Origin: Sphingomonas sp.
GTDB lineage: Bacteria; Pseudomonadota; Alphaproteobacteria; Sphingomonadales; Sphingomonadaceae
Assembly (NCBI RefSeq): GCF_030145815.1
Contig: NZ_JAIXHL010000002.1
Coordinates: forward strand, 231,141 to 295,140
Length of the DNA stretch: 64,000 nt
Reading direction: 5' to 3'
Shown here: positions 1-64,000 of the stretch, piece after piece
Numbering within the stretch: position 1 is the stretch's first letter
How the letters are laid out: each line of letters begins with the position of its first letter
Translations under genes and position numbers: made by a program
Notes under the pieces: model-generated
Databases searched by the model: none
Told to the model about the DNA's origin: nothing
What the model saw: the letters and a program-made list of their open reading frames with translations, nothing else

Positions 1-2
1 TG

Positions 3-1112
3 CGGCATCTCGCCCGCGCGCGCGCGATCATCGACCGGCCGAAATTTCTGGAGGCGTTGCAGTCGAGCCTGCCGCTGTCATCATGGTTCAAACCCAACGA
101 GCTGCGCGAGATCTACCGCTGGCTCGAATATGCCTGCCTCTCGTCGGGCGCGTTGCGGGATTTTGTGATGGATCGCACCGACCACCAGATCGCCAGTCTG
201 CCGGCGGGCTATCCGTTGTGGGCGGCGGCGCGCGGCGTGCTGCCGGGTCCCGCCAGCGCGTTCGGCGATCATCCCCAGGTGCGCGAGATCATGGCAAAGG
301 TGTTTGTACTGCCGCCGTTGCCGCCATCTGCGGATGGCAGCAAACCGCCGGTCGAGCGGAAGCGCCCGATGCTGCGCGATCATACCCTGTTGCGCTGGTA
401 TGGGCAGACCAATGCGGTGCTGCCCCTGATCGTGCTCGACGGCGTGCGCGACGTCTATCCGACCAGACGCGTGCCCAACCTGCCATCCAACAGGCAGGGG
501 ACTACCGCATCGACATCTGCCCGGCCCCAACTCGTTGCCCTGGCCTCGGCGATACGGGCAAGCGCGGATCCCGCCCTGCATGCCGAGCTGGTCGCTGCCG
601 CAGAGAACTACATTGAAGGGTCGCGGAAGTTTGCCGGCGCAGACGTCGCGCTTGACGGCAATCGCAAGCTCGGGCTGAAGATGGCGAAGCGCTATCTCCC
701 GCCACGCATGCGTGGCGGCTCCGGCGCCCGGTTCGATCCTACGATGTGGTCGATGCCGACGCGCGATGCCGGATTCTGGCGCATGTTCGTCGAGGTTCGC
801 CGCAGTGGCAGGCTCTACCGCAGTCCGCATGCCAGGTTCCGCACGATGATGCGTCAGTCGCTCGGCATCCTGCGCCGAGCGTTCGGGCCGTTGTTCACAC
901 GCCTAACTTGGTCTGATGAAACCGCGCGCATCGTCTGCGACCTAGCATGTGCCATCGGCCCGATCAGCGCCAACCCCCAGATCGCCTATGCCATTCAGCA
1001 GCTCGAGCGAAAGCCGAGCATAATACGGCGGTTGGGCAACACCGTCCGCCGGCCAGGCTACGGGCATGGCAAGAAAAGCGGCGCAGCCGCGAAAATTACG
1101 CGAGTCACCTGA
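3..1112 (+). CDS. Hypothetical protein, 5' end outside window
   Basis: The frame is open from the first bases of the window. The only in-window start offered by the ORF track is a TTG at 57 without a ribosome binding site, so the gene probably begins upstream and is partial here. About 370 residues are visible. They are rich in Arg and Ala, with no membrane segment or signal peptide, and the C-terminus is basic (ending near GHGKKSG). I recognise no catalytic motif. It lies at the left side of an accessory region that ends in a serine recombinase, so a mobile-element function, such as a partner of an integrase, is possible but unproven. The opposite-strand ORF of 249 aa in the same place is a codon-phase shadow. 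Confidence 0.55.
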   Translation, partial: RHLARARAIIDRPKFLEALQSSLPLSSWFKPNELREIYRWLEYACLSSGALRDFVMDRTDHQIASLPAGYPLWAAARGVLPGPASAFGDHPQVREIMAKVFVLPPLPPSADGSKPPVERKRPMLRDHTLLRWYGQTNAVLPLIVLDGVRDVYPTRRVPNLPSNRQGTTASTSARPQLVALASAIRASADPALHAELVAAAENYIEGSRKFAGADVALDGNRKLGLKMAKRYLPPRMRGGSGARFDPTMWSMPTRDAGFWRMFVEVRRSGRLYRSPHARFRTMMRQSLGILRRAFGPLFTRLTWSDETARIVCDLACAIGPISANPQIAYAIQQLERKPSIIRRLGNTVRRPGYGHGKKSGAAAKITRVT

Positions 1113-1355
1113 TGATGGAGGTCGACGGGGGAACCCTTCGATCGCCATTAGTGTCAATTCGCCGGTCGTTCATAGGGACCACTTCGCACCCCAATAGCGG
1201 TTATTCAAGCTAACCTATGACGGCCCTAAACCTGACGATCACCATTGGCAGCTCTGATCTGCGATGGAATGAGGCGCTGGTCTACCCGTACTCCACAGGC
1301 TAGCATCCCGCTCAAGCCCCACCGGGCTAAAAGACCGCGGGGAACAGGGGGTGTG

Positions 1356-2672
1356 ATGGTTCTCTCTACAGATGTTCGTAGGAACAAGCTGACTGACATA
1401 AAGGCATCAGGCGAAAGTCAGGGCAAACAGAAGCTCTATTATATGGGTGAGACCCAGAGCTTCGATGTCTATCGGATCGACCTCGATCATCTGATCTATA
1501 ATCGACACAACGGTCGCATCGAGGCCGAGATGCTGACGTGGGAGCAGGAGAACGCTGCGCCGATCGGCACCTATGATGACGAACTGCATGAGAAGATCGG
1601 CACGTTCCTCTGGGATTCCAACAAGGGGAGGAATAAGGCCACCCTTACTGACCTGACTAGCAAGGGCCAACAGAAGCCGGGAATCGTCAGCCTCGATGGC
1701 GTGATCATCGATGGCAATCGGCGTGCCATGCTGCTCCGGAAGCTCGAAGGAGAATCCAAGAGCAAGCAGTACTTTGACGCCATCATCCTTCCCCACGCCT
1801 ACGCTGACAACCAGGCCGAGATCGTTCGTCTGGAGACGCAGTATCAGCTCGGCGAGGACGCGAAGGTCGAATACGGCCCGCTACAGAAATACCTTCACGC
1901 ACGTCGACTTCATGACGATCTCAACATCTCTGCCGAGGAGATCGACACACTGATGGGCGAGTCCCGCGGCAACACCAAGAAGTTGCTCGAGATCATGCAG
2001 CTCATGGACGACTATCTCGAGCACATCGGCTGTCCGAAGCTCTATTTGATGCTCAAGGACAGCGATGGCACGAAGGAAGGCATGTTCGTCGACCTTCATG
2101 CGGATCTGAAGCGCATCGAGGTCGGCAAGGCGAAGATCCCATGGGCGTTCGATCCGGACATTGACCCGTTGCAGCTTCGGCTGATCCAGTTCGACTACAT
2201 CCGGCTCGGTGACTTCGCCGACGCGAAGAAAGTGTACCGCGAAATCTCGCATCAAGGGAAGGACCGCAATTTCTTCGCGAGCAAGGATATCTGGGAGCAG
2301 TTCCGCGATAGCCATTCCGCGGAGATCGACCCGATCACGATGGAGATGGGGACGCTAGAGGCCTACATCGCGGCAGATCCGGATGCCTTCGCGACCAAGA
2401 TAGATGCGGCCCGTGCGCGGGACAAATCTTGGAGTGCGAAGGTCAATGCACCGATGAAGCGGAACTTCGGCCAGTCGAGCTACAAGCTCAACCTGGCGAC
2501 CGAGGTCCTGAAACCCGGCGAATACCTGAAGCGCGCTAAGGACCAACTCGACAAGATCGACCTGGATAGCGAAGGCCTTCTCTCCGCGGCGGAGAATGAG
2601 GCGCTTGCGGTCGAGATCGGCCGCATCGCCTTCAACATCAAGAAGCGTTTCGACCGTCGGGTCTCGAAATAG
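1356..2672 (+). CDS. ParB/Srx-like domain protein of a restriction-like cassette
   Basis: This 438-residue protein carries a ParB-box-like motif (IDGNRRAMLLRKL) about residue 115, the signature of ParB/sulfiredoxin-fold proteins, some of which are nucleases or nucleotide-binding switches. The rest is charged and mostly helical with no membrane segment. I chose the ATG at 1356 because a GGGGAACAGGGGG purine tract precedes it; the ORF track's longer start at 1245 has no good site. It is the first gene of a tight plus-strand operon with an SNF2-type helicase (4 bp gap) and a DUF3883 protein. The context suggests DNA recognition or nicking in a restriction-like defence system. ParB-type chromosome partitioning is unlikely because no ParA or parS neighbours are seen. 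Family call fairly safe, function inferred. Confidence 0.7.
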   Translation: MVLSTDVRRNKLTDIKASGESQGKQKLYYMGETQSFDVYRIDLDHLIYNRHNGRIEAEMLTWEQENAAPIGTYDDELHEKIGTFLWDSNKGRNKATLTDLTSKGQQKPGIVSLDGVIIDGNRRAMLLRKLEGESKSKQYFDAIILPHAYADNQAEIVRLETQYQLGEDAKVEYGPLQKYLHARRLHDDLNISAEEIDTLMGESRGNTKKLLEIMQLMDDYLEHIGCPKLYLMLKDSDGTKEGMFVDLHADLKRIEVGKAKIPWAFDPDIDPLQLRLIQFDYIRLGDFADAKKVYREISHQGKDRNFFASKDIWEQFRDSHSAEIDPITMEMGTLEAYIAADPDAFATKIDAARARDKSWSAKVNAPMKRNFGQSSYKLNLATEVLKPGEYLKRAKDQLDKIDLDSEGLLSAAENEALAVEIGRIAFNIKKRFDRRVSK

Positions 2673-2676
2673 GTAG

Positions 2677-4641
2677 ATGGCCACGATCGAGTATGATCCG
2701 GCTGACGAGCTGCTTATCCTGCGCGGCGCGGGAACGGTCGTCCGACATCCGCTATTGGCGGCATTCACCCGCCAGGTCGGCGGAGCGCTCGATGATGATG
2801 GGTCGCTGCGGATTCCGACCGCTCCCGAGGAACTCACCAACCGCTATCAGACGCTTTCTCGATTGCTGGCGAAACTCGCCGTCGAGATCGAGACCGGCGG
2901 GCATGTCTCGGACGCGTTGGACCGCGTCGAGTCGGAGGAGCAGCAGTTCGTAGAATTCTCGCGGCAGGCTCGTGCGATCTGGGATGCGCAGATAGACACC
3001 GAAGCCTTCCGTGATTTCGTCGCTGTCGTCGAGGAGGCCTGCCCGGGTCGCACCTTCTATCGCAAGCAGCTCCTCTCGGCGTTCCATCTCGCCTTCTCGC
3101 AAAATGCGTGCAATTTCTCGGTGCCGGGCGCGGGCAAGACCTCGGTGGTCTACGCAGCCTATGCCTACCTTCGAAGTTTGCCGTCAGAGGACCCGAAGTC
3201 GGTCGATCGCCTCCTGATTGTCGGGCCGCTCTCCTCGTTCAAGGCGTGGGAGGACGAGTTCGCCTCGATCTTCAATCACCAGCCCGTGTCGCGCCGTCTT
3301 TCCGGTGGTGTGCCGACATTGGATCGGACCGATCACCTTCGTGGGATCAGCGTCAACTCGCGTTCAACAGAACTTACGCTCACCACCTATCAGACACTGG
3401 CGAACATGGAGGATGAGTTCCGGACCTTCCTCATGCGGGTCGCCCCCCGCGCGATGGTGGTTCTGGACGAGGCGCATTACATCAAGAGCGCGGATGGGCT
3501 GCAGGCCGCCGCGGCGTTGCGGCTCGCCCCACTAGCCCGTGCACGCGTGGTGCTCACGGGGACGCCGGCGCCCAACGGTTACGAGGACCTCGCGAACCTG
3601 TTCCGCTTCATCTACCCGACACGAAACATCACGGGGTTCCCGACGGCCTCCCTGCGGGCCATGACGGACGGCTTGATGCCCGCCGCCATCCCAGAGCTCA
3701 AATCCAAGATCGAGCCGTTCTACACGCGCATCCGCAAGAGCGACCTGTCGCTGCCCGACGCCGAGGAAAGGCGCGTCGCCGTGCCGATGTCGGCGGACCA
3801 CGAACGCATCTACCGGAGCCTCGAGAACCGCATCGTACCGCACCTGAAACAGCAGATGGACGATCCCTCGGCGACGATCAGGGTTCGGGCGCGGCTGATA
3901 CGCCTTCGCCAAGCGGCCGTGAATCCGGAGCTCCTCCTGCGCCCACTCGAGACCGAGGATGGTATTTTCGACACGGGCGGAAGCGGCGATCTCAACATCG
4001 CCGAACTCGAGGTGGCCGACCTGATCAGGAACTTCTCCGCCAGGACGGACCTCGCCCGCCTCGGGGTGTGTCGGACATTGACCATCAGCGTGCTGGCCGA
4101 TCAGGGGAAGATCCTGATCTGGTCCTATTTCCTCGGGAACCTCGACCTATTGCGGCGTGGGCTCGGTGACCTTGCGCCTTTCATCGAGGTCCTCACCGGC
4201 GCGACCCCCGTGGCCAGTCGCGAGGATGACGCGGCCGTTGAGCTTGGCACGCGAGAGGAAATCATCGACCGGTTTCACTCCACCACCGACCGGGCGATCT
4301 TGATCGCGAACCCTCAAGCGGTCGGTGAATCGATCTCGCTGCACAAGGCATGCAGGACAGCCATCTATTTTGACCGGGACTTCAACGCGGGCCGCTTCAT
4401 TCAGTCAAAGGACCGCATCCACCGATACAATCCAGCCGGCGGCGAAGCGGTCACTTATCATCATCTGGTCACGCCCGGAACCGTCGATCAGGATATCGAC
4501 ACTCGGCTCACGGTGAAGGAACGTCGACTTGCGGACCTCGTAGACAAGGATGACATCCCGCTGTTGACGGCGGCCGATGACAGCGACCTCAGCGATCTGC
4601 GCGCTATCTTCGAGGCATATGAGCGCCGCAAGGCCCAGTGA
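2677..4641 (+). CDS. SNF2-family DEAD/DEAH-box helicase/translocase
   Basis: This is a 654-residue superfamily 2 ATPase. The Walker A motif (SVPGAGKTS) is near residue 150, the DEAH box (VVLDEAHYIKS) near 262, motif III (LTGTPAPNGYED) near 290, and helicase motif VI (QSKDRIHRYNP) near 575 in the second RecA lobe. The order and spacing match SNF2/RapA-type double-stranded DNA translocases. An N-terminal region of about 140 residues precedes the motor and may bind a partner. It follows the ParB-like gene by 4 bp and its end overlaps the DUF3883 gene by 23 bp, so the three are translationally coupled. The expected role is ATP-driven tracking along DNA for a nuclease partner, as in several restriction and anti-phage complexes. 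The motor call is secure; the defence role is inferred. Confidence 0.88.
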   Translation: MATIEYDPADELLILRGAGTVVRHPLLAAFTRQVGGALDDDGSLRIPTAPEELTNRYQTLSRLLAKLAVEIETGGHVSDALDRVESEEQQFVEFSRQARAIWDAQIDTEAFRDFVAVVEEACPGRTFYRKQLLSAFHLAFSQNACNFSVPGAGKTSVVYAAYAYLRSLPSEDPKSVDRLLIVGPLSSFKAWEDEFASIFNHQPVSRRLSGGVPTLDRTDHLRGISVNSRSTELTLTTYQTLANMEDEFRTFLMRVAPRAMVVLDEAHYIKSADGLQAAAALRLAPLARARVVLTGTPAPNGYEDLANLFRFIYPTRNITGFPTASLRAMTDGLMPAAIPELKSKIEPFYTRIRKSDLSLPDAEERRVAVPMSADHERIYRSLENRIVPHLKQQMDDPSATIRVRARLIRLRQAAVNPELLLRPLETEDGIFDTGGSGDLNIAELEVADLIRNFSARTDLARLGVCRTLTISVLADQGKILIWSYFLGNLDLLRRGLGDLAPFIEVLTGATPVASREDDAAVELGTREEIIDRFHSTTDRAILIANPQAVGESISLHKACRTAIYFDRDFNAGRFIQSKDRIHRYNPAGGEAVTYHHLVTPGTVDQDIDTRLTVKERRLADLVDKDDIPLLTAADDSDLSDLRAIFEAYERRKAQ

Positions 4642-5584
4642 CGGCCTGCTCCCCGCTGGCTCGACCATCTCGATGGTCGAGCTGCTGGCGAGAAGGTCTG
4701 ACGGGACGTCGATAGACCACCTGTTGAGGGACCTTGCCGCGATCAACAGCATATCTTGGTCGAGGGCCCGGAACACGGTCGCAAAGCTGATCGCGTATGG
4801 CTTGTTCGAGACCGACGCCAAATCCTTGGTCCGGCTGGCTCCTGGAGAGCGCCCGGACGTGCCGGATTGGATCGCGGAGCGGGTCGCCGCCGAGTTCACC
4901 GCGCTGCTGACAAAGGCCGAAGCCTGGTCATGCGTAGGTCGTGATCCGGCGACCGGCGACCTGACGATCGACGCCATGACACTGCCGCCGATCCGGGACG
5001 GCTTGGCGATGTGGCTAACCGAATTCGCGATCGCCCAGCGCGCGGCGGTTCAGACGCGTTTCTGGAAGGTGTCCGACAATCACAACAACGCCTTCCTGAG
5101 GGGCGCTCGAGATGCGAACAAGGAGACGCCGCGCCGGGCGAAGTCGGCCGAGCGCCTCGCTGCCGATCTAGCTCAGCAGGCCGAGGCTGGCGCGGCCGCC
5201 GAGGTATGGGTCGTCCAGTATGAACGCGAGCGGTTGTCCGATCATCCATTGCGAGACCAGATCCGCCGGGTCTCGGAGGACGACGTCTCGGCGGGATATG
5301 ATATCGTGTCATTCGCTTCGGTCCATTCGATTCGGCACGATCGGTTCATCGAGGTTAAGTCGTATGGCGAACGGAAGGTGTTCCATTGGTCGCGCAACGA
5401 GATCGCGACCGCTGTGGAATTTGGTGAGGACTATGCGCTTTACCTCGTGGATCGCGAGCGGTGCGAGCAGGCGGGATATTCTCCCCACATGATAACTGGA
5501 CCCACGCCAGAGATGTTCGCCTTGCCCGACAGCGGTTGGCGCGTTGAGGCCACCTCGTTCGAGCACGTCGCCATCTCGGAATAA
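4619..5584 (+). CDS. DUF3883 (NO VEIN C-terminal) domain protein
   Basis: The protein is 321 residues if it starts at the ATG at 4619, inside the end of the helicase gene; the ORF track starts 14 codons earlier. The C-terminal third has the DUF3883 hallmark (RFIEVKSYG, then FHWSRNEIATA, then YALYLVD) around residues 242-280. This family is predicted to have a restriction-endonuclease-like fold, and the E-V-K triad here fits the PD-(D/E)XK pattern. The N-terminal half looks like a helical DNA-binding region (SISWSRARNTVAKLIAYGLF resembles a winged helix). DUF3883 proteins recur beside helicases and methyltransferases in anti-phage loci, so it is probably the nuclease arm of this cassette. It ends two bases from the stop of vsr, which runs the other way. 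Confidence 0.75.
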   Translation: MSAARPSDGLLPAGSTISMVELLARRSDGTSIDHLLRDLAAINSISWSRARNTVAKLIAYGLFETDAKSLVRLAPGERPDVPDWIAERVAAEFTALLTKAEAWSCVGRDPATGDLTIDAMTLPPIRDGLAMWLTEFAIAQRAAVQTRFWKVSDNHNNAFLRGARDANKETPRRAKSAERLAADLAQQAEAGAAAEVWVVQYERERLSDHPLRDQIRRVSEDDVSAGYDIVSFASVHSIRHDRFIEVKSYGERKVFHWSRNEIATAVEFGEDYALYLVDRERCEQAGYSPHMITGPTPEMFALPDSGWRVEATSFEHVAISE

Positions 5585-5586
5585 AT

Positions 5587-6006
5587 TCAGCTCAATCGAG
5601 GAGACCCCAGGAAGTCAGTCAATCGCCTCGTCAGGTCGGCTATGTCGCGGGTCTCGCACTCCCAGATCGTCAGCGTCTCCCAGCCAAGTGCGGACGCGTC
5701 ACGCTCGAGCCGGTCATCCCGCTCACGATTGCGCGCGAACTTCGCCTTCCAGAACTCGGTGCGGGTGGAAGGTGTCCGGGAGAGGCTGCAGCCGTGGGCA
5801 TGCCAGAAGCAACCATGGATTTGCACGCAGCGTCGACGAGCTGGGAATGCGATGTCAGGTCGACCAGGGACCTCGCCGAATTGGACGCGGAAGCGGTAGC
5901 CCAGGCTGTGAAGGAGCCGACGAACGACCAGTTCTGGTTTGGTGTTCGCCCTGCGGATGCGCGCCATGTGCGCGCTACGTTGTTCAGGTGTCAGCCGATC
6001 CGCCAT
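5587..6006 (-). CDS. vsr: Very short patch repair (Vsr) mismatch endonuclease
   Basis: At 139 residues this is the usual length for Vsr. The family motifs are complete: RRANTKPEL in the N-terminal helix, PGRPDIAFP with catalytic Asp51, HGCFWHAHGC with the active-site His and zinc-binding residues, then FWKAKFARNRERD. Vsr nicks next to T:G mismatches that arise when 5-methylcytosine deaminates, so it protects against mutation caused by a C5-cytosine methylase. It lies 32 bp downstream of just such a methylase on the same strand, the classic dcm-vsr arrangement. Its 3' end abuts the DUF3883 gene tail to tail with a 2 bp gap. Confidence 0.92.
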   Translation of the reverse strand: MADRLTPEQRSAHMARIRRANTKPELVVRRLLHSLGYRFRVQFGEVPGRPDIAFPARRRCVQIHGCFWHAHGCSLSRTPSTRTEFWKAKFARNRERDDRLERDASALGWETLTIWECETRDIADLTRRLTDFLGSPRLS

Positions 6007-6038
6007 TACCGGCGATATAGGGTGGAGCTATGGGATGT

Positions 6039-7709
6039 TCACCGTGCTGAAGTCTCCGACAACCTCCTTTTGGGCTGATTGCGGATCGGTGCGGCCAAGA
6101 GGGGATTCACGCGCGACGCGATGAGCAGCCCGGCCAGGATCAAGGCCGCGTTACGCTGTAATTTGGGTACGCCCGGGATATCCGCGAGGCCGTCGCGATA
6201 CTCATGCTCGAGCATCGAGGCTATCAGGCGCTGTGCCTCCGCGTCGTGATCGGCCAGCGCATCGATCAGGCTCGAGCCCGTTTCGCTGAGTTTGTCCAAC
6301 ACCATGAAGGGACGTGTCCCGCCGGGCCCATGATGGCTCCAGACCGCCTGCAGGTTGTGGATGTCGGCCGTCGATATGAAGTCCGCGAGATCATCGAGCG
6401 GCGCGGTGACTGCCTCCGTCAGTTCGATCGACATGGCCGATGTCAGCCTCCGCGCCATGGATTGGTCCAGGACGAGACTGAGTATCTCCTTCGACGTCCC
6501 GAAGTAGAACGCGACCTCCCATCGGACATCCGCCCCGCAGTGATCGTTCCGAAACTCGAAACGGACGCCGCTCTTCAATTGCAGGCTTGGTATCGCGAAC
6601 CGGAAGGTCCGCGTGGTCGGATAGCGCGCTCCTGCGCGATCCGGTGGCGTCTCAACTGGAGTGGGCACCGGCCGCACCAGCGCCTTGGCGACGTCTGACA
6701 ACGGCTGCACCTTGTCAGCTGGGTGGTCTTGGAGGACATGCCCCATCAGGTAGGCGAACGCGGGCGGTACGGCGTTCCCGATCATGCGGAGCTTCTGACC
6801 GTAGTTCGCCCCGTAAAACTGGAAGGTAATCGGAAAACCTTGGAGGCTGGCTCGCTCCCGCAGCGTGAGCCGCCGATATTCCTCACGATCGGACCCGGTC
6901 GCGATGACGATGCTCTCGCGTGACACGCGCGTGCATGTGGCGGTAATCGTCCGAACGGTCCGATCCAAGGGATCGGGGAATGGCATGGCATTGTAGACGG
7001 TGTGCGTTACCTTGTGGGACCGGTTGATCCGGGCCTCCTCGAAATTCAGGACGTCCTCCTCGACATGATCGATCAGGTCCTCGCGTGGTATGGCGATGCC
7101 AAAGATGGGATCGACGACAATCTCATTCTTCAGCGAGCGGATCACATCGCCCAGGAGCCGTGGCCGGGTGTTGGCTTGGTAGGATTCCAGCAGGCCGATG
7201 TCGAAGTTGCCGGCGACGCACCGCCGTCGCCGTTGAGGCAGGCCATAGTTGGCCATGTCAATGATATGCGTCACGCAGCCCAGATGATTGAACTCCTCGA
7301 GCGCTCCACCCTCCTTGAGTTCCGCCTCGATGATCTTCGCCACACGGGGCACGTTCTCCATTGCCCAGACACGCGGTTGCAGATGATCGACGATGGTTAG
7401 GAAATGCTTCACGTCTTCTAGACCATCGGCGATGTCACCGCCCCCACCACGATTGCTGTAGGAGAACTGGGTACAGGGGGGGCTGCCGACGACGATGTCT
7501 ATGTCGTCAGGGAGGTCTGCGAGCGCTAGCCGGCGGATATCAACCGTCTGCGCTTGATGGAAGTTGTTCTTGAAGTTGGTCTCGTTCGCAGGTCCCCATT
7601 TCTCGTAGGACGCGACAACTTCGACGTTCGCCAAACGCAACCCCAATGACCATCCGCCGACACCGGAGTAGAGGTCGATCGCCCTCGGCCTTTTCGATTT
7701 GCGTCCCAT
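6039..7709 (-). CDS. dcm: DNA (cytosine-5-)-methyltransferase
   Basis: The catalytic part, residues 1-325, has motif I (DLYSGVGGWSLGL), motif IV (GSPPCTQFS, catalytic Cys near 79), motif VI (ENV at 118-120), motif VIII (QRRRR near 160) and motif X (GNAVPP at 311-316). It is therefore a complete C5 methylase. A C-terminal extension of about 230 residues, unusual for a simple Dcm, shows no motif I know. I use the ATG at 7709 because GGGGG lies just upstream and motif I follows within 20 residues; the ORF track's start at 7952 adds 81 residues without methylase character. It probably forms an operon with vsr and modifies host DNA for the convergent ParB/helicase/DUF3883 cassette. The target sequence cannot be read from the protein. 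Confidence 0.93.
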   Translation of the reverse strand: MGRKSKRPRAIDLYSGVGGWSLGLRLANVEVVASYEKWGPANETNFKNNFHQAQTVDIRRLALADLPDDIDIVVGSPPCTQFSYSNRGGGGDIADGLEDVKHFLTIVDHLQPRVWAMENVPRVAKIIEAELKEGGALEEFNHLGCVTHIIDMANYGLPQRRRRCVAGNFDIGLLESYQANTRPRLLGDVIRSLKNEIVVDPIFGIAIPREDLIDHVEEDVLNFEEARINRSHKVTHTVYNAMPFPDPLDRTVRTITATCTRVSRESIVIATGSDREEYRRLTLRERASLQGFPITFQFYGANYGQKLRMIGNAVPPAFAYLMGHVLQDHPADKVQPLSDVAKALVRPVPTPVETPPDRAGARYPTTRTFRFAIPSLQLKSGVRFEFRNDHCGADVRWEVAFYFGTSKEILSLVLDQSMARRLTSAMSIELTEAVTAPLDDLADFISTADIHNLQAVWSHHGPGGTRPFMVLDKLSETGSSLIDALADHDAEAQRLIASMLEHEYRDGLADIPGVPKLQRNAALILAGLLIASRVNPLLAAPIRNQPKRRLSETSAR

Positions 7710-7860
7710 AATAGCCCCCACGAATACACGGGAACCCTTCAATAGATCCTCTCGCGCTATTGCAAGATCTTTCGTCGCCACGTGTGCGGCTTCAAGTCGG
7801 AGCAAGCCGACTAGCCGTGTCAGCCGCCGCCCTCGCGTCGGGTATGCGCGGTCGCATTTT

Positions 7861-8184
7861 TTGTCGCCAAAGCTGGAAGACCGCCGGGACGCCACGGAGA
7901 AGCTGTGGGACGCATTCGAGCGCATGAAGACGCTTGAACCGGGCTCGGACAAGAAGGTGCAGGCCGACGCGCTCCCTCAATCGTGCTGCGAATCCCGGAT
8001 CGAAGATGAGAGTTGCGCTGGGGCAAGAGGCGAGGGCGTTGACCATGCTCGGCAACAGCCTGCGCATCCGTCACTCGGAGGTGACGCAGGAGATGATCGA
8101 CCGATCCGAGCAGCTTGACTGGCTTTCGTGCGGATGTTCAGCTTAGTGCGCTTTCTCCTCCTTGGCGCCGGGCGCAGCGACTGA
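7861..8184 (+). pseudogene. Frameshifted C-terminal remnant of an unknown gene
   Basis: Coding-like sequence runs through two reading frames and ends cleanly. The first part (KLEDRRDATEKLWDAFERMK) is in one frame to about 7973. The next part (ALGQEARALTMLGNSLRIRHSE) is shifted by one base to about 8125. The end (VRMFSLVRFLLLGAGRSD, stop at 8182-8184) returns to the first frame. No single ORF spans it and the N-terminal part is missing, so I read it as a decayed 3' fragment with two compensating indels. The wording resembles C-termini of proteins found in accessory islands, possibly HEPN/Abi-like, but I cannot name the family. It lies between the divergent methylase and Argonaute operons. Confidence 0.55.
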
Positions 8185-8280
8185 GAATCATGGTCAGGCG
8201 CGCGATCCAAAGCGCGAGGCCCTTGCAATGTTCTTGGTGCGTTCCCAACTGCTGACGGAGCTCTATGGGAGGGGCGACGC

Positions 8281-9729
8281 ATGAGGCAGCTTGAGGTTGA
8301 GAACCAGCTCCGCGATGTGGTCAGCCGCATCATCCTTCAGGTGGAGCTGGCGACGGCGCAGGGTAGGACCGACATAAACCTGGCGCTGGAGGATGCGTTC
8401 ATCCCCATCCTGAAGTCGGTCTTCAACCTGCCGCACCTTATAAACCTCAACCGCAAGCAGAAGAACTATCCCGGCATCGACCTCGGCGACGACCACGACC
8501 GCGTCGCCTTCCAGGTGACGTCCACGACCGGCCTGGAGAAGGTGAAGTTCACGGTCGGCCAGTTCATGACCCGATCCTACTACAACACGTTCGATGAGCT
8601 CTACGTGCTGATGCTCGGGAAGAAGCAGTCATCTTACAGCCAAAACGCCGTGAACGCGCTTCTGACGGAGGACTTTTCCTTCAATTGCGCCAAGCACATC
8701 ATCGACCTCGGTGACATCCTGGGCATGGTGACCGGACTGCGGTTGGCCGCGCAGGAGCGAGTGCTGGCGGAGTTGAGGCACATCCTCGGCGAGGTTGACG
8801 CCTTCATCAGCATCCGTTCCGAGACGGTCGAGGCGCCGACCGCGATCACAACCAATCTGCAGGAGATCCGGCTGCCCGATGCCGTGTACGTCGCCGAATT
8901 GACGATCAACGATAAGGCAGTGGTCGAGCGGGCGAAGGTTGAGCTGAGCTACAGGGGGTATGCCAAGGGTCGCAGGGCGGTCGTGAAGATGGCCCTGCTC
9001 CTGAACGACGTGCAGACCGACGCATGGGTCTGTCATGACAACAAGCTGTTCTCGTTCACGGATATCGCCTCCAGCGGCCTCGTCAGCATCGTGGACGAGG
9101 GCACCGTGGAGCGGCTGGACGTCGCCGATCTGGCAGACTCCGACGAGCTGGACAACGTCAACGTCCTGAAGCAGCTGCTCGCGGCCGAGGCTCGTCAGAT
9201 GCTCAAGGCGCGCAACGTGCGCGCCCATCCGAAGGACGGCTTCTTCTTCTTCGTGCCGTTCGAGGATGGCCAGGACATCCGCAGGGAGGCCTGGGTCGGC
9301 AAGGCCAACGCGACCCGCACTGTCTATGTGGTCAGGTATCAGAAGAAGGACCCGGACAAGGTCCTGCACCATCAGCACTTCTCATTCGAGCTGACGTTCT
9401 CGAACCTTGGTGGGACCTGGTTCGCCCAGATCGTGCCGAGTTGGTATTTCTCTTACGACGGCTTCAGGCGGTCGAACTGGCACGACAAGCTGCTGTCCAA
9501 GCAGAAGCGGCTCGAGCTCAACCTGAGCGTGCGGAATGCGGTGCGTTTCGTCGCGTACTTCCTGTTGAACAGCAGCGGGGCGGATGAGGCGGATGAACAG
9601 TCGCTGAGGTTCGGAACGCTACTCGAGTTCGACGTGGATCGCGATGGCGAGGAGGACCTGGACGACGGGGACATCGCCGCGGATGCCGCCTTCGATGACG
9701 ACATGACCGATGATGAGGTGGCGGCATGA
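8281..9729 (+). CDS. SMEK-like domain effector with putative APAZ region, partner of short Argonaute
   Basis: This 482-residue protein has an N-terminal domain (about 1-150) matching the SMEK-domain pattern: DINLALEDAFIPIL, then KNYPGIDLGDD (65-71), then AFQVTST (76-82) and LEKVKFTVGQF. The acidic residues E38 and D67 followed by Q78-V-T resemble a diverged PD-(D/E)XK nuclease core, which is inference. Residues about 190-450 are a separate beta-rich region with an aromatic stretch (PSWYFSYDGFRRSNW) and a helix (KRLELNLSVRNAVRF). By position and gene order this is probably an APAZ domain, the module that pairs effectors with short Argonautes. The C-terminal 40 residues are very acidic. A GGGAGG site lies 9 bp before the ATG. 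The stop overlaps the Argonaute start (ATGA), implying coupled translation and a heterodimer. Confidence 0.75.
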   Translation: MRQLEVENQLRDVVSRIILQVELATAQGRTDINLALEDAFIPILKSVFNLPHLINLNRKQKNYPGIDLGDDHDRVAFQVTSTTGLEKVKFTVGQFMTRSYYNTFDELYVLMLGKKQSSYSQNAVNALLTEDFSFNCAKHIIDLGDILGMVTGLRLAAQERVLAELRHILGEVDAFISIRSETVEAPTAITTNLQEIRLPDAVYVAELTINDKAVVERAKVELSYRGYAKGRRAVVKMALLLNDVQTDAWVCHDNKLFSFTDIASSGLVSIVDEGTVERLDVADLADSDELDNVNVLKQLLAAEARQMLKARNVRAHPKDGFFFFVPFEDGQDIRREAWVGKANATRTVYVVRYQKKDPDKVLHHQHFSFELTFSNLGGTWFAQIVPSWYFSYDGFRRSNWHDKLLSKQKRLELNLSVRNAVRFVAYFLLNSSGADEADEQSLRFGTLLEFDVDRDGEEDLDDGDIAADAAFDDDMTDDEVAA

Positions 9730-11135
9730 AACTGACCACCCTTGCAGAGCCGCTTCTCGAGTTCGGCACCGGAACGCACATCTGCCCGCGCACGGGCATC
9801 GAGAACATGGGAGTCTATGACAAGCGCGATGAGCTGCGCCGGACCGAGCTTCGGATTGGCGTCGTTGGTCGCGGTGAGGGCATCGACCTCTTCGACGAAT
9901 GGCTGGAGCGCTGCCGGGAGGGCGTCGAGCGCAAGAAGGAATCCCAGCTCCTGAACCTTTTCCGTGGCTTTGGAGGGGTGAACCAGAGCTATGGCTTTCT
10001 CACTAGGCTGATCAACTCGCCCCAGTATGCACGGCTGCTCAAGAAGTCGGAGATCACGGCGATCGTGAAGCTGGCCTCTCGCGCCGACCGAGTAGAGCGG
10101 GCCGTAAATCTCTATTACGAGCAGATCCGCTTCCTGGCCGAGAACAGGTCCGTCGACGTGATCGTCTGCGTCATGCCGAACGAGATGTTCGATTCCGTGA
10201 CCACCGCCGCAGTCGGCGACGACAAGGATGATAGCGAGCTCGAGCACAACTTCCGGAGGAGGCTGAAGGCCCGGTGCATGCACCTCGGGACGCCGCTTCA
10301 GCTCGTCCGGGAGAAGACCATCCTCATCACCAAGTTCGCCGGAGAGCAGCAGGATCCCGCGACGAAGGCCTGGAACTTCTGCACGGCCCTCTACTATAAG
10401 GGGAACCGGACGATCCCCTGGCGGCTGGTCGAGGACGGCTCCAAGCTGAGATCGTGCTACATCGGCATCGGGTTTTACAAGAGCCGTGACGGCGAGACAG
10501 TGTCGTCCAGTCTGGCACAGGTCTTCGACGAGTTCGGCCATGGCATCATCCTGCGCGGGACGCCCGTTTCAATCGACAAGAAGAACCGGCATCCCTTCCT
10601 GAGTGAGGATCAGGCCTACGAACTGCTCAGCGACGCGCTGGACGAGTATGACCGCGCGTTGGAGCACATGCCGGCCCGGATCGTCATCCACAAATCCAGC
10701 CGGTTCCGCGATGGCGAGCGCAAGGGCTTCTTGCGGGCGTTGAAGGAGAAGGGCATCCGCTCGAAGGATTTCGTCGCCATCACGGACACCGACGTCCGCC
10801 TCTTCAGTGACAAGAAATATCCGCCCAAGCGAGGAACCCTGCTAACCATCTCGGAGACTGAAGGCGTCCTGTATACGAGGGGCACCGTTGATTTCTACAA
10901 GACTTATCCGGGACAGTACGTGCCGAGCCCGCTCAAGATCACGGTCTACGAGCAGGACTCTTCGCTCGAGAGCCTGTGCGATGAGATTCTTGGTCTGACC
11001 AAGATGAACTGGAACAACACCCAGATGGACGGGCGACTGCCTATCACGCTCGAATGCGCGAAGAAGATCGGCGACATCATGAAGTATGTGAGCGTGAACG
11101 AGAAGCCACAGGTCAGTTACAGCTTCTACATGTGA
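9726..11135 (+). CDS. Short prokaryotic Argonaute (MID-PIWI), catalytically inactive
   Basis: The 469-residue protein consists of MID and PIWI only, the length of short pAgos. The N-terminus has the family opening (LEFGTGTHICPRTGIE, residues 11-26), then RIGVVGRGE and a Rossmann-like MID segment (VDVIVCVMPNEMF). The basic patch RRRLKAR (177-183) with PLQLV is the likely guide 5'-phosphate pocket. In PIWI the usual first catalytic Asp is replaced by Gly (YIGIGF, 245-250) and the next position is IVIHKSSRF (319-327), so the slicing tetrad is broken. The C-terminus (KMNWNNTQMDG, PITLECAKKIG, ending in SFYM) is typical. It starts inside the end of the SMEK-effector gene. The expected role is guide-directed sensing of invader nucleic acid that activates the partner, by analogy with SPARTA, SPARSA and SPARDA systems. 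Confidence 0.9.
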   Translation: MKLTTLAEPLLEFGTGTHICPRTGIENMGVYDKRDELRRTELRIGVVGRGEGIDLFDEWLERCREGVERKKESQLLNLFRGFGGVNQSYGFLTRLINSPQYARLLKKSEITAIVKLASRADRVERAVNLYYEQIRFLAENRSVDVIVCVMPNEMFDSVTTAAVGDDKDDSELEHNFRRRLKARCMHLGTPLQLVREKTILITKFAGEQQDPATKAWNFCTALYYKGNRTIPWRLVEDGSKLRSCYIGIGFYKSRDGETVSSSLAQVFDEFGHGIILRGTPVSIDKKNRHPFLSEDQAYELLSDALDEYDRALEHMPARIVIHKSSRFRDGERKGFLRALKEKGIRSKDFVAITDTDVRLFSDKKYPPKRGTLLTISETEGVLYTRGTVDFYKTYPGQYVPSPLKITVYEQDSSLESLCDEILGLTKMNWNNTQMDGRLPITLECAKKIGDIMKYVSVNEKPQVSYSFYM

Positions 11136-11884
11136 TCGTGGCTACCGCCAGCCGGCTGATCTGACACCGCAGCGCTGACGCTGATTGGATGATTCGTGTC
11201 GGGACTGAGCGGCAATAATCGCGGCTTGGCAGTTGCTGGACATGTTGGCATCGTAGATGAAATCGACGGTCTCGGCGCATCGTTGTGCGCCATCTGTGCA
11301 CGCATATTGCGACGAACACTTTATAGCGCACCCAACCGGATTGGAATTTGCGACCCAACGCTTAGAATGGTCGTGCTCTATCCTTCATTGAGTCTGACGG
11401 ATTAGGGGGCAGTCGCGAGGCAGATTTTCGCTAACCGCCCAAGGCCCGCAAGCCAACAAATCCCAGTTGGAGCCGTTCAATTCCCGCCGCCGATGATGTC
11501 CGCTTTCGCGTTCGTGCCGCCAAAACTACCAGTCCGCCAACGGCTCAGAATAAGACAACCACCGCCCCGGTTGGGTACTAGCGGCTCGGATGCAGTCATC
11601 TACAACGAGCGCTTCAGCGAAAGCATTCGTATTGCGAACGGGCGCGATCGGGCATATAATAGTAGCTCGCTTCAATGCGATGAGCCGAGATCAGATCGCA
11701 CCCGGGCAGCGTCCCGTAATGTGAGTCGGCGATAGAAGGGTGGCAGTTGGCACCCATGTTCCGGCGGTGGCGATGCCCGCGCGGACTGGCCGGCCCTAAT
11801 GGCTCGGTCATGGAGCTTTCCGCGTGAACAACGCTCGCGGATCTCATCCCGCATTGGCCTCGATGCAGGCCGAAAGGACATCGC
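11136..11884. other. Non-coding or decayed stretch, no gene supported
   Basis: About 750 bp separate the Argonaute operon from the DUF1281-type gene. All ORFs here are short, lack ribosome binding sites and do not resemble known proteins. The right end, just before 11885, carries a GAAAGGA ribosome binding site for the next gene. The stretch probably marks the seam between the defence cargo and mobile-element genes. No tRNA, CRISPR array or clear long repeat was seen. Confidence 0.5.
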
Positions 11885-12412
11885 ATGCCTAATTTTGTCT
11901 ATGCCGGCTTCACCGTGACCGGCGACCCCGTGGAAGTTCAGCGCTTCAAGGACAGGATGATCAAGCCGGAGCATGAGGTCGGCATGGCCGCCTACTTCGA
12001 CATCCCGTCTCCGCCGCGAAAGCAATATGTCGATCCGGCGACACCGGAAGGTGCCAAGCTGACCCTGGACTTCAACGGCATCATCCAGATGCCGCCCGAG
12101 AAGGATTGCCCGAACTGGGAGGAATGGGCGATCGAGCACTGGGGAACCAAATGGAACGCGCAGTCGGTCGATATGCGCGATGAGGGACCGGGCCGGTTCT
12201 GGTTTCAGTTCACGACCGCCTGGGATTTCCCGACACCCGTGTTCGAGGCGCTCGCCCGGGAGTTCCCGACCCTGGTCTTCGAGGGATCCGCTTATGAGGA
12301 GGATGACGCGTTCGCACTCGCCGGCCAGATCAACGGCGACAATACCTGGGGACCGGCCGTGATCGACCGGGGCGAAGAGCCCGACGAGGATGACGAAGGC
12401 GATCCCTTCTGA
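11885..12412 (+). CDS. YubB ferredoxin-like (DUF1281) protein of plasmid/phage type
   Basis: This 175-residue acidic protein begins MPNFVYAGFTVTGDP, the usual opening of the DUF1281/YubB family. It goes on with DFNGIIQMP, WAIEHWGTKWNA and FQFTTAWDFPTPVFEALA, which are the conserved blocks of that family. Members occur on conjugative plasmids, ICEs and phages and have a ferredoxin-like fold of unknown function. The C-terminus is an acidic tail (EEPDEDDEGD). The start is supported by GAAAGGA a few bases upstream. It leads a short run of mobile-element cargo genes to the left of the recombinase. No catalytic residues can be assigned. Confidence 0.8.
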   Translation: MPNFVYAGFTVTGDPVEVQRFKDRMIKPEHEVGMAAYFDIPSPPRKQYVDPATPEGAKLTLDFNGIIQMPPEKDCPNWEEWAIEHWGTKWNAQSVDMRDEGPGRFWFQFTTAWDFPTPVFEALAREFPTLVFEGSAYEEDDAFALAGQINGDNTWGPAVIDRGEEPDEDDEGDPF

Positions 12413-12443
12413 CCTGATCCCGTTCCTCATCGAAAGAAACATC

Positions 12444-12671
12444 ATGTCCGACTCAACTGGACCCACCTTCGCCAGGAGCGGCAAGCAACCGGATCCGTTG
12501 CCGGTTTGCGCGATCTGCCCAAAAGCGATGTGGTATCGCTCGTCCAAACGGCTGCGCGCCTTCTGCCGCGAGCTTCGCACCATCACCTGGCAGGACGACG
12601 AAGTCGAGCCGATCCTCGAATGCGATGGCTATGAGGCAACGCTGGCGCCGCCCGACGAGGACCGGCGATAA
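12444..12671 (+). CDS. Small Cys-containing hypothetical protein of mobile elements
   Basis: A 75-residue protein starting at the ATG at 12444; the ORF track begins 18 codons earlier, inside the preceding gene. It has a CAICPK motif followed by two more Cys residues (FCRE and LECDG), possibly a small zinc-binding site. It follows the DUF1281-type gene by 31 bp and is probably in the same transcript. I believe similar small proteins accompany DUF1281 proteins in sphingomonad elements, but no search was run. Function unknown. A strong hairpin lies just downstream and probably ends its transcript. Confidence 0.6.
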   Translation: MSDSTGPTFARSGKQPDPLPVCAICPKAMWYRSSKRLRAFCRELRTITWQDDEVEPILECDGYEATLAPPDEDRR

Positions 12672-12687
12672 GATGGAGTGCTCGTCC

Positions 12688-13011
12688 CTAGCCGCCACGA
12701 TGGAGCGCGGCGATGCGTTCGCTGCGCTCCATCGTGGCCGGGAACAGGCTCCGGAGCTCGGTTTGCCGGATGGCAAGCTTGAGCCCGGCCGCCATCGATC
12801 GACGCTGGGCGCGGCTGGGCCGACGGTCGAAGTCCAGGATCGTGGCCTGCGCGCCGCTTCGCATCGCAATGATGCGGCGGCGGATGCGGGCAGCGCGAAG
12901 GGTGAGCACGATGCCCATGGCCGTTGCGATCAGGTCAACGGTCAATCGGGCGATCACCGTGCAGCCCTCCCAGGCAGCAATCATGATCGTCAGCGTGATG
13001 AAGACGGACAT
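12688..13011 (-). CDS. Hypothetical small membrane-anchored protein
   Basis: The 107-residue frame starts with a hydrophobic segment (MSVFITLTIMIAAWEG, then LIATAMGIVLTL), possibly two short membrane helices. A basic, helical tail follows (RAARIRRRIIAMR, then RRPSRAQRRSM). An AAGGAA site lies about 8 bp before the ATG, which favours it over the plus-strand ORFs of similar length in the same place. It converges on the small Cys-rich gene, and its last codons include one arm of the hairpin at 12694-12738. No function can be given. Confidence 0.42.
   Translation of the reverse strand: MSVFITLTIMIAAWEGCTVIARLTVDLIATAMGIVLTLRAARIRRRIIAMRSGAQATILDFDRRPSRAQRRSMAAGLKLAIRQTELRSLFPATMERSERIAALHRGG
12694..12738. 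terminator. Perfect 15-bp inverted repeat, probable bidirectional terminator
   Basis: The arms GCCACGATGGAGCGC (12694-12708) and GCGCTCCATCGTGGC (12724-12738) are perfect reverse complements around a 15-base loop. It sits between two converging genes, so a transcript-ending hairpin for both is the simplest reading. There is no T tract, so a protein-binding palindrome or a mobile-element end is also possible. Confidence 0.6.
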
Positions 13012-13120
13012 ATCCCTGTTCCTTTTTTCCTGATCCCATCCGGATCATCCTCTCCTGCCCACCAGATAAATTTGAGAATGTCCCAAGCTTGGGTGCCAGC
13101 CGGGCTGGCAGTTCAACGCC

Positions 13121-13312
13121 ATGGACCGGCACAGCGACAGCGACGATATCTCCGCGCGCTTTGCGGTCGCGCGCGGCGTCGCGGGGGAACACCCGCCCCA
13201 CTCGCGTCTGGTCCATACCGATATTCCAGAGCAGCTTCCGGTCCTGCCAGGCGAAAGCGATCTGATCCTCCAGCATATCGGCAATGCGCTCGCCAGCATC
13301 TTCGACCAGTAG
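13121..13312 (+). CDS. Small hypothetical protein upstream of the recombinase
   Basis: The frame encodes 63 residues with strongly GC-biased third positions, ending ILQHIGNALASIFDQ 24 bp before the recombinase start. No good ribosome binding site precedes the ATG, so the true start may differ. Minus-strand ORFs of 105-113 aa cover the same bases and are less convincing. It could be a recombinase accessory factor by position, but nothing in the sequence proves it. The rest of the 13,012-13,336 gap holds no other supported gene. Confidence 0.4.
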   Translation: MDRHSDSDDISARFAVARGVAGEHPPHSRLVHTDIPEQLPVLPGESDLILQHIGNALASIFDQ

Positions 13313-13336
13313 TGTCGTGACGCAGGAGGATGCACC

Positions 13337-15031
13337 ATGACCGAACGCCGACGCGCCTTCATCTATCTGCGGGTCAGCAATGACGATGAAGGCGGCAACA
13401 ACGCCTCCAGCGCGGCGCAGGAGGCCGCCTGCCGCTCCCTGTGCGAACGCGAAGGTATTGCGGTGGCCGAGGTGTTCGAAGAACTGAACGTGTCAGGCCG
13501 AAAGCTGCAGCGCAGGCAGTTCGACCGGATGATCGCACTGGCGACCGCTCCTACCCGCCCGGTGGACGTCGTCGTCGTTTACGCGCTGAGCAGATTCACC
13601 CGGCGCCTGCTCACTCAGGTCACCGCCGAGCACAAGCTCACCGAGGCCGGGGTGAAGCTGATATCCGTCATCGAGGGGATGGGCGACGATCCCAACAGCC
13701 GGATGATGCGCGGGTTCATCGCGGTGATGAACGAGAAGTACGCCAACGATGCATCCACGTTCACGTGCCGCGATCGGCGCGGCAATGCGCAGGCGGGGTA
13801 CTGGAACGGTGGTCCGGTGCCGTTCGGCTATGAATCCCGCGTCGTGACTATTGAGGGACGCAAGGAGCGCAAGAAGCTGTTCGCGCGCGAAGACGAGGCG
13901 GCAACCGTCCGCCTGATCGTCAAACTGGCCTGCTCCGGACTGACCGGCCAGCCGATGGGCACGCGAGCGATCGCAAAATATCTGAACGACAATGGCTACA
14001 CGATGCGGGGCAGGAAATTCTACCACAGCAACGTCGATGGCATCCTGACGCGCGAACATTATGCCGGATCCTACCGCGACCGCACGCGCGACGATAACGG
14101 CGTGCCCCCAAGCGCTGCCGACGAGATCGTTGTCGCATGCCCAAAGATTATCGAGCCCGATGTGATGGCCCGCGTTGCCGCAATCCGATCACGGGCGGCC
14201 CCGCGCGTGACGGCGCCGCGCACCACCAACTCGCCAGTGCTTCTCGGCGGCCTGGCGACATGCGGGCATGCCGAATGCAACGCCGGCATGGTGATCAGGA
14301 GCGGCAAGGGCGGCCGGTACCGCTATTACGTCTGCAACCGCAAGGCGACGGCCGGTGCGGATATTTGCGGTAGCAGCTCGATCCGCGAAGATGCGCTCGA
14401 CACCATCGTACTGGATGGCCTGCTCCACCGTGTGCTTTCCCCCGACCGCTTGCGCCAGCTTCTCGCTGACGTGCTCGACCGTTCCGATGACGCGAGGCAG
14501 CGCCGCGAAAGGGATCTCGGCCGCGTTCGGCGCGAGCGCGTCGCGGCGGAGACGCGGCTCCGGCGGCTGCTCGAGATCGTCGAGGAAGGCATGATGAGCG
14601 TGCGCGATCCGATCTTCGCAGCGAAGCTCGCAGAAGCCAATGCGTCCATCGCCGCACTTTCGGAGACTGAGCGCAGTCTAGCCGGGCAGCTCGGCAGCGC
14701 GTCGCGCCAGATCACGGACGAAGCGATCCAACAATTCGGTAATGCGCTGCGTGCTCGCATCATGGCCGAGGATAGCGCCATGCGCCGCGCCTACGTTCGC
14801 CTGCTCGTCTCCAGCGTGACGGTCAACGACAACGAAATCGTCATAGCGGGGTCAAAGGCAGCCCTCGAAAATGCTGCCCAACAAGGCGATCCCGCAGCTT
14901 GCGCCGCGGTGCCCAGTTTTGACCGGAAGTGGTGCCCCTGGCCGGACTCGAACCAGCATGCCTTGCGGCGGTCGATTTTGAGTCGACTGCGTCTACCATT
15001 TCGCCACAGGGGCAGCGAGCGGGCTGGCTAG
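13337..15031 (+). CDS. Large serine recombinase (site-specific integrase/resolvase)
   Basis: This 564-residue protein has a resolvase catalytic domain at the N-terminus (YLRVSNDDEGG with the nucleophile Ser14, then ALSRFTRRLL). A recombinase domain follows (GYWNGGPVPFGY, GTRAIAKYLNDNGY), then a zinc-ribbon with paired Cys (CGHAEC, CNRKA, ADICGSSS) near residues 310-350 and a coiled-coil region (about 380-460). A GGAGG site precedes the ATG. Large serine recombinases integrate and excise elements without high-energy cofactors. The last 30 or so residues (WCPWPDSNQHALRR) are not real domain sequence: they are the antisense translation of a tRNA-Leu gene. The gene therefore ends across the island junction. 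It is the only recombinase in the window and probably moves this island. Confidence 0.9.
   Translation: MTERRRAFIYLRVSNDDEGGNNASSAAQEAACRSLCEREGIAVAEVFEELNVSGRKLQRRQFDRMIALATAPTRPVDVVVVYALSRFTRRLLTQVTAEHKLTEAGVKLISVIEGMGDDPNSRMMRGFIAVMNEKYANDASTFTCRDRRGNAQAGYWNGGPVPFGYESRVVTIEGRKERKKLFAREDEAATVRLIVKLACSGLTGQPMGTRAIAKYLNDNGYTMRGRKFYHSNVDGILTREHYAGSYRDRTRDDNGVPPSAADEIVVACPKIIEPDVMARVAAIRSRAAPRVTAPRTTNSPVLLGGLATCGHAECNAGMVIRSGKGGRYRYYVCNRKATAGADICGSSSIREDALDTIVLDGLLHRVLSPDRLRQLLADVLDRSDDARQRRERDLGRVRRERVAAETRLRRLLEIVEEGMMSVRDPIFAAKLAEANASIAALSETERSLAGQLGSASRQITDEAIQQFGNALRARIMAEDSAMRRAYVRLLVSSVTVNDNEIVIAGSKAALENAAQQGDPAACAAVPSFDRKWCPWPDSNQHALRRSILSRLRLPFRHRGSERAG
14930..15013 (-). tRNA. tRNA-Leu (anticodon CAA)
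   Basis: Read on the minus strand, the gene starts GCCCCTG and ends CAGGGGC-A-CCA, giving a perfect 7-bp acceptor stem with encoded CCA. The anticodon arm is GTCGA-CTCAAAA-TCGAC, placing CAA at positions 34-36, and the T arm contains GGTTCGAGTCC. A variable arm is present, as expected for class II tRNA-Leu. The 3' half lies inside the recombinase coding frame, which is typical where an element has integrated into a tRNA 3' end. Its 5' end faces rpoB. Confidence 0.93.
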
Positions 15032-15083
15032 ACGATGGGCCGCGCGGCGGCAAGCCTTTAACGGCCCATTGGTGCCGATGCGT

Positions 15084-15112
15084 TTGACACTGGCCCTGCC
15101 CCTGCCTATATC
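15084..15112 (+). promoter_or_regulatory. Probable sigma-70 promoter of rpoBC
   Basis: TTGACA (15084-15089) and TATATC (15107-15112) are separated by exactly 17 bases, close to the ideal housekeeping promoter. Transcription would start near 15119 and leave a leader of about 200 nt before rpoB. A palindrome (CCGACCGGTCGG, 15124-15135) lies at the start of that leader. The promoter lies in the core DNA, about 70 bp from the tRNA-Leu gene. The rest of the 15,014-15,318 gap shows no gene. Confidence 0.7.
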
Positions 15113-15318
15113 GCGCCCCTACCCCGACCGGTCGGGACATGGCACGCCGTCGCGCAGCGCGCCGTACGAATGGACCGGACAGGGATCATAGACGCTTGAG
15201 AGGCTGAGTTTTTCCCCGTTTCGACGCAGGGAATCGCTCGGCCCTTTTGGCGTCTGTCTGCGTGCCTGTCCCGGCGGATACCGGGGCGAAATTCAGGCTG
15301 AGAAGGCGAAAACAGCAC

Positions 15319-19464
<4,146 letters not shown>

Positions 19465-19473
19465 GCGATCCAG

Positions 19474-19582
19474 TCCCCCTCTCTCCGCTTGCGGGGAGAG
19501 GGTCGGGGAGAGGGGCCTGAATGGCGCGCTCTCCCACCGGACTCCCCCTCTCCCCTGCCCTCTCCCCTGAAGGAGAGAGGGA
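19474..19582. repeat. Pair of inverted REP-like units between rpoB and rpoC
   Basis: One unit (about 19481-19515, CTCTCCGCTTGCGGGGAGAG and onward) and a second (about 19544-19577) are reverse complements of each other with a few mismatches. Each unit itself folds into a small hairpin. GC-rich CTCTCC/GGAGAG units of this kind are scattered through many proteobacterial genomes. In the transcript the pair would form a long stem immediately before the rpoC ribosome binding site, and could stabilise the rpoB end or tune rpoC translation. Confidence 0.75.
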
Positions 19583-19598
19583 GTTTGAGGAAAAAGAA

Positions 19599-23879
<4,281 letters not shown>

Positions 23880-23914
23880 TCGCCCGGTTCAGCGGATCGC
23901 GCTGACCAAAAAAT

Positions 23915-23947
23915 GCCGCCGCCCGAGGCATCGGGTGGCGGCTTTTT
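23915..23947 (+). terminator. Rho-independent terminator of rpoBC
   Basis: GCCGCCGCCCGA and TCGGGTGGCGGC form a 12-bp stem with one G-T pair and a 4-base loop, followed directly by TTTTT. It lies 36 bp after the rpoC stop and just before the oppositely oriented porin gene. Confidence 0.9.
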
Positions 23948-23981
23948 GTTGGTACCGGACAGGGCCGGAAAGCCCGACGCC

Positions 23982-25355
23982 TCAGAAGAAGGTCGACAAG
24001 GTCAGATAGCCGAACTTCATGTCGCCCGTTGCCGGCGCATTGGGCGCGTCGGTCAGGAACCGCCCCTTGGCGAGGAAGGCTGCGCCCGCCTCGACCCGCA
24101 ACTTCTTTGGCACCAGCCAGTTGCGCACGCGACCCTCGACCTGGGTACCGGCATCGCGGCCCGATGCGCCGCTGGCGTCGCGCACCGCCGTGGCGGCGAA
24201 GCTGTCGGTCGGGGACGCGAGCAGGAACTTGCGCGCCTTCACCGCAAAATCCCATGCCTTGCTCGGCTTCGCCTCGATCGCCACGCCCGGGCTGACGACG
24301 TTCGACCAGCTCGCCGGGCCATAAAGGCTGAGCGGCCCGAAATCGCCGCGCCGTCCGCCGAACAGCGGGTCGAAGCGGCGATAGTCGGTGGCCGTCGTAT
24401 CCCCGCTGGCATAGCCGAAAAATGCGGTGACGCGCGGGGTCCAGCCCGACGCGAAGGTATAGCCAATCTCGACATTGGCCATGCCCGCGCGGACCTTGCG
24501 GTCGAGCAGGTCGCTCGCCGATGTCGATCCGCGCGTCGTGCCGCGCTGGAGCGCGCCTTCCACTTCGAAGTCGAGCTTGCCCTTGCCCGGCGTGCGATTG
24601 ACCCGGCCGCCAAAGGTGACGAGGTCGCGGTCGCGGGTCGCCCGGCCGGCGCGGTCGCGCTCGTCCAGCGCATAGGCAAAGACTTCGGCCTGCGCCCCGG
24701 CCAGCGCCTTGGAGCGGGTGTAGGACCCGCCCCAGAAATGCAGCCCGGCGTTGGCGCGATCCAGCTCGACCTTGTTGTCCTCGATCGACGCGCGGTCGGA
24801 TGGCAGCTTGTCGAACGGCCGAACCGCAATCAGATACACCCGGTCCCCGCGGGCGCTGCTCCAGTCGAGATTGACGCCGACAAAGCTGTTGGGCGAGTTC
24901 GACCAGTCAGGCCGGTCGAGCAGGCGACCCGAGCCCGACGATGCGGTGAAGCGACCGACGCGCAGCACGCCCTTCCCCTTTTGGCCCGCGACGGTGCCGA
25001 GATCCACGCCCAGATAGGCCTGGAGCGGTTCGAGCGCGTTGGTCTCGCTGGTCCCCGCGACCGACTGGCCATGCTGGAAATAGCTGCGCGCGTCGTCGAG
25101 TTCCGCGGTCAGATGGACGCCACCAAAATCATAGCGCGCAGTGACGAGCGTACGGAACGAGAGCATGGCGTCGCTGTCCGGGGCACCGGGACGCACCTGC
25201 CCGTCGACCACTTCGACCCGTGCGCGGACGCTGCCTTCGATCGTCAGCCCGGTGCTGTCGGCGTCCTTGCCCGATGCCGCGTGCGCGCCGCCTGCCGCTC
25301 CGATCAACAGCGCAACCGCCGCGCCGCTCAGCAGCGCGGCATAACCCGTCTTCAT
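23982..25355 (-). CDS. Alginate-export-family outer-membrane porin
   Basis: The 457-residue protein has a cleavable signal peptide (MKTGYAALLSGAAVALLIGAAGGAHA). A beta-barrel follows with alternating aromatic/polar strands and a terminal Phe (LTLSTFF), the sorting mark for the Bam machinery. Motifs such as ELDDARSYFQHGQSV, AYLGVDLG and GRFTASSGSGRLLDRPDWSN match the alginate-export (AlgE-like) barrel family. In sphingomonads these proteins are general or sugar-acid porins rather than alginate exporters, since no alginate genes are nearby. The ATG at 25355 has GAGGA 9 bp upstream; the ORF track's TTG start adds five residues. It faces rpoC tail to tail and follows another porin gene on the same strand, 240 bp away. 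Confidence 0.85.
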   Translation of the reverse strand: MKTGYAALLSGAAVALLIGAAGGAHAASGKDADSTGLTIEGSVRARVEVVDGQVRPGAPDSDAMLSFRTLVTARYDFGGVHLTAELDDARSYFQHGQSVAGTSETNALEPLQAYLGVDLGTVAGQKGKGVLRVGRFTASSGSGRLLDRPDWSNSPNSFVGVNLDWSSARGDRVYLIAVRPFDKLPSDRASIEDNKVELDRANAGLHFWGGSYTRSKALAGAQAEVFAYALDERDRAGRATRDRDLVTFGGRVNRTPGKGKLDFEVEGALQRGTTRGSTSASDLLDRKVRAGMANVEIGYTFASGWTPRVTAFFGYASGDTTATDYRRFDPLFGGRRGDFGPLSLYGPASWSNVVSPGVAIEAKPSKAWDFAVKARKFLLASPTDSFAATAVRDASGASGRDAGTQVEGRVRNWLVPKKLRVEAGAAFLAKGRFLTDAPNAPATGDMKFGYLTLSTFF

Positions 25356-25596
25356 GCGTGATATCCTCAAACTGAACCCTGAGCCTCATTATAGACGGCC
25401 CGACCAAAGACCGGCGCGCGCGGCGCAATTGCGGTGGACCGGTGACCGACAGACCAGGCTATCGCGCCGCGCATCCCCCGGCCCGCTGAAGGACGATATT
25501 GACCGCTACCGAAGAAATACGGCGCCCCATTTGCGACCCGGTGTAGCGCAACAAGTATAAAGACAGCGTTTGCGCCCCGGCCCGCTCCGCATCGCT

Positions 25597-26754
25597 TCAG
25601 AATTCCAGCGTCGTCCGCAGGCCCGCGACCAGTACAGCCCCCCGCCCCCGCTCGCCGGCGGGATTGACGATCAGTTGAAGGTCGGGCTGGACACTGAGCC
25701 AGGGCGCAAGGCGATCCGAATAGGTCAGCTCGAACGCGGTTTCCGCCGGTACGCTGTCGACACCGACCGCGCTAAGCAGGCGGCGATAGCCATGCGACAG
25801 ATAAGCCTGATTGACCCCGAAGGAGAGCTGGGAGTCGGCGCGCCCCGGAATAGGCCGGGTCACCAGCACACCTGCCTGCCAGCCGCCTCGAAAGGGCGTG
25901 GTCCGGCCCTCGGAGATGCCGACCCGGGCGAAGGCCGAAATCCCCGCCGCATCCGCGGACTCGCGCAACACGATCTCGCCGATGGCATAGATGCCCCAGG
26001 CCGTGCGCTGCAGCGGATCCCCCGCCGCATCGACCGCGTCGATATCGTCATGCCGGTCGGTATAGCCCCAGCCGCCGACCGCCAGCTTCCCGGCCTTGCC
26101 CGCCGTGCCGAGCTCCCCGATCAGCAGCGCGCCCTGATCGAAGCTCAGATCGACCCCCTGCGGGTCGCCCAGCGTCCCGGCGGCGGCGTTGAGCACGGCG
26201 ATTCGGGCGTAGCGCCCCTTGTCGTCGAGCTGATGGTCAAAGCGAACGGCGAGCGCGGTGGACGGGAAGATCGACGGGCCATTGGCGCCGGTCGCCGCAA
26301 TTTCGGACCCGACGCCGAATGCCGGCGCGATCAGAAGGCCTGCGGCATCGTTCGAGTAGAATTCGCTGTTGAGGTCAAAGAGCCCGACCCGGACGCTGCT
26401 GCGCGTGCCCAGCTTCTGCTCCACCCATGCCTCGAATAGCCGCAGCCGCTGGCTCGCCACCTCGATATTGTTGACACCCTGCAGCGTCGCCGCGCGATCA
26501 TTGGGCATGCCGCCGAGATTGTTGAGCACATGCACATGCGCCTGCCCGCCGCGCCAGCCAAGCAGGGCATCGAAGTCAAGGTCGGCGACGACATCCAGAT
26601 TATCCAGCAGAAAGACATCGTCGCCAGAGCCGCCTGATAAGGCAACGACATCGACAGTCTCGACCAGCGAAATCTGCACGGCATCTTTCGCCAGCACGGG
26701 AGATGCATGCATCGCAAAACAACATGCGGCGAGTTTGAGCATTTGATATCGCAC
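25597..26754 (-). CDS. OprB-like carbohydrate porin
   Basis: The protein of about 385 residues has a signal sequence (MLKLAACCFAMHASPVLA) and a barrel ending in Phe (RTTLEF). Segments such as LFEAWVEQKLG, VRVGLFDLNSEFYSNDAAGLLI and ETAFELTYSDRLAPWLSVQPDLQLIVNP are characteristic of the OprB family, which lets sugars diffuse through the outer membrane. The start is uncertain. I take a GTG at 26754 because GAGGATCAGG lies just upstream; the ATG at 26742 and the ORF track's ATG at 26781 are alternatives. It runs divergently from the chemoreceptor gene, 100 bp apart. No sugar-utilisation genes are adjacent, so the substrate cannot be named. Confidence 0.82.
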   Translation of the reverse strand: MRYQMLKLAACCFAMHASPVLAKDAVQISLVETVDVVALSGGSGDDVFLLDNLDVVADLDFDALLGWRGGQAHVHVLNNLGGMPNDRAATLQGVNNIEVASQRLRLFEAWVEQKLGTRSSVRVGLFDLNSEFYSNDAAGLLIAPAFGVGSEIAATGANGPSIFPSTALAVRFDHQLDDKGRYARIAVLNAAAGTLGDPQGVDLSFDQGALLIGELGTAGKAGKLAVGGWGYTDRHDDIDAVDAAGDPLQRTAWGIYAIGEIVLRESADAAGISAFARVGISEGRTTPFRGGWQAGVLVTRPIPGRADSQLSFGVNQAYLSHGYRRLLSAVGVDSVPAETAFELTYSDRLAPWLSVQPDLQLIVNPAGERGRGAVLVAGLRTTLEF

Positions 26755-26857
26755 GACCTGATCCTCATGCAGTTTACGCATATTTTAGAGGATCATGACC
26801 GGGACCGCTCGTGATCGACCTATAAGAATTGCGACTTTCATTTCGGGGGATGTTGCT

Positions 26858-28804
26858 ATGATTTCGTTGAACCGCGCCGCGCGGCGGGTATCCGGGCTCA
26901 TCCTGGGATTGATGCTGCTATGCGGTGGCGCCGGATTGGCGGCGATCTGGATCCTGAGCGACGCTCTGTCCCGTCAGCAGGACGCGGCGTCGCTACTGCG
27001 ATCGCATCTTGAAGCCGACATGATGCACGACGCGGTGCGCAGCGACGTGCTCGCCACGCTCGCCGCAGCAGATCCCGCCACGGGCATCAAGCGGGCCGAA
27101 GCCATTGCCGACCTCGAGGATCATCTCAAGACTTTTGCCGAGTCGATTGCCGAGGAGCGCGCCTATGCGGGGTCGGCGGAGATCACCAGGCTGACCGAAA
27201 CGCTGGCACCGCCGCTGGCCGCCTATGGCGAAGCCGCGCGAAAGATCGCGACCCTATCCGAACGCGATCATGCCGGCGCGCTTGCCGCCCTGCCCGATTT
27301 CTTTACCCGCTTCGGTGCGCTCGAAACCGCGATGGAAAGCGCGTCGGGAGCCATAGAAACACATGTCGTGCAGGTCGGGGACAGCAGCCGGCGGGCCGGC
27401 ATCATCGCCATGGTGCTGCTCGGCATCACCCTGCTGCTCGGGATCGGCGTCGCCGTGCAACTGTCCCGGCTCGCGCGCCGCCATCTGGTCACACCCCTGA
27501 TCGGCGTGACCGACGCGCTGCGCCGACTGGGTGCGGGTGAACCGGATGTCGCGATGGTCCCAGCGGGCAAGGTCAGCGAGATCGGCGATCTGGCCGCCGC
27601 CACCGCCGGCTTCCAGCAACAGCTGGCCAGCGCAGCCGCCGCGCGGGAGGCGCAGACGCAGTTGATCGTCGACAGTATCGGGGCCGGATTGGGCGCGTTG
27701 TCGCGCGGCGACCTGACCGCAGTAGTGACTGCCGACCTGGACGGCCCGTTCGCCAGTCTGAAATCCGATTTCAACGATGCGCTCGTCCATCTGCGCGCGC
27801 TGATCGGTGCGGTGGTCAACGGCGCACAGGCAATCCAGGCCGGAACGGGCGAGATCGCACATGCATCAGACGATCTGGCCCGCCGCACCGAAGGCAATGC
27901 CGCGAGCCTGGAGCAGACGTCCGCTGCCGTCACCCAGATGAACGACCGCCTGCACCAGACCGCAGAGGCGGCAACCCGCACCGTGGCGCGCGCCGATGGC
28001 GCGATCGCGGTGGTGGCGTCGGGCCGCGCCGTCGCGGAAGAAGCGACGCTGGCGATGACGCGCGTGGCCGACAGTGCCAAGGGCATCGACGATGTGATCG
28101 AAGGGCTCGACAAGATCGCGTTCCAGACGCGCGTGCTGGCAATGAACGCCGCCGTCGAAGCCGGTCGCGCGGGTGAAGCCGGACGCGGCTTCGCCGTCGT
28201 CGCCGACCTCGTCTCGGCTTTGGCCATGCGCGCGGAGGAAGAGGCCGGCCGCGCGCGCGAGCAGCTGACCGTGACCCGCACAGATATCGGCTCGGCCGTC
28301 GAAGCGGTGCGCAAGGTCGATGGCGCGCTGGTCGATATCACCAGCGATGTGCGCGAAGTGCATGCCCTGCTCGGCCAGATGGCGACGGACAATCAGGCGC
28401 AATCGACCGCGATCACGCAGATTGCGAGCGCGATCCAGGCAATGGACCATTCGACCCAGCAGAACGCCGCGATGGTCGAGCAAACATCAGCCGCCGCACG
28501 CAAGCTGTCGAGCGAAGTCGCCGCGCTGACCGAACAGTCGGCGCGCTTCACCATCGGCGGAGGAAATTACGCACGGGCGGTCAGTCCGCGCCCCGGTGCG
28601 GCCCGCGCCGTCCCGGTCACACCCGAGGCGGCTGCGCCCGCCAAGGCAGCGGATAAGCCCAAGCCGGCGGCAAAGCCCAAGCCGGCGGCAAAGCCCAAGG
28701 CCGAACCCGCCGCTCCCGCCTATCGCTCGCCGGTCAAGGCGCTGCCACGGACCAACGGGTCGGCGGTGGTTGCAACCGACGGCGATAGCTGGGACGCCTT
28801 CTGA
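26858..28804 (+). CDS. Methyl-accepting chemotaxis protein
   Basis: A 648-residue inner-membrane chemoreceptor. TM1 lies near residues 15-35 (GLILGLMLLCGGAGLAAIWIL), a helical periplasmic domain follows, and TM2 is near 180-202 (AGIIAMVLLGITLLLGIGVAV). A HAMP domain comes next, then a coiled-coil signalling region whose hairpin tip (IAFQTRVLAMNAAVEAGRAG) contacts CheA and CheW. The segment after the tip (LVSALAMRAEEEAGRAREQL) departs from the usual form, where canonical receptors have VRALAQRSA. A linker of KPKPAA repeats lies near the C-terminus. The start at 26858 follows a GGGGGATG tract; the ORF track starts 21 codons upstream. No che genes are nearby, so it is an orphan receptor. Confidence 0.92.
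   Translation: MISLNRAARRVSGLILGLMLLCGGAGLAAIWILSDALSRQQDAASLLRSHLEADMMHDAVRSDVLATLAAADPATGIKRAEAIADLEDHLKTFAESIAEERAYAGSAEITRLTETLAPPLAAYGEAARKIATLSERDHAGALAALPDFFTRFGALETAMESASGAIETHVVQVGDSSRRAGIIAMVLLGITLLLGIGVAVQLSRLARRHLVTPLIGVTDALRRLGAGEPDVAMVPAGKVSEIGDLAAATAGFQQQLASAAAAREAQTQLIVDSIGAGLGALSRGDLTAVVTADLDGPFASLKSDFNDALVHLRALIGAVVNGAQAIQAGTGEIAHASDDLARRTEGNAASLEQTSAAVTQMNDRLHQTAEAATRTVARADGAIAVVASGRAVAEEATLAMTRVADSAKGIDDVIEGLDKIAFQTRVLAMNAAVEAGRAGEAGRGFAVVADLVSALAMRAEEEAGRAREQLTVTRTDIGSAVEAVRKVDGALVDITSDVREVHALLGQMATDNQAQSTAITQIASAIQAMDHSTQQNAAMVEQTSAAARKLSSEVAALTEQSARFTIGGGNYARAVSPRPGAARAVPVTPEAAAPAKAADKPKPAAKPKPAAKPKAEPAAPAYRSPVKALPRTNGSAVVATDGDSWDAF
28655..28699 (+). repeat. 18-bp tandem repeat in chemoreceptor tail
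   Basis: AAGCCCAAGCCGGCGGCA is repeated twice exactly with a third partial copy, encoding KPKPAA units. It probably makes an extended flexible linker, and copy number may vary by slippage. Confidence 0.85.
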
Positions 28805-28844
28805 AGCACCGGGCCGGGTCGCCAATGACCCGGCCCGGTTCAAT

Positions 28845-29378
28845 TCAACCGAATACTTCGGGCGCGTCGAGATCCGCGCCCTTGGGATCCTCCCCGAAAC
28901 GGTTCGGGCCGGCTGTGCCCGCCGTGCAATACCAGACCAGCAGCACGATCGAACAGATGAAGCCGGCGAACAGTGCGATACCGCCAACGACCATCAGCGA
29001 CGATGTGCCGCCGCCCATTCCGCCCAGCGACTGCACCATTCCCACTCCTAACAGCACCGCACCGACCAAAATCGGCCCCATTGGGAGCAGAATCCACCAA
29101 CCGCTGCGATCGAGATCATGGAGTCGCCGTACGCTGACTGCCAGGCTGGGGATCAAGGTGCCGAGCGCAAAGATATTGCCGAGCAGTCCGCCCGACGCTG
29201 CACCAAACGGGTCGGCCGGGTCGGCAGTGGCACTGCCGTCTAGTCCGAGCGCGTTGTCGAGGATCGCAAGCACGATCGACACGATCACCAGGAACAGCGT
29301 GTACATCCAATATTCCTTGCGCCGCGAGCGGCCCGAAAAATCGAAATAGCGTTTCAGCGGCAGGATCATCCATTCCAT
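28845..29378 (-). CDS. DUF805 membrane protein
   Basis: This 177-residue protein has the DUF805 signature: an N-terminal amphipathic block (RYFDFSGRSRRKEYWMYTLF), a central VRRLHDLDRSGWW motif and four predicted membrane helices. The family is widespread in the inner membrane and has no assigned reaction. The ATG at 29378 has GGGGGAATG just upstream. It follows the chemoreceptor tail to tail and precedes comM on the opposite side. A second, divergent DUF805 gene is cut by the right edge of this window. Confidence 0.9.
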   Translation of the reverse strand: MEWMILPLKRYFDFSGRSRRKEYWMYTLFLVIVSIVLAILDNALGLDGSATADPADPFGAASGGLLGNIFALGTLIPSLAVSVRRLHDLDRSGWWILLPMGPILVGAVLLGVGMVQSLGGMGGGTSSLMVVGGIALFAGFICSIVLLVWYCTAGTAGPNRFGEDPKGADLDAPEVFG

Positions 29379-29458
29379 CGGTCATTCCCCCTTATTGTCC
29401 GACTCACCCTGGTGGCCAGCGGAAGCGGTCAGCCTAACGCGCTGAAACGGCGTTGCAA

Positions 29459-30967
29459 TCAGCTTCGCGGAGCCTGTCGCCGGTAGCTCAGTGCTTCGGC
29501 GACATGGATGCGGCCCACCGTTTCGGCACCCGCCAGGTCGGCGATGGTGCGCGCGACGCGGAGCACGCGGGTATAGCCGCGCGCACTCATCCGCATCGCC
29601 TCCGCCGCCTGCGCCAGCAGCTTGCGTCCGGGTTCGTCGGGCGTGGCTGCGCTGTCGAGCACCGGACCGTCGGCCTCGGCATTGGTGCGCGGGCCGTCGC
29701 TGCCATAGCGGGCACGCTGGACGGCGCGTGCCGTCGCGACGCGGGCGGCAACTTCGGCAGAACCTTCGCTCGGCGGGGGCAGCACCAGATCGGCGGCGGT
29801 GACCGGCTGCACCTCGACATGCAGGTCGATGCGGTCGAGCAAAGGCCCTGAGACCTTGGCCTGATAATCCGCCGCACAGCGCGGGGCGCGGGCGCAGGCC
29901 AGCGCGGGGTCGCCAAGATGCCCGCAGCGGCACGGATTCATCGCCGCAACCAGCTGCACCCGAGCGGGAAAGGTCACATGCGCATTGGCGCGCGCAACGC
30001 TGACGGTCCCCGCCTCCAGCGGCTGGCGCAGTGAATCGAGCACCGCGCGCTGAAATTCGGGCAGTTCGTCTAGGAACAGCACGCCGAGATGCGCAAGGCT
30101 GACCTCGCCCGGCTTGACCCGCAACCCACCGCCGGTCAGCGCCGCCATCGAAGCGGAATGGTGGGGTGAGCGGAACGGGCGCGTGCGCGTCAGCCGCCCG
30201 CCCTCCAGTGTCCCGGCGACGCTGGCGACCATCGACACCTCCAGCGCCTCGGCTGCGTCGAGCGGCGGGAGGATGCCGGGCAGACAGCTCGCCATCAGCG
30301 ACTTGCCCGCACCCGGCGGCCCGACCATCAGCAGATTATGCCCGCCAGCTGCGGCGATTTCCAACGCGCGCTTCGCGGTTTCCTGCCCCTTTACCTGACG
30401 CAGGTCCGGCCCGAACCCCGGCGCATCGGCCTCCCCCGGCTCGGGCGCGCCCAGCAATTGCTGGCCCTTCAGATGGTTGAGCAGGCCGATCAGGTCGGGT
30501 GCCGCCAGAACCGCGCCGGTCCCGGCCCAGGCCGCTTCCGCCCCCTGCGCCGCGGGACAGATCAGCCCCTTCCCCTCCCCCGCCGCATGCAGCGCCGCGA
30601 GCAGCACGCCCGGCGACGGCGCGATCCGTCCGTCGAGCGCCAGCTCGCCGACCACGACATAATCCGCCAGCGCCTCGGCATCGGTCACGCCCATCGCCGC
30701 CAGCAGCGCCAGCGCGATCGGCAGGTCGAAATGCGACCCTTCCTTGGGCAGGTCGGCGGGCGACAGATTGAGCACGATATGCTTGGGCGGCATGGCAAGG
30801 CCGATCGCCGCCATCGCCGCGCGCACCCGCTCGCGGCTTTCCGCCACCGCCTTGTCGGGCAGGCCGACGATCATGAATTTGGGCAGGCCGGGGACCAGGT
30901 TGCACTGCACCTCGACGCTGCGCGCCTCCAGCCCGAGATATGCGACCGTCGAGACACTCGCGACCAT
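29459..30967 (-). CDS. comM: YifB/ComM family Mg-chelatase-like AAA+ ATPase
   Basis: A 502-residue helicase-like AAA+ protein. The N-terminal ChlI-like domain (NLVPGLPKFMIVGLPD, then LNLSPADLPKEGSHFDLPIAL) is followed by Walker A (GPPGAGKSLMA, about residue 215) and Walker B (GVLFLDELPEF). The C-terminal domain has RARYGSDGPRTNAEA and CRCGHLGDP. In naturally transformable bacteria ComM is a branch-migration helicase that extends heteroduplex DNA during transformation; the gene is also common in species without known competence. ATG at 30967 with AAGGGGGG upstream; the ORF track adds one TTG codon. Monocistronic by appearance. Confidence 0.95.
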   Translation of the reverse strand: MVASVSTVAYLGLEARSVEVQCNLVPGLPKFMIVGLPDKAVAESRERVRAAMAAIGLAMPPKHIVLNLSPADLPKEGSHFDLPIALALLAAMGVTDAEALADYVVVGELALDGRIAPSPGVLLAALHAAGEGKGLICPAAQGAEAAWAGTGAVLAAPDLIGLLNHLKGQQLLGAPEPGEADAPGFGPDLRQVKGQETAKRALEIAAAGGHNLLMVGPPGAGKSLMASCLPGILPPLDAAEALEVSMVASVAGTLEGGRLTRTRPFRSPHHSASMAALTGGGLRVKPGEVSLAHLGVLFLDELPEFQRAVLDSLRQPLEAGTVSVARANAHVTFPARVQLVAAMNPCRCGHLGDPALACARAPRCAADYQAKVSGPLLDRIDLHVEVQPVTAADLVLPPPSEGSAEVAARVATARAVQRARYGSDGPRTNAEADGPVLDSAATPDEPGRKLLAQAAEAMRMSARGYTRVLRVARTIADLAGAETVGRIHVAEALSYRRQAPRS

Positions 30968-31073
30968 CAACGCCCCCCTTTTGTTCGCACACTCTTAACC
31001 GCTTTTCGTGCGAGGGAAACGGTTCATCTTCCCCGCGTCTTGCATCTGCAACACACGCCCCCACTTGGGAGCG

Positions 31074-31358
31074 ATGCGCCGCAATCCGCATCCCTTTGTG
31101 CGAATCGCCCTGCTGACGACCGGCTGGCTGCTGTTCCTGATCGTCGCGCCGCTCGCATCGCCGCTGCCCGGCCCGGGCGGCACGGTCATCGCGGCGTTCG
31201 GACTGATCCTGGTCCTGCGCAATTCGCGCTGGGCGCGGCACCGATTCGTGCGATTGAAAGCGCGCTGGCCGCGGGTCGGTGCGTTCATCGACCGGATTCT
31301 GGTGCGCGGAAGCGCCAAACGCCGTCGCGCGGTGGCAAAAAGGCTCGCTGCGAATTGA
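31074..31358 (+). CDS. Small membrane protein, PGPGW-like
   Basis: The 94-residue protein begins MRRNPHPFVRI and has one strong membrane segment (ALLTTGWLLFLIVAPLA), then PLPGPGGTVIAAFGLILVL, a form of the PGPGW transmembrane family motif with Gly in place of Trp. It ends in a strongly basic tail (KRRRAVAKRL). Function unknown. The start at 31074 is preceded by GGGAGC; the ORF track's start at 31008 adds unconvincing residues. A possible rpmH promoter overlaps its last bases. Confidence 0.72.
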   Translation: MRRNPHPFVRIALLTTGWLLFLIVAPLASPLPGPGGTVIAAFGLILVLRNSRWARHRFVRLKARWPRVGAFIDRILVRGSAKRRRAVAKRLAAN

Positions 31359-31383
31359 CTTCGCTGCCCGCTTTGGCTAACGG
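31355..31383 (+). promoter_or_regulatory. Possible promoter of rpmH cluster
   Basis: TTGACT (31355-31360), a 17-base spacer and TAACGG (31378-31383) lie ahead of rpmH. The -35 box is good and the -10 is weak, so this is tentative. It overlaps the stop of the preceding gene. Confidence 0.35.
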
Positions 31384-31445
31384 CCCCGTTCACACGGTCG
31401 CCCCCGCGGCGGCCTTTTCAGTTTCTAGAATTCAGGGAATGAGCG

Positions 31446-31580
31446 ATGAAGCGGACCTTTCAGCCGAGCAACCTGGTGCGAGCGCGCCGGCACGGCTTCC
31501 GCGCGCGCATGGCGACCCCCGGCGGTCGCAATGTGATTCGCGCCCGCCGCGCCCGCGGCCGCAACAAGCTGAGCGCGTAA
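31446..31580 (+). CDS. rpmH: Ribosomal protein bL34
   Basis: This is a 44-residue, highly basic protein ([20 protein letters not shown], ending RGRNKLSA), too short for the supplied ORF track. The sequence is that of bL34, a component of the large ribosomal subunit. The conserved gene order with rnpA, yidD and yidC confirms it. A hairpin after the stop may reduce transcription into rnpA. Confidence 0.98.
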
Positions 31581-31609
31581 GCCTGACGCCAGCATCGCTG
31601 GTGTCGAAC

Positions 31610-31644
31610 CAGCCCGTTTCCTCAGCCAAGGAAGCGGGCTGTTT
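31610..31644 (+). terminator. Hairpin between rpmH and rnpA (attenuator-like)
   Basis: CAGCCCGTTTCCT pairs with AAGGAAGCGGGCTG, with one G-T pair, followed by a short TTT. It could give partial termination so that bL34 exceeds RnpA, or mRNA processing. Confidence 0.6.
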
Positions 31645-31669
31645 GCGTTCACCCGCCCCGCTGGCACGG

Positions 31670-31987
31670 ATGACCCAGCGCCGCGACTATCTCGCCGCCA
31701 ATGCCGGCAAGCGCGCGCCGATGCCCGGCTTCGTCCTGATCGTCCGCCCGCGCGGCGATGATGATGCGACGATGCGAATCGGCATCACCGTGTCGAAGAA
31801 GGTCGGCAACGCCGTCACGCGCAACCGCATGAAGCGCCGTTTCCGCGCGCTGGTGCGGGAGGTGCTGCCGGTCGATGGCATCGCGGGTGCCGACCATGTC
31901 CTGATCGGCCGCGCCAGCGGGATCGAGCGGGACTATGGAGCGCTCAAGACCGAACTGGCCAAGGCGCTGGCAAAGGTGAAACGGTGA
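31670..31987 (+). CDS. rnpA: Ribonuclease P protein component
   Basis: The 105-residue protein contains the RNR-type signature ([19 protein letters not shown]) in its central cleft, after [10 protein letters not shown]. RnpA binds the catalytic RNA of RNase P, which matures tRNA 5' ends. The ORF track gives a 549-aa frame that starts inside comM; the true gene starts at ATG 31670 ([20 protein letters not shown]) or possibly at a TTG nine codons earlier with a GGAAG site. Its stop overlaps the yidD start by four bases. Confidence 0.95.
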
Positions 31988-32196
31988 TCGCCCGCATCCT
32001 GATTCTGATCGCGCGCGGGTGGCAGATCGGCCCGTCGCGCATCCTGCCGCCCAGCTGCCGTTTCGCGCCAAGCTGTTCAGCCTATGCAATACAGGCGCTC
32101 TCCCGCTATGGGGCGCTCAAGGGCGGATGGCTCGCGCTGCGGCGCATCCTTCGCTGCCATCCATGGGGTGGGCACGGCTATGATCCCGTGCCCTGA
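31984..32196 (+). CDS. yidD: Membrane protein insertion efficiency factor YidD
   Basis: The 70-residue protein has the YidD/Haemolytic motif pattern ([15 protein letters not shown], then [18 protein letters not shown]). It is a small amphipathic protein at the inner membrane that helps YidC insert membrane proteins. GTG start overlapping rnpA (GTGA), with yidC 20 bp downstream, the conserved order in proteobacteria. Confidence 0.96.
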
Positions 32197-32216
32197 TGTC
32201 CTGACCGGGGAATGAC

Positions 32217-33971
32217 GTGAAAGAAGACCAGAAGAATTTTCTGCTGTTCGCGGTAATCGCGGGGCTGCTGCTGTTCGCATGGCCGGCGGTAACCAACTGG
32301 CTGTTCCCCACTCCGCCCGCGACGACGGTAACCAAGGCGGCCGACGGCACGCCCAAGGTAGTGCCGAACCCCGGCGCAGACCCCACCGCCGACACGCCGC
32401 AGGCGATCCGCGACCGCGACAGCGTGCTGCGCGAAACCCCGCGCATCGCGATCGAAACCCCGACGGTGCGCGGCAGCCTGAACCTCAAGGGCGCGCGCAT
32501 CGATGATCTGGTGCTGGTCAAGCACAAGGAAACGATTGCCAAGGGCAGCGCCCCGATCCGCCTGCTGTCGCCCAGCGGCACGCGCGACGCCTATTTCGCC
32601 GGCTTCGGCTGGTCGGGTCAGGGCCTCAACGCCCCCGGCCCCGACACGGTGTGGCAGGCCAGCGGGTCGAAGCTGACCCCGACCACCCCGGTCACGCTCA
32701 CCGCCACCAACGGCACGCAGCGCTTTGCGATCGAACTGTCGGTCGATTACGGATACATGTTCACCGTCCGCCAGAAGGTCGCGAACCTGGGGCAAAAGGC
32801 GGTTGCTGCGGCGGGCTATGGCTATCTCTATCGCTATGGCGCGGGCAAGGACGTCGACACCTGGACGATCCACGCTGGCCCGGTCGCCTCCTATGGCGGC
32901 GCGGTCGACTATGGCGTCAATTACGATACGGTGAAGGACGAAGGCACCAAGCGCTTCGACGCCAAGGGCGGCTGGATCGGCTATACCGACATCTACTGGC
33001 TGACGGCACTCGTGCCCGATCAGGGCATGCCGGTCAGCCTCAGCTTCCGCCCCGGCGCCGGCACCGCAACCCAGGCGCAGTTCGAACCGACCACCGCCCG
33101 CCAGATCGCGCCGGGCCAGGTGCTGACCCAGACGACGCGCTTCTTTGCGGGTGCGAAGGACATCAACCTGCTCGACAGCTACGAAGAGGAAGGCGGCATC
33201 CACCAGTTCGGCAAGGCGATCGACTGGGGCTGGTTCGAAGTCTTCGAAAAGCCGATCTTCCATTACCTCCACTGGCTGTTCCGCATGGTCGGCAATTTCG
33301 GTCTGGCGATCATCCTGCTGACCGTCACCGTCCGCCTGCTGCTGTTCCCGATCGCGCAGAAGCAGTTCGCGTCGATGGCCGCGATGCGCGCTCTCCAGCC
33401 CAAGATGAAGGCGCTGCAGGAGCGCTACAAGGACGACAAGCCGCGCCAGCAGCAGGAGATCATGAAGCTGTACAAGGACGAGAAGGTGAACCCGCTCGCG
33501 GGCTGCCTCCCGACCCTGCTGCAGATTCCGATCCTCTACGCGCTGTACAAGGTGCTGATGCTGTCGATCGAAATGCGCCACCAGCCGCTGGTGCTGTGGG
33601 TCAAGGATCTGTCCGCGCCCGACCCGGCTAACCTGGTCAACCTCGTCCATTACCTGACCGGCATCCAGCTGCCGATGTTCATGGCGCTGGGCGTGTTCCC
33701 GATCCTGCTCGGCGTGTCGATGTGGGCGCAGTTCAAGCTGAACCCGGCACCGACCGACGAAGTGCAGAAGCAGATGTTCGCGATCATGCCGTGGATTCTG
33801 ATGTTCGTGATGGCACCGTTCGCAGCGGGTCTCCAGCTTTACTGGATCACCTCGAACCTGCTCACCATCGCGCAGCAGAAGTTCCTGTACAGCCGCCATC
33901 CGGCGCTCAAGGAACCGGTGCCCGCGACCGGCGCGGTGATCGACGCCAAGCCGGCTAAGGGGAAGAAGTGA
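32217..33971 (+). CDS. yidC: Membrane protein insertase YidC
   Basis: A 584-residue Oxa1-family insertase. TM1 is at the N-terminus ([18 protein letters not shown]), followed by a large periplasmic domain (about 60-340) and the five-helix core. The core starts [16 protein letters not shown] and carries the groove Arg ([10 protein letters not shown]) and the cytoplasmic coiled loop ([20 protein letters not shown]). It inserts membrane proteins alone or with SecYEG. GTG start with GGGGAA upstream; the stop overlaps the engB start by four bases, so the two are coupled. Confidence 0.98.
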
Positions 33972-34609
33972 CCGAATTCGACCCCGAGCTGATCGAGGGC
34001 GCGCGCAAGACCTTTGCGGGTCCGGTCGCGTTCCTCAAATCCGCGCCTGCGCTCAACTTCCTGCCCGACGCGGTCGTGCCGGAAGTCGCGTTTGCCGGGC
34101 GATCGAACGTCGGCAAATCCTCGCTGCTCAACGCGCTGACCGGGCGCAACGCGCTGGCGCGCACGTCGAACACGCCGGGGCGGACGCAGGAACTGAACTT
34201 CTTCGACGTGGGCGATCCGGTGAAGTTCCGCCTGGTCGACATGCCCGGCTATGGCTTTGCCAAGGCGCCCAAGGATATCGTCAAAAAGTGGCGCTTCCTG
34301 GTGAACGACTATCTGCGCGGGCGCGACGTGCTCAAGCGCGTGCTGGTGCTGATCGACAGCCGCCACGGCATCAAGGATGTCGACCGCGAGATCCTCGACA
34401 TGCTCGACGCAGCAGCGGTCAGCTATCGCATCGTCCTGACCAAGGGCGACAAGATCAAGCCGGCCGAGCTCGCCGAAGTAACCGAACGCACCATCGCCGA
34501 AGCGCGCAAGCGTCCGGCCGCCCATCCCGACATCCTCGCTACGTCGAGCGAGAAGAATGACGGCATTGCCGAGCTGCGCGCCGCGGTGGTCGAGGCCGTT
34601 AGTATCTAG
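33968..34609 (+). CDS. engB: Ribosome biogenesis GTPase EngB/YsxC
   Basis: A 213-residue TRAFAC GTPase with G1 ([11 protein letters not shown]), G3 ([11 protein letters not shown]) and G4 (TKGDK). EngB assists late assembly of the large ribosomal subunit and cell division. GTG start in the yidC stop (GTGA), with GGGGAAGAA upstream. It closes the rpmH-rnpA-yidD-yidC-engB cluster; no terminator is evident directly after it. Confidence 0.97.
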
Positions 34610-34706
34610 TTTCTGTCCCGAAAATTACGCTTTCTGTCAGAGGCTTATCCGACAATGTTCCCACTGTCGTCTCACCGGAGACGATTCGAACTGGGGAACC
34701 TATTTC

Positions 34707-35207
34707 ATGAAGTTAGTATCTGTGGCGGCCACGGCTCTTCTGGCCGTGAGCCTTAGTGGTTGTGCAACGGTTATGAATGGACCGAACGTCAACTATGCGA
34801 CCCAGTCGAAGCCAGATGGGGCTCAAGTCAAGTTCACGAGCGGTGAAACGTGCACCACGCCTTGCACGCTCAAATTCAAGCGCAAAGATGACAGGCGCGC
34901 GGACATCAGCTTGGCTGGCTACAAGTCCACTTACATCTTGATTCAGTCCAAGCTGGGCGGTTCGGCTTTTGGCAACATCCTGCTTGGCGGTGGCGTTGGC
35001 GCAATCGTCGATGGCGCGAACGGCGCAAGTAATCGGCTGTATCCGCGCCCGCTGATCGTCCGGCTGGCACCGGAAGGCTCGAGCGAGGAAGCAGTGCTGC
35101 TCGACAAGGATGGCAAGGTCGTCATGACGGTAAAGGCGCACAACGACTCGGTGCGTGCCGATGTCGCCAAGACCATCGGGCCGAAGCTCGCGGGCCTCGA
35201 AGACTGA
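34707..35207 (+). CDS. Small outer-membrane-type lipoprotein, PEGA-like
   Basis: The protein is 166 residues from the ATG at 34707; the ORF track begins 50 codons upstream, inside engB. The lipobox LAVSLSGC shows it is a lipoprotein. The mature part has a PEGA-like segment (KPDGAQVKFTSGETCTTPC) with a likely disulfide, then a glycine-rich turn (GNILLGGGVGAIVDG). Proteins of this form are common in proteobacteria and unassigned. It has its own strong terminator downstream, so it is probably monocistronic. Third positions are less GC-rich than in the neighbours (TTAGT, TTCGG and similar codons), a mild hint of different origin. Confidence 0.8.
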   Translation: MKLVSVAATALLAVSLSGCATVMNGPNVNYATQSKPDGAQVKFTSGETCTTPCTLKFKRKDDRRADISLAGYKSTYILIQSKLGGSAFGNILLGGGVGAIVDGANGASNRLYPRPLIVRLAPEGSSEEAVLLDKDGKVVMTVKAHNDSVRADVAKTIGPKLAGLED

Positions 35208-35272
35208 ACCAACGTGATGGTTGGCGGAACTGAGTTTCGCCAACCGAACGCGTATCGCCAAGGCGAACAAGG

Positions 35273-35304
35273 GAGACGCCCGGGCCTTCCCGGGCGTCTC
35301 TTTT
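35273..35304 (+). terminator. Rho-independent terminator after the lipoprotein gene
   Basis: GAGACGCCCGGG and CCCGGGCGTCTC form a perfect 12-bp stem with a four-base loop, followed by TTTT. It separates the lipoprotein gene from the oppositely oriented peptidase gene. Confidence 0.93.
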
Positions 35305-35311
35305 CTGCGGC

Positions 35312-37258
35312 TCAGGCCGGGTTATGCTTGGCGAGAAACGCCTCCATCGCCTTCAGGAACTCGAGCCGGTCCTCCTGGCGCGAGAAGTGATGGTCGCCCA
35401 GCGGCTGGACGATATAGGTCACGTCCTTGCCCGCGCTCTTCAGCTTTTGCGCCATGACCTGCGACTGGACGATCGGCACGACGCGGTCTTCCTTGCCGTG
35501 CATGATCAGCACCGGAATGCTGAACGACCCCGCGAAATTGACCGGCGACACGTCCTTGAGGTCGCTTGCCTGCCGCCGCAGCCAGTCGCCGCGCGACTTG
35601 GAATAGAGGAAATTGCTCTGATAGCGGATCATCCGGTTGAGGTCGGACACGCCGGCATAGGAAATGGCGCAGCGATATTTGTCGCTGTCGCGCTGGGCCG
35701 CCCGCAGCGCGGCATAGCCGCCATAGGACGCGCCGACCATGCACACGCGCTTGGGATCGGCGATGCCCAGCGCGGCGAGCGCCTTGACCGAATCGTCGAG
35801 GTCATCCTGCATCGCGCGACCCCATTGACCCTCGCCCAGTTCCATGAACTTGGTGCCGTAACCGGTCGAGCCGCGATAATTGGGCTGGATCACGACATAG
35901 CCGCGATCAGCCAGGAACTGCGTCCACCAGTCCCACACTTCGCTGTCGCGCGCGCGCGGACCGCCATGCGGCATGACGATCAGCGGCAGCGCGCCCGAAC
36001 GTCCCTTGGGCGTCGTCAGCACCGCCGCAATCTCGACCCCGTCGCGCGCCTTGTAACGGATCGTGCGCACCGGATGCAGCCGCTTCAATCCGATTGCGCT
36101 ATTGTCGTTGGCGATCGGCAACAATTCCTCGCCCTCGCGCTTGAACAGCAGCCAGGCTCCCGGCGAATCCGGACCACTGACGCGGATCAATGCGGCGCTC
36201 TGGTCGCGGCTCATCGATGCGATGTCGACCTGCGCGCCCTTGACCCGCGCCTCCAGCCGGGTCTGTAGCGCCGCCATCGCCGGATCGACCCATTTGGTCA
36301 TCGGCCGGTTCTCTTCGACCGCGACGCCCAGAAACCCGTCCCCCGCCGGGTCCGGGACGATCCCGGCGATGTCATAGCCCGGCGTGGCGAACAACTGCTT
36401 GCCGCGCTTGAAACTGGTCAGATCGAGTTCGTACAGCGCGGAAAAGCCATCGGCATCGTCCTCGACGATCAGCGCCTTGGTCTTGTCGCGCAGGAACATC
36501 GACGGAATGGTCATGCGGTCATCCGGGCCGCGCGTACGGTCGATCGTCCGCACGGGGCTGTCGGCGGCTTCGCGATAGAGCAACCGGCTGGTGCGTCCGT
36601 CGAGCGACGAACCGATGCCCATGCGCACCACGCCATCGCGGTCGGCATACCAGTCGAGCACGCCTTCGCGCGGCCCCTGCACCAGCTTGCTCTTGCCGGT
36701 GGCAAGATCGAATTCCTCGACCCGCGCCCAGAAGTCGATCGTGTTGGTATAGATCGAGCCCTGATAGGCCAGCATCAGCCGCGGCGTGCCATCGCGCGCG
36801 GTCCAGATGACATCGTCGCCGATCTGCGCCGCTTGCTTCCCGGCAAGTACCGCCATGGCCGAAGTCTTGACGTTCAGGCTGACGGCACGCCGGAAGTAGA
36901 AATTCTCGCCCTCCAGCGGCTGTTCGCGGCCGATACCGACCACGGCCCATTCGTCATTGACCCAGCGCCACCAGTTGAGGTCGGACTTGCCCGGATTGTA
37001 AAAGGACGGCGGCGTCTTGCCATCGAGCGGGATCATCGCGAGCAGCATCTGCCCGTTACGCGCGACCCGGGCGAGCAGCCGCGTGCCATCGGGCGACAGC
37101 GCCGGATTCTCGATCTGCGGCAGCTGGGCAAATACCTCGACCGGCAGGGGCGCGGGCGCGGCGCGCGCAGGGGCCGGTGCGGGCGACGGATTCTGCGCCG
37201 CCGGCGCGGCACCGATCGTCGCAAGACCAGCGGCCAAGATCATGAACTTACGTGACAT
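35312..37258 (-). CDS. S9 family (prolyl oligopeptidase-like) secreted peptidase
   Basis: The 648-residue protein has a signal peptide (MSRKFMILAAGLATIGAAPAA) and a Pro/Ala-rich linker. A seven-bladed propeller covers about residues 40-380, and a C-terminal alpha/beta-hydrolase domain has the nucleophile motif GASYGGYAA, the acid in HGKEDRVVP and the His in GDHHF, a complete triad. S9 peptidases cut after Pro or Ala in short peptides; this group often acts in the periplasm as acylaminoacyl/dipeptidyl peptidases. I use the ATG at 37258 (GGGGGAAG upstream); the ORF track start is 117 codons earlier in another gene's shadow. Confidence 0.93.
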   Translation of the reverse strand: MSRKFMILAAGLATIGAAPAAQNPSPAPAPARAAPAPLPVEVFAQLPQIENPALSPDGTRLLARVARNGQMLLAMIPLDGKTPPSFYNPGKSDLNWWRWVNDEWAVVGIGREQPLEGENFYFRRAVSLNVKTSAMAVLAGKQAAQIGDDVIWTARDGTPRLMLAYQGSIYTNTIDFWARVEEFDLATGKSKLVQGPREGVLDWYADRDGVVRMGIGSSLDGRTSRLLYREAADSPVRTIDRTRGPDDRMTIPSMFLRDKTKALIVEDDADGFSALYELDLTSFKRGKQLFATPGYDIAGIVPDPAGDGFLGVAVEENRPMTKWVDPAMAALQTRLEARVKGAQVDIASMSRDQSAALIRVSGPDSPGAWLLFKREGEELLPIANDNSAIGLKRLHPVRTIRYKARDGVEIAAVLTTPKGRSGALPLIVMPHGGPRARDSEVWDWWTQFLADRGYVVIQPNYRGSTGYGTKFMELGEGQWGRAMQDDLDDSVKALAALGIADPKRVCMVGASYGGYAALRAAQRDSDKYRCAISYAGVSDLNRMIRYQSNFLYSKSRGDWLRRQASDLKDVSPVNFAGSFSIPVLIMHGKEDRVVPIVQSQVMAQKLKSAGKDVTYIVQPLGDHHFSRQEDRLEFLKAMEAFLAKHNPA

Positions 37259-37328
37259 TACTTCCCCCTGCGCAACCGGCCCCGGCGCGCAACCTGTCGC
37301 GTCAGCGGCCGCCGTGCAAGCGAAATGG

Positions 37329-37691
37329 TCAGGCGGGCGGAACGCGTCTCGCCCAGCGCTGGAGACGGGGTCGGACGCGCAGGAATGCGCGATAGCCGCG
37401 CTCCAGCAGCGCGAGCACCACATGGTTACGCGCCGCCAGCCCCAGCGGGCGGAGCAGCGGGATCGCGCGCCACATCGCCGCGAATGCCGCCGCGCCGGAC
37501 AGCAATCGGCCATTCTCCCGCGCATGGAAGCGGGCGAGCAACTCCGCCCGATCGACCGGGCATGCGCCATCGCCCAGCCCCTCGATCGCGACGAACGCGA
37601 TTCGCCCACGCCGCTCGAGTCGACGCATCAGCGCGATCTCGCGAACGCACAACGGGCATTGGCCGTCGTACCAGACGGTGACGTGGGTCAT
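37329..37691 (-). CDS. DCC family thiol-disulfide oxidoreductase (DUF393)
   Basis: A 120-residue protein with the family opening VWYDGQCPLCVREI, a D-x-x-C-x-x-C redox centre in a thioredoxin-like fold, and ending RAFLRVRPRLQRWARRV. Predicted cytoplasmic thiol-disulfide exchange; substrates unknown. Its ATG faces the GST gene start 80 bp away, so the two are divergent, and it may follow the same promoter region in the other direction. Confidence 0.88.
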   Translation of the reverse strand: MTHVTVWYDGQCPLCVREIALMRRLERRGRIAFVAIEGLGDGACPVDRAELLARFHARENGRLLSGAAAFAAMWRAIPLLRPLGLAARNHVVLALLERGYRAFLRVRPRLQRWARRVPPA

Positions 37692-37770
37692 GGCGACCGT
37701 CTACCACCGCCGCCGCTTCGACCATAGTGGACAGGTTGCCCCATCCCCGCCCCGCCGCTATCCCCGCGCG

Positions 37771-38436
37771 ATGCTCAAGCTCTTCATCGGCAACAAGGCC
37801 TATTCCTCCTGGTCGCTGCGCGGCTGGCTCGCATGCAAGCTCTCCGGGCTTCCGTTCGAGGAAGTGGTCGTCCCGCTCTACGATCAGGATTGGGACAAAC
37901 GGCGCGAGGGCGACGAGTTCGCGCCGTCATCGGGCAAGGTGCCGATCCTGTGGGATGGCGACGCGGTGGTGTGGGACAGCCTCGCCATCGTCGAATATCT
38001 GAACGAAAAGTCGGGCGGCGACAAATTCTGGCCGACCGATCCCGCCGCGCGCGCGATGGCGCGGTCGATGGCGGCCGAGATGCATTCGGGCTATGCCGCG
38101 CTGCGCCGCAAGCACAGCATGAACATCCGACAGGTCTATCCGCCCAAAACCCCGGACGAAGACGTGATGCACGACATTCAGCGGATCATGGAGCTATGGG
38201 CGCAGGCCCGCGCGCGCTATGGCGGCGATGGCGAATTCCTGTTCGGCCAGTTCGGCGCGGTCGACGTGATGTTCGCGCCGGTCGTGACCCGCTTCGTCAC
38301 CTACTCGCTCCCCGTCGCACGCTTCGCCCCGGCATACATGAACGCGGTGCTCCAGCATCCCTTCATGCAGGACTGGATCGCCGGCGCGCAGGAAGAGGAA
38401 TGGGTGATCGAACAGTTCGAGCAGGCGCCGGTCTAG
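37771..38436 (+). CDS. Glutathione S-transferase family protein
   Basis: The 221-residue protein has an N-terminal thioredoxin-like domain (LFIGNKAYSSWSLRGWLACK, with Ser at the catalytic position), the cis-Pro site (GKVPILWDG) and the SNAIL-type motif (VVWDSLAIVEYLNE). A helical C-domain follows. The wording fits the xi/zeta-like GSTs of proteobacteria that conjugate or isomerise electrophiles. I use the ATG at 37771; the ORF track adds 31 codons upstream. Its stop codon shares CTAG with the stop of the cupin gene on the other strand. Confidence 0.93.
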   Translation: MLKLFIGNKAYSSWSLRGWLACKLSGLPFEEVVVPLYDQDWDKRREGDEFAPSSGKVPILWDGDAVVWDSLAIVEYLNEKSGGDKFWPTDPAARAMARSMAAEMHSGYAALRRKHSMNIRQVYPPKTPDEDVMHDIQRIMELWAQARARYGGDGEFLFGQFGAVDVMFAPVVTRFVTYSLPVARFAPAYMNAVLQHPFMQDWIAGAQEEEWVIEQFEQAPV

Positions 38437-38879
38437 AACCCGCCCCCGTCTTTCCGCCTGAACCCGACGCCATTCGCGAGATGCATGTCTATATCGGGAT
38501 AATGGCAGTCGCTCGCCGCCGGGCGGCCGATCGCGACGAACACACAATCGGCGTCGCTGCGGTTCTGCAGGACATGGCCGTTGCCATCGGCCTTGGGAAA
38601 GGCCGCGACGTCGCCGGGGCGCATCACATGCTCGCCCGCGTCGTCGACCAGCACCGCTTCGCCCGCCAGCATCACGACCAGCTCATCCTCGCCCTCATGC
38701 CAGTGGCGGTGCGCGGACCATGCGCCGGGCTTGAGCGTAACATGGCTCGCGCCGAAGTCGGTCAGCCCCGCTGCGGGCGCGAGGCGGCGGTACCAGCGGC
38801 CCTGCACGACATCGGCATATTCTGCCGGATAGCCGGTCGCATTGGTCTGCGGGATTGTGTCGAGGTCGAGCTTGGGCAA
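38433..38879 (-). CDS. Cupin-domain protein
   Basis: The 148-residue single cupin barrel has motif 1 (HRHWHEGEDELVVMLAGE, metal-binding His and Glu) and motif 2 (GDVAAFPKADGNGHVLQN). It binds one metal ion and may be a small isomerase, dioxygenase or regulatory cupin; nothing fixes the substrate. It diverges from dapE with 26 bp between starts, so their upstream signals must overlap. It converges on the GST gene with a 4-bp overlap. Confidence 0.88.
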   Translation of the reverse strand: MPKLDLDTIPQTNATGYPAEYADVVQGRWYRRLAPAAGLTDFGASHVTLKPGAWSAHRHWHEGEDELVVMLAGEAVLVDDAGEHVMRPGDVAAFPKADGNGHVLQNRSDADCVFVAIGRPAASDCHYPDIDMHLANGVGFRRKDGGGF

Positions 38880-38905
38880 AGGAGCCTCCCAGTGAAGGAG
38901 CGAAT

Positions 38906-40027
38906 ATGCCCGATGTCGTCGACCTGACCAAGGCGCTGATCGCCGCGCCCAGCATCACCCCCGCGCGGGGCACTGTGTTCGACGTGCTGGAGGCTGCGCT
39001 GATCCCGCTCGGTTTCGCTGTCGAGCGGTTCGTGGCGGGTGAGGCGCCCGACGGGCCGGTCGAAAACCTCCTCGCCGTCCGCAGCGCCGGTCCGGGGCCG
39101 CATTTTGCCTTTGCCGGACATCTCGACGTGGTGCCGCCGGGCGAAGGCTGGGCAAGCGGCGCGTTCGAGCCGGAAGTGCGCGGCGACCTGCTCTACGGAC
39201 GCGGCGCGGTGGACATGAAAGGCGCAATCGCGGCGTTCGTGGCGGCACTCGCCCCCCTGCCCGCCTCCGGCACTGTCAGTCTGATCATCACCGGCGATGA
39301 GGAAGGCCCGGCCACCTATGGCACGCTCGCGATCATGGATCGGATGGTGGCACGTGGCCTGACCCCAGACCTGTGCCTCGTCGGTGAGCCGACCTCCGCC
39401 CACCGCCTCGGCGACACGATCAAGATCGGGCGGCGCGGATCGACCGTGATCGATATCGAGGTGCCGGGGCGGCAGGGCCATGTCGCCTACCCCCATCTCG
39501 CCGACAATCCGATCCCGCGCCTCGTCCGCGCGCTGGCCGAGATCGACGCCATCGTGCTGGACGAAGGCACCGACTGGTTCCAGCCGTCGAATATCGAGGT
39601 CATCGACCTGGAGGTCGGCAACCCCGCGACCAACGTCATCCCCGGCCGGGCCAAGGCGCGCATCTCGATCCGCTTCAACGACCAGCATCGCGGCCACGAC
39701 CTGATCGCGCGGGTGCAGGACATCGTCCACACGCACGCCCCCGCCGGAATCGTGCGCGGCCGCGTCTATGGCGAAGCGTTCCTGACCCAGCCGGGTGAGC
39801 TGTCCACGTTGGTCGCCGATGCGATCCGCGCGGAAACCGGGGTCGAGGCGGAACTGTCCACCAGCGGCGGAACGTCCGACGCGCGCTTCCTGTCGCGTAT
39901 CTGCCCGGTGGTCGAATTCGGCCTGCTCAACGCGACGATGCACAAGCTCGACGAAGCGGTCGCGCTGGACGACCTGCACACGCTGACGCGGATCTATGCG
40001 GGGGTTTTGGGGCGAGTGTTCAGGTAG
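38906..40027 (+). CDS. dapE: Succinyl-diaminopimelate desuccinylase
   Basis: This 373-residue M20 metallopeptidase acts in lysine and peptidoglycan-precursor synthesis, removing succinate from N-succinyl-LL-diaminopimelate. The zinc and catalytic motifs are all present: HLDVVPPG, GRGAVDMKGA, the general base in TGDEEGPATYGT, and STSGGTSDARF near the end. An AAGGAG site precedes the ATG at 38906; the ORF track's start is 17 codons earlier, inside the cupin promoter region. It ends 3 bp before the stop of the oppositely oriented GGDEF/EAL gene. Confidence 0.96.
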   Translation: MPDVVDLTKALIAAPSITPARGTVFDVLEAALIPLGFAVERFVAGEAPDGPVENLLAVRSAGPGPHFAFAGHLDVVPPGEGWASGAFEPEVRGDLLYGRGAVDMKGAIAAFVAALAPLPASGTVSLIITGDEEGPATYGTLAIMDRMVARGLTPDLCLVGEPTSAHRLGDTIKIGRRGSTVIDIEVPGRQGHVAYPHLADNPIPRLVRALAEIDAIVLDEGTDWFQPSNIEVIDLEVGNPATNVIPGRAKARISIRFNDQHRGHDLIARVQDIVHTHAPAGIVRGRVYGEAFLTQPGELSTLVADAIRAETGVEAELSTSGGTSDARFLSRICPVVEFGLLNATMHKLDEAVALDDLHTLTRIYAGVLGRVFR

Positions 40028-40030
40028 GGC

Positions 40031-41707
40031 TTACGCCCGCAGCGCCAGTCGCGGCGCGGCGCTCGCCCATTCGAGAAACGCATCCTCAGCCATCGGCTTG
40101 GCGATGACATAGCCCTGCAGAATGTCGCAGCCGATCACGCGCAGCACTTCCAGCTGCGCCTCGGTCTCGATCCCCTCGGCCACGACCTCGCACCCGATGC
40201 CGTGGATCAGGCCGATCACGGCGTGCGCGATGGTGCGCGCCTCGGCGCTGGTCGCGACATTTTCGACCAGACTGCGGTCGAGCTTCACGCGGTCGAGCGG
40301 GAGGTCGCGCAAGCGGGCGAGGTTCGAATAGCCGGTGCCGAAATCGTCCACCGCCACCGTCGCGCCATCGCTGCGCAGCGCCGCGATCGCATCGATCACC
40401 TCGCGCGAGCAGTGCATCGCCAGCGTCTCGGTAATCTCCAGCTCCAGCAGCCGCGCGGGCGCACCAGCGGCCTGCATCGCCTCACGCAACCGACGGAAAA
40501 AGGCGGCGTGATCGAGCTGGCGCGGGCTGATATTGACCGCCATCCGCTGTTCGATGCCCAGCGCCCCCCAGCGCGCGATCGTCGCGGCGACATGCTCGAC
40601 CACCCATTCGCCAATCTCGACGATCAGGCCGGTTTCCTCGGCACGCCCGATAAAGCTGCCCGGCAGGCACAGCCCGCGCGTCGGATGCTGCCAGCGCAGC
40701 AACGCCTCCGCGGCGACGATGCGACCGTCCATCGCGCTGATCTGCGGCTGATAGACCAGAGTGAACTGGTCGCGCTCGACGGCCATGCGCAGGTCGCTCT
40801 CCAGCAACGCGCGCTCAGCGATCTCGTTGGCGAGGTGGTCGGTGAAATGCTCGGCGCGCCCGCGACCCTTGGCCTTGGCGTGGTACATCGCCGCGTCGGC
40901 GGCGCGCATCAGGTCGGTCAGCGACGTGCCATGCTCGGGCCGGATCGCGATGCCGACCGATGCGCCGATCGACACTTCCTGATCGGCCAGATCGAACGGT
41001 TCGGACAGCGCGAACAGGATGCCGCGACCGACCCGGTCGGCGTCACGGACATGGCCCAGCTCGGGGAAATAGATGGTGAACTCGTCGCCCGACAGGCGAC
41101 CGATCAGCGGCTGGCGCGCATCGCCCTCGATCGCGAAGCGGTCGGCCACCGCGCGCAGCCGGTTCGCGACCATGCCGAGCAGCTGATCGCCGACGGCATG
41201 GCCCAGCGTATCGTTCACCGCCTTGAACCGGTCGAGATCGATAAAGAACAATGCCGCCATCGCATCCTGCGGCAGCTCGGCCAGCATCCGCTCGCAACTG
41301 CGGCGAAAATGGGTGCGGTTGGGCAGGCCGGTGACCGGATCGTAAAGCGCGAGTCGCTGGACGCTGTCCAGATTGCTGTGCAGCTGGCGGAACAGACCGT
41401 CCATCGCCCGCGCCAGCGGCGGAACGCACTGCTCCACCTCTTCCGGAATTTCACTTTGCAGGTCGCCATTGGCGGCGCGGGTCAGCCGCTCGATCGCTGC
41501 GTCGATCGCTGCCGCAGTCGAGGCGATGGTGCGCTCGGCATAGGCCCAGCACATCGCGGCACAGATGATCGCTGCAATCAGTGCGCGGCTCGCACTCGCC
41601 ACGTCGAACGGCCCGCGCGTCGTGGCGGCGAGCGCAAGAATGAAGACGAACGCCCCCGCACACAGCGCGAACGCAATCGCGCGGCTTTTGAGCGAAAATC
41701 CGTCCAT
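40031..41707 (-). CDS. GGDEF-EAL cyclic-di-GMP signalling protein
   Basis: The 558-residue protein has two N-terminal membrane helices (AIAFALCAGAFVFILALAA, then ALIAAIICAAMCWAY). A GGDEF domain follows (DPVTGLPNRTHF, DLDRFKAVND, and a signature that reads SGDEF) and then an EAL domain (EALLRW, NISPRQL, ITETLA, DDFGTGYSNL, VKLDRSLV). The Ser in place of the first Gly of GGDEF is tolerated in some active cyclases, so activity is uncertain; the EAL residues for metal and catalysis look complete, so it is likely a phosphodiesterase. ATG at 41707; the ORF track's GTG start adds seven codons. Confidence 0.94.
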   Translation of the reverse strand: MDGFSLKSRAIAFALCAGAFVFILALAATTRGPFDVASASRALIAAIICAAMCWAYAERTIASTAAAIDAAIERLTRAANGDLQSEIPEEVEQCVPPLARAMDGLFRQLHSNLDSVQRLALYDPVTGLPNRTHFRRSCERMLAELPQDAMAALFFIDLDRFKAVNDTLGHAVGDQLLGMVANRLRAVADRFAIEGDARQPLIGRLSGDEFTIYFPELGHVRDADRVGRGILFALSEPFDLADQEVSIGASVGIAIRPEHGTSLTDLMRAADAAMYHAKAKGRGRAEHFTDHLANEIAERALLESDLRMAVERDQFTLVYQPQISAMDGRIVAAEALLRWQHPTRGLCLPGSFIGRAEETGLIVEIGEWVVEHVAATIARWGALGIEQRMAVNISPRQLDHAAFFRRLREAMQAAGAPARLLELEITETLAMHCSREVIDAIAALRSDGATVAVDDFGTGYSNLARLRDLPLDRVKLDRSLVENVATSAEARTIAHAVIGLIHGIGCEVVAEGIETEAQLEVLRVIGCDILQGYVIAKPMAEDAFLEWASAAPRLALRA

Positions 41708-41776
41708 TGCGGTTGCGCGATCCCCCACGCCAGCCGGACCATCCGGCTTCTTGGAGATGGGTATGCAGGCAAAGAG

Positions 41777-42367
41777 TTAAAAATTTCGAGCGGGCGACCG
41801 AAATCGACGCAGGATGATATAGAGCGCGCCCTGTCCACCGTGGCGCGGGTGCGCGGGGCGCACGGCGGCGATGGCATCGGCATGGCGAGATGCGGCAAGC
41901 CAGTCCCCCACCGCAGCCCGGATCGCACCGCGCGCGTGCGGCCGCTCCGACTCCGGGCGCGGCGGCTTCCCGGTGATCAGCAGCAACACCCGGTCGCCAC
42001 GCGCAATCGCGCGCGCGAGCCCCTGGTCGAGCAGCGCATGCGCGCTGGCCAGCGTATGACCGTGCAGGTCGATCGAACTTTCCGGCGCAACCAGCCCGCG
42101 CGACAGGCGCCGGTCCCAGCCGCCGTCCAGCGTGTCGCGCGGCGGCTTGGGCGGGGGCGGCGGTGCGGGCTGGCGCGGCGGCGGGACCCGGCCCTTCACG
42201 CGTTTCACCGGTTCTGGATCAGGTACAGGCGCAGCCACCGGTGCGGCAAACGGCACGACCGGCGGGGCTGGGACCGGTTTGGCCCGCGCAATCGGCGTCA
42301 CACTGGAAATCACGCGCTGCCACAACGCCCGCTCCTCGGGCGAAAGCGCGCGCGGCGGGCGGGCCAT
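41777..42367 (-). CDS. Smr/MutS2-C domain protein
   Basis: A 196-residue protein with a proline-rich disordered N-terminal half (PPPRQPAPPPPPKPPR) and a C-terminal Smr domain with SIDLHGHT, LLITGK and RHGGQGALYIILRR. Smr domains nick or cleave nucleic acid, or bind stalled ribosomes in some relatives. It follows mltA by 3 bp on the same strand, and both lie behind the Tim44-domain gene, an arrangement I associate with sphingomonads and related alphaproteobacteria. Function of the stand-alone protein is not known. Confidence 0.92.
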   Translation of the reverse strand: MARPPRALSPEERALWQRVISSVTPIARAKPVPAPPVVPFAAPVAAPVPDPEPVKRVKGRVPPPRQPAPPPPPKPPRDTLDGGWDRRLSRGLVAPESSIDLHGHTLASAHALLDQGLARAIARGDRVLLLITGKPPRPESERPHARGAIRAAVGDWLAASRHADAIAAVRPAHPRHGGQGALYIILRRFRSPARNF

Positions 42368-42370
42368 GGA

Positions 42371-43630
42371 TCAGTCGCGCGCGGCGCCGAGGCGCGCGAG
42401 CGTCCCCTTGGGCAGCAACAGCCACGCGGTGCCGCGCGCGGCCATGCCGCCGGCAATCGCACGGGCATCGTCGCCCGCACCCCAGAAGGTGTCGAACCGG
42501 TTGGAGCCCTTGATCGCGCCGCCCGTGTCCTGCGCGATCCACAGCCCGTTGGCGTCCTGGCGATCCATCGACAGAAACACCGGCGCGCCGAGCGGCACGA
42601 ATTTCGGATCGGTCGCCACAGTCGCCTGCGCGGTCACCGGAATCCCCAGCGCGCCGAGCGGCCCGGCCCCGGTCAGCTCGCGGAAGAACACATAGCTCTT
42701 GTTCTCGCGCATGATCGCCTTCCCCTCTTCGGGGTTGGCGCGCAGATAGGCCATGATGCCCTGCATCGACGCCTGCCCGCGCTGCACCAGCCCGCGGTCT
42801 AGCATCAGCTTGCCGATCCCGGTATAGTCGCGCCCATTCTGGCTGGCATAGCCGATGCGCATCACCCCGCCATCGGGCAGGCGCAGGCGGCCCGAACCCT
42901 GGATCTGCAGAAAGAACAATTCGACCGGATCGGCCGCCCAAGCGATTTCCAGCCCGCGCCCGGCCAGCGCGCCCTGCTCGATCGCGGTACGGTCGTGATA
43001 GGGCACCAACTTGGTACCTTCGACGCGGCCACGGATCGACTTGCCCGCCAGCGTGTCGGTAAAGCTGCCGAGATCGACATCGATCAGATCGGACGGGCGG
43101 GCATAGACCGGCACCTCATAGCCGGGGCGGCGGGTGCGCGATCCGGCGATTTCGGGTTCGTAATATCCGGTCGCGAATGCCTTGCCGTCGGCGACCTGCA
43201 CCGTCTCAAAATACCGCGCGAAAAAGGTCGCGGCATCGCGATCCTGAGTGGTCCGCGCGGCATCGCAGGCGGGTTGCCAGTCTGCGCCGCGCGTGAGGCC
43301 GGTCGCGTCGGTACGACGAACAAGTGTCGCGCAGCTGAGCTTGAACGCACCGAGCGCACGCGCTGCGGCGGCCATTGTGATCGGCAGGTCATCGACCGCC
43401 GGACCTGCGAGCAATCCGGCGGCGGCAGCGGTGGTAACGCCCGCCGGAACGGGTGCGGCAGGAGCCGGGGTCAGCGGTGTCGCCGCAACCGGCTGGCGCA
43501 CCGGAACGCCGGAGGACGGTGCGGCGCGCGCGGGTGCAGTACCGCCGGTCGCGGGACGACCCGCCGGAACCACCCCGGACGAACACGCGCCCAACAGCGC
43601 GGCGCAAGCCGCTACCCCCCAAGCGCGCAT
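42371..43630 (-). CDS. mltA: Membrane-bound lytic murein transglycosylase A
   Basis: The lipoprotein signal (AACAALLGACSSG) leads a roughly 419-residue protein. After a Pro/Ala-rich linker come MltA-domain motifs (ATGYYEPEIAGS, VPVYARPSDLIDVDL) and the 3D domain at the C-terminus (IAQDTGGAIKGSNRFDTFWG), which holds the catalytic Asp. It cuts glycan strands between MurNAc and GlcNAc, forming 1,6-anhydro ends, on the outer-membrane inner face. ATG at 43630, GTG one codon upstream. Operon with the Tim44-domain and Smr genes. Confidence 0.95.
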   Translation of the reverse strand: MRAWGVAACAALLGACSSGVVPAGRPATGGTAPARAAPSSGVPVRQPVAATPLTPAPAAPVPAGVTTAAAAGLLAGPAVDDLPITMAAAARALGAFKLSCATLVRRTDATGLTRGADWQPACDAARTTQDRDAATFFARYFETVQVADGKAFATGYYEPEIAGSRTRRPGYEVPVYARPSDLIDVDLGSFTDTLAGKSIRGRVEGTKLVPYHDRTAIEQGALAGRGLEIAWAADPVELFFLQIQGSGRLRLPDGGVMRIGYASQNGRDYTGIGKLMLDRGLVQRGQASMQGIMAYLRANPEEGKAIMRENKSYVFFRELTGAGPLGALGIPVTAQATVATDPKFVPLGAPVFLSMDRQDANGLWIAQDTGGAIKGSNRFDTFWGAGDDARAIAGGMAARGTAWLLLPKGTLARLGAARD

Positions 43631-43652
43631 CACCTAACCCCTTTATGCCCGA

Positions 43653-44297
43653 TCAAACTTCGTCGGTGTCGCTCAGCTTCCAATTCGGATCGCCGCTGCC
43701 CAGCGTGCGGCTGAACGTCCAGGCATCGTGCGTCTGCACGGCATCGCTCAGCGACCCGGCGATGACGTTGCCGTCCTTGTCACGGGTGATCGCCGCGATA
43801 TCGGCGTCGAAACGGACCGTGATCCGCGCCACGCGGCCGTCGAGCGCGATGTCGGAGATGGTCGCGCGCTCGATGCTGATCAGACGGTTGTCGAGCGTCT
43901 CGCCCGCCGCCTCGCGCGCGTCGATCGCGGCAATGAAGTCATGGCGCACATTGTCATCGACCAGCCAGTCGAGCGTCTCGCGGTCGCCCTTCCAGAACGC
44001 CTCGAGGATCATGCGGTAGGCGGATTTCGCGCCCTCGACGAACTGCCCCACATCGAACGACGGGTCGGCAGCGACCAGCGCGCGCAGGCCGCCCTCGGCA
44101 CCGCTCTCCAGCGGTCGAGGACCCGCGTCACGCACTTCGGCGGGCATGTCGATCGTGCGCGGCATCTGCGGCGCGCCGATGCGTTCTTCAGCCGGCTTGG
44201 GCAGCGGCTGCTCATGCCCGGTGCGCTTGCCCAGCACCGAGTAGAGGCGGAGCGCGAGGAACGCGGCAATCGCGGCAAACAGGATCACTAGATACAC
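43653..44297 (-). CDS. Tim44/TimA-domain inner-membrane protein
   Basis: The 214-residue protein starts with a single membrane helix (VILFAAIAAFLALRLYSVL) and has a C-terminal Tim44-like domain (FDVGQFVEGAKSAYRMILEAF, then IAGSLSDAVQTHDAWTFSR). In mitochondria Tim44 links Hsp70 to the import channel; bacterial TimA-type proteins are membrane-anchored and of uncertain function. GTG start with AAGGTG 8 bp upstream. It heads a minus-strand operon with mltA and Smr and is divergent from secB, a neighbourhood seen in many alphaproteobacteria, suggesting a link to protein export. Confidence 0.92.
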   Translation of the reverse strand: MYLVILFAAIAAFLALRLYSVLGKRTGHEQPLPKPAEERIGAPQMPRTIDMPAEVRDAGPRPLESGAEGGLRALVAADPSFDVGQFVEGAKSAYRMILEAFWKGDRETLDWLVDDNVRHDFIAAIDAREAAGETLDNRLISIERATISDIALDGRVARITVRFDADIAAITRDKDGNVIAGSLSDAVQTHDAWTFSRTLGSGDPNWKLSDTDEV

Positions 44298-44474
44298 TTG
44301 GGCACCTTCTTTCTTCGCTCCAACATAGGCGGGAAACCGCCGCGTTTCAAATCCGGTCTGCTGCGCGGTGCACGCCCGTTGAAACGCTCAAGCGCCCCTG
44401 CTAGTCGCGACCGTCATCGCAACGCGGGTCGCCGCGACAAGTATCCCGAATATTGACAAGGAAGTTTGACGACC

Positions 44475-44975
44475 ATGGACACGCCCGACACCGCAGCTCC
44501 CCAGGCGAATGGCGCCGACACCGCCCCGTCGGTCGGCGTGATCTCGCAATATATCAAGGACTTCTCGTTCGAGAATCCGAACTCGCCGGCAATTTATCAG
44601 GTGCAGGGCCAGCCCGCGTTCGACGTTCAGTTCAACATCGGCGCGGCCGAAGTGGCACAGGACGTCCATGAAGTGACGCTGAAGATCGATGTCCGCGCCA
44701 CGATGGAAGAGCAGGTCGCGTTCATCGTCGACCTGTCCTATTCGGGCCTGTTCGCGATCCGCAACGTGCCGGACGAGCATCTCCAGCCCTTCCTGCTCGG
44801 CGAAGCGCCGCGCCTGCTCTTCCCGTTCGCGCGCCGCGTGCTGGCCGATGCCGTCCGCGACGGCGGCTTCCCGCCGCTGATGCTCGAGCCGATCGACTTT
44901 AACGGCCTGTATGAACAGCAGCGCGCGCAGCACGACGCGCAGGGCATGCTGGGCGGCGAGGCCGGCCAGGCGTAA
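44475..44975 (+). CDS. secB: Protein-export chaperone SecB
   Basis: The 166-residue tetrameric chaperone holds precursor proteins unfolded and delivers them to SecA. Family blocks are clear: ISQYIKDFSFENPNSPAIYQ, the SecA-binding acidic face (EVTLKIDVRA) and PRLLFPFARRVLADAVRDGG. The ATG at 44475 is preferred over the ORF track's TTG at 44466 because the AAGGAAG site at 44458 is correctly spaced only for the ATG. It is followed by the inverted repeat at 44993-45130. Confidence 0.97.
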   Translation: MDTPDTAAPQANGADTAPSVGVISQYIKDFSFENPNSPAIYQVQGQPAFDVQFNIGAAEVAQDVHEVTLKIDVRATMEEQVAFIVDLSYSGLFAIRNVPDEHLQPFLLGEAPRLLFPFARRVLADAVRDGGFPPLMLEPIDFNGLYEQQRAQHDAQGMLGGEAGQA

Positions 44976-44992
44976 AGGTGTTCGCCCCCTCC

Positions 44993-45130
44993 AATCCTCC
45001 CCGCCAGGGGGAGGTGGCAGCGCGCAGCGCTGACGGAGGGGGCGGAACCACTGCGGCAAGAGGTTAGAGGACACAGCCGTCCTCCCCCTCCGCCGCCTTC
45101 GGCGCCACCTCCCCCTGGCGGGGGAGGATT
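44993..45130. repeat. Long imperfect inverted repeat (REP/BIME-like) between secB and murJ
   Basis: The left arm AATCCTCCCCGCCAGGGGGA (44993 onward to 45018) and the right arm (45104-45130) are reverse complements except for one extra base. Inside each arm is a smaller CCTCCCCGCCAGGGGGAGG hairpin. Between them lies a second pair of partial complements (GACGGAGGGGGCGG and CCTCCCCCTCCGCC). This is the architecture of a dispersed palindromic element and could end or stabilise the secB transcript. Confidence 0.8.
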
Positions 45131-45151
45131 GAGATAAAGGGCGGGGAATCC

Positions 45152-46717
45152 ATGAATCTCGTCAAGGCACTCGGGTCGATCGGCGGGCTGACGCTCGTCA
45201 GCCGGGTGCTGGGGCTGGTCCGCGATTCGCTGTTCGCGCGCTATGTCGGCGCCAGCTTCGCGTCGGACGCCTTCCTGATCGCCTTCCGCCTGCCCAACCT
45301 CTTCCGCGCCTTGTTCGCCGAAGGGGCGTTCAGCGCCGCGTTCGTGCCGATGTTCAGCAAGAAGGTCGGCGAGTCCGGCGGCGACACCAAATCCGCCTTG
45401 TCCTTTGCGGAAGAGGCGCTGTCGGTTCTCCTGCCGATCCTGATCCTGATCACCGCGGTGATGGAGATCGCCGCATTCCCGGTGGTGTGGGCGCTGTCGG
45501 GCGGGTTCAATGAGGCCAGCCCCGGCGAGTTCGCCTATGCGGTCGAACTGTCGCGGATCACCTTCCCCTATCTGCTGCTCATCAGCCTCGTCTCATTGCT
45601 CGGCGGCATCCTCAATTCGCTCAACAAATTCTGGGTGAATGCCGCGGCGCCGATCCTGCTCAACGCGACGCTGATCGTGGCGCTGCTGTTCTTCCACACC
45701 GACGACACGCTGCTGACTGCACGCAATCAGGCGATTGCGGTGACCGTGTCGGGCGCACTGCAGCTGCTGTGGCTGATCCTCGCCTGCCGCGCCGCCGGGG
45801 TGAAGCTCAAGCTCCGCCTCCCCCGCCTCAGCCCGGACGTGAAAAAACTGCTCAAGCTGATCGGCCCGGCAGCGGCGGGTGCGGGAGCGTATCAGATCAA
45901 TCTCGTCATCTCGACCGCGCTCGCCGCCAGCCTGCTGGTCGAGGGGTCGGTGTCCTACATCTACTACGCCGACCGGCTGAACCAGCTCCCGCTCGGCCTG
46001 ATCGGCATCGGTCTTGGCACCGTGCTGCTTCCCACTATCGCGCGCCAGCTGGGTGCGGGGAATGACGGCGCGGCGATGCACACGCAGAATCGCGGGATGG
46101 AACTGGCGCTGTTCCTCACCCTCCCGGCCACCGTCGCGCTGGTGGTGTGCGGCGTGCCGATCGTCGCGGCGCTGTTCCAGCATGGCGCGTTCACGCCCGA
46201 GGACAGCCGCGCCACCGCGCAGGCGCTCGCCGCCTTCTCCGTCGGTCTGCCCGCCTACATCCTGATCAAGGTGCTGACCCCGGGCTTCTACGCCCGGTCG
46301 GATACCAAGACGCCGGTGCGCTATGCGACGATCTCGATCGGCATCAATCTGGTGCTCAACCTCGCGCTGATCGTTCCGCTCAAGCATATGGGTCCGCCGC
46401 TCGCCACTGCGATCGCAGCCTGGGTCAATGTCGCCCTGCTCTACCGCACGCTCGTCAAGCGCGGCCATTTCGACGCCGATCCGCAATTGCGCCGCCGCGT
46501 CTGGCGGCTGGTCGGCGCGGCGGTCGCGATGGGCGCGGTGATGTTCTTCCTCAACGACCTGTTCACGCCTTACACGCACGGAGCCTGGACGATCCGCACC
46601 GGGGCGATGACGGTGCTGGTCGGCGCCGGATGCGTGGTGTACGCGGTCGCGTGTTTCGCAACCGGCGCGTTCCGGCCGAGTGACATCAAGGCGCTGGTGC
46701 GCCGCAAAGCAACCTAA
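45152..46717 (+). CDS. murJ: Lipid II flippase MurJ
   Basis: A 521-residue MOP-superfamily transporter with about 14 membrane helices. The MurJ opening ([19 protein letters not shown], with the conserved Arg in RD) and [20 protein letters not shown] are intact. It moves lipid-linked peptidoglycan precursor across the inner membrane. It starts 21 bp after the inverted repeat. trpS follows 17 bp downstream, so the two form one transcript. Confidence 0.97.
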
Positions 46718-46734
46718 GGTCTGGACCCTCACTC

Positions 46735-47745
46735 ATGCGCGTCGTTTCCGGCATCAAGCCAACCGGCAATCTCCACCTCGGCAACTATCTCGGCGCGATC
46801 AAGCAATGGGTGGGTATGCAGGCCGATGTCGAGGCGGCGGGCGGCGAGTCGATGTACTTCATCGCCGACCTTCACGCGCTGACCGAATGGAGCGAGCCGG
46901 CGGCGATCACCGACAGCACGTTCGAGGTTAGCGCCGCGATGATCGCCAGCGGCATCGACCCCAGCCGCTCGATCCTGTTCAACCAGGCGCGCGTTCCGGC
47001 GCATAGCGAGCTCGCCTGGCTGCTCAACAATGTCGCCCGCGTCGGCTGGCTCAACCGCATGACCCAGTTCAAGGACAAGGCGGGCAAGAACCGTGAGGGC
47101 GCGAGCGTCGGGCTGTACGACTACCCCGTGCTGATGGCCGCCGACGTCCTGCTCTATCGTGCGACGCATGTGCCCGTCGGCGAGGACCAGAAGCAGCATC
47201 TCGAGCTGGCGCGCGACATCGCCGCCAAGTTCAACCTCGACTACAAGACCGACCTGCTGCTCGAGCCCGAACCGCTGATCAGCAAGGCCGCGCCGCGCAT
47301 CATGTCGCTGCGCGATGCGACGCAGAAAATGTCCAAGTCGAACCCGTCCGATGCGGCGCGGATCAACCTCGTCGATGACGACGACGCGATTGCCCAGAAA
47401 TTCCGCAAGGCCAAGACCGACCCGGAGCCGATGGGGGAAAGCTGGGAGTCGCTCAAGGACCGGCCCGAGGCGAAAAACCTCGTCACCATCTTCGCCGCGC
47501 TCGCCGACCGCACGCCGGAGGATGTCGTCGCCGAATATGCCGGGCAAGGTTTCGGCAGCTTCAAGCCCGCACTCGCCGACCTCGCCGTGGCGAAGCTCGG
47601 CCCGATCCGCGACGAAATGGTCCGCCTGATCGCCGACAAGGGCGCGGTCGATGCCGAACTGCGCAAGGGCGCGCAGCGCGCCGCCACCCTCGCCGCGCCG
47701 CTGCTGCGCGATGTGCAGCAGGCAATGGGGCTGCGCATCGGCTGA
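46735..47745 (+). CDS. trpS: Tryptophanyl-tRNA synthetase
   Basis: The 336-residue class I synthetase charges tRNA-Trp. The HIGH-type motif ([13 protein letters not shown]) is at the N-terminus and [13 protein letters not shown] near residue 202; [19 protein letters not shown] follows in the C-terminal domain. Length and motifs are normal. It follows murJ by 17 bp and precedes a TPR protein by 48 bp. Confidence 0.98.
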
Positions 47746-47793
47746 CAGGGATTGTCGCTGGCATGAACGGGACAGGCTGATAGTCTGGCCCGC

Positions 47794-49356
47794 ATGCGCT
47801 TGCTGCTTTCCCTGCTGCTTGTCACCGCCCCGGCGCAGGCGTCCGAACGCGCGCCGGTTCCGAAAGCTGCGGACAAGGTTCAGGCGGCGCTCGACGCGTG
47901 CCTCGCAAAGCCGGAACCAGCCGACCGCTGTTTCGCGCTCCAGCTCGCCCGCGCCCGCGCTCTGCTCGCCACCGACCCCGCCGCCGCGCACGCGCTCGCC
48001 CAAGCTGCCCGCCGCGCCGCTACAGACGCGCATGATGCTGCCGCAGACCGCGTCGCCCCGCTCGATTTCCGTCGCCGCAACGGCACCATCACCCCAGCCG
48101 ATGCCGCCGCGCTCGTGCGTGGCGAGGAACAGGTCCGCCGCCTCTGGATCGACCTTGCCGAGGCCAGCGAAGTGCTCGGCGACGCGGCCCTCGCCTCGGG
48201 CCGGATCTATCGTGAGGCTGCCGAGAATTATGGCAGCACCGTCGCGCTGCTCGAAGAACATGGCCGGAGCGATGCCGACAAACGCTGGCGCTTGCGCGCC
48301 AAGGGCAAGCACGCTGCGGCATTCACCGACTCCCCGTCTCCCGACGAAGGGGCAAAGCCCGCACGCGAGGCCTATGACGAGGCACTGGCCGCCTATGGCC
48401 CCGCCGACCCGCTCACCGTCTCGCTGGCACTGACACTTGCCGACTCGCATACGCAGCTCGGTCGGTTCGACGCGGCGGAGCCGCTCTATCGCGATGCGCG
48501 TGCGCGGCTGCGCGATCCGGTCGCACGGATCGATGCCGACACGCGTATCATGCAGCTGTTGACCCGAATGGACCGCCGTCAGGAAGCCGAAGCGCTGGGT
48601 CGAGACCTCCTTAGCCGCCTCACTGCGAGCCGCGCCGACCCGCTCCAGTCCGCGCGCGTCTACCTCGATCTTGCGGCCGTGGTGGCACCCGAGGACGGCC
48701 TCGCCTTCGCCCGCACCGCGCTGGCACTGCGCACCGAAAAGCTGGGCGAGAAGCATGTTGACACCGCCCGCGCGCAACTCGCCATTGCGACGCTGCTCGA
48801 GGCGCTGGGCCGTTACGCCGAGGCCGAGCCGCTGCGGCGTACGGGGGCGTGGGCATTGCGGGGCAAGCTCTTTGCCCAGCACCCCGAAACCGCGGCCGCC
48901 TGGCTGCGCTACGGCGAAAATCTGCTGCTTCAGGGCAAGCTCAAAGAAGCCGCCGGCGCGCTAAGCACCGCCGAGTTTTCCGTGCGCGATTCGGTCGGGG
49001 AAAAGCACCCGCAATATGGCCGGGTGCTACTGTTCACCGGCATGACGCAGCTGCGCCAGGGCGATCCGCAATCGATCGCGACAATCGAACGCGGTCTGAC
49101 GATCATCCGCGCCGGCCTCGCCCCGACGCATATCGACCGGGTACAGGCGGAGCTGACCTGGGGGATGCTCAAGCTGCTGAGCGGCGACCCGGCGACCGCG
49201 CGGTCGCAATTCCGCGCCGTCGGCCAGGCCGGGCTGGAGCGCGCCGCCGCCTTTGCCGACTATGGCCCGGCAGCGCAGCGCGAGCTGAAGCAATTCTCCG
49301 GCGTCTACGCGCTTCAGGTCCGCGCGGCGTGGCAGCTGGCGGCCACGAAGCCCTAG
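47794..49356 (+). CDS. Secreted tetratricopeptide-repeat protein
   Basis: The 520-residue protein has a signal peptide (MRLLLSLLLVTAPAQAS) and then helical pairs of TPR type (EALAAYGPADPLTVSLALTL, then LRTEKLGEKHVDTARAQLAI). The repeats after residue 190 are of the kinesin-light-chain-like kind (LGEKHVDTA, GEKHPQYGRVL). It is probably a periplasmic scaffold with no enzyme motif. It is last in the murJ-trpS run, and its stop shares CTAG with gshA on the other strand. Confidence 0.8.
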   Translation: MRLLLSLLLVTAPAQASERAPVPKAADKVQAALDACLAKPEPADRCFALQLARARALLATDPAAAHALAQAARRAATDAHDAAADRVAPLDFRRRNGTITPADAAALVRGEEQVRRLWIDLAEASEVLGDAALASGRIYREAAENYGSTVALLEEHGRSDADKRWRLRAKGKHAAAFTDSPSPDEGAKPAREAYDEALAAYGPADPLTVSLALTLADSHTQLGRFDAAEPLYRDARARLRDPVARIDADTRIMQLLTRMDRRQEAEALGRDLLSRLTASRADPLQSARVYLDLAAVVAPEDGLAFARTALALRTEKLGEKHVDTARAQLAIATLLEALGRYAEAEPLRRTGAWALRGKLFAQHPETAAAWLRYGENLLLQGKLKEAAGALSTAEFSVRDSVGEKHPQYGRVLLFTGMTQLRQGDPQSIATIERGLTIIRAGLAPTHIDRVQAELTWGMLKLLSGDPATARSQFRAVGQAGLERAAAFADYGPAAQRELKQFSGVYALQVRAAWQLAATKP

Positions 49357-50726
49357 AAGCGCGTCTCCGCATAGATCCGGCTGACATCGCCCTGCCACTC
49401 GCCGTGATAGCGGTCGAGCAGCAGTTCGGCTGGCACCTTGCCGCTCCGCACGATCTCACGCAGCGGGTCGAGAAAGCCATTCTCGCTGTCCCCCGCCGAA
49501 TTGAGCCGCGCGCGCGCCGTCAGGCCTGCCCCGGCGATGTCGATCACCTGCCCGGCGATATCGCGCAGCGTGCCGCCACCGGGCAGCGGCGCGTCGAGGC
49601 CAAGTCGCGGCACGCTGTCGCGCAGCGTCTGCCGCCCGGCCATGTCCCAGTCCTTGACCAGATCCCATGCCGCATCCAGCGCGCCCTGATCATAGAGCAG
49701 CCCGACCCACAAAGCCGGCAGCGCACAGATCCGCCCCCACGGCCCGCCATCGGCGCCGCGCATTTCGAGGAAGGTCTTCAACCGCACTTCGGGGAAGGCG
49801 GTCGACAGATGGTCTGCCCAATCGTCAATCGTCGGCTTTTCGCCCGGCAGCACCGACAGCTCGCCCTTGAGGAAGTCGCGGAAGCTCAACCCTGCCGCAT
49901 CGATGTAGCGCCCGTCGCGGTAGACAAAGTACATCGGCACATCGAGCGCATAGTCGGCATAATGCTCGTATCCGAACCCCTCCTCGAACACGAACGGCAG
50001 CATGCCGGTGCGGTGCGGATCGGTGTCCGACCAGATGTGCGAGCGATAGGAGAGCATCCCGTTCGGCTTGCCCTCGGTAAACGGCGAATTGGCGAACAGC
50101 GCGGTCGCCAGCGGCTGTAGCGCGAGGCCGACGCGGAACTTCTGCGCCATGTCCGCCTCGCTCGAATAATCGAGGTTCACCTGGATCGTGCAGGTGCGCA
50201 GCATCATGTCGAGGCCGAGCGACCCGACGCGCGGCATATGGTTGAGCATGATGCCATAGCGGCCCTTGGGCATGATCGGCAGCTCGGCGCGCGTCTTGTC
50301 CGGCCACATGCCAAGGCCAAGGAAGCCGATGCCCAGCTTCTCGCCCACCGCCTTCACCTGTTGCAGGTGCCGCCCGGTCTCGGCGCAGGTCTGGTGCAAA
50401 TTCTCGAGCGGCGCGCCGGAGAGTTCGAGCTGTCCGGCAGGCTCCAGGCTGACCGTCCCGTCCGGACCGGACAGCGCGATCACCTTGCCCCCCTCCTCGA
50501 CCGGGCTCCAGCCGAACTGGGTCAGCTCGGCGAGCAGGTCGCGGATGCCGCCCGGCTCGTCATAAGACGGCGCGTGATTGTCGCCGATCGCATAGACGAA
50601 CTTCTCATGCTCGGTACCGATGCGCCAGCGCTCCGCCGGCTTTTCGCCCCCGGCGAAATAGTCGAGGAGCATCTGACGGCTCTCGATGACAGGCGCGTTG
50701 CTGTTTGAAACCGTCTTTGTGCTCAT
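49353..50726 (-). CDS. gshA: Glutamate-cysteine ligase (GCS2/plant-type)
   Basis: The 457-residue ligase makes gamma-glutamylcysteine, the first step of glutathione synthesis. The plant/alphaproteobacterial type is shown by RIGTEHEKF, SLEPAGQLELSG, HMPRVGSLGLDMM, IQVNLDYSSEADM and RTGMLPFVFEEGFGYE. I use the ATG at 50726 (MSTKTVSN); the ORF track adds three codons. It sits behind the AT-rich orphan gene and rsmE on the same strand. The upstream 180 bp (50,736-50,917) hold no gene. Confidence 0.96.
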   Translation of the reverse strand: MSTKTVSNSNAPVIESRQMLLDYFAGGEKPAERWRIGTEHEKFVYAIGDNHAPSYDEPGGIRDLLAELTQFGWSPVEEGGKVIALSGPDGTVSLEPAGQLELSGAPLENLHQTCAETGRHLQQVKAVGEKLGIGFLGLGMWPDKTRAELPIMPKGRYGIMLNHMPRVGSLGLDMMLRTCTIQVNLDYSSEADMAQKFRVGLALQPLATALFANSPFTEGKPNGMLSYRSHIWSDTDPHRTGMLPFVFEEGFGYEHYADYALDVPMYFVYRDGRYIDAAGLSFRDFLKGELSVLPGEKPTIDDWADHLSTAFPEVRLKTFLEMRGADGGPWGRICALPALWVGLLYDQGALDAAWDLVKDWDMAGRQTLRDSVPRLGLDAPLPGGGTLRDIAGQVIDIAGAGLTARARLNSAGDSENGFLDPLREIVRSGKVPAELLLDRYHGEWQGDVSRIYAETRF

Positions 50727-50917
50727 CGCGCGCATTTAGGCGCGCGAAACGATCTGCGAAAGGGGGGATGAAACACCCAAATCGGGATGGGAAATGCGGG
50801 GGTTTTACCTCCGCTTGGTTGCAAGCGCTCGCAATCTTGCGTTCCGCGCTATTCGGACGGTCAAGCGGGGAAGCGCCCGCGATAGAGACTGTTAACAGAA
50901 ATCATTTTTCGAACAAA

Positions 50918-51952
50918 TCAAGATTTATTTGAATTTTCGTATGATGAAAGCACGAAATGGCTTAGATGGAGAACTACCTGAGCAGTTTCCATAATGTATC
51001 TCTGAATCTCTCTATAGCGATTTGCATCCTGCGTTCTTAGCATTTGAAAAGCCTGAACTACATTTGTGATACCCCGATCTCTATGCGAACCAATGGTATC
51101 ACCGATGTCCTTTATAACATCGCGATGAGAGTATGTTTTTCCTTTTATAGTCAAAGCAGGAAATCGTAACCACACATCCAAATCAACGGGGTTGGATTTA
51201 AATAAAGTCGGCTTAGCCAACGCAGGTGGTTGAAAGGTTATTACACTGTCGATTGATAATGTTAATTCAGGATCCCGGCCGCAAAAAACTATGAGTGGCA
51301 ATTTATCAAACGCCGCACAGTGTTGCAGAAGCCCCAGAGGCTTGTCGATAATCAGCAGGCGAAGGCGCGATGCAAGCCCAAGAACATGAGCCTCCCTCCC
51401 TCTTTTTAAGGCGTCAATGAGATCTTCTAACTGCTCCGACTCATCATTAAGGGCGGAAAGTAGATAATTTCTTCCCCCCGCCTTTCTTTTTGGTTGATCC
51501 CGAATTTGCTGCAATGTTAAGTAACGACTTTCCTGGGCTTTTCCATTTTCTATCGCATAATCGACATTATCACCCGGCTCTTTGTCGTCTATAATTAATG
51601 GCCCTGTAAATTCGGTATTTGGAAATATCGAATGACGGTTCACTTCCAATTCAGATATTTTACTGTTCTCCCAGATCACGCAGATAATGGCGATCGGGTT
51701 GGCCTCGACGTGGATTTCGGGAGTGGCCAAGCTATCAATAAATCCGCCCACCCCTTCTTCGCGAGACCGGAGAGTGGCTTCTATAGTCCCATTTGGCCTC
51801 GCTCCGATGAGTAAGAACCCATCCAGAAGCTGGTATTCCATGAACAAAATAGGGTGCGGGACCGGCCACGGCGTAGGCAAGTCCAGGGAAACGAATAATG
51901 TACCAGCAGAGAGAGATGGAACTGCAAGGGTCATGCCCTGGATGATAGTCAC
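50918..51952 (-). CDS. Orphan hypothetical protein of AT-rich composition
   Basis: A 344-residue protein whose DNA is clearly more AT-rich than all neighbours (runs such as AATTTTCG, TTTTTATAGTC, GATTTATTTG, and A/T-ending codons). It probably arrived by recent transfer. The N-terminal half has a beta-rich pattern (FMEYQLLDGFLLIGARPNG, then AIICVIWENSKISELEV) that recalls a concanavalin-like fold. A helical middle (LIDALKRGREAHVLGLASRL) follows, and the C-terminus is rich in Tyr, Arg and His (IQRYIMETAQVVLHLSHFV). No catalytic motif, signal or membrane segment is seen and I cannot name a family. It separates rsmE from gshA without any transposase remnant. Confidence 0.75.
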   Translation of the reverse strand: MTIIQGMTLAVPSLSAGTLFVSLDLPTPWPVPHPILFMEYQLLDGFLLIGARPNGTIEATLRSREEGVGGFIDSLATPEIHVEANPIAIICVIWENSKISELEVNRHSIFPNTEFTGPLIIDDKEPGDNVDYAIENGKAQESRYLTLQQIRDQPKRKAGGRNYLLSALNDESEQLEDLIDALKRGREAHVLGLASRLRLLIIDKPLGLLQHCAAFDKLPLIVFCGRDPELTLSIDSVITFQPPALAKPTLFKSNPVDLDVWLRFPALTIKGKTYSHRDVIKDIGDTIGSHRDRGITNVVQAFQMLRTQDANRYREIQRYIMETAQVVLHLSHFVLSSYENSNKS

Positions 51953-52013
51953 CTGCTCTGAGCATTACGACTCCGCTTTATCAACGCGTAAAGCGCGTCA
52001 CTTGCTCCAATGC

Positions 52014-52757
52014 TCACCAATCCCCCGCCGCGCCCATCCACAAACTCACCGCCGCCGCCGCCGCAGTCTCGGCGCGCAAGATCCGCGGGCCAAGCGAAAT
52101 CCCGACAGCCCCCGGTGCCGCGAGGATCGCCTCGCGCTCCTCGGCGTCGAAGCCGCCTTCGGGGCCGATCAGGATCGCCGCCGGTCCCGGATGCGCCTTC
52201 ATGGCCTCCAGCGCGGGCTTGCCGCCGGTCTCGTCGGCGAAGAACAGCGTCCGCCCTGCCGGCCAGTCGCGCAGCAGTGCCGCCAGCTTCACCGGTTCGG
52301 CGAGGTCGGGAAGCGCGGTGCGGCCGCATTGCTCCGCCGCCTCGACCATATGCGCGCGCAGCCGGTCGAGGTTCAATTTGTCCACCACCGCGCGCCGCGT
52401 CAGCACCGGCGCGACGCGGGCGACGCCCAGCTCGCATGCCTTTTCGACCACCCAGTCGATCCGCCCCTTCTTGATCGGCGCGGCGCACAGCCACAGGTCC
52501 GGCACCGCCTCGCGTTCGCGCAGCCGCTCGCGCACCTCCAGCACCACGTCGCGCTTGCGCACCTCGCTCGCAACGCCGAGCCATTCGCCGGTCGCGTCGT
52601 CGAACAGCTTGACCGGGTCGCCGACCTTCAGCCGCATCACGCTGGCGAGGTAATGGCCCTGCTGCCCGTCGATGCGGCGCTGCTCGCCCTGCGTCAGCGT
52701 CGGCTCAACGAACAGGCGCGGGGTCGATTGCGGCGGCCAGGCGGGGGTGGCGATCAT
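52014..52757 (-). CDS. rsmE: 16S rRNA m3U1498 methyltransferase
   Basis: The 247-residue SPOUT-class methyltransferase modifies U1498 of 16S rRNA. The N-terminal PUA-like domain (HYLASVMRLKVGDPVKLFDD) is followed by the trefoil-knot motifs (KKGRIDWVVEKACELG, EQCGRTALP, ILIGPEGGFDAEERE, LGPRILRAETAAAAA). Start at 52757. It is convergent-free on its left, where the AT-rich gene follows on the same strand after 61 bp, and faces ubiA head to head on the right. Confidence 0.96.
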   Translation of the reverse strand: MIATPAWPPQSTPRLFVEPTLTQGEQRRIDGQQGHYLASVMRLKVGDPVKLFDDATGEWLGVASEVRKRDVVLEVRERLREREAVPDLWLCAAPIKKGRIDWVVEKACELGVARVAPVLTRRAVVDKLNLDRLRAHMVEAAEQCGRTALPDLAEPVKLAALLRDWPAGRTLFFADETGGKPALEAMKAHPGPAAILIGPEGGFDAEEREAILAAPGAVGISLGPRILRAETAAAAAVSLWMGAAGDW

Positions 52758-52934
52758 CGCCGAGCCATATCGCGCCCCAAATGCTTCGTCACCCGGCGTC
52801 TTTTCGCTGTCCTACAAGCGGCCGCTTGTGGCAGCAGAGGGCATGACCGAAACGGCCCCCTCCCCCAGCCTGACACCGCGCATACAACCCGCATTTTTTT
52901 GTCCGCTTTGTCCGCTTTGTCGTCAGGTTCACCC

Positions 52935-53852
52935 ATGACTGATCCAGCGCAGACCGTTCCCGACACGGAGCATAGCGGCCTGATGGCGCTGCTGCCCACC
53001 GCCGCGCGCCCCTATGCCCTGCTCGCCCGGTTCGACCGCCCGATCGGCTGGTGGCTGCTGTTCTGGCCCGGAGCCTGGGCGATCGCTCTGTCCGGCGGCG
53101 CGGTCGAGCGCTGGGATCTGATCCTCTGGTTCCTGCTCGGCAGCATCGCGATGCGCGGCGCAGGCTGCGTCTATAACGACATCGTCGACCGCGACCTCGA
53201 CCGACAGGTCGCCCGCACCCGCAGCCGCCCGTTGGCGAGCGGCGCGGTCAGCCTGAAGGCCGCATGGCTGTGGCTCGGCTTCCTGTGCCTGATCGGGCTG
53301 GTCGTGTTGGTCCAGCTCAACCCCTTCGCCGCCGGGATCGCGGTTGCCAGCCTCGCCTTGGTCGCAGCCTATCCGTTCATGAAGCGGATTACGTGGTGGC
53401 CCCAGGCATGGCTGGGCCTGGTCTTCTCCTGGGCCGCGCTGGTCGGCTGGGCGGCTATCACGCGCGAACTCCCCTTGCCCGGCCTGCTGCTCTATGCCGG
53501 GTGCATCGTCTGGGTCATCGGCTACGACACCATCTACGCGCTGCAGGATGTCGAGGATGACGCGCTGGTCGGCGTCCGCTCCTCCGCCCGTCGTCTGGGC
53601 AGCAATGTGAAGGCTGGTGTCGCGGTCTTCTACGCCCTCGCCCTCGGCCTGTGGAGCGCCGCCTTGTGGCAGGTCCGCCCCGACCCGCTCGTCCTCGCCG
53701 CGCTCGCTCCGATGGCGTTGCATCTGGTCTGGCAGGTCGTCACGCTCGCCCCCGCAGACGGCGCCAACGCGCTCCACCGCTTCCGCTCGAACCGCAATGC
53801 CGGGCTGCTGATGTTCGCCGCCTGTTTCGTCGTGGGGACCACTGCCTTTTGA
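52935..53852 (+). CDS. ubiA: 4-hydroxybenzoate octaprenyltransferase UbiA
   Basis: A 305-residue membrane prenyltransferase of ubiquinone synthesis. Both Asp-rich motifs are present (NDIVDRDLDRQVARTRSRPL and YDTIYALQDVEDDALVG), and about nine membrane helices are visible. The ORF track reports a 721-aa frame from 51687, but the real start is the ATG at 52935 (MTDPAQTVPDTEHSGLM). It is divergent from rsmE and precedes pmbA by 46 bp. Confidence 0.95.
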   Translation: MTDPAQTVPDTEHSGLMALLPTAARPYALLARFDRPIGWWLLFWPGAWAIALSGGAVERWDLILWFLLGSIAMRGAGCVYNDIVDRDLDRQVARTRSRPLASGAVSLKAAWLWLGFLCLIGLVVLVQLNPFAAGIAVASLALVAAYPFMKRITWWPQAWLGLVFSWAALVGWAAITRELPLPGLLLYAGCIVWVIGYDTIYALQDVEDDALVGVRSSARRLGSNVKAGVAVFYALALGLWSAALWQVRPDPLVLAALAPMALHLVWQVVTLAPADGANALHRFRSNRNAGLLMFAACFVVGTTAF

Positions 53853-53898
53853 ACCGGCGCCTTTTGACCTTCGCCCCCGTACTTCCTAGATCGCGTCG

Positions 53899-55245
53899 AT
53901 GTTGACCCCCGATCAAGCCCGTGACCGCGTCCACGACGCCATTGCCCGCGCCACCCGCGCCGGTGCCGACGCCGCCGATGCGATGCTCTCCGCCGGCGAA
54001 TCACTGTCGGTGTCGGTCCGGCTCGACGCACTCGAAGATGTCGACCGCGCCGAACATCTCGAACTCGGCCTGCGCGTGTTCTGCGGCCAGCGTTCGGCGA
54101 GCATCTCGACCACCGATCTGACGCCTGCCGCACTCGACATCCTCGCCGAACGCGCTGTCGCAATGGCGCGCGAGGCTCCCGAGGACGAATGGGCCGGCCT
54201 CGCCCCGGTCGAGCGGCTGATGCACGGCGACGTGCCGCAGCTCGACCTGGATGACGGCACGCTGGGCGACCCCGCCGCGCTCAAGGAAACCGCCTTGATC
54301 GCCGAACGCGCCGCCCGCGCCGTCCCCGGCGTGACCAACAGCGAGGGCGCAGGTGCCAGCGCCAGCCGCAGCATCTGGGCGCTCGCCACCAGCCACGGCT
54401 TCGCCGGTGCCTATGCCTCGTCCAACCACAGCATTTCCGCCAGCGTCCTCGCGGGCGACGCCGGGGCGATGGAACGCGATTACGACTATCACAGCGCCCG
54501 CCACGCCGCCCGGCTCGACGCCGCCGAAGAGATCGGCCGCCGCGCCGGTGAGCGTGCCGTTGCCCGCGTCGGTGCCGGGCGCGTCCGGGGTGGCGCGATG
54601 CCGATCGTCCTCGACCCGCGCGTCGGATCCAGCCTGCTCGGCCATTTGAGCGGGGCGATCTCGGGCAGCGCGATCACCCGCAAGACCAGCTTCCTGCTCG
54701 AAGCGATGGGCACCCGCATCTTCGCGCCGGGCATCGATATCGTCGACGACCCGCACCGCCCCCACGGCCTGCGCTCGCGCCCGTTCGATGGCGAAGGGCT
54801 GCCGGTATCGCCGATGAAGCTGGTCAGCGACGGCATGCTGGAAACCTGGCTGCTCGACAGCGCCGCCGCGCGTCAGCTCGGCCTCGAACCCACCGGCCAC
54901 GCCGTGCGCGGCGTCGGCGGCGCACCCAGCGTCGGGCCGAGCAACCTCTACCTCGCCAATGGCAAGACCCCGGTCGCGTCGCTGATCGCCGATATCGACT
55001 ATGGCGTGTACGTCACCGAACTGATCGGCCAGGGAATCAACCTCGTCACCGGCGATTATAGCCGCGGCGCGGCGGGCTATCTGATCGAGGGCGGCGTCAT
55101 CACCACGCCGGTCAGCGAGTTCACCGTCGCGGGCACCCTGCAATCCATGTTCCGCGAACTGGTCCCCGCCAATGATCTGAACTTTCGCTATGGCATCAAC
55201 GTGCCGACGCTGCGGATCGACGGGATGACGGTGGCCAGTGGCTGA
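53899..55245 (+). CDS. pmbA: TldD/PmbA family metallopeptidase subunit
   Basis: The 448-residue protein has the TldD/PmbA layout: an N-terminal domain (about 1-190) and a C-terminal domain with PIVLDPRVGSSLLGHLSGAI, DDPHRPHGLRSRPFDGEG and VTGDYSRGAAGYLIEGG. PmbA pairs with TldD to degrade short peptides or mature certain ribosomally made peptides. In this form it lacks the HExxxH zinc motif, which belongs to TldD, as expected. Its end overlaps the CysQ-like gene by 8 bases, so they are coupled. Confidence 0.93.
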   Translation: MLTPDQARDRVHDAIARATRAGADAADAMLSAGESLSVSVRLDALEDVDRAEHLELGLRVFCGQRSASISTTDLTPAALDILAERAVAMAREAPEDEWAGLAPVERLMHGDVPQLDLDDGTLGDPAALKETALIAERAARAVPGVTNSEGAGASASRSIWALATSHGFAGAYASSNHSISASVLAGDAGAMERDYDYHSARHAARLDAAEEIGRRAGERAVARVGAGRVRGGAMPIVLDPRVGSSLLGHLSGAISGSAITRKTSFLLEAMGTRIFAPGIDIVDDPHRPHGLRSRPFDGEGLPVSPMKLVSDGMLETWLLDSAAARQLGLEPTGHAVRGVGGAPSVGPSNLYLANGKTPVASLIADIDYGVYVTELIGQGINLVTGDYSRGAAGYLIEGGVITTPVSEFTVAGTLQSMFRELVPANDLNFRYGINVPTLRIDGMTVASG

Positions 55246-56026
55246 CGATCTCGCCGCCGCCGTCAGCGCCATCGCCGCCGAAGCGGGTCGGCTGGCGCTC
55301 GGCCGCTATGGCACCGATGTCGAGAAATGGGAAAAATCGCCCAACAATTTCGTGTGCGAAGTCGACCTCGCGGTGGACGAGCTGCTCCGCAACCGCCTCT
55401 CCGCCCTCCTCCCCGACGCCGGCTGGCTGTCAGAGGAAACCGCCGACGACCTCGCCCGCCTGTCCTGCCGACGCGTCTGGGTGGTCGATCCGATCGACGG
55501 CACCCGCGATTTCCTGCGTAAGCGCCCGGGCTGGGCCGTCTCGGTCGCGCTGGTCGAGGATGGCCAGCCGGTGATCGGCGTGCTCGACGCCCCGGTGCGC
55601 GGCGAACATTGGCTGGCGGTCAAGGGTCAGGGCGCGACCCGCGACGGCGCGGCCATCGCCGTGTCCGACCGCACCGACCTGACCGGCGCGCGCGTTCCGG
55701 CTGACGATCTCGCCAAGGTCGACCGCCATCTGGTCACGGTCGACAAGCCCAATTCGATCGCGCTGCGCATGGCGATGGTCGCTGCAGGCGACGCCGATCT
55801 GCTCGCCACCTTCCGCTGGGGCGCCGACTGGGACATCGCCGCCGCCGTGCTGATCGCGCGTGAGGCCGGTGCGACGGTGACCGACGCGCTTGGCAAGAAA
55901 ATCCGCTTCAACACCCCACGCGGCGAAAGCTTCGGCCTGCTCGCCACCACCCCTGGCATCCACGCCGCCGCCGCCGATCACCTGCGGCCAAGGGCGGTGG
56001 AGGCGCTGGGCAAGCCTATCCGCTGA
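55238..56026 (+). CDS. Inositol monophosphatase family, probable CysQ-type phosphatase
   Basis: A 262-residue lithium-sensitive-type phosphatase with the metal site WVVDPIDGTRDFL, the acidic site around EETADDL, and WGADWDIAAAVLIAREAGA at the C-terminal half. The likely substrate is 3'-phosphoadenosine 5'-phosphate or inositol phosphates; CysQ identity is inferred from wording and length. The GTG start lies inside the end of pmbA. Its 3' end overlaps the XpaC-like gene on the other strand by 11 bp. Confidence 0.9.
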   Translation: MADDLAAAVSAIAAEAGRLALGRYGTDVEKWEKSPNNFVCEVDLAVDELLRNRLSALLPDAGWLSEETADDLARLSCRRVWVVDPIDGTRDFLRKRPGWAVSVALVEDGQPVIGVLDAPVRGEHWLAVKGQGATRDGAAIAVSDRTDLTGARVPADDLAKVDRHLVTVDKPNSIALRMAMVAAGDADLLATFRWGADWDIAAAVLIAREAGATVTDALGKKIRFNTPRGESFGLLATTPGIHAAAADHLRPRAVEALGKPIR

Positions 56027-56729
56027 CCTCGTCATCGCCGCGATAGCGGATCTGCAGGTACCGGCCGCGCGTCGCCAGCGCGTCGAGATCACCCTGCGCA
56101 AGCTGCGCCGACATCTGCGCGATTTCCTGATCGATCAGCGCCAGACCATCGACCAGTTGCTTGTCAGGTGACTGGCCGAACCGGTCGACCCGGCGCAGAT
56201 TTTCAGGGACGCGCTGATAGCCCTTGATCAGCTCGGGCAGTTGCTCGCCGACCAGCTTGCGCACTTCCGCCGCCGCCGGCTCCGCTTCGTTCAGCGCCTT
56301 GAGCTGCCCGGCGAGCACGTCCAGCTTGACCCCGATCCCGTCGACCAGCGGCATCGCAGCCCCCGGCAGGCTCGGGCGCTGGCGATCCAGCCACTCCTCG
56401 GTCTGCAACGGCAGCGACGCCAGCGCCACCTCGCCGAAGCGCTCGGGGATCGCTTCCCGGCTGGTCGGCATCAGGCCAAAGAACAGGGTGGCCGCAATCA
56501 ACGCCGCCATCACCAGCAACGCGCCGCCCATCCCGAGCGGGATGAACAAGCCGACCACCAGCGCACCGACCAAGATCGCGCCGTCCGCCGCGGCGATGCG
56601 CCCGATCCGCCCGAAAATCTCGGCCTCGCGCCGCTTCTTCGCGCGTGAACTCAGCGTCGTATAGCGCTCGCGCGAGCGGTTCAGGACTTCGCTCGCGCGG
56701 TCAATCTGGCGGTCGATCTCGGTCGGCAC
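56016..56729 (-). CDS. XpaC-like membrane protein partnered with TelA
   Basis: The 237-residue protein has a basic N-terminal coiled stretch (RERYTTLSSRAKKRREAEIF), two membrane helices (AILVGALVVGLFIPLGMGG, then LLVMAALIAATLFFGLM) and a long helical C-domain (PELIKGYQRVPENLRR, QLVDGLALIDQEIAQM). This layout resembles XpaC (Halogen_Hydrol) proteins, which travel with TelA genes in many bacteria. The two start and stop 6 bp apart, so they form an operon and perhaps a complex. The reaction, if any, is unknown. Confidence 0.7.
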   Translation of the reverse strand: MPTEIDRQIDRASEVLNRSRERYTTLSSRAKKRREAEIFGRIGRIAAADGAILVGALVVGLFIPLGMGGALLVMAALIAATLFFGLMPTSREAIPERFGEVALASLPLQTEEWLDRQRPSLPGAAMPLVDGIGVKLDVLAGQLKALNEAEPAAAEVRKLVGEQLPELIKGYQRVPENLRRVDRFGQSPDKQLVDGLALIDQEIAQMSAQLAQGDLDALATRGRYLQIRYRGDDEVSG

Positions 56730-56735
56730 GGGTGG

Positions 56736-57944
56736 TTACAGAGCCTCCAGTTTGAACGTGTCGTTGGCGCCGCCGATCTGGTTCTGCGCCGCGCCCTCGG
56801 CCCGGGCGATATAGCCCTTGGACTTTTCCACCTCGGTCGACAGCACGTTGACCGTGGTCTTCATGTTGTCGAGCGCCTTGACCTTGAACGTGTCGATTGC
56901 ATCCATCGTGTCATAGATGTTCTGGAACGCGCGCTGCAGCGTTTCGATCGGGATCGTCGCCGACGCCGCCTGTTCATGGATGCGGCCGGTATTGTCCTTG
57001 AGCAGCTTGCCGGTCGAATCGATGATGTTCGCGGTCGTGGTGTTGAGCGCGGTAATCTGGTCGAGCACCAGCCGCTGCGCCGTCAGCGCCTGCGCCACCG
57101 TCACCGCCGTGCGCAGCGCGCCGACCGTGGTGGTGCTGGCCCGATCGACGCCCTTCACCAGCTCGACGTTATTTTTCTTGACCAGATCGAGCGCAAGATA
57201 GCCCTGCACCGTCACCGCCATCTGGGTCAGCAGGTCCTGCGTGCGCTGGCGGGTGTAGAACAACGCCGTCTCGCGGATCGCCTTGGCCTTGGCCGGATCG
57301 CTGTGATCCAGCTCATTGGCCTTGTCCTCCAGCCGCTGATCCATCTCCTTCGAGATATAGATCATCTGCTCCAGCCGACCCATCGCCGCCCACAGATTCT
57401 GCCGCTCCACATCGATCGCGGCATTGTCCATCAACAGCTCGTCCTTGCCGGACTGCAGGCTCTTCAGGATCGCGGCGATATGGCCCTGGCTCGACTTGTA
57501 GCTGTCGAAGTAATTGCGCAGCGAATTGCCGAACGGGATGATGCCGAACAGCTTCTTGCGCTGGGTCAGGCTGCCCTTCTTGCCAGGATCGAGATCCTCG
57601 ACCACGCGGCGCAGCTCGGCCAGGTCCTTGCCGACGCCGACATCCTTGTCCATCGCGCGGACCGGGCGGTCGAGGAAGCGGTTCGACTGGCCCGCCGCGT
57701 CGCGGATCTCCTTCGATCCCATCGCGGTGATCGCGTCGACGCGCTTGCCGAACTCGGGCGAGTTCACATCCTGCGCCACCAGATCGTCGATGAAGCTCTC
57801 GACGCGGGTGACGAGCTCGGACTTTTTCCCCTCGTCGACGGGCACGAGACCCGCCATTTTCTCGATCGGGCGTTCCTTCAACGGCTCTGGGGCAGTCAGC
57901 ACCAGATCGTCGGTCTTTTCGGCAGTCGCAGTCTCGGTCGACAT
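56736..57944 (-). CDS. telA: Toxic anion resistance protein TelA/KlaA family
   Basis: A 402-residue, nearly all-helical protein with the TelA opening motif region (GLVPVDEGKKSELVTRVESF) and blocks such as LFGIIPFGNSLRNYFDSYKS and ALNTTTANIIDSTGKLLKDN. The family was named for tellurite resistance but probably has a broader membrane or stress role. I use the ATG at 57944 with GGAGGG upstream; the ORF track's start is 28 codons earlier. First gene of the telA-XpaC-like operon. Confidence 0.93.
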   Translation of the reverse strand: MSTETATAEKTDDLVLTAPEPLKERPIEKMAGLVPVDEGKKSELVTRVESFIDDLVAQDVNSPEFGKRVDAITAMGSKEIRDAAGQSNRFLDRPVRAMDKDVGVGKDLAELRRVVEDLDPGKKGSLTQRKKLFGIIPFGNSLRNYFDSYKSSQGHIAAILKSLQSGKDELLMDNAAIDVERQNLWAAMGRLEQMIYISKEMDQRLEDKANELDHSDPAKAKAIRETALFYTRQRTQDLLTQMAVTVQGYLALDLVKKNNVELVKGVDRASTTTVGALRTAVTVAQALTAQRLVLDQITALNTTTANIIDSTGKLLKDNTGRIHEQAASATIPIETLQRAFQNIYDTMDAIDTFKVKALDNMKTTVNVLSTEVEKSKGYIARAEGAAQNQIGGANDTFKLEAL

Positions 57945-58100
57945 CCCATCCCTCCAGCGGTTCTCCCCTAGATGAACGGGAACCGCGTCGCCTTCAAGTG
58001 TATCGCAAATATAATACACTCTGGCCATGGTGCAACCGACTGCATATGTCAGTGGTTGGCGATACGCGGACCGTTAACATATCGGCGTTAGGGAGGACTG

Positions 58101-58268
58101 ATGGAACGCAGGCTCAGGATGATGATCGCCGGTTCGATCGCGGTTTGGGTACCGGTGGCTTCGGCCTCCGAAGCACGCCCCGCCGCCGTCGATACGGGGA
58201 AACTCTATCGCCTGAAGGCCCAACCTGCGACAAAAGCGCCCCCGATCATGGAGCATCATGCGCGCTAA
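58101..58268 (+). CDS. Small secreted peptide (55 aa), unannotated
   Basis: This gene is too short for the supplied ORF track. It starts at an ATG 7 bp after GGGAGG and encodes MERRLRMMIAGSIAVWVPVA, a signal-peptide-like start with a cleavage site near ASA. A short hydrophilic tail (GKLYRLKAQPATKAPP) follows and it ends at a TAA that lies 11 bases inside the next gene. The strong ribosome binding site, signal peptide and overlap with a secreted-protein gene argue for a real gene. Function unknown. Confidence 0.65.
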   Translation: MERRLRMMIAGSIAVWVPVASASEARPAAVDTGKLYRLKAQPATKAPPIMEHHAR

Positions 58269-59199
58269 TCTGGTTGCGGTCCTGCTTGCCGCCCTCGTTG
58301 TTCCCGCTTCGGCATCGCAAGCGGATCTTTGCCAACAGACTTATGGCAAGCGCGCCTGCAAGGGCACCGCGCTCGCCCCGCTCCGCGCAGAACTGGCGCA
58401 TAAATTCGCCGCCGTGATGGCGCTCGGCAACCGCACCGCGACCTGGCAGGCACGCCACGATGCAACGCTCCGCACGATCCGCGCCGCGCTGAACTATGAC
58501 GACAAGCCGATGGGCGATGTCGAACTGGAACAGACCTTCCGCGACGCCATCGCCGACTATGACAAGGCGCTGAAGCAGGCGCAGGGCGTCCGGGAGATGA
58601 TCAAGACTCCCTCGGCCCGCAGCCAGACGTGCATGGCGACATGGCTAGACCAGGGCTGCGGGGTGACCGCCTCGGGCATCCTGTGGCGCAAGGACGGCCA
58701 GCCGGTGCATTGGCAGATGATGGACGGCGCATCGGGCGAAGACGGCATCGGCGCGGGCATCGTATTGTGGGCGGAAAGCGGGCATGGCACCGCCAATCTG
58801 ATCGGATGGTCGTTCGACGGCGTCGTCTACGAACCGCCGCGCATGACGCAGGGCGGGATGATCTGGGTGCCGGGGCGCAGGGCCGGAACAGGCGACGGCA
58901 ATGCCGATCTGCTTTTCAAATGGGATGACGCCAGCAAGGCCTGGCAGGATATCGAGCTCGAGAGCTGGCGCGATGCGCTACCCGGCAAGCTGCCCAAGGG
59001 CTTCGGCATCTGGAAGGGCGTCGATTATGATTTCGAGGGGATGGGCGCGTCCAGCAAGCTGTGGCGCGACAAGGACGGAAATTGCTGTCCGAGCGGCGGT
59101 GAAGCGCTGCTTGAGTTCGCGATTACCGGCCGCAGCCTGGTGCTGAAGGACGTCCGCGTCGACATTGTCGAGAAATGGGCGCCGCGCAGAAAAGACTGA
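58258..59199 (+). CDS. Secreted hypothetical protein
   Basis: The 313-residue protein has a signal peptide (MRANLVAVLLAALVVPASAS), a mature N-terminal helical part with LCQQTYGKRACKG, and a C-terminal beta-rich half (TASGILWRKDGQPVHWQMMD, LLFKWDDASKAWQDIELESW). Cys pairs suggest disulfides in the periplasm or outside the cell. No family is recognised. It overlaps the small peptide gene at its start and precedes typA, whose start is 74 bp downstream, without an evident terminator between. Confidence 0.72.
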   Translation: MRANLVAVLLAALVVPASASQADLCQQTYGKRACKGTALAPLRAELAHKFAAVMALGNRTATWQARHDATLRTIRAALNYDDKPMGDVELEQTFRDAIADYDKALKQAQGVREMIKTPSARSQTCMATWLDQGCGVTASGILWRKDGQPVHWQMMDGASGEDGIGAGIVLWAESGHGTANLIGWSFDGVVYEPPRMTQGGMIWVPGRRAGTGDGNADLLFKWDDASKAWQDIELESWRDALPGKLPKGFGIWKGVDYDFEGMGASSKLWRDKDGNCCPSGGEALLEFAITGRSLVLKDVRVDIVEKWAPRRKD

Positions 59200-59272
59200 A
59201 GCTCTTCCCGCGCCGCACAATTTCCGCTATTGGCGCGCCCGAACCGCATTTCAGCGACATCCAGGAACTCGT

Positions 59273-61108
59273 ATGAATCTTCGCAACGTGGCGATCATCG
59301 CACACGTCGATCATGGCAAGACCACGCTCGTCGACCAGCTTTTCCGTCAATCCGGCACCTTCCGCGACAATCAGCGCGTCGAAGAGCGCGCGATGGATTC
59401 GAACGACCTGGAAAAGGAACGCGGAATCACGATTCTGGCCAAGCCGACCTCGGTCGACTGGTCGCCCGATGGGACCGAAGAAAACTCGATCCGCATCAAC
59501 ATCGTCGACACGCCCGGTCACGCCGATTTTGGCGGTGAGGTGGAGCGCATCCTGTCGATGGTCGACGGTGTCGTCCTGCTGGTCGATTCGTCGGAAGGCG
59601 CGATGCCGCAGACCAAGTTCGTGACCGGCAAGGCGCTCGCGCTGGGCCTGCGTCCGATCGTCGTCGTCAACAAGGTCGACCGCCCCGACCAGCGCATTCA
59701 GGAAGTGCTGGACGAAGTGTTCGACCTGTTCGTCAGCCTCGACGCGAATGACGAGCAGCTCGACTTCCCGGTGCTCTACGCATCGGGCCGCAACGGCTAT
59801 GCCAGCGAAGATCCCGACCGGCGTGAGGGCACGCTGGCCCCGCTGTTCCAGAAGATCGTCGACCATGTCCCGCCCCCCGCGCTGGACGTCGATGCGCCGT
59901 TCACCTTCCTCGTCACGCTGCTCGACCGCGACAATTTCCTCGGCCGCGTGCTGACCGGCCGCGTCACCAGCGGCAAGCTCAAGGTCAATCAGCCGATCCA
60001 CGCGCTCGACATGGACGGCAACGTCATCGAGAGCGGCCGCGCGTCGAAGATCATGACCTTCCGCGGCCTCGACCGCGTCCCGACCGACGAAGCGCAGGCG
60101 GGCGACATCATCTCGCTGGCCGGCCTGGCCGTCGCGACCGTGTCGAACACCATCGCCGACACCTCGGTCAGCGTGCCGATCCAGGCGCAGCCGATCGATC
60201 CGCCGACGCTGTCGATGCGCTTTGCGGTCAACGATTCGCCGATGGCCGGCCGCGAAGGCACCAAGGTAACCAGCCGCATGATCCGCGACCGCCTGTTCCG
60301 CGAAGCCGAATCGAACGTCGCGATCAAGGTGACCGAAGCCGCTGACAAGGACAGCTTCGAAGTCGCCGGCCGCGGCGAGCTTCAGCTGGGCGTGCTGATC
60401 GAAACGATGCGCCGCGAAGGCTTCGAGCTGGGCATCAGCCGCCCGCGCGTGCTTCTTCAGGAAGAAGACGGCCAGAAGATGGAACCGTATGAAACGGTCA
60501 TCATCGACGTGGACGAGGAATATTCGGGCACGGTCGTCGACAAGATGAACATCCGCAAGGCCGAGATGACCGACATGCGCCCCAGCGGCGGCGGCAAGAC
60601 CCGCATCACGTTCAGCGCGCCCAGCCGCGGCATGATCGGTTACCATGGCGAGTTCCTGTCGGACACGCGCGGCACCGGCATCATGAACCGCCTGTTCGAG
60701 AAATACGGCCCGTACAAGGGCACGATCGAGGGCCGCAAGAACGGCGTGCTGATCTCCAACGGCGCGGGCGAGGCCAATGCCTATTCGCTCAACACGCTGG
60801 AAGAGCGCGGCATCCTGTTCGTCGGCCATGGCGAAGCGCTGTACGAAGGCATGATCATCGGCGAGAACGCGAAGCCGGACGACCTTGAGGTCAACCCGAT
60901 GCGCGCCAAGCAGCTGTCCAACGTCCGCTCGTCGGGCAAGGACGACGCGATCCGCCTGACCCCGCCCAAGAAGATGACGCTGGAACAGGCCATCGCGTAT
61001 ATCGACGATGACGAGATGGTCGAGGTTACGCCCAAGACGATCCGCCTGCGCAAGCGCTTCCTCGACCCGCACGAGCGCAAGCGCCAGAGCCGCGCCAAGG
61101 CGGCTTGA
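59273..61108 (+). CDS. typA: Ribosome-associated GTPase TypA/BipA
   Basis: A 611-residue translational GTPase of the EF-G/LepA superfamily that binds the ribosome under stress. G1 ([14 protein letters not shown]), the switch region ([10 protein letters not shown]), G3 ([11 protein letters not shown]) and G4 (NKVDRPDQR) are intact. The C-terminal BipA domain includes [18 protein letters not shown] and [21 protein letters not shown] use the ATG at 59273 (MNLRNVAII); the ORF track starts 36 codons upstream. It ends at a hairpin terminator. Confidence 0.98.
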
Positions 61109-61130
61109 AGGTCTAGACGTGATTTGACGG

Positions 61131-61163
61131 AAAGGCGCCCGAGACGACTCCGGCGCCTTTTCC
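61131..61163 (+). terminator. Terminator after typA
   Basis: AAAGGCGCC (61131-61139) pairs perfectly with GGCGCCTTT (61152-61160) around a 12-base loop and is followed by TTCC. A shorter T tract than ideal, but the position 22 bp after the stop fits. Confidence 0.7.
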
Positions 61164-61316
61164 ATTTGGCCACATCGGCCTACGCCCCCTAGTTGCTCAA
61201 CCCGCCGCGCGGATCGCACTGCCCGCCCGGAGTCGGGGGTGCGGCGTCGGAACCTTCGCCGCGACGCGGGCTTTGCTCCGCAGCCCCGTAACGGGCTGAG
61301 TTTCAGGAGTATGTCT

Positions 61317-62189
61317 ATGCGTTCCATCCAAGCCGGCGCCCTCGCCTTCACCGCCCTGCTCGCTGCCACTGCGCCGAGCGCGCTGGTTGCGCAGGAAGCG
61401 CCACTGCAATCGGGCGAGCAGGTCACCATCACCGGCGCAGCGCTGCCGCCGCTGGCGCAGCTCCCGGCCGGACCGGAGATCGAAGGGATGATCTCCGCGC
61501 GGCAGGGCAACCAGATCCAGGTGACCGCCGCCGATGGCACCCCGACGCTGATCGCGGTGAGCGAAGAGACCCAGATTCGCTCGTCCGGCGGCTTTCTCGG
61601 CCTTGGGCGGACCAAGCGCGGCAGCGACGCGCTGCTCAACGGGCTGCCGGTGAGCGTGCAGACGCGCCAGTTCGAGGGCGGCCTGGTTGCGGCGCAGGTG
61701 AAGCTTGCCGACAAGGATCTCAAGACCGCCGCGATGATCCGCAGCGGCACCTCCCAGGGCTTTGCCGAGCAGACTGCCGCGACCGAAGCGCTGCGCGGCC
61801 GGGTCGGCGATATCGACCAGTATAACGTCAAGGGCACGACCAATGTGAACTTCGACACCGGCAAGGCGGTGCTGAGCGCGCAGGCCAAGGCCGAGCTGTG
61901 CAGTGCCGCGAGCCAGGCCGGGTCGATGGAGAATGCGCTGCTGCTGGTGGTCGGCTATACCGACGCGACCGGCCCGGAGGAGCTCAATCAGGAACTTAGC
62001 GAAAAGCGCGCCAGCCGGGTGGTCAACCATCTGCAACAGGCGTGCGGGTGGAAGCCCTATCGCATGCTGACCCCGACCGGGATGGCCGAAGCCGATCCGC
62101 TGGCCGACAACAGCACCGAGGAAGGCAAGGCGCAGAACCGCCGCGTCGCGGTGAACATCCTCGTCAGCAAGGCGGTCGACGGGCTGTAA
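61317..62189 (+). CDS. OmpA-domain outer-membrane protein
   Basis: The 290-residue protein has a signal peptide (MRSIQAGALAFTALLAATAPSALVAQ), an N-terminal domain with a repeated small beta motif (QIQVTAADGTPTLIAVSEET), and a C-terminal OmpA domain that binds peptidoglycan (NVNFDTGKAVLSAQAKAELC, YTDATGPEELNQELSEKRAS, NRRVAVNIL). I use the ATG at 61317; the SD AGGAG lies only one base before the other ATG at 61311. It converges on the PRMT-like gene across a symmetric hairpin. Confidence 0.9.
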   Translation: MRSIQAGALAFTALLAATAPSALVAQEAPLQSGEQVTITGAALPPLAQLPAGPEIEGMISARQGNQIQVTAADGTPTLIAVSEETQIRSSGGFLGLGRTKRGSDALLNGLPVSVQTRQFEGGLVAAQVKLADKDLKTAAMIRSGTSQGFAEQTAATEALRGRVGDIDQYNVKGTTNVNFDTGKAVLSAQAKAELCSAASQAGSMENALLLVVGYTDATGPEELNQELSEKRASRVVNHLQQACGWKPYRMLTPTGMAEADPLADNSTEEGKAQNRRVAVNILVSKAVDGL

Positions 62190-62195
62190 GATGAT

Positions 62196-62223
62196 GGCGC
62201 CGGAGAGCGGCCCCTCCGGCGCC
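62196..62223. terminator. Symmetric hairpin between convergent genes
   Basis: GGCGCCGGA (62196-62204) and TCCGGCGCC (62215-62223) pair perfectly with a 10-base loop. It lies in the 37 bp between the OmpA gene and the PRMT-like gene and can serve both strands. Confidence 0.75.
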
Positions 62224-62226
62224 TCC

Positions 62227-63588
62227 CTACTGCGTCAGCGGCAGCAGGATCAGCGTGATCCGGTCGTGCCCGACGGCGATGTCGAGTGTCTCACCCGCGA
62301 TCACATCGACCGGTGTGGGAAAGCTGTGCAGGATCTGCAGCCAGCCACCATCGGTGTAGCGGTCGGGGTGGTTGTCGAACGTCACGCCGGGCCACAGGTC
62401 AATATGCATCCACTGGACGATGCCGATCGCCCGGCCGCTCGCCGTCACCGGGATGCGTAGGCGGGTCAGCACCGCGTCATGCTTGGCCTGGGTCAGGTCG
62501 AGGCGAACCAGTTCGTGGTCGTCGGATAACCGCTGCCACGCAGTCATCGTGCCATGGATCGGCAGCCGCTGCTGCGCGAAGTCGGTGAAGGGCGACAGGT
62601 CGAACCCCGACACTTCGCCGACAAACGCGTAATCGGCCAGCGTCTCGCTCGCGACGAGGCAGCCCATCGCGGTCGCCGCGCGCGGGATCACCAATGCGTC
62701 GGGGGCGAGCAGGCGCCGATGTGCGTCCTCGAACGTGTCCAGCACCTTTTCGGTGAGCAGGTCGCTGGAGAGGATTTCGGAGACGAGGATTTGCGCCGGC
62801 ACGTCGAGCTCGACCCCGACGGCAAGGTCGGTGGACGGCTTGGCATGGACGGTGATGCGATCGGCATAGCCGTTCTGCGCGACGATCTGCTGTGCCATTT
62901 CGGCGATCAGCGGTTCCATCTCGCACGCCACCACATGCTGCGCCCCGGCCCGCGCGGCGATCAGCGACAAGAGGCCGCTGCCCGCACCGATATCGAGCAC
63001 GCGCGCGTCCGGGCCAGCGACGGCAATCGCGGCCGTGATCGCCGCCTCGAACGCGTCGTTGCGGGGCGCGTCGTTCATCATCGGGATATGCCAGAAGGGC
63101 ACCGATGCCGCGCCGAGCCGACGCAACTGGTGGCGCAGGTGCAGATTGTCCGACTGGAGCGCGAGCGCGCGGCGAAACTGGCCGATCGCGGCGTGATTGC
63201 GACCCGCATCGGCCAGCACCACCGCGAGATTGCCGATCGCGATCGCATTGTGCGGATCGAGCGCACAGGCCTGTTCCAGCGCCGCGACCGCCTCCCCGGT
63301 GCGGCCGAGCCAGTGCAGCGTCAGCCCTTTTTCATGCAGCGCCACGGCATGGTCGGGCGCGATGGCGAGCAGCTGCTCCCAGGCGATCAGCGCGTCTTCC
63401 GCGCGGGACAGCCGCCCAAGCAGGCCGGCAAGCAACGGAAGGACATCGGTCGCGCGATACTCAAGCGCGAGCACCGCGCGATACCCCGCCTCCGCGCCTT
63501 CCAGATCCCCCTGTTCGTGCAGCGCCATCGCAGTGGCGAGCGCGGCACGGGCCTCGCTCAGACGGTCGGTGGAAGGCTGGTCGGTCAA
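62227..63588 (-). CDS. TPR protein fused to a PRMT-like methyltransferase domain
   Basis: The 453-residue protein has three or four TPR units (about 15-155; DAVALHEKGLTLHWLG region) followed by a SAM-binding methyltransferase domain. Motif I is VLDIGAGSGLLSLIAARAG (197-215) and the acidic motif is CEMEPLIAEMA. Two glutamates nine residues apart (SEILSSDLLTEKVL, E271 and E280) reproduce the double-E loop of protein arginine methyltransferases. The pre-motif FWHIPMMNDAPRNDAFEAAI resembles the PRMT7 group. This suggests a bacterial arginine methyltransferase with a TPR substrate arm. Substrate unknown; a ribosomal-protein methylase is an alternative. It ends at the hairpin shared with the OmpA gene. 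Confidence 0.8.
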   Translation of the reverse strand: MTDQPSTDRLSEARAALATAMALHEQGDLEGAEAGYRAVLALEYRATDVLPLLAGLLGRLSRAEDALIAWEQLLAIAPDHAVALHEKGLTLHWLGRTGEAVAALEQACALDPHNAIAIGNLAVVLADAGRNHAAIGQFRRALALQSDNLHLRHQLRRLGAASVPFWHIPMMNDAPRNDAFEAAITAAIAVAGPDARVLDIGAGSGLLSLIAARAGAQHVVACEMEPLIAEMAQQIVAQNGYADRITVHAKPSTDLAVGVELDVPAQILVSEILSSDLLTEKVLDTFEDAHRRLLAPDALVIPRAATAMGCLVASETLADYAFVGEVSGFDLSPFTDFAQQRLPIHGTMTAWQRLSDDHELVRLDLTQAKHDAVLTRLRIPVTASGRAIGIVQWMHIDLWPGVTFDNHPDRYTDGGWLQILHSFPTPVDVIAGETLDIAVGHDRITLILLPLTQ

Positions 63589-63740
63589 GGCGTCGTTTCC
63601 ACAAAATCGGTATCACCCGATAGTCCAACCAGCGGTAGCAGCGATAGCCCGCATATCCGTAGTTCGTTTGCGCCCCCGCCACGCGGCAATTGCCAAGCCA
63701 TTGCAATCGGATAGGATCGGTTGCGACTCAAATGGGGGAA

Positions 63741-64000
63741 ATGATGGACAAGATTCTGCGGCCGTGGCGCCACTATGTCGATTTCAGCGGGCGATCGACG
63801 CGGACCGAATTCTGGCTGTTCTTCATCATCTTTTACGGCGTGATCGCGGCGACGTTCGTCGTGACGGATGTCGTGCTAGGCGGGACTGCACTGCAAGACT
63901 CGGCAGATAGCGACGAGTTCTCGCTCATTTACATCCCGGTGGTTCTTTGGATCCTGGCCTGTTTCCTCCCGAGCATCGCGGTCACCGTCCGGCGCCTGCA
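63741..64000 (+). CDS. DUF805 membrane protein, 3' end outside window
   Basis: The gene begins at an ATG preceded by GGGGGAA and is cut by the window edge, so the ORF track omits it. The visible 86 residues have the DUF805 opening (RHYVDFSGRSTRTEFWLFFI), two membrane helices and the start of the VRRLHDLD-type motif (IAVTVRRL). It is a divergent paralogue of the DUF805 gene at 28.8-29.4 kb. The 150 bp before it hold no gene. Confidence 0.88.
   Translation, partial: MMDKILRPWRHYVDFSGRSTRTEFWLFFIIFYGVIAATFVVTDVVLGGTALQDSADSDEFSLIYIPVVLWILACFLPSIAVTVRRL

Follow-up and report, generated by a model that had tools for sequence, protein, structure and literature searches.

One question raised by this locus is how a large serine recombinase comes to share its coding sequence with a tRNA gene. 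Such genes count as the territory of tyrosine integrases; the general view is that serine recombinases avoid them. The window, that is, the whole 64,000-nucleotide stretch of Sphingomonas DNA that was analysed, is C2:231141-295140 of a draft assembly. The answer favoured here, and very probable from the comparisons that follow, is that window positions 1-14929 form the right-hand end of an integrated element of 47,058 bp, inserted by its own recombinase through exchange between a 51-bp attP and the CCA end of tRNA-Leu(CAA), with the recombinase gene split in the process.

The recombinase gene and its tRNA

The open reading frame at 13337-15031 (564 aa) encodes a large serine recombinase. Its Pfam domains follow one another in the order Resolvase (4e-25), Recombinase (2e-11) and zinc ribbon (Zn_ribbon_recom, 1e-12), each exceeding its cut-off. 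ARAGORN finds a single tRNA in the window, tRNA-Leu(CAA), at 14930-15013 on the minus strand; one copy of this gene was detected in the assembly. Codons 532-559 of the recombinase (28 residues) are the exact antisense of the entire tRNA, much as a sequence-only reading had proposed for the last 30 or so residues. That reading also had the recombinase ending inside the tRNA gene, and here it needs correction: beyond the tRNA antisense the frame has 5 further codons, then TAG at 15029-15031; it therefore traverses the tRNA gene and does not end within it. The parts are:

13337-14929, plus strand: element-encoded part of the recombinase, 531 codons (Pfam; circular-form join)
14930-15031, plus strand: recombinase 3' end supplied by the host, WCPWPDSNQHALRRSILSRLRLPFRHRGSERAG, 33 residues and the stop codon
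14930-15013, minus strand: tRNA-Leu(CAA), chromosomal and intact; 90 nt from TGG onward match the empty site exactly

Borders of the element

The borders are set by a natural empty site. In a genome of the same genus (G085, contig C5) the rpoB side, tRNA-Leu(CAA) and the left flank are continuous, without the element. The rpoB-side DNA is 93.7% identical to that of the source and the left flank (C2:196002-199020) 84.9%; counted from TGG into the tRNA, the first 90 nt are the same in both genomes. This places the element at C2:199012-246069, 47,058 bp, and the tRNA was unaltered by the insertion; the ends, the core and the integrity of the tRNA are all fixed by this sequence comparison. In the window these are:

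1-14929: right-hand 14.9 kb (right third) of the 47,058-bp element, as bounded by the empty site in G085
14930-14938, plus strand: core or direct repeat TGGTGCCCC, antisense of the tRNA end ...GGGGCACCA-3'; other copy at C2:199012-199020

The leftward search covered the 231 kb left of the window, in which no tRNA repeat of at least 10 bp was found. The single repeat is the 9-bp TGGTGCCCC at C2:199012, 47 kb leftward and outside the window, and its occurrence is about what chance would give. As a second copy of 9 bp could arise by chance, the proof of the borders is the empty site, not the repeat. Taken alone, the null search for longer repeats would have pointed to a failed prediction of a second copy; G085 decided otherwise.

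The sequence-only reading had placed an element at the tRNA 3' end, extending left, and the empty site agrees. It had also expected a second copy of that tRNA end outside the window, on its left side; such a copy does lie there, less than 100 kb away, but it amounts to 9 bp and not to a tRNA half. G085, which is free of the cargo, is also without the recombinase-tRNA junction. As in a tRNA island, both borders carry the tRNA 3' end as a direct repeat (9 bp), and a relative has the empty site. The long segment of identity of a tyrosine-integrase-type island is not found here: identity is confined to TGGTGCCCC, and the tRNA sequence is the host's own. To call the arrangement the usual signature of insertion into a tRNA 3' end is apt for tyrosine integrases; for serine integrases it is unusual (PMC9262239).

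Two other left ends had been considered. One near C2:223 kb, a guess prompted by the mobilisation genes and the base composition there, proved mistaken; one near rplL on contig C4 was abandoned after the empty site was found. A candidate structural RNA near C2:223.2 kb, where short stretches match many genomes, had no Rfam match.

In the source rpoB adjoins tRNA-Leu (window 15014-30970; C4:183239) and is on another contig than rplL; in more distant relatives the tRNA adjoins the equivalent of the gene at 29459-30970, not rpoB. The rpoB-tRNA junction is independent of the element, as it is present in element-free G085. In G002, G004, G008, G010, G018, G023 and G024 the tRNA adjoins the equivalent of 29459-30970 and the downstream DNA is variable, so that those relatives could not fix the left flank. 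Farther along, window 50001-53000 has a G+C content of about 0.54-0.58, against 0.64-0.70 around it, possibly a further foreign segment.

Structure of attP and a proposed mechanism

Joining the element's ends in circular form yields a reconstructed attP, GTGCCCAGTTTTGACCGGAAGTGGTGCCCCACACAGGACAAAGATGGGCAC. This palindrome of 51 bp falls within the recombinase gene's 3' end and is laid out 13-8-9-8-13 as GTGCCCAGTTTTG-ACCGGAAG-TGGTGCCCC-ACACAGGA-CAAAGATGGGCAC. Serine-integrase attP sites are about 50 bp long, with 25-bp half-sites (PMC3783163), and the half-sites of about 25 bp reconstructed here agree with this. The combination of a short shared core (9 bp) and a long palindromic attP is that of the large serine recombinases.

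The same layout is seen in Sinorhizobium meliloti, an independent, base-exact case of the same geometry. On pSymB of S. meliloti ml21 (CP140937) a homologous recombinase (33%) ends in tRNA-Arg(CCG); pSymB of ml66 (CP140944) is the matching empty site. The sites are attB, GAAAGAC / TGGCGCACCCGACAGGATTCG; attL, GAAAGAC / TGGCGCGCCCGAGAGGATGAAACTGGGCACTCC; and attR, GTGCCCAGTTTTGTTCGTAAG / TGGCGCACCC. The reconstructed attP is again palindromic, 13-8-9-8-13 bp. This element is 38.6 kb long and carries type I restriction-modification and Abi genes.

A mechanism can be proposed from these sites. Most likely, the recombinase brings its palindromic attP together with a tRNA gene at the CCA end, exchange takes place within TGGYG, and the element's own enzyme catalysed the insertion. 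As attP falls within the last part of the recombinase gene, integration splits that gene: the last 21 native codons would be sent to the element's left end, and tRNA-antisense codons would substitute for them in frame. On excision (attL x attR), the tRNA flank and the recombinase's native gene end would both be re-formed. Within the tRNA half of the site, the consensus over family loci keeps TGG.GC and the T-loop TCGAAC. The T-loop, 14-20 bp off centre, stands where the zinc ribbon is predicted to lie on attB by the model of PMC3783163, and may be a recognition feature; as most tRNAs share the T-loop sequence, the contact can only be inferred. Two features of these sites in the window are:

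14909-14929, plus strand: P' half of attP (GTGCCCAGTTTTG-ACCGGAAG), also coding for VPSFDRK; the family-conserved arm
14948-14954, plus strand: T-loop TCGAACC, putative contact for the zinc ribbon within attB's tRNA half; 14-20 away from the centre (14934)

The attP layout was also used to look for left ends, with only the expected arm and core, scored over the 60 kb leftward of six further elements. A single outstanding left end was seen in G151 (17/19), G338 (18/19) and G436 (18/19), and a weaker one in G362 (15/19); the opposite strand peaked at 13-14. The remaining two, G525 and G365, had no left end in the 60 kb leftward; a later pattern scan, post hoc and not blind, gave an exact match in G365 about 74 kb from the recombinase, beyond the 60 kb. 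Elsewhere, two left-end-like att sites lie on one side of a single recombinase (G306:C10:344416 and 355881; G373:C2:76167 and 83874), which suggests tandem or nested elements.

Fate of the gene end

The native last 21 codons of the recombinase are found at the element's far end, C2:199012-199074; the circular-form join gives the native tail WCPTQDKDGHFYHWEISVKRP and a recombinase of 552 aa in all. Over 26 left ends, some of them without a known recombinase nearby or in tandem arrangements and assigned by distance only, the native tail is usually 20-22 residues long, with the pattern W[CR]..[DE][DE]K.GHS[DN]HW.[IV]S[VIL]. Both the conservation of the native tail and the palindromy of attP are read directly from the sequences. 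The integrated tails, made of tRNA antisense plus flank, have from 4 to 388 residues.

Does the exchange of tails matter to the enzyme? There is an even chance that it does not: attP would merely overlap the gene end, and any C-terminal tail would be tolerated. This competes only with the idea of a switch, not with the insertion itself. The spread of the integrated tails indicates that no particular one is needed, and native codons 1-10 coincide with attP, so that part of the conservation of the tail is held at the DNA level. Against neutrality, the native tail is conserved past the att arm (GHS[DN]HW.IS[VI]) and is nearly constant in length. Within native codons 11-20 the first two positions are better kept than the third at several codons, and third positions vary at codons 11, 17, 18 and 20. 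The tail's pN/pS is 0.54 in frame, compared with 0.55 and 0.82 frame-shifted; the controls separate weakly, and selection on the native tail at the protein level is for that reason graded likely, not proven.

The fuller proposal is more tentative, and on balance we doubt it: a phylum-wide serine-recombinase subfamily would recognise the T-arm/CCA end that tRNAs share, and would also swap a conserved tail for one encoded by the host tRNA; circular and integrated forms would then differ in activity or stability, biasing the element toward remaining integrated. There are precedents for parts of this. In SSV1, attP lies within the integrase gene, and insertion at a tRNA gives an element protein a different C-terminus. 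In phage BPs, attP lies inside the repressor gene and integration at a tRNA site alters the C-terminus of the repressor; the enzyme is a tyrosine integrase (PMC9262239). In contrast to BPs, the serine recombinase here changes its own C-terminus, which may affect its function; a regulatory role is only hypothetical.

A family at tRNA 3' ends

Homologues were drawn from genome contigs, plasmids, and order-, class- and phylum-wide genome searches, and 93 loci were analysed together. A complete tRNA gene lies on the opposite strand at 73 of them, its CCA end beginning at the same base, in the expected TGG codon; contact between recombinase and tRNA is therefore not a matter of chance. With the window's own locus included, TGG is in the recombinase frame at 71 of 74 loci, and the isotypes of the 74 targets are Arg (32), Leu (17), Thr (10), Ser (10), Met (2), and Glu, Asn and Ala (1 each). 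The sample contains near-duplicates (e.g. L045/L100, L046/L049, L050/L051), so these are counts of loci, not of events. Another 6 of 13 additional loci, some outside the class, also adjoin complete tRNAs. At E <= 1e-40, members occur in 55 of 401 genomes of the order and in 19 of 399 in the phylum sample.

The remaining 20 of the 93 homologues lack a complete tRNA; about 10 of those bear a truncated tRNA 3' end from the same TGG. At L105, L110, L111, L122, L125, L141, L142 and L156 the order is recombinase, truncated tRNA 3' end, then other DNA, an order suggestive of a second element inserted into that tRNA. Two plasmid members, L072 (pCAV1668-85) and L073 (pBH3a), share the usual junction AAATGGCGC but are without a tRNA; conjugation genes are the neighbours of one, and genes for mercury and aminoglycoside resistance those of the other. 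The host of the present element has a second, decayed family member at tRNA-Thr(CGT) (G000:C31:6927-8144; L139).

Targets have shifted within the family: on a tree of 68 members the target isotype has to change 14 times or more (for the 7 groups the minimum is 6, and shuffling gives a mean of 33.5). Alignment rows that are identical over the kept columns occur at different tRNAs: Thr(CGT) (L045) and Leu(CAG) (L046, L049); Arg(CCT) (L126) and Arg(CCG) (L148); Arg(ACG) (L159) and Arg(CCG) (L160). On the evidence of sequence, then, a widespread serine-recombinase subfamily uses the tRNA 3' ends of many isotypes.

Relation to known integrases

It is very improbable that a tyrosine integrase elsewhere in the element inserted it and that the serine recombinase is mere cargo. 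Such enzymes have tRNA 3' ends as their standard sites, and a study of tRNA hot spots in S. meliloti reported tyrosine integrases in all but one ambiguous case (PMC11476347); the S. meliloti element described above also has a gene annotated 'site-specific integrase'. However, at 9 bp the core is far shorter than that of tyrosine integrases, typically at least 25 bp (PMC9262239); the distance from serine recombinase to tRNA is constant in 73 loci; the recombinase's own coding end is the att arm, and the symmetric 51-bp attP has the serine-integrase form; and no tyrosine integrase appears in the Pfam results for the subset of the element's open reading frames that was scanned. That the contact is a coincidence or a remnant, in an island made by other events, is hardly credible: about one 9-bp repeat is expected by chance in 246 kb and the locus is also marked by the rearrangement that joins rpoB to tRNA-Leu, but in G085 that junction is older than the element and the flanks close exactly, which refutes this account unless G085 is misassembled.

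Insertion by the serine recombinase itself sets the enzyme beside phiC31, Bxb1, Listeria A118 and SPbeta YokA, which it resembles in Resolvase-Recombinase-zinc ribbon architecture, very short core and attP of about 50 bp; it is a distant sequence match to the YokA structures 9dxh. Phage and ICE serine integrases use protein genes or AT-rich sites, whereas the present family uses tRNA CCA ends of many isotypes and has attP inside the end of its own recombinase gene. The nearest curated NCBIfam models are CcrA/B/C (CcrB, 95.9 bits against a family cut-off of 900). SCC inserts at the 3' end of the rlmH gene; the window enzyme differs from the staphylococcal Ccr proteins in failing the NCBIfam cut-off and in having a tRNA target instead of rlmH.

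A review of mycobacteriophages states that tRNA genes are not used by phages whose integrase is a serine enzyme (PMC9262239). Multi-targeting large serine recombinases, in which one enzyme uses several genomic sites, were described by Durrant et al. 2022; their clade is rich in DUF4368 (63%) and uses AT-rich or other motifs, and the survey grouped targets by protein-coding gene, tRNA being absent from its main text (PMC10083194). The window recombinase has no DUF4368 match in Pfam and, unlike that clade, the present family has its several sites all at tRNA 3' ends. No description of a serine-recombinase lineage dedicated to tRNA genes was found in the open-access literature; TIGER/Islander may already list members.

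Cargo and mobility

The part of the element within the window carries apparent defence genes:

1245-7952: unknown 475-aa protein, SNF2 helicase, NOV_C protein, Vsr and C5 DNA methyltransferase
8281-9729, plus strand: pAgo partner, nuclease-type, with SMEK_N domain (PADLOC Aga_REase, 610 bits)
9726-11135, plus strand: short pAgo (PADLOC pAgo_I, 613.6 bits; PDB Argonautes)

The short pAgo, close to the solved Argonaute structures 9qbp and 9qbl, and its SMEK_N partner (8281-11135) form a SPARDA-like pair; the cluster at 1245-7952 is possibly one defence or modification system. The left part of the element contains transport and catabolic genes, including a TonB receptor, an HpcH/HpaI aldolase, a DHDPS-family protein, an MFS transporter and an aldehyde dehydrogenase. 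Mobilisation genes are present as well, MobA/MobL and a TraI/MobP-like relaxase (MobP-type by Pfam; 148 bits in NCBIfam, against a cut-off of 250). No conjugation genes were found among the subset of open reading frames scanned. From this gene content the element is probably, if not provably, an integrative and mobilizable one.

Implications

With one enzyme at several tRNAs, the family looks like a set of natural multi-site integrases whose landing sites can be predicted and whose insertion spares the tRNA. Knowledge of the attP layout also bounds islands that carry defence, restriction and metabolic genes; such islands are otherwise hard to delimit, as the repeat is only 6-9 bp. Finally, the split gene end is a candidate for an integration-dependent switch, one that is directly testable.
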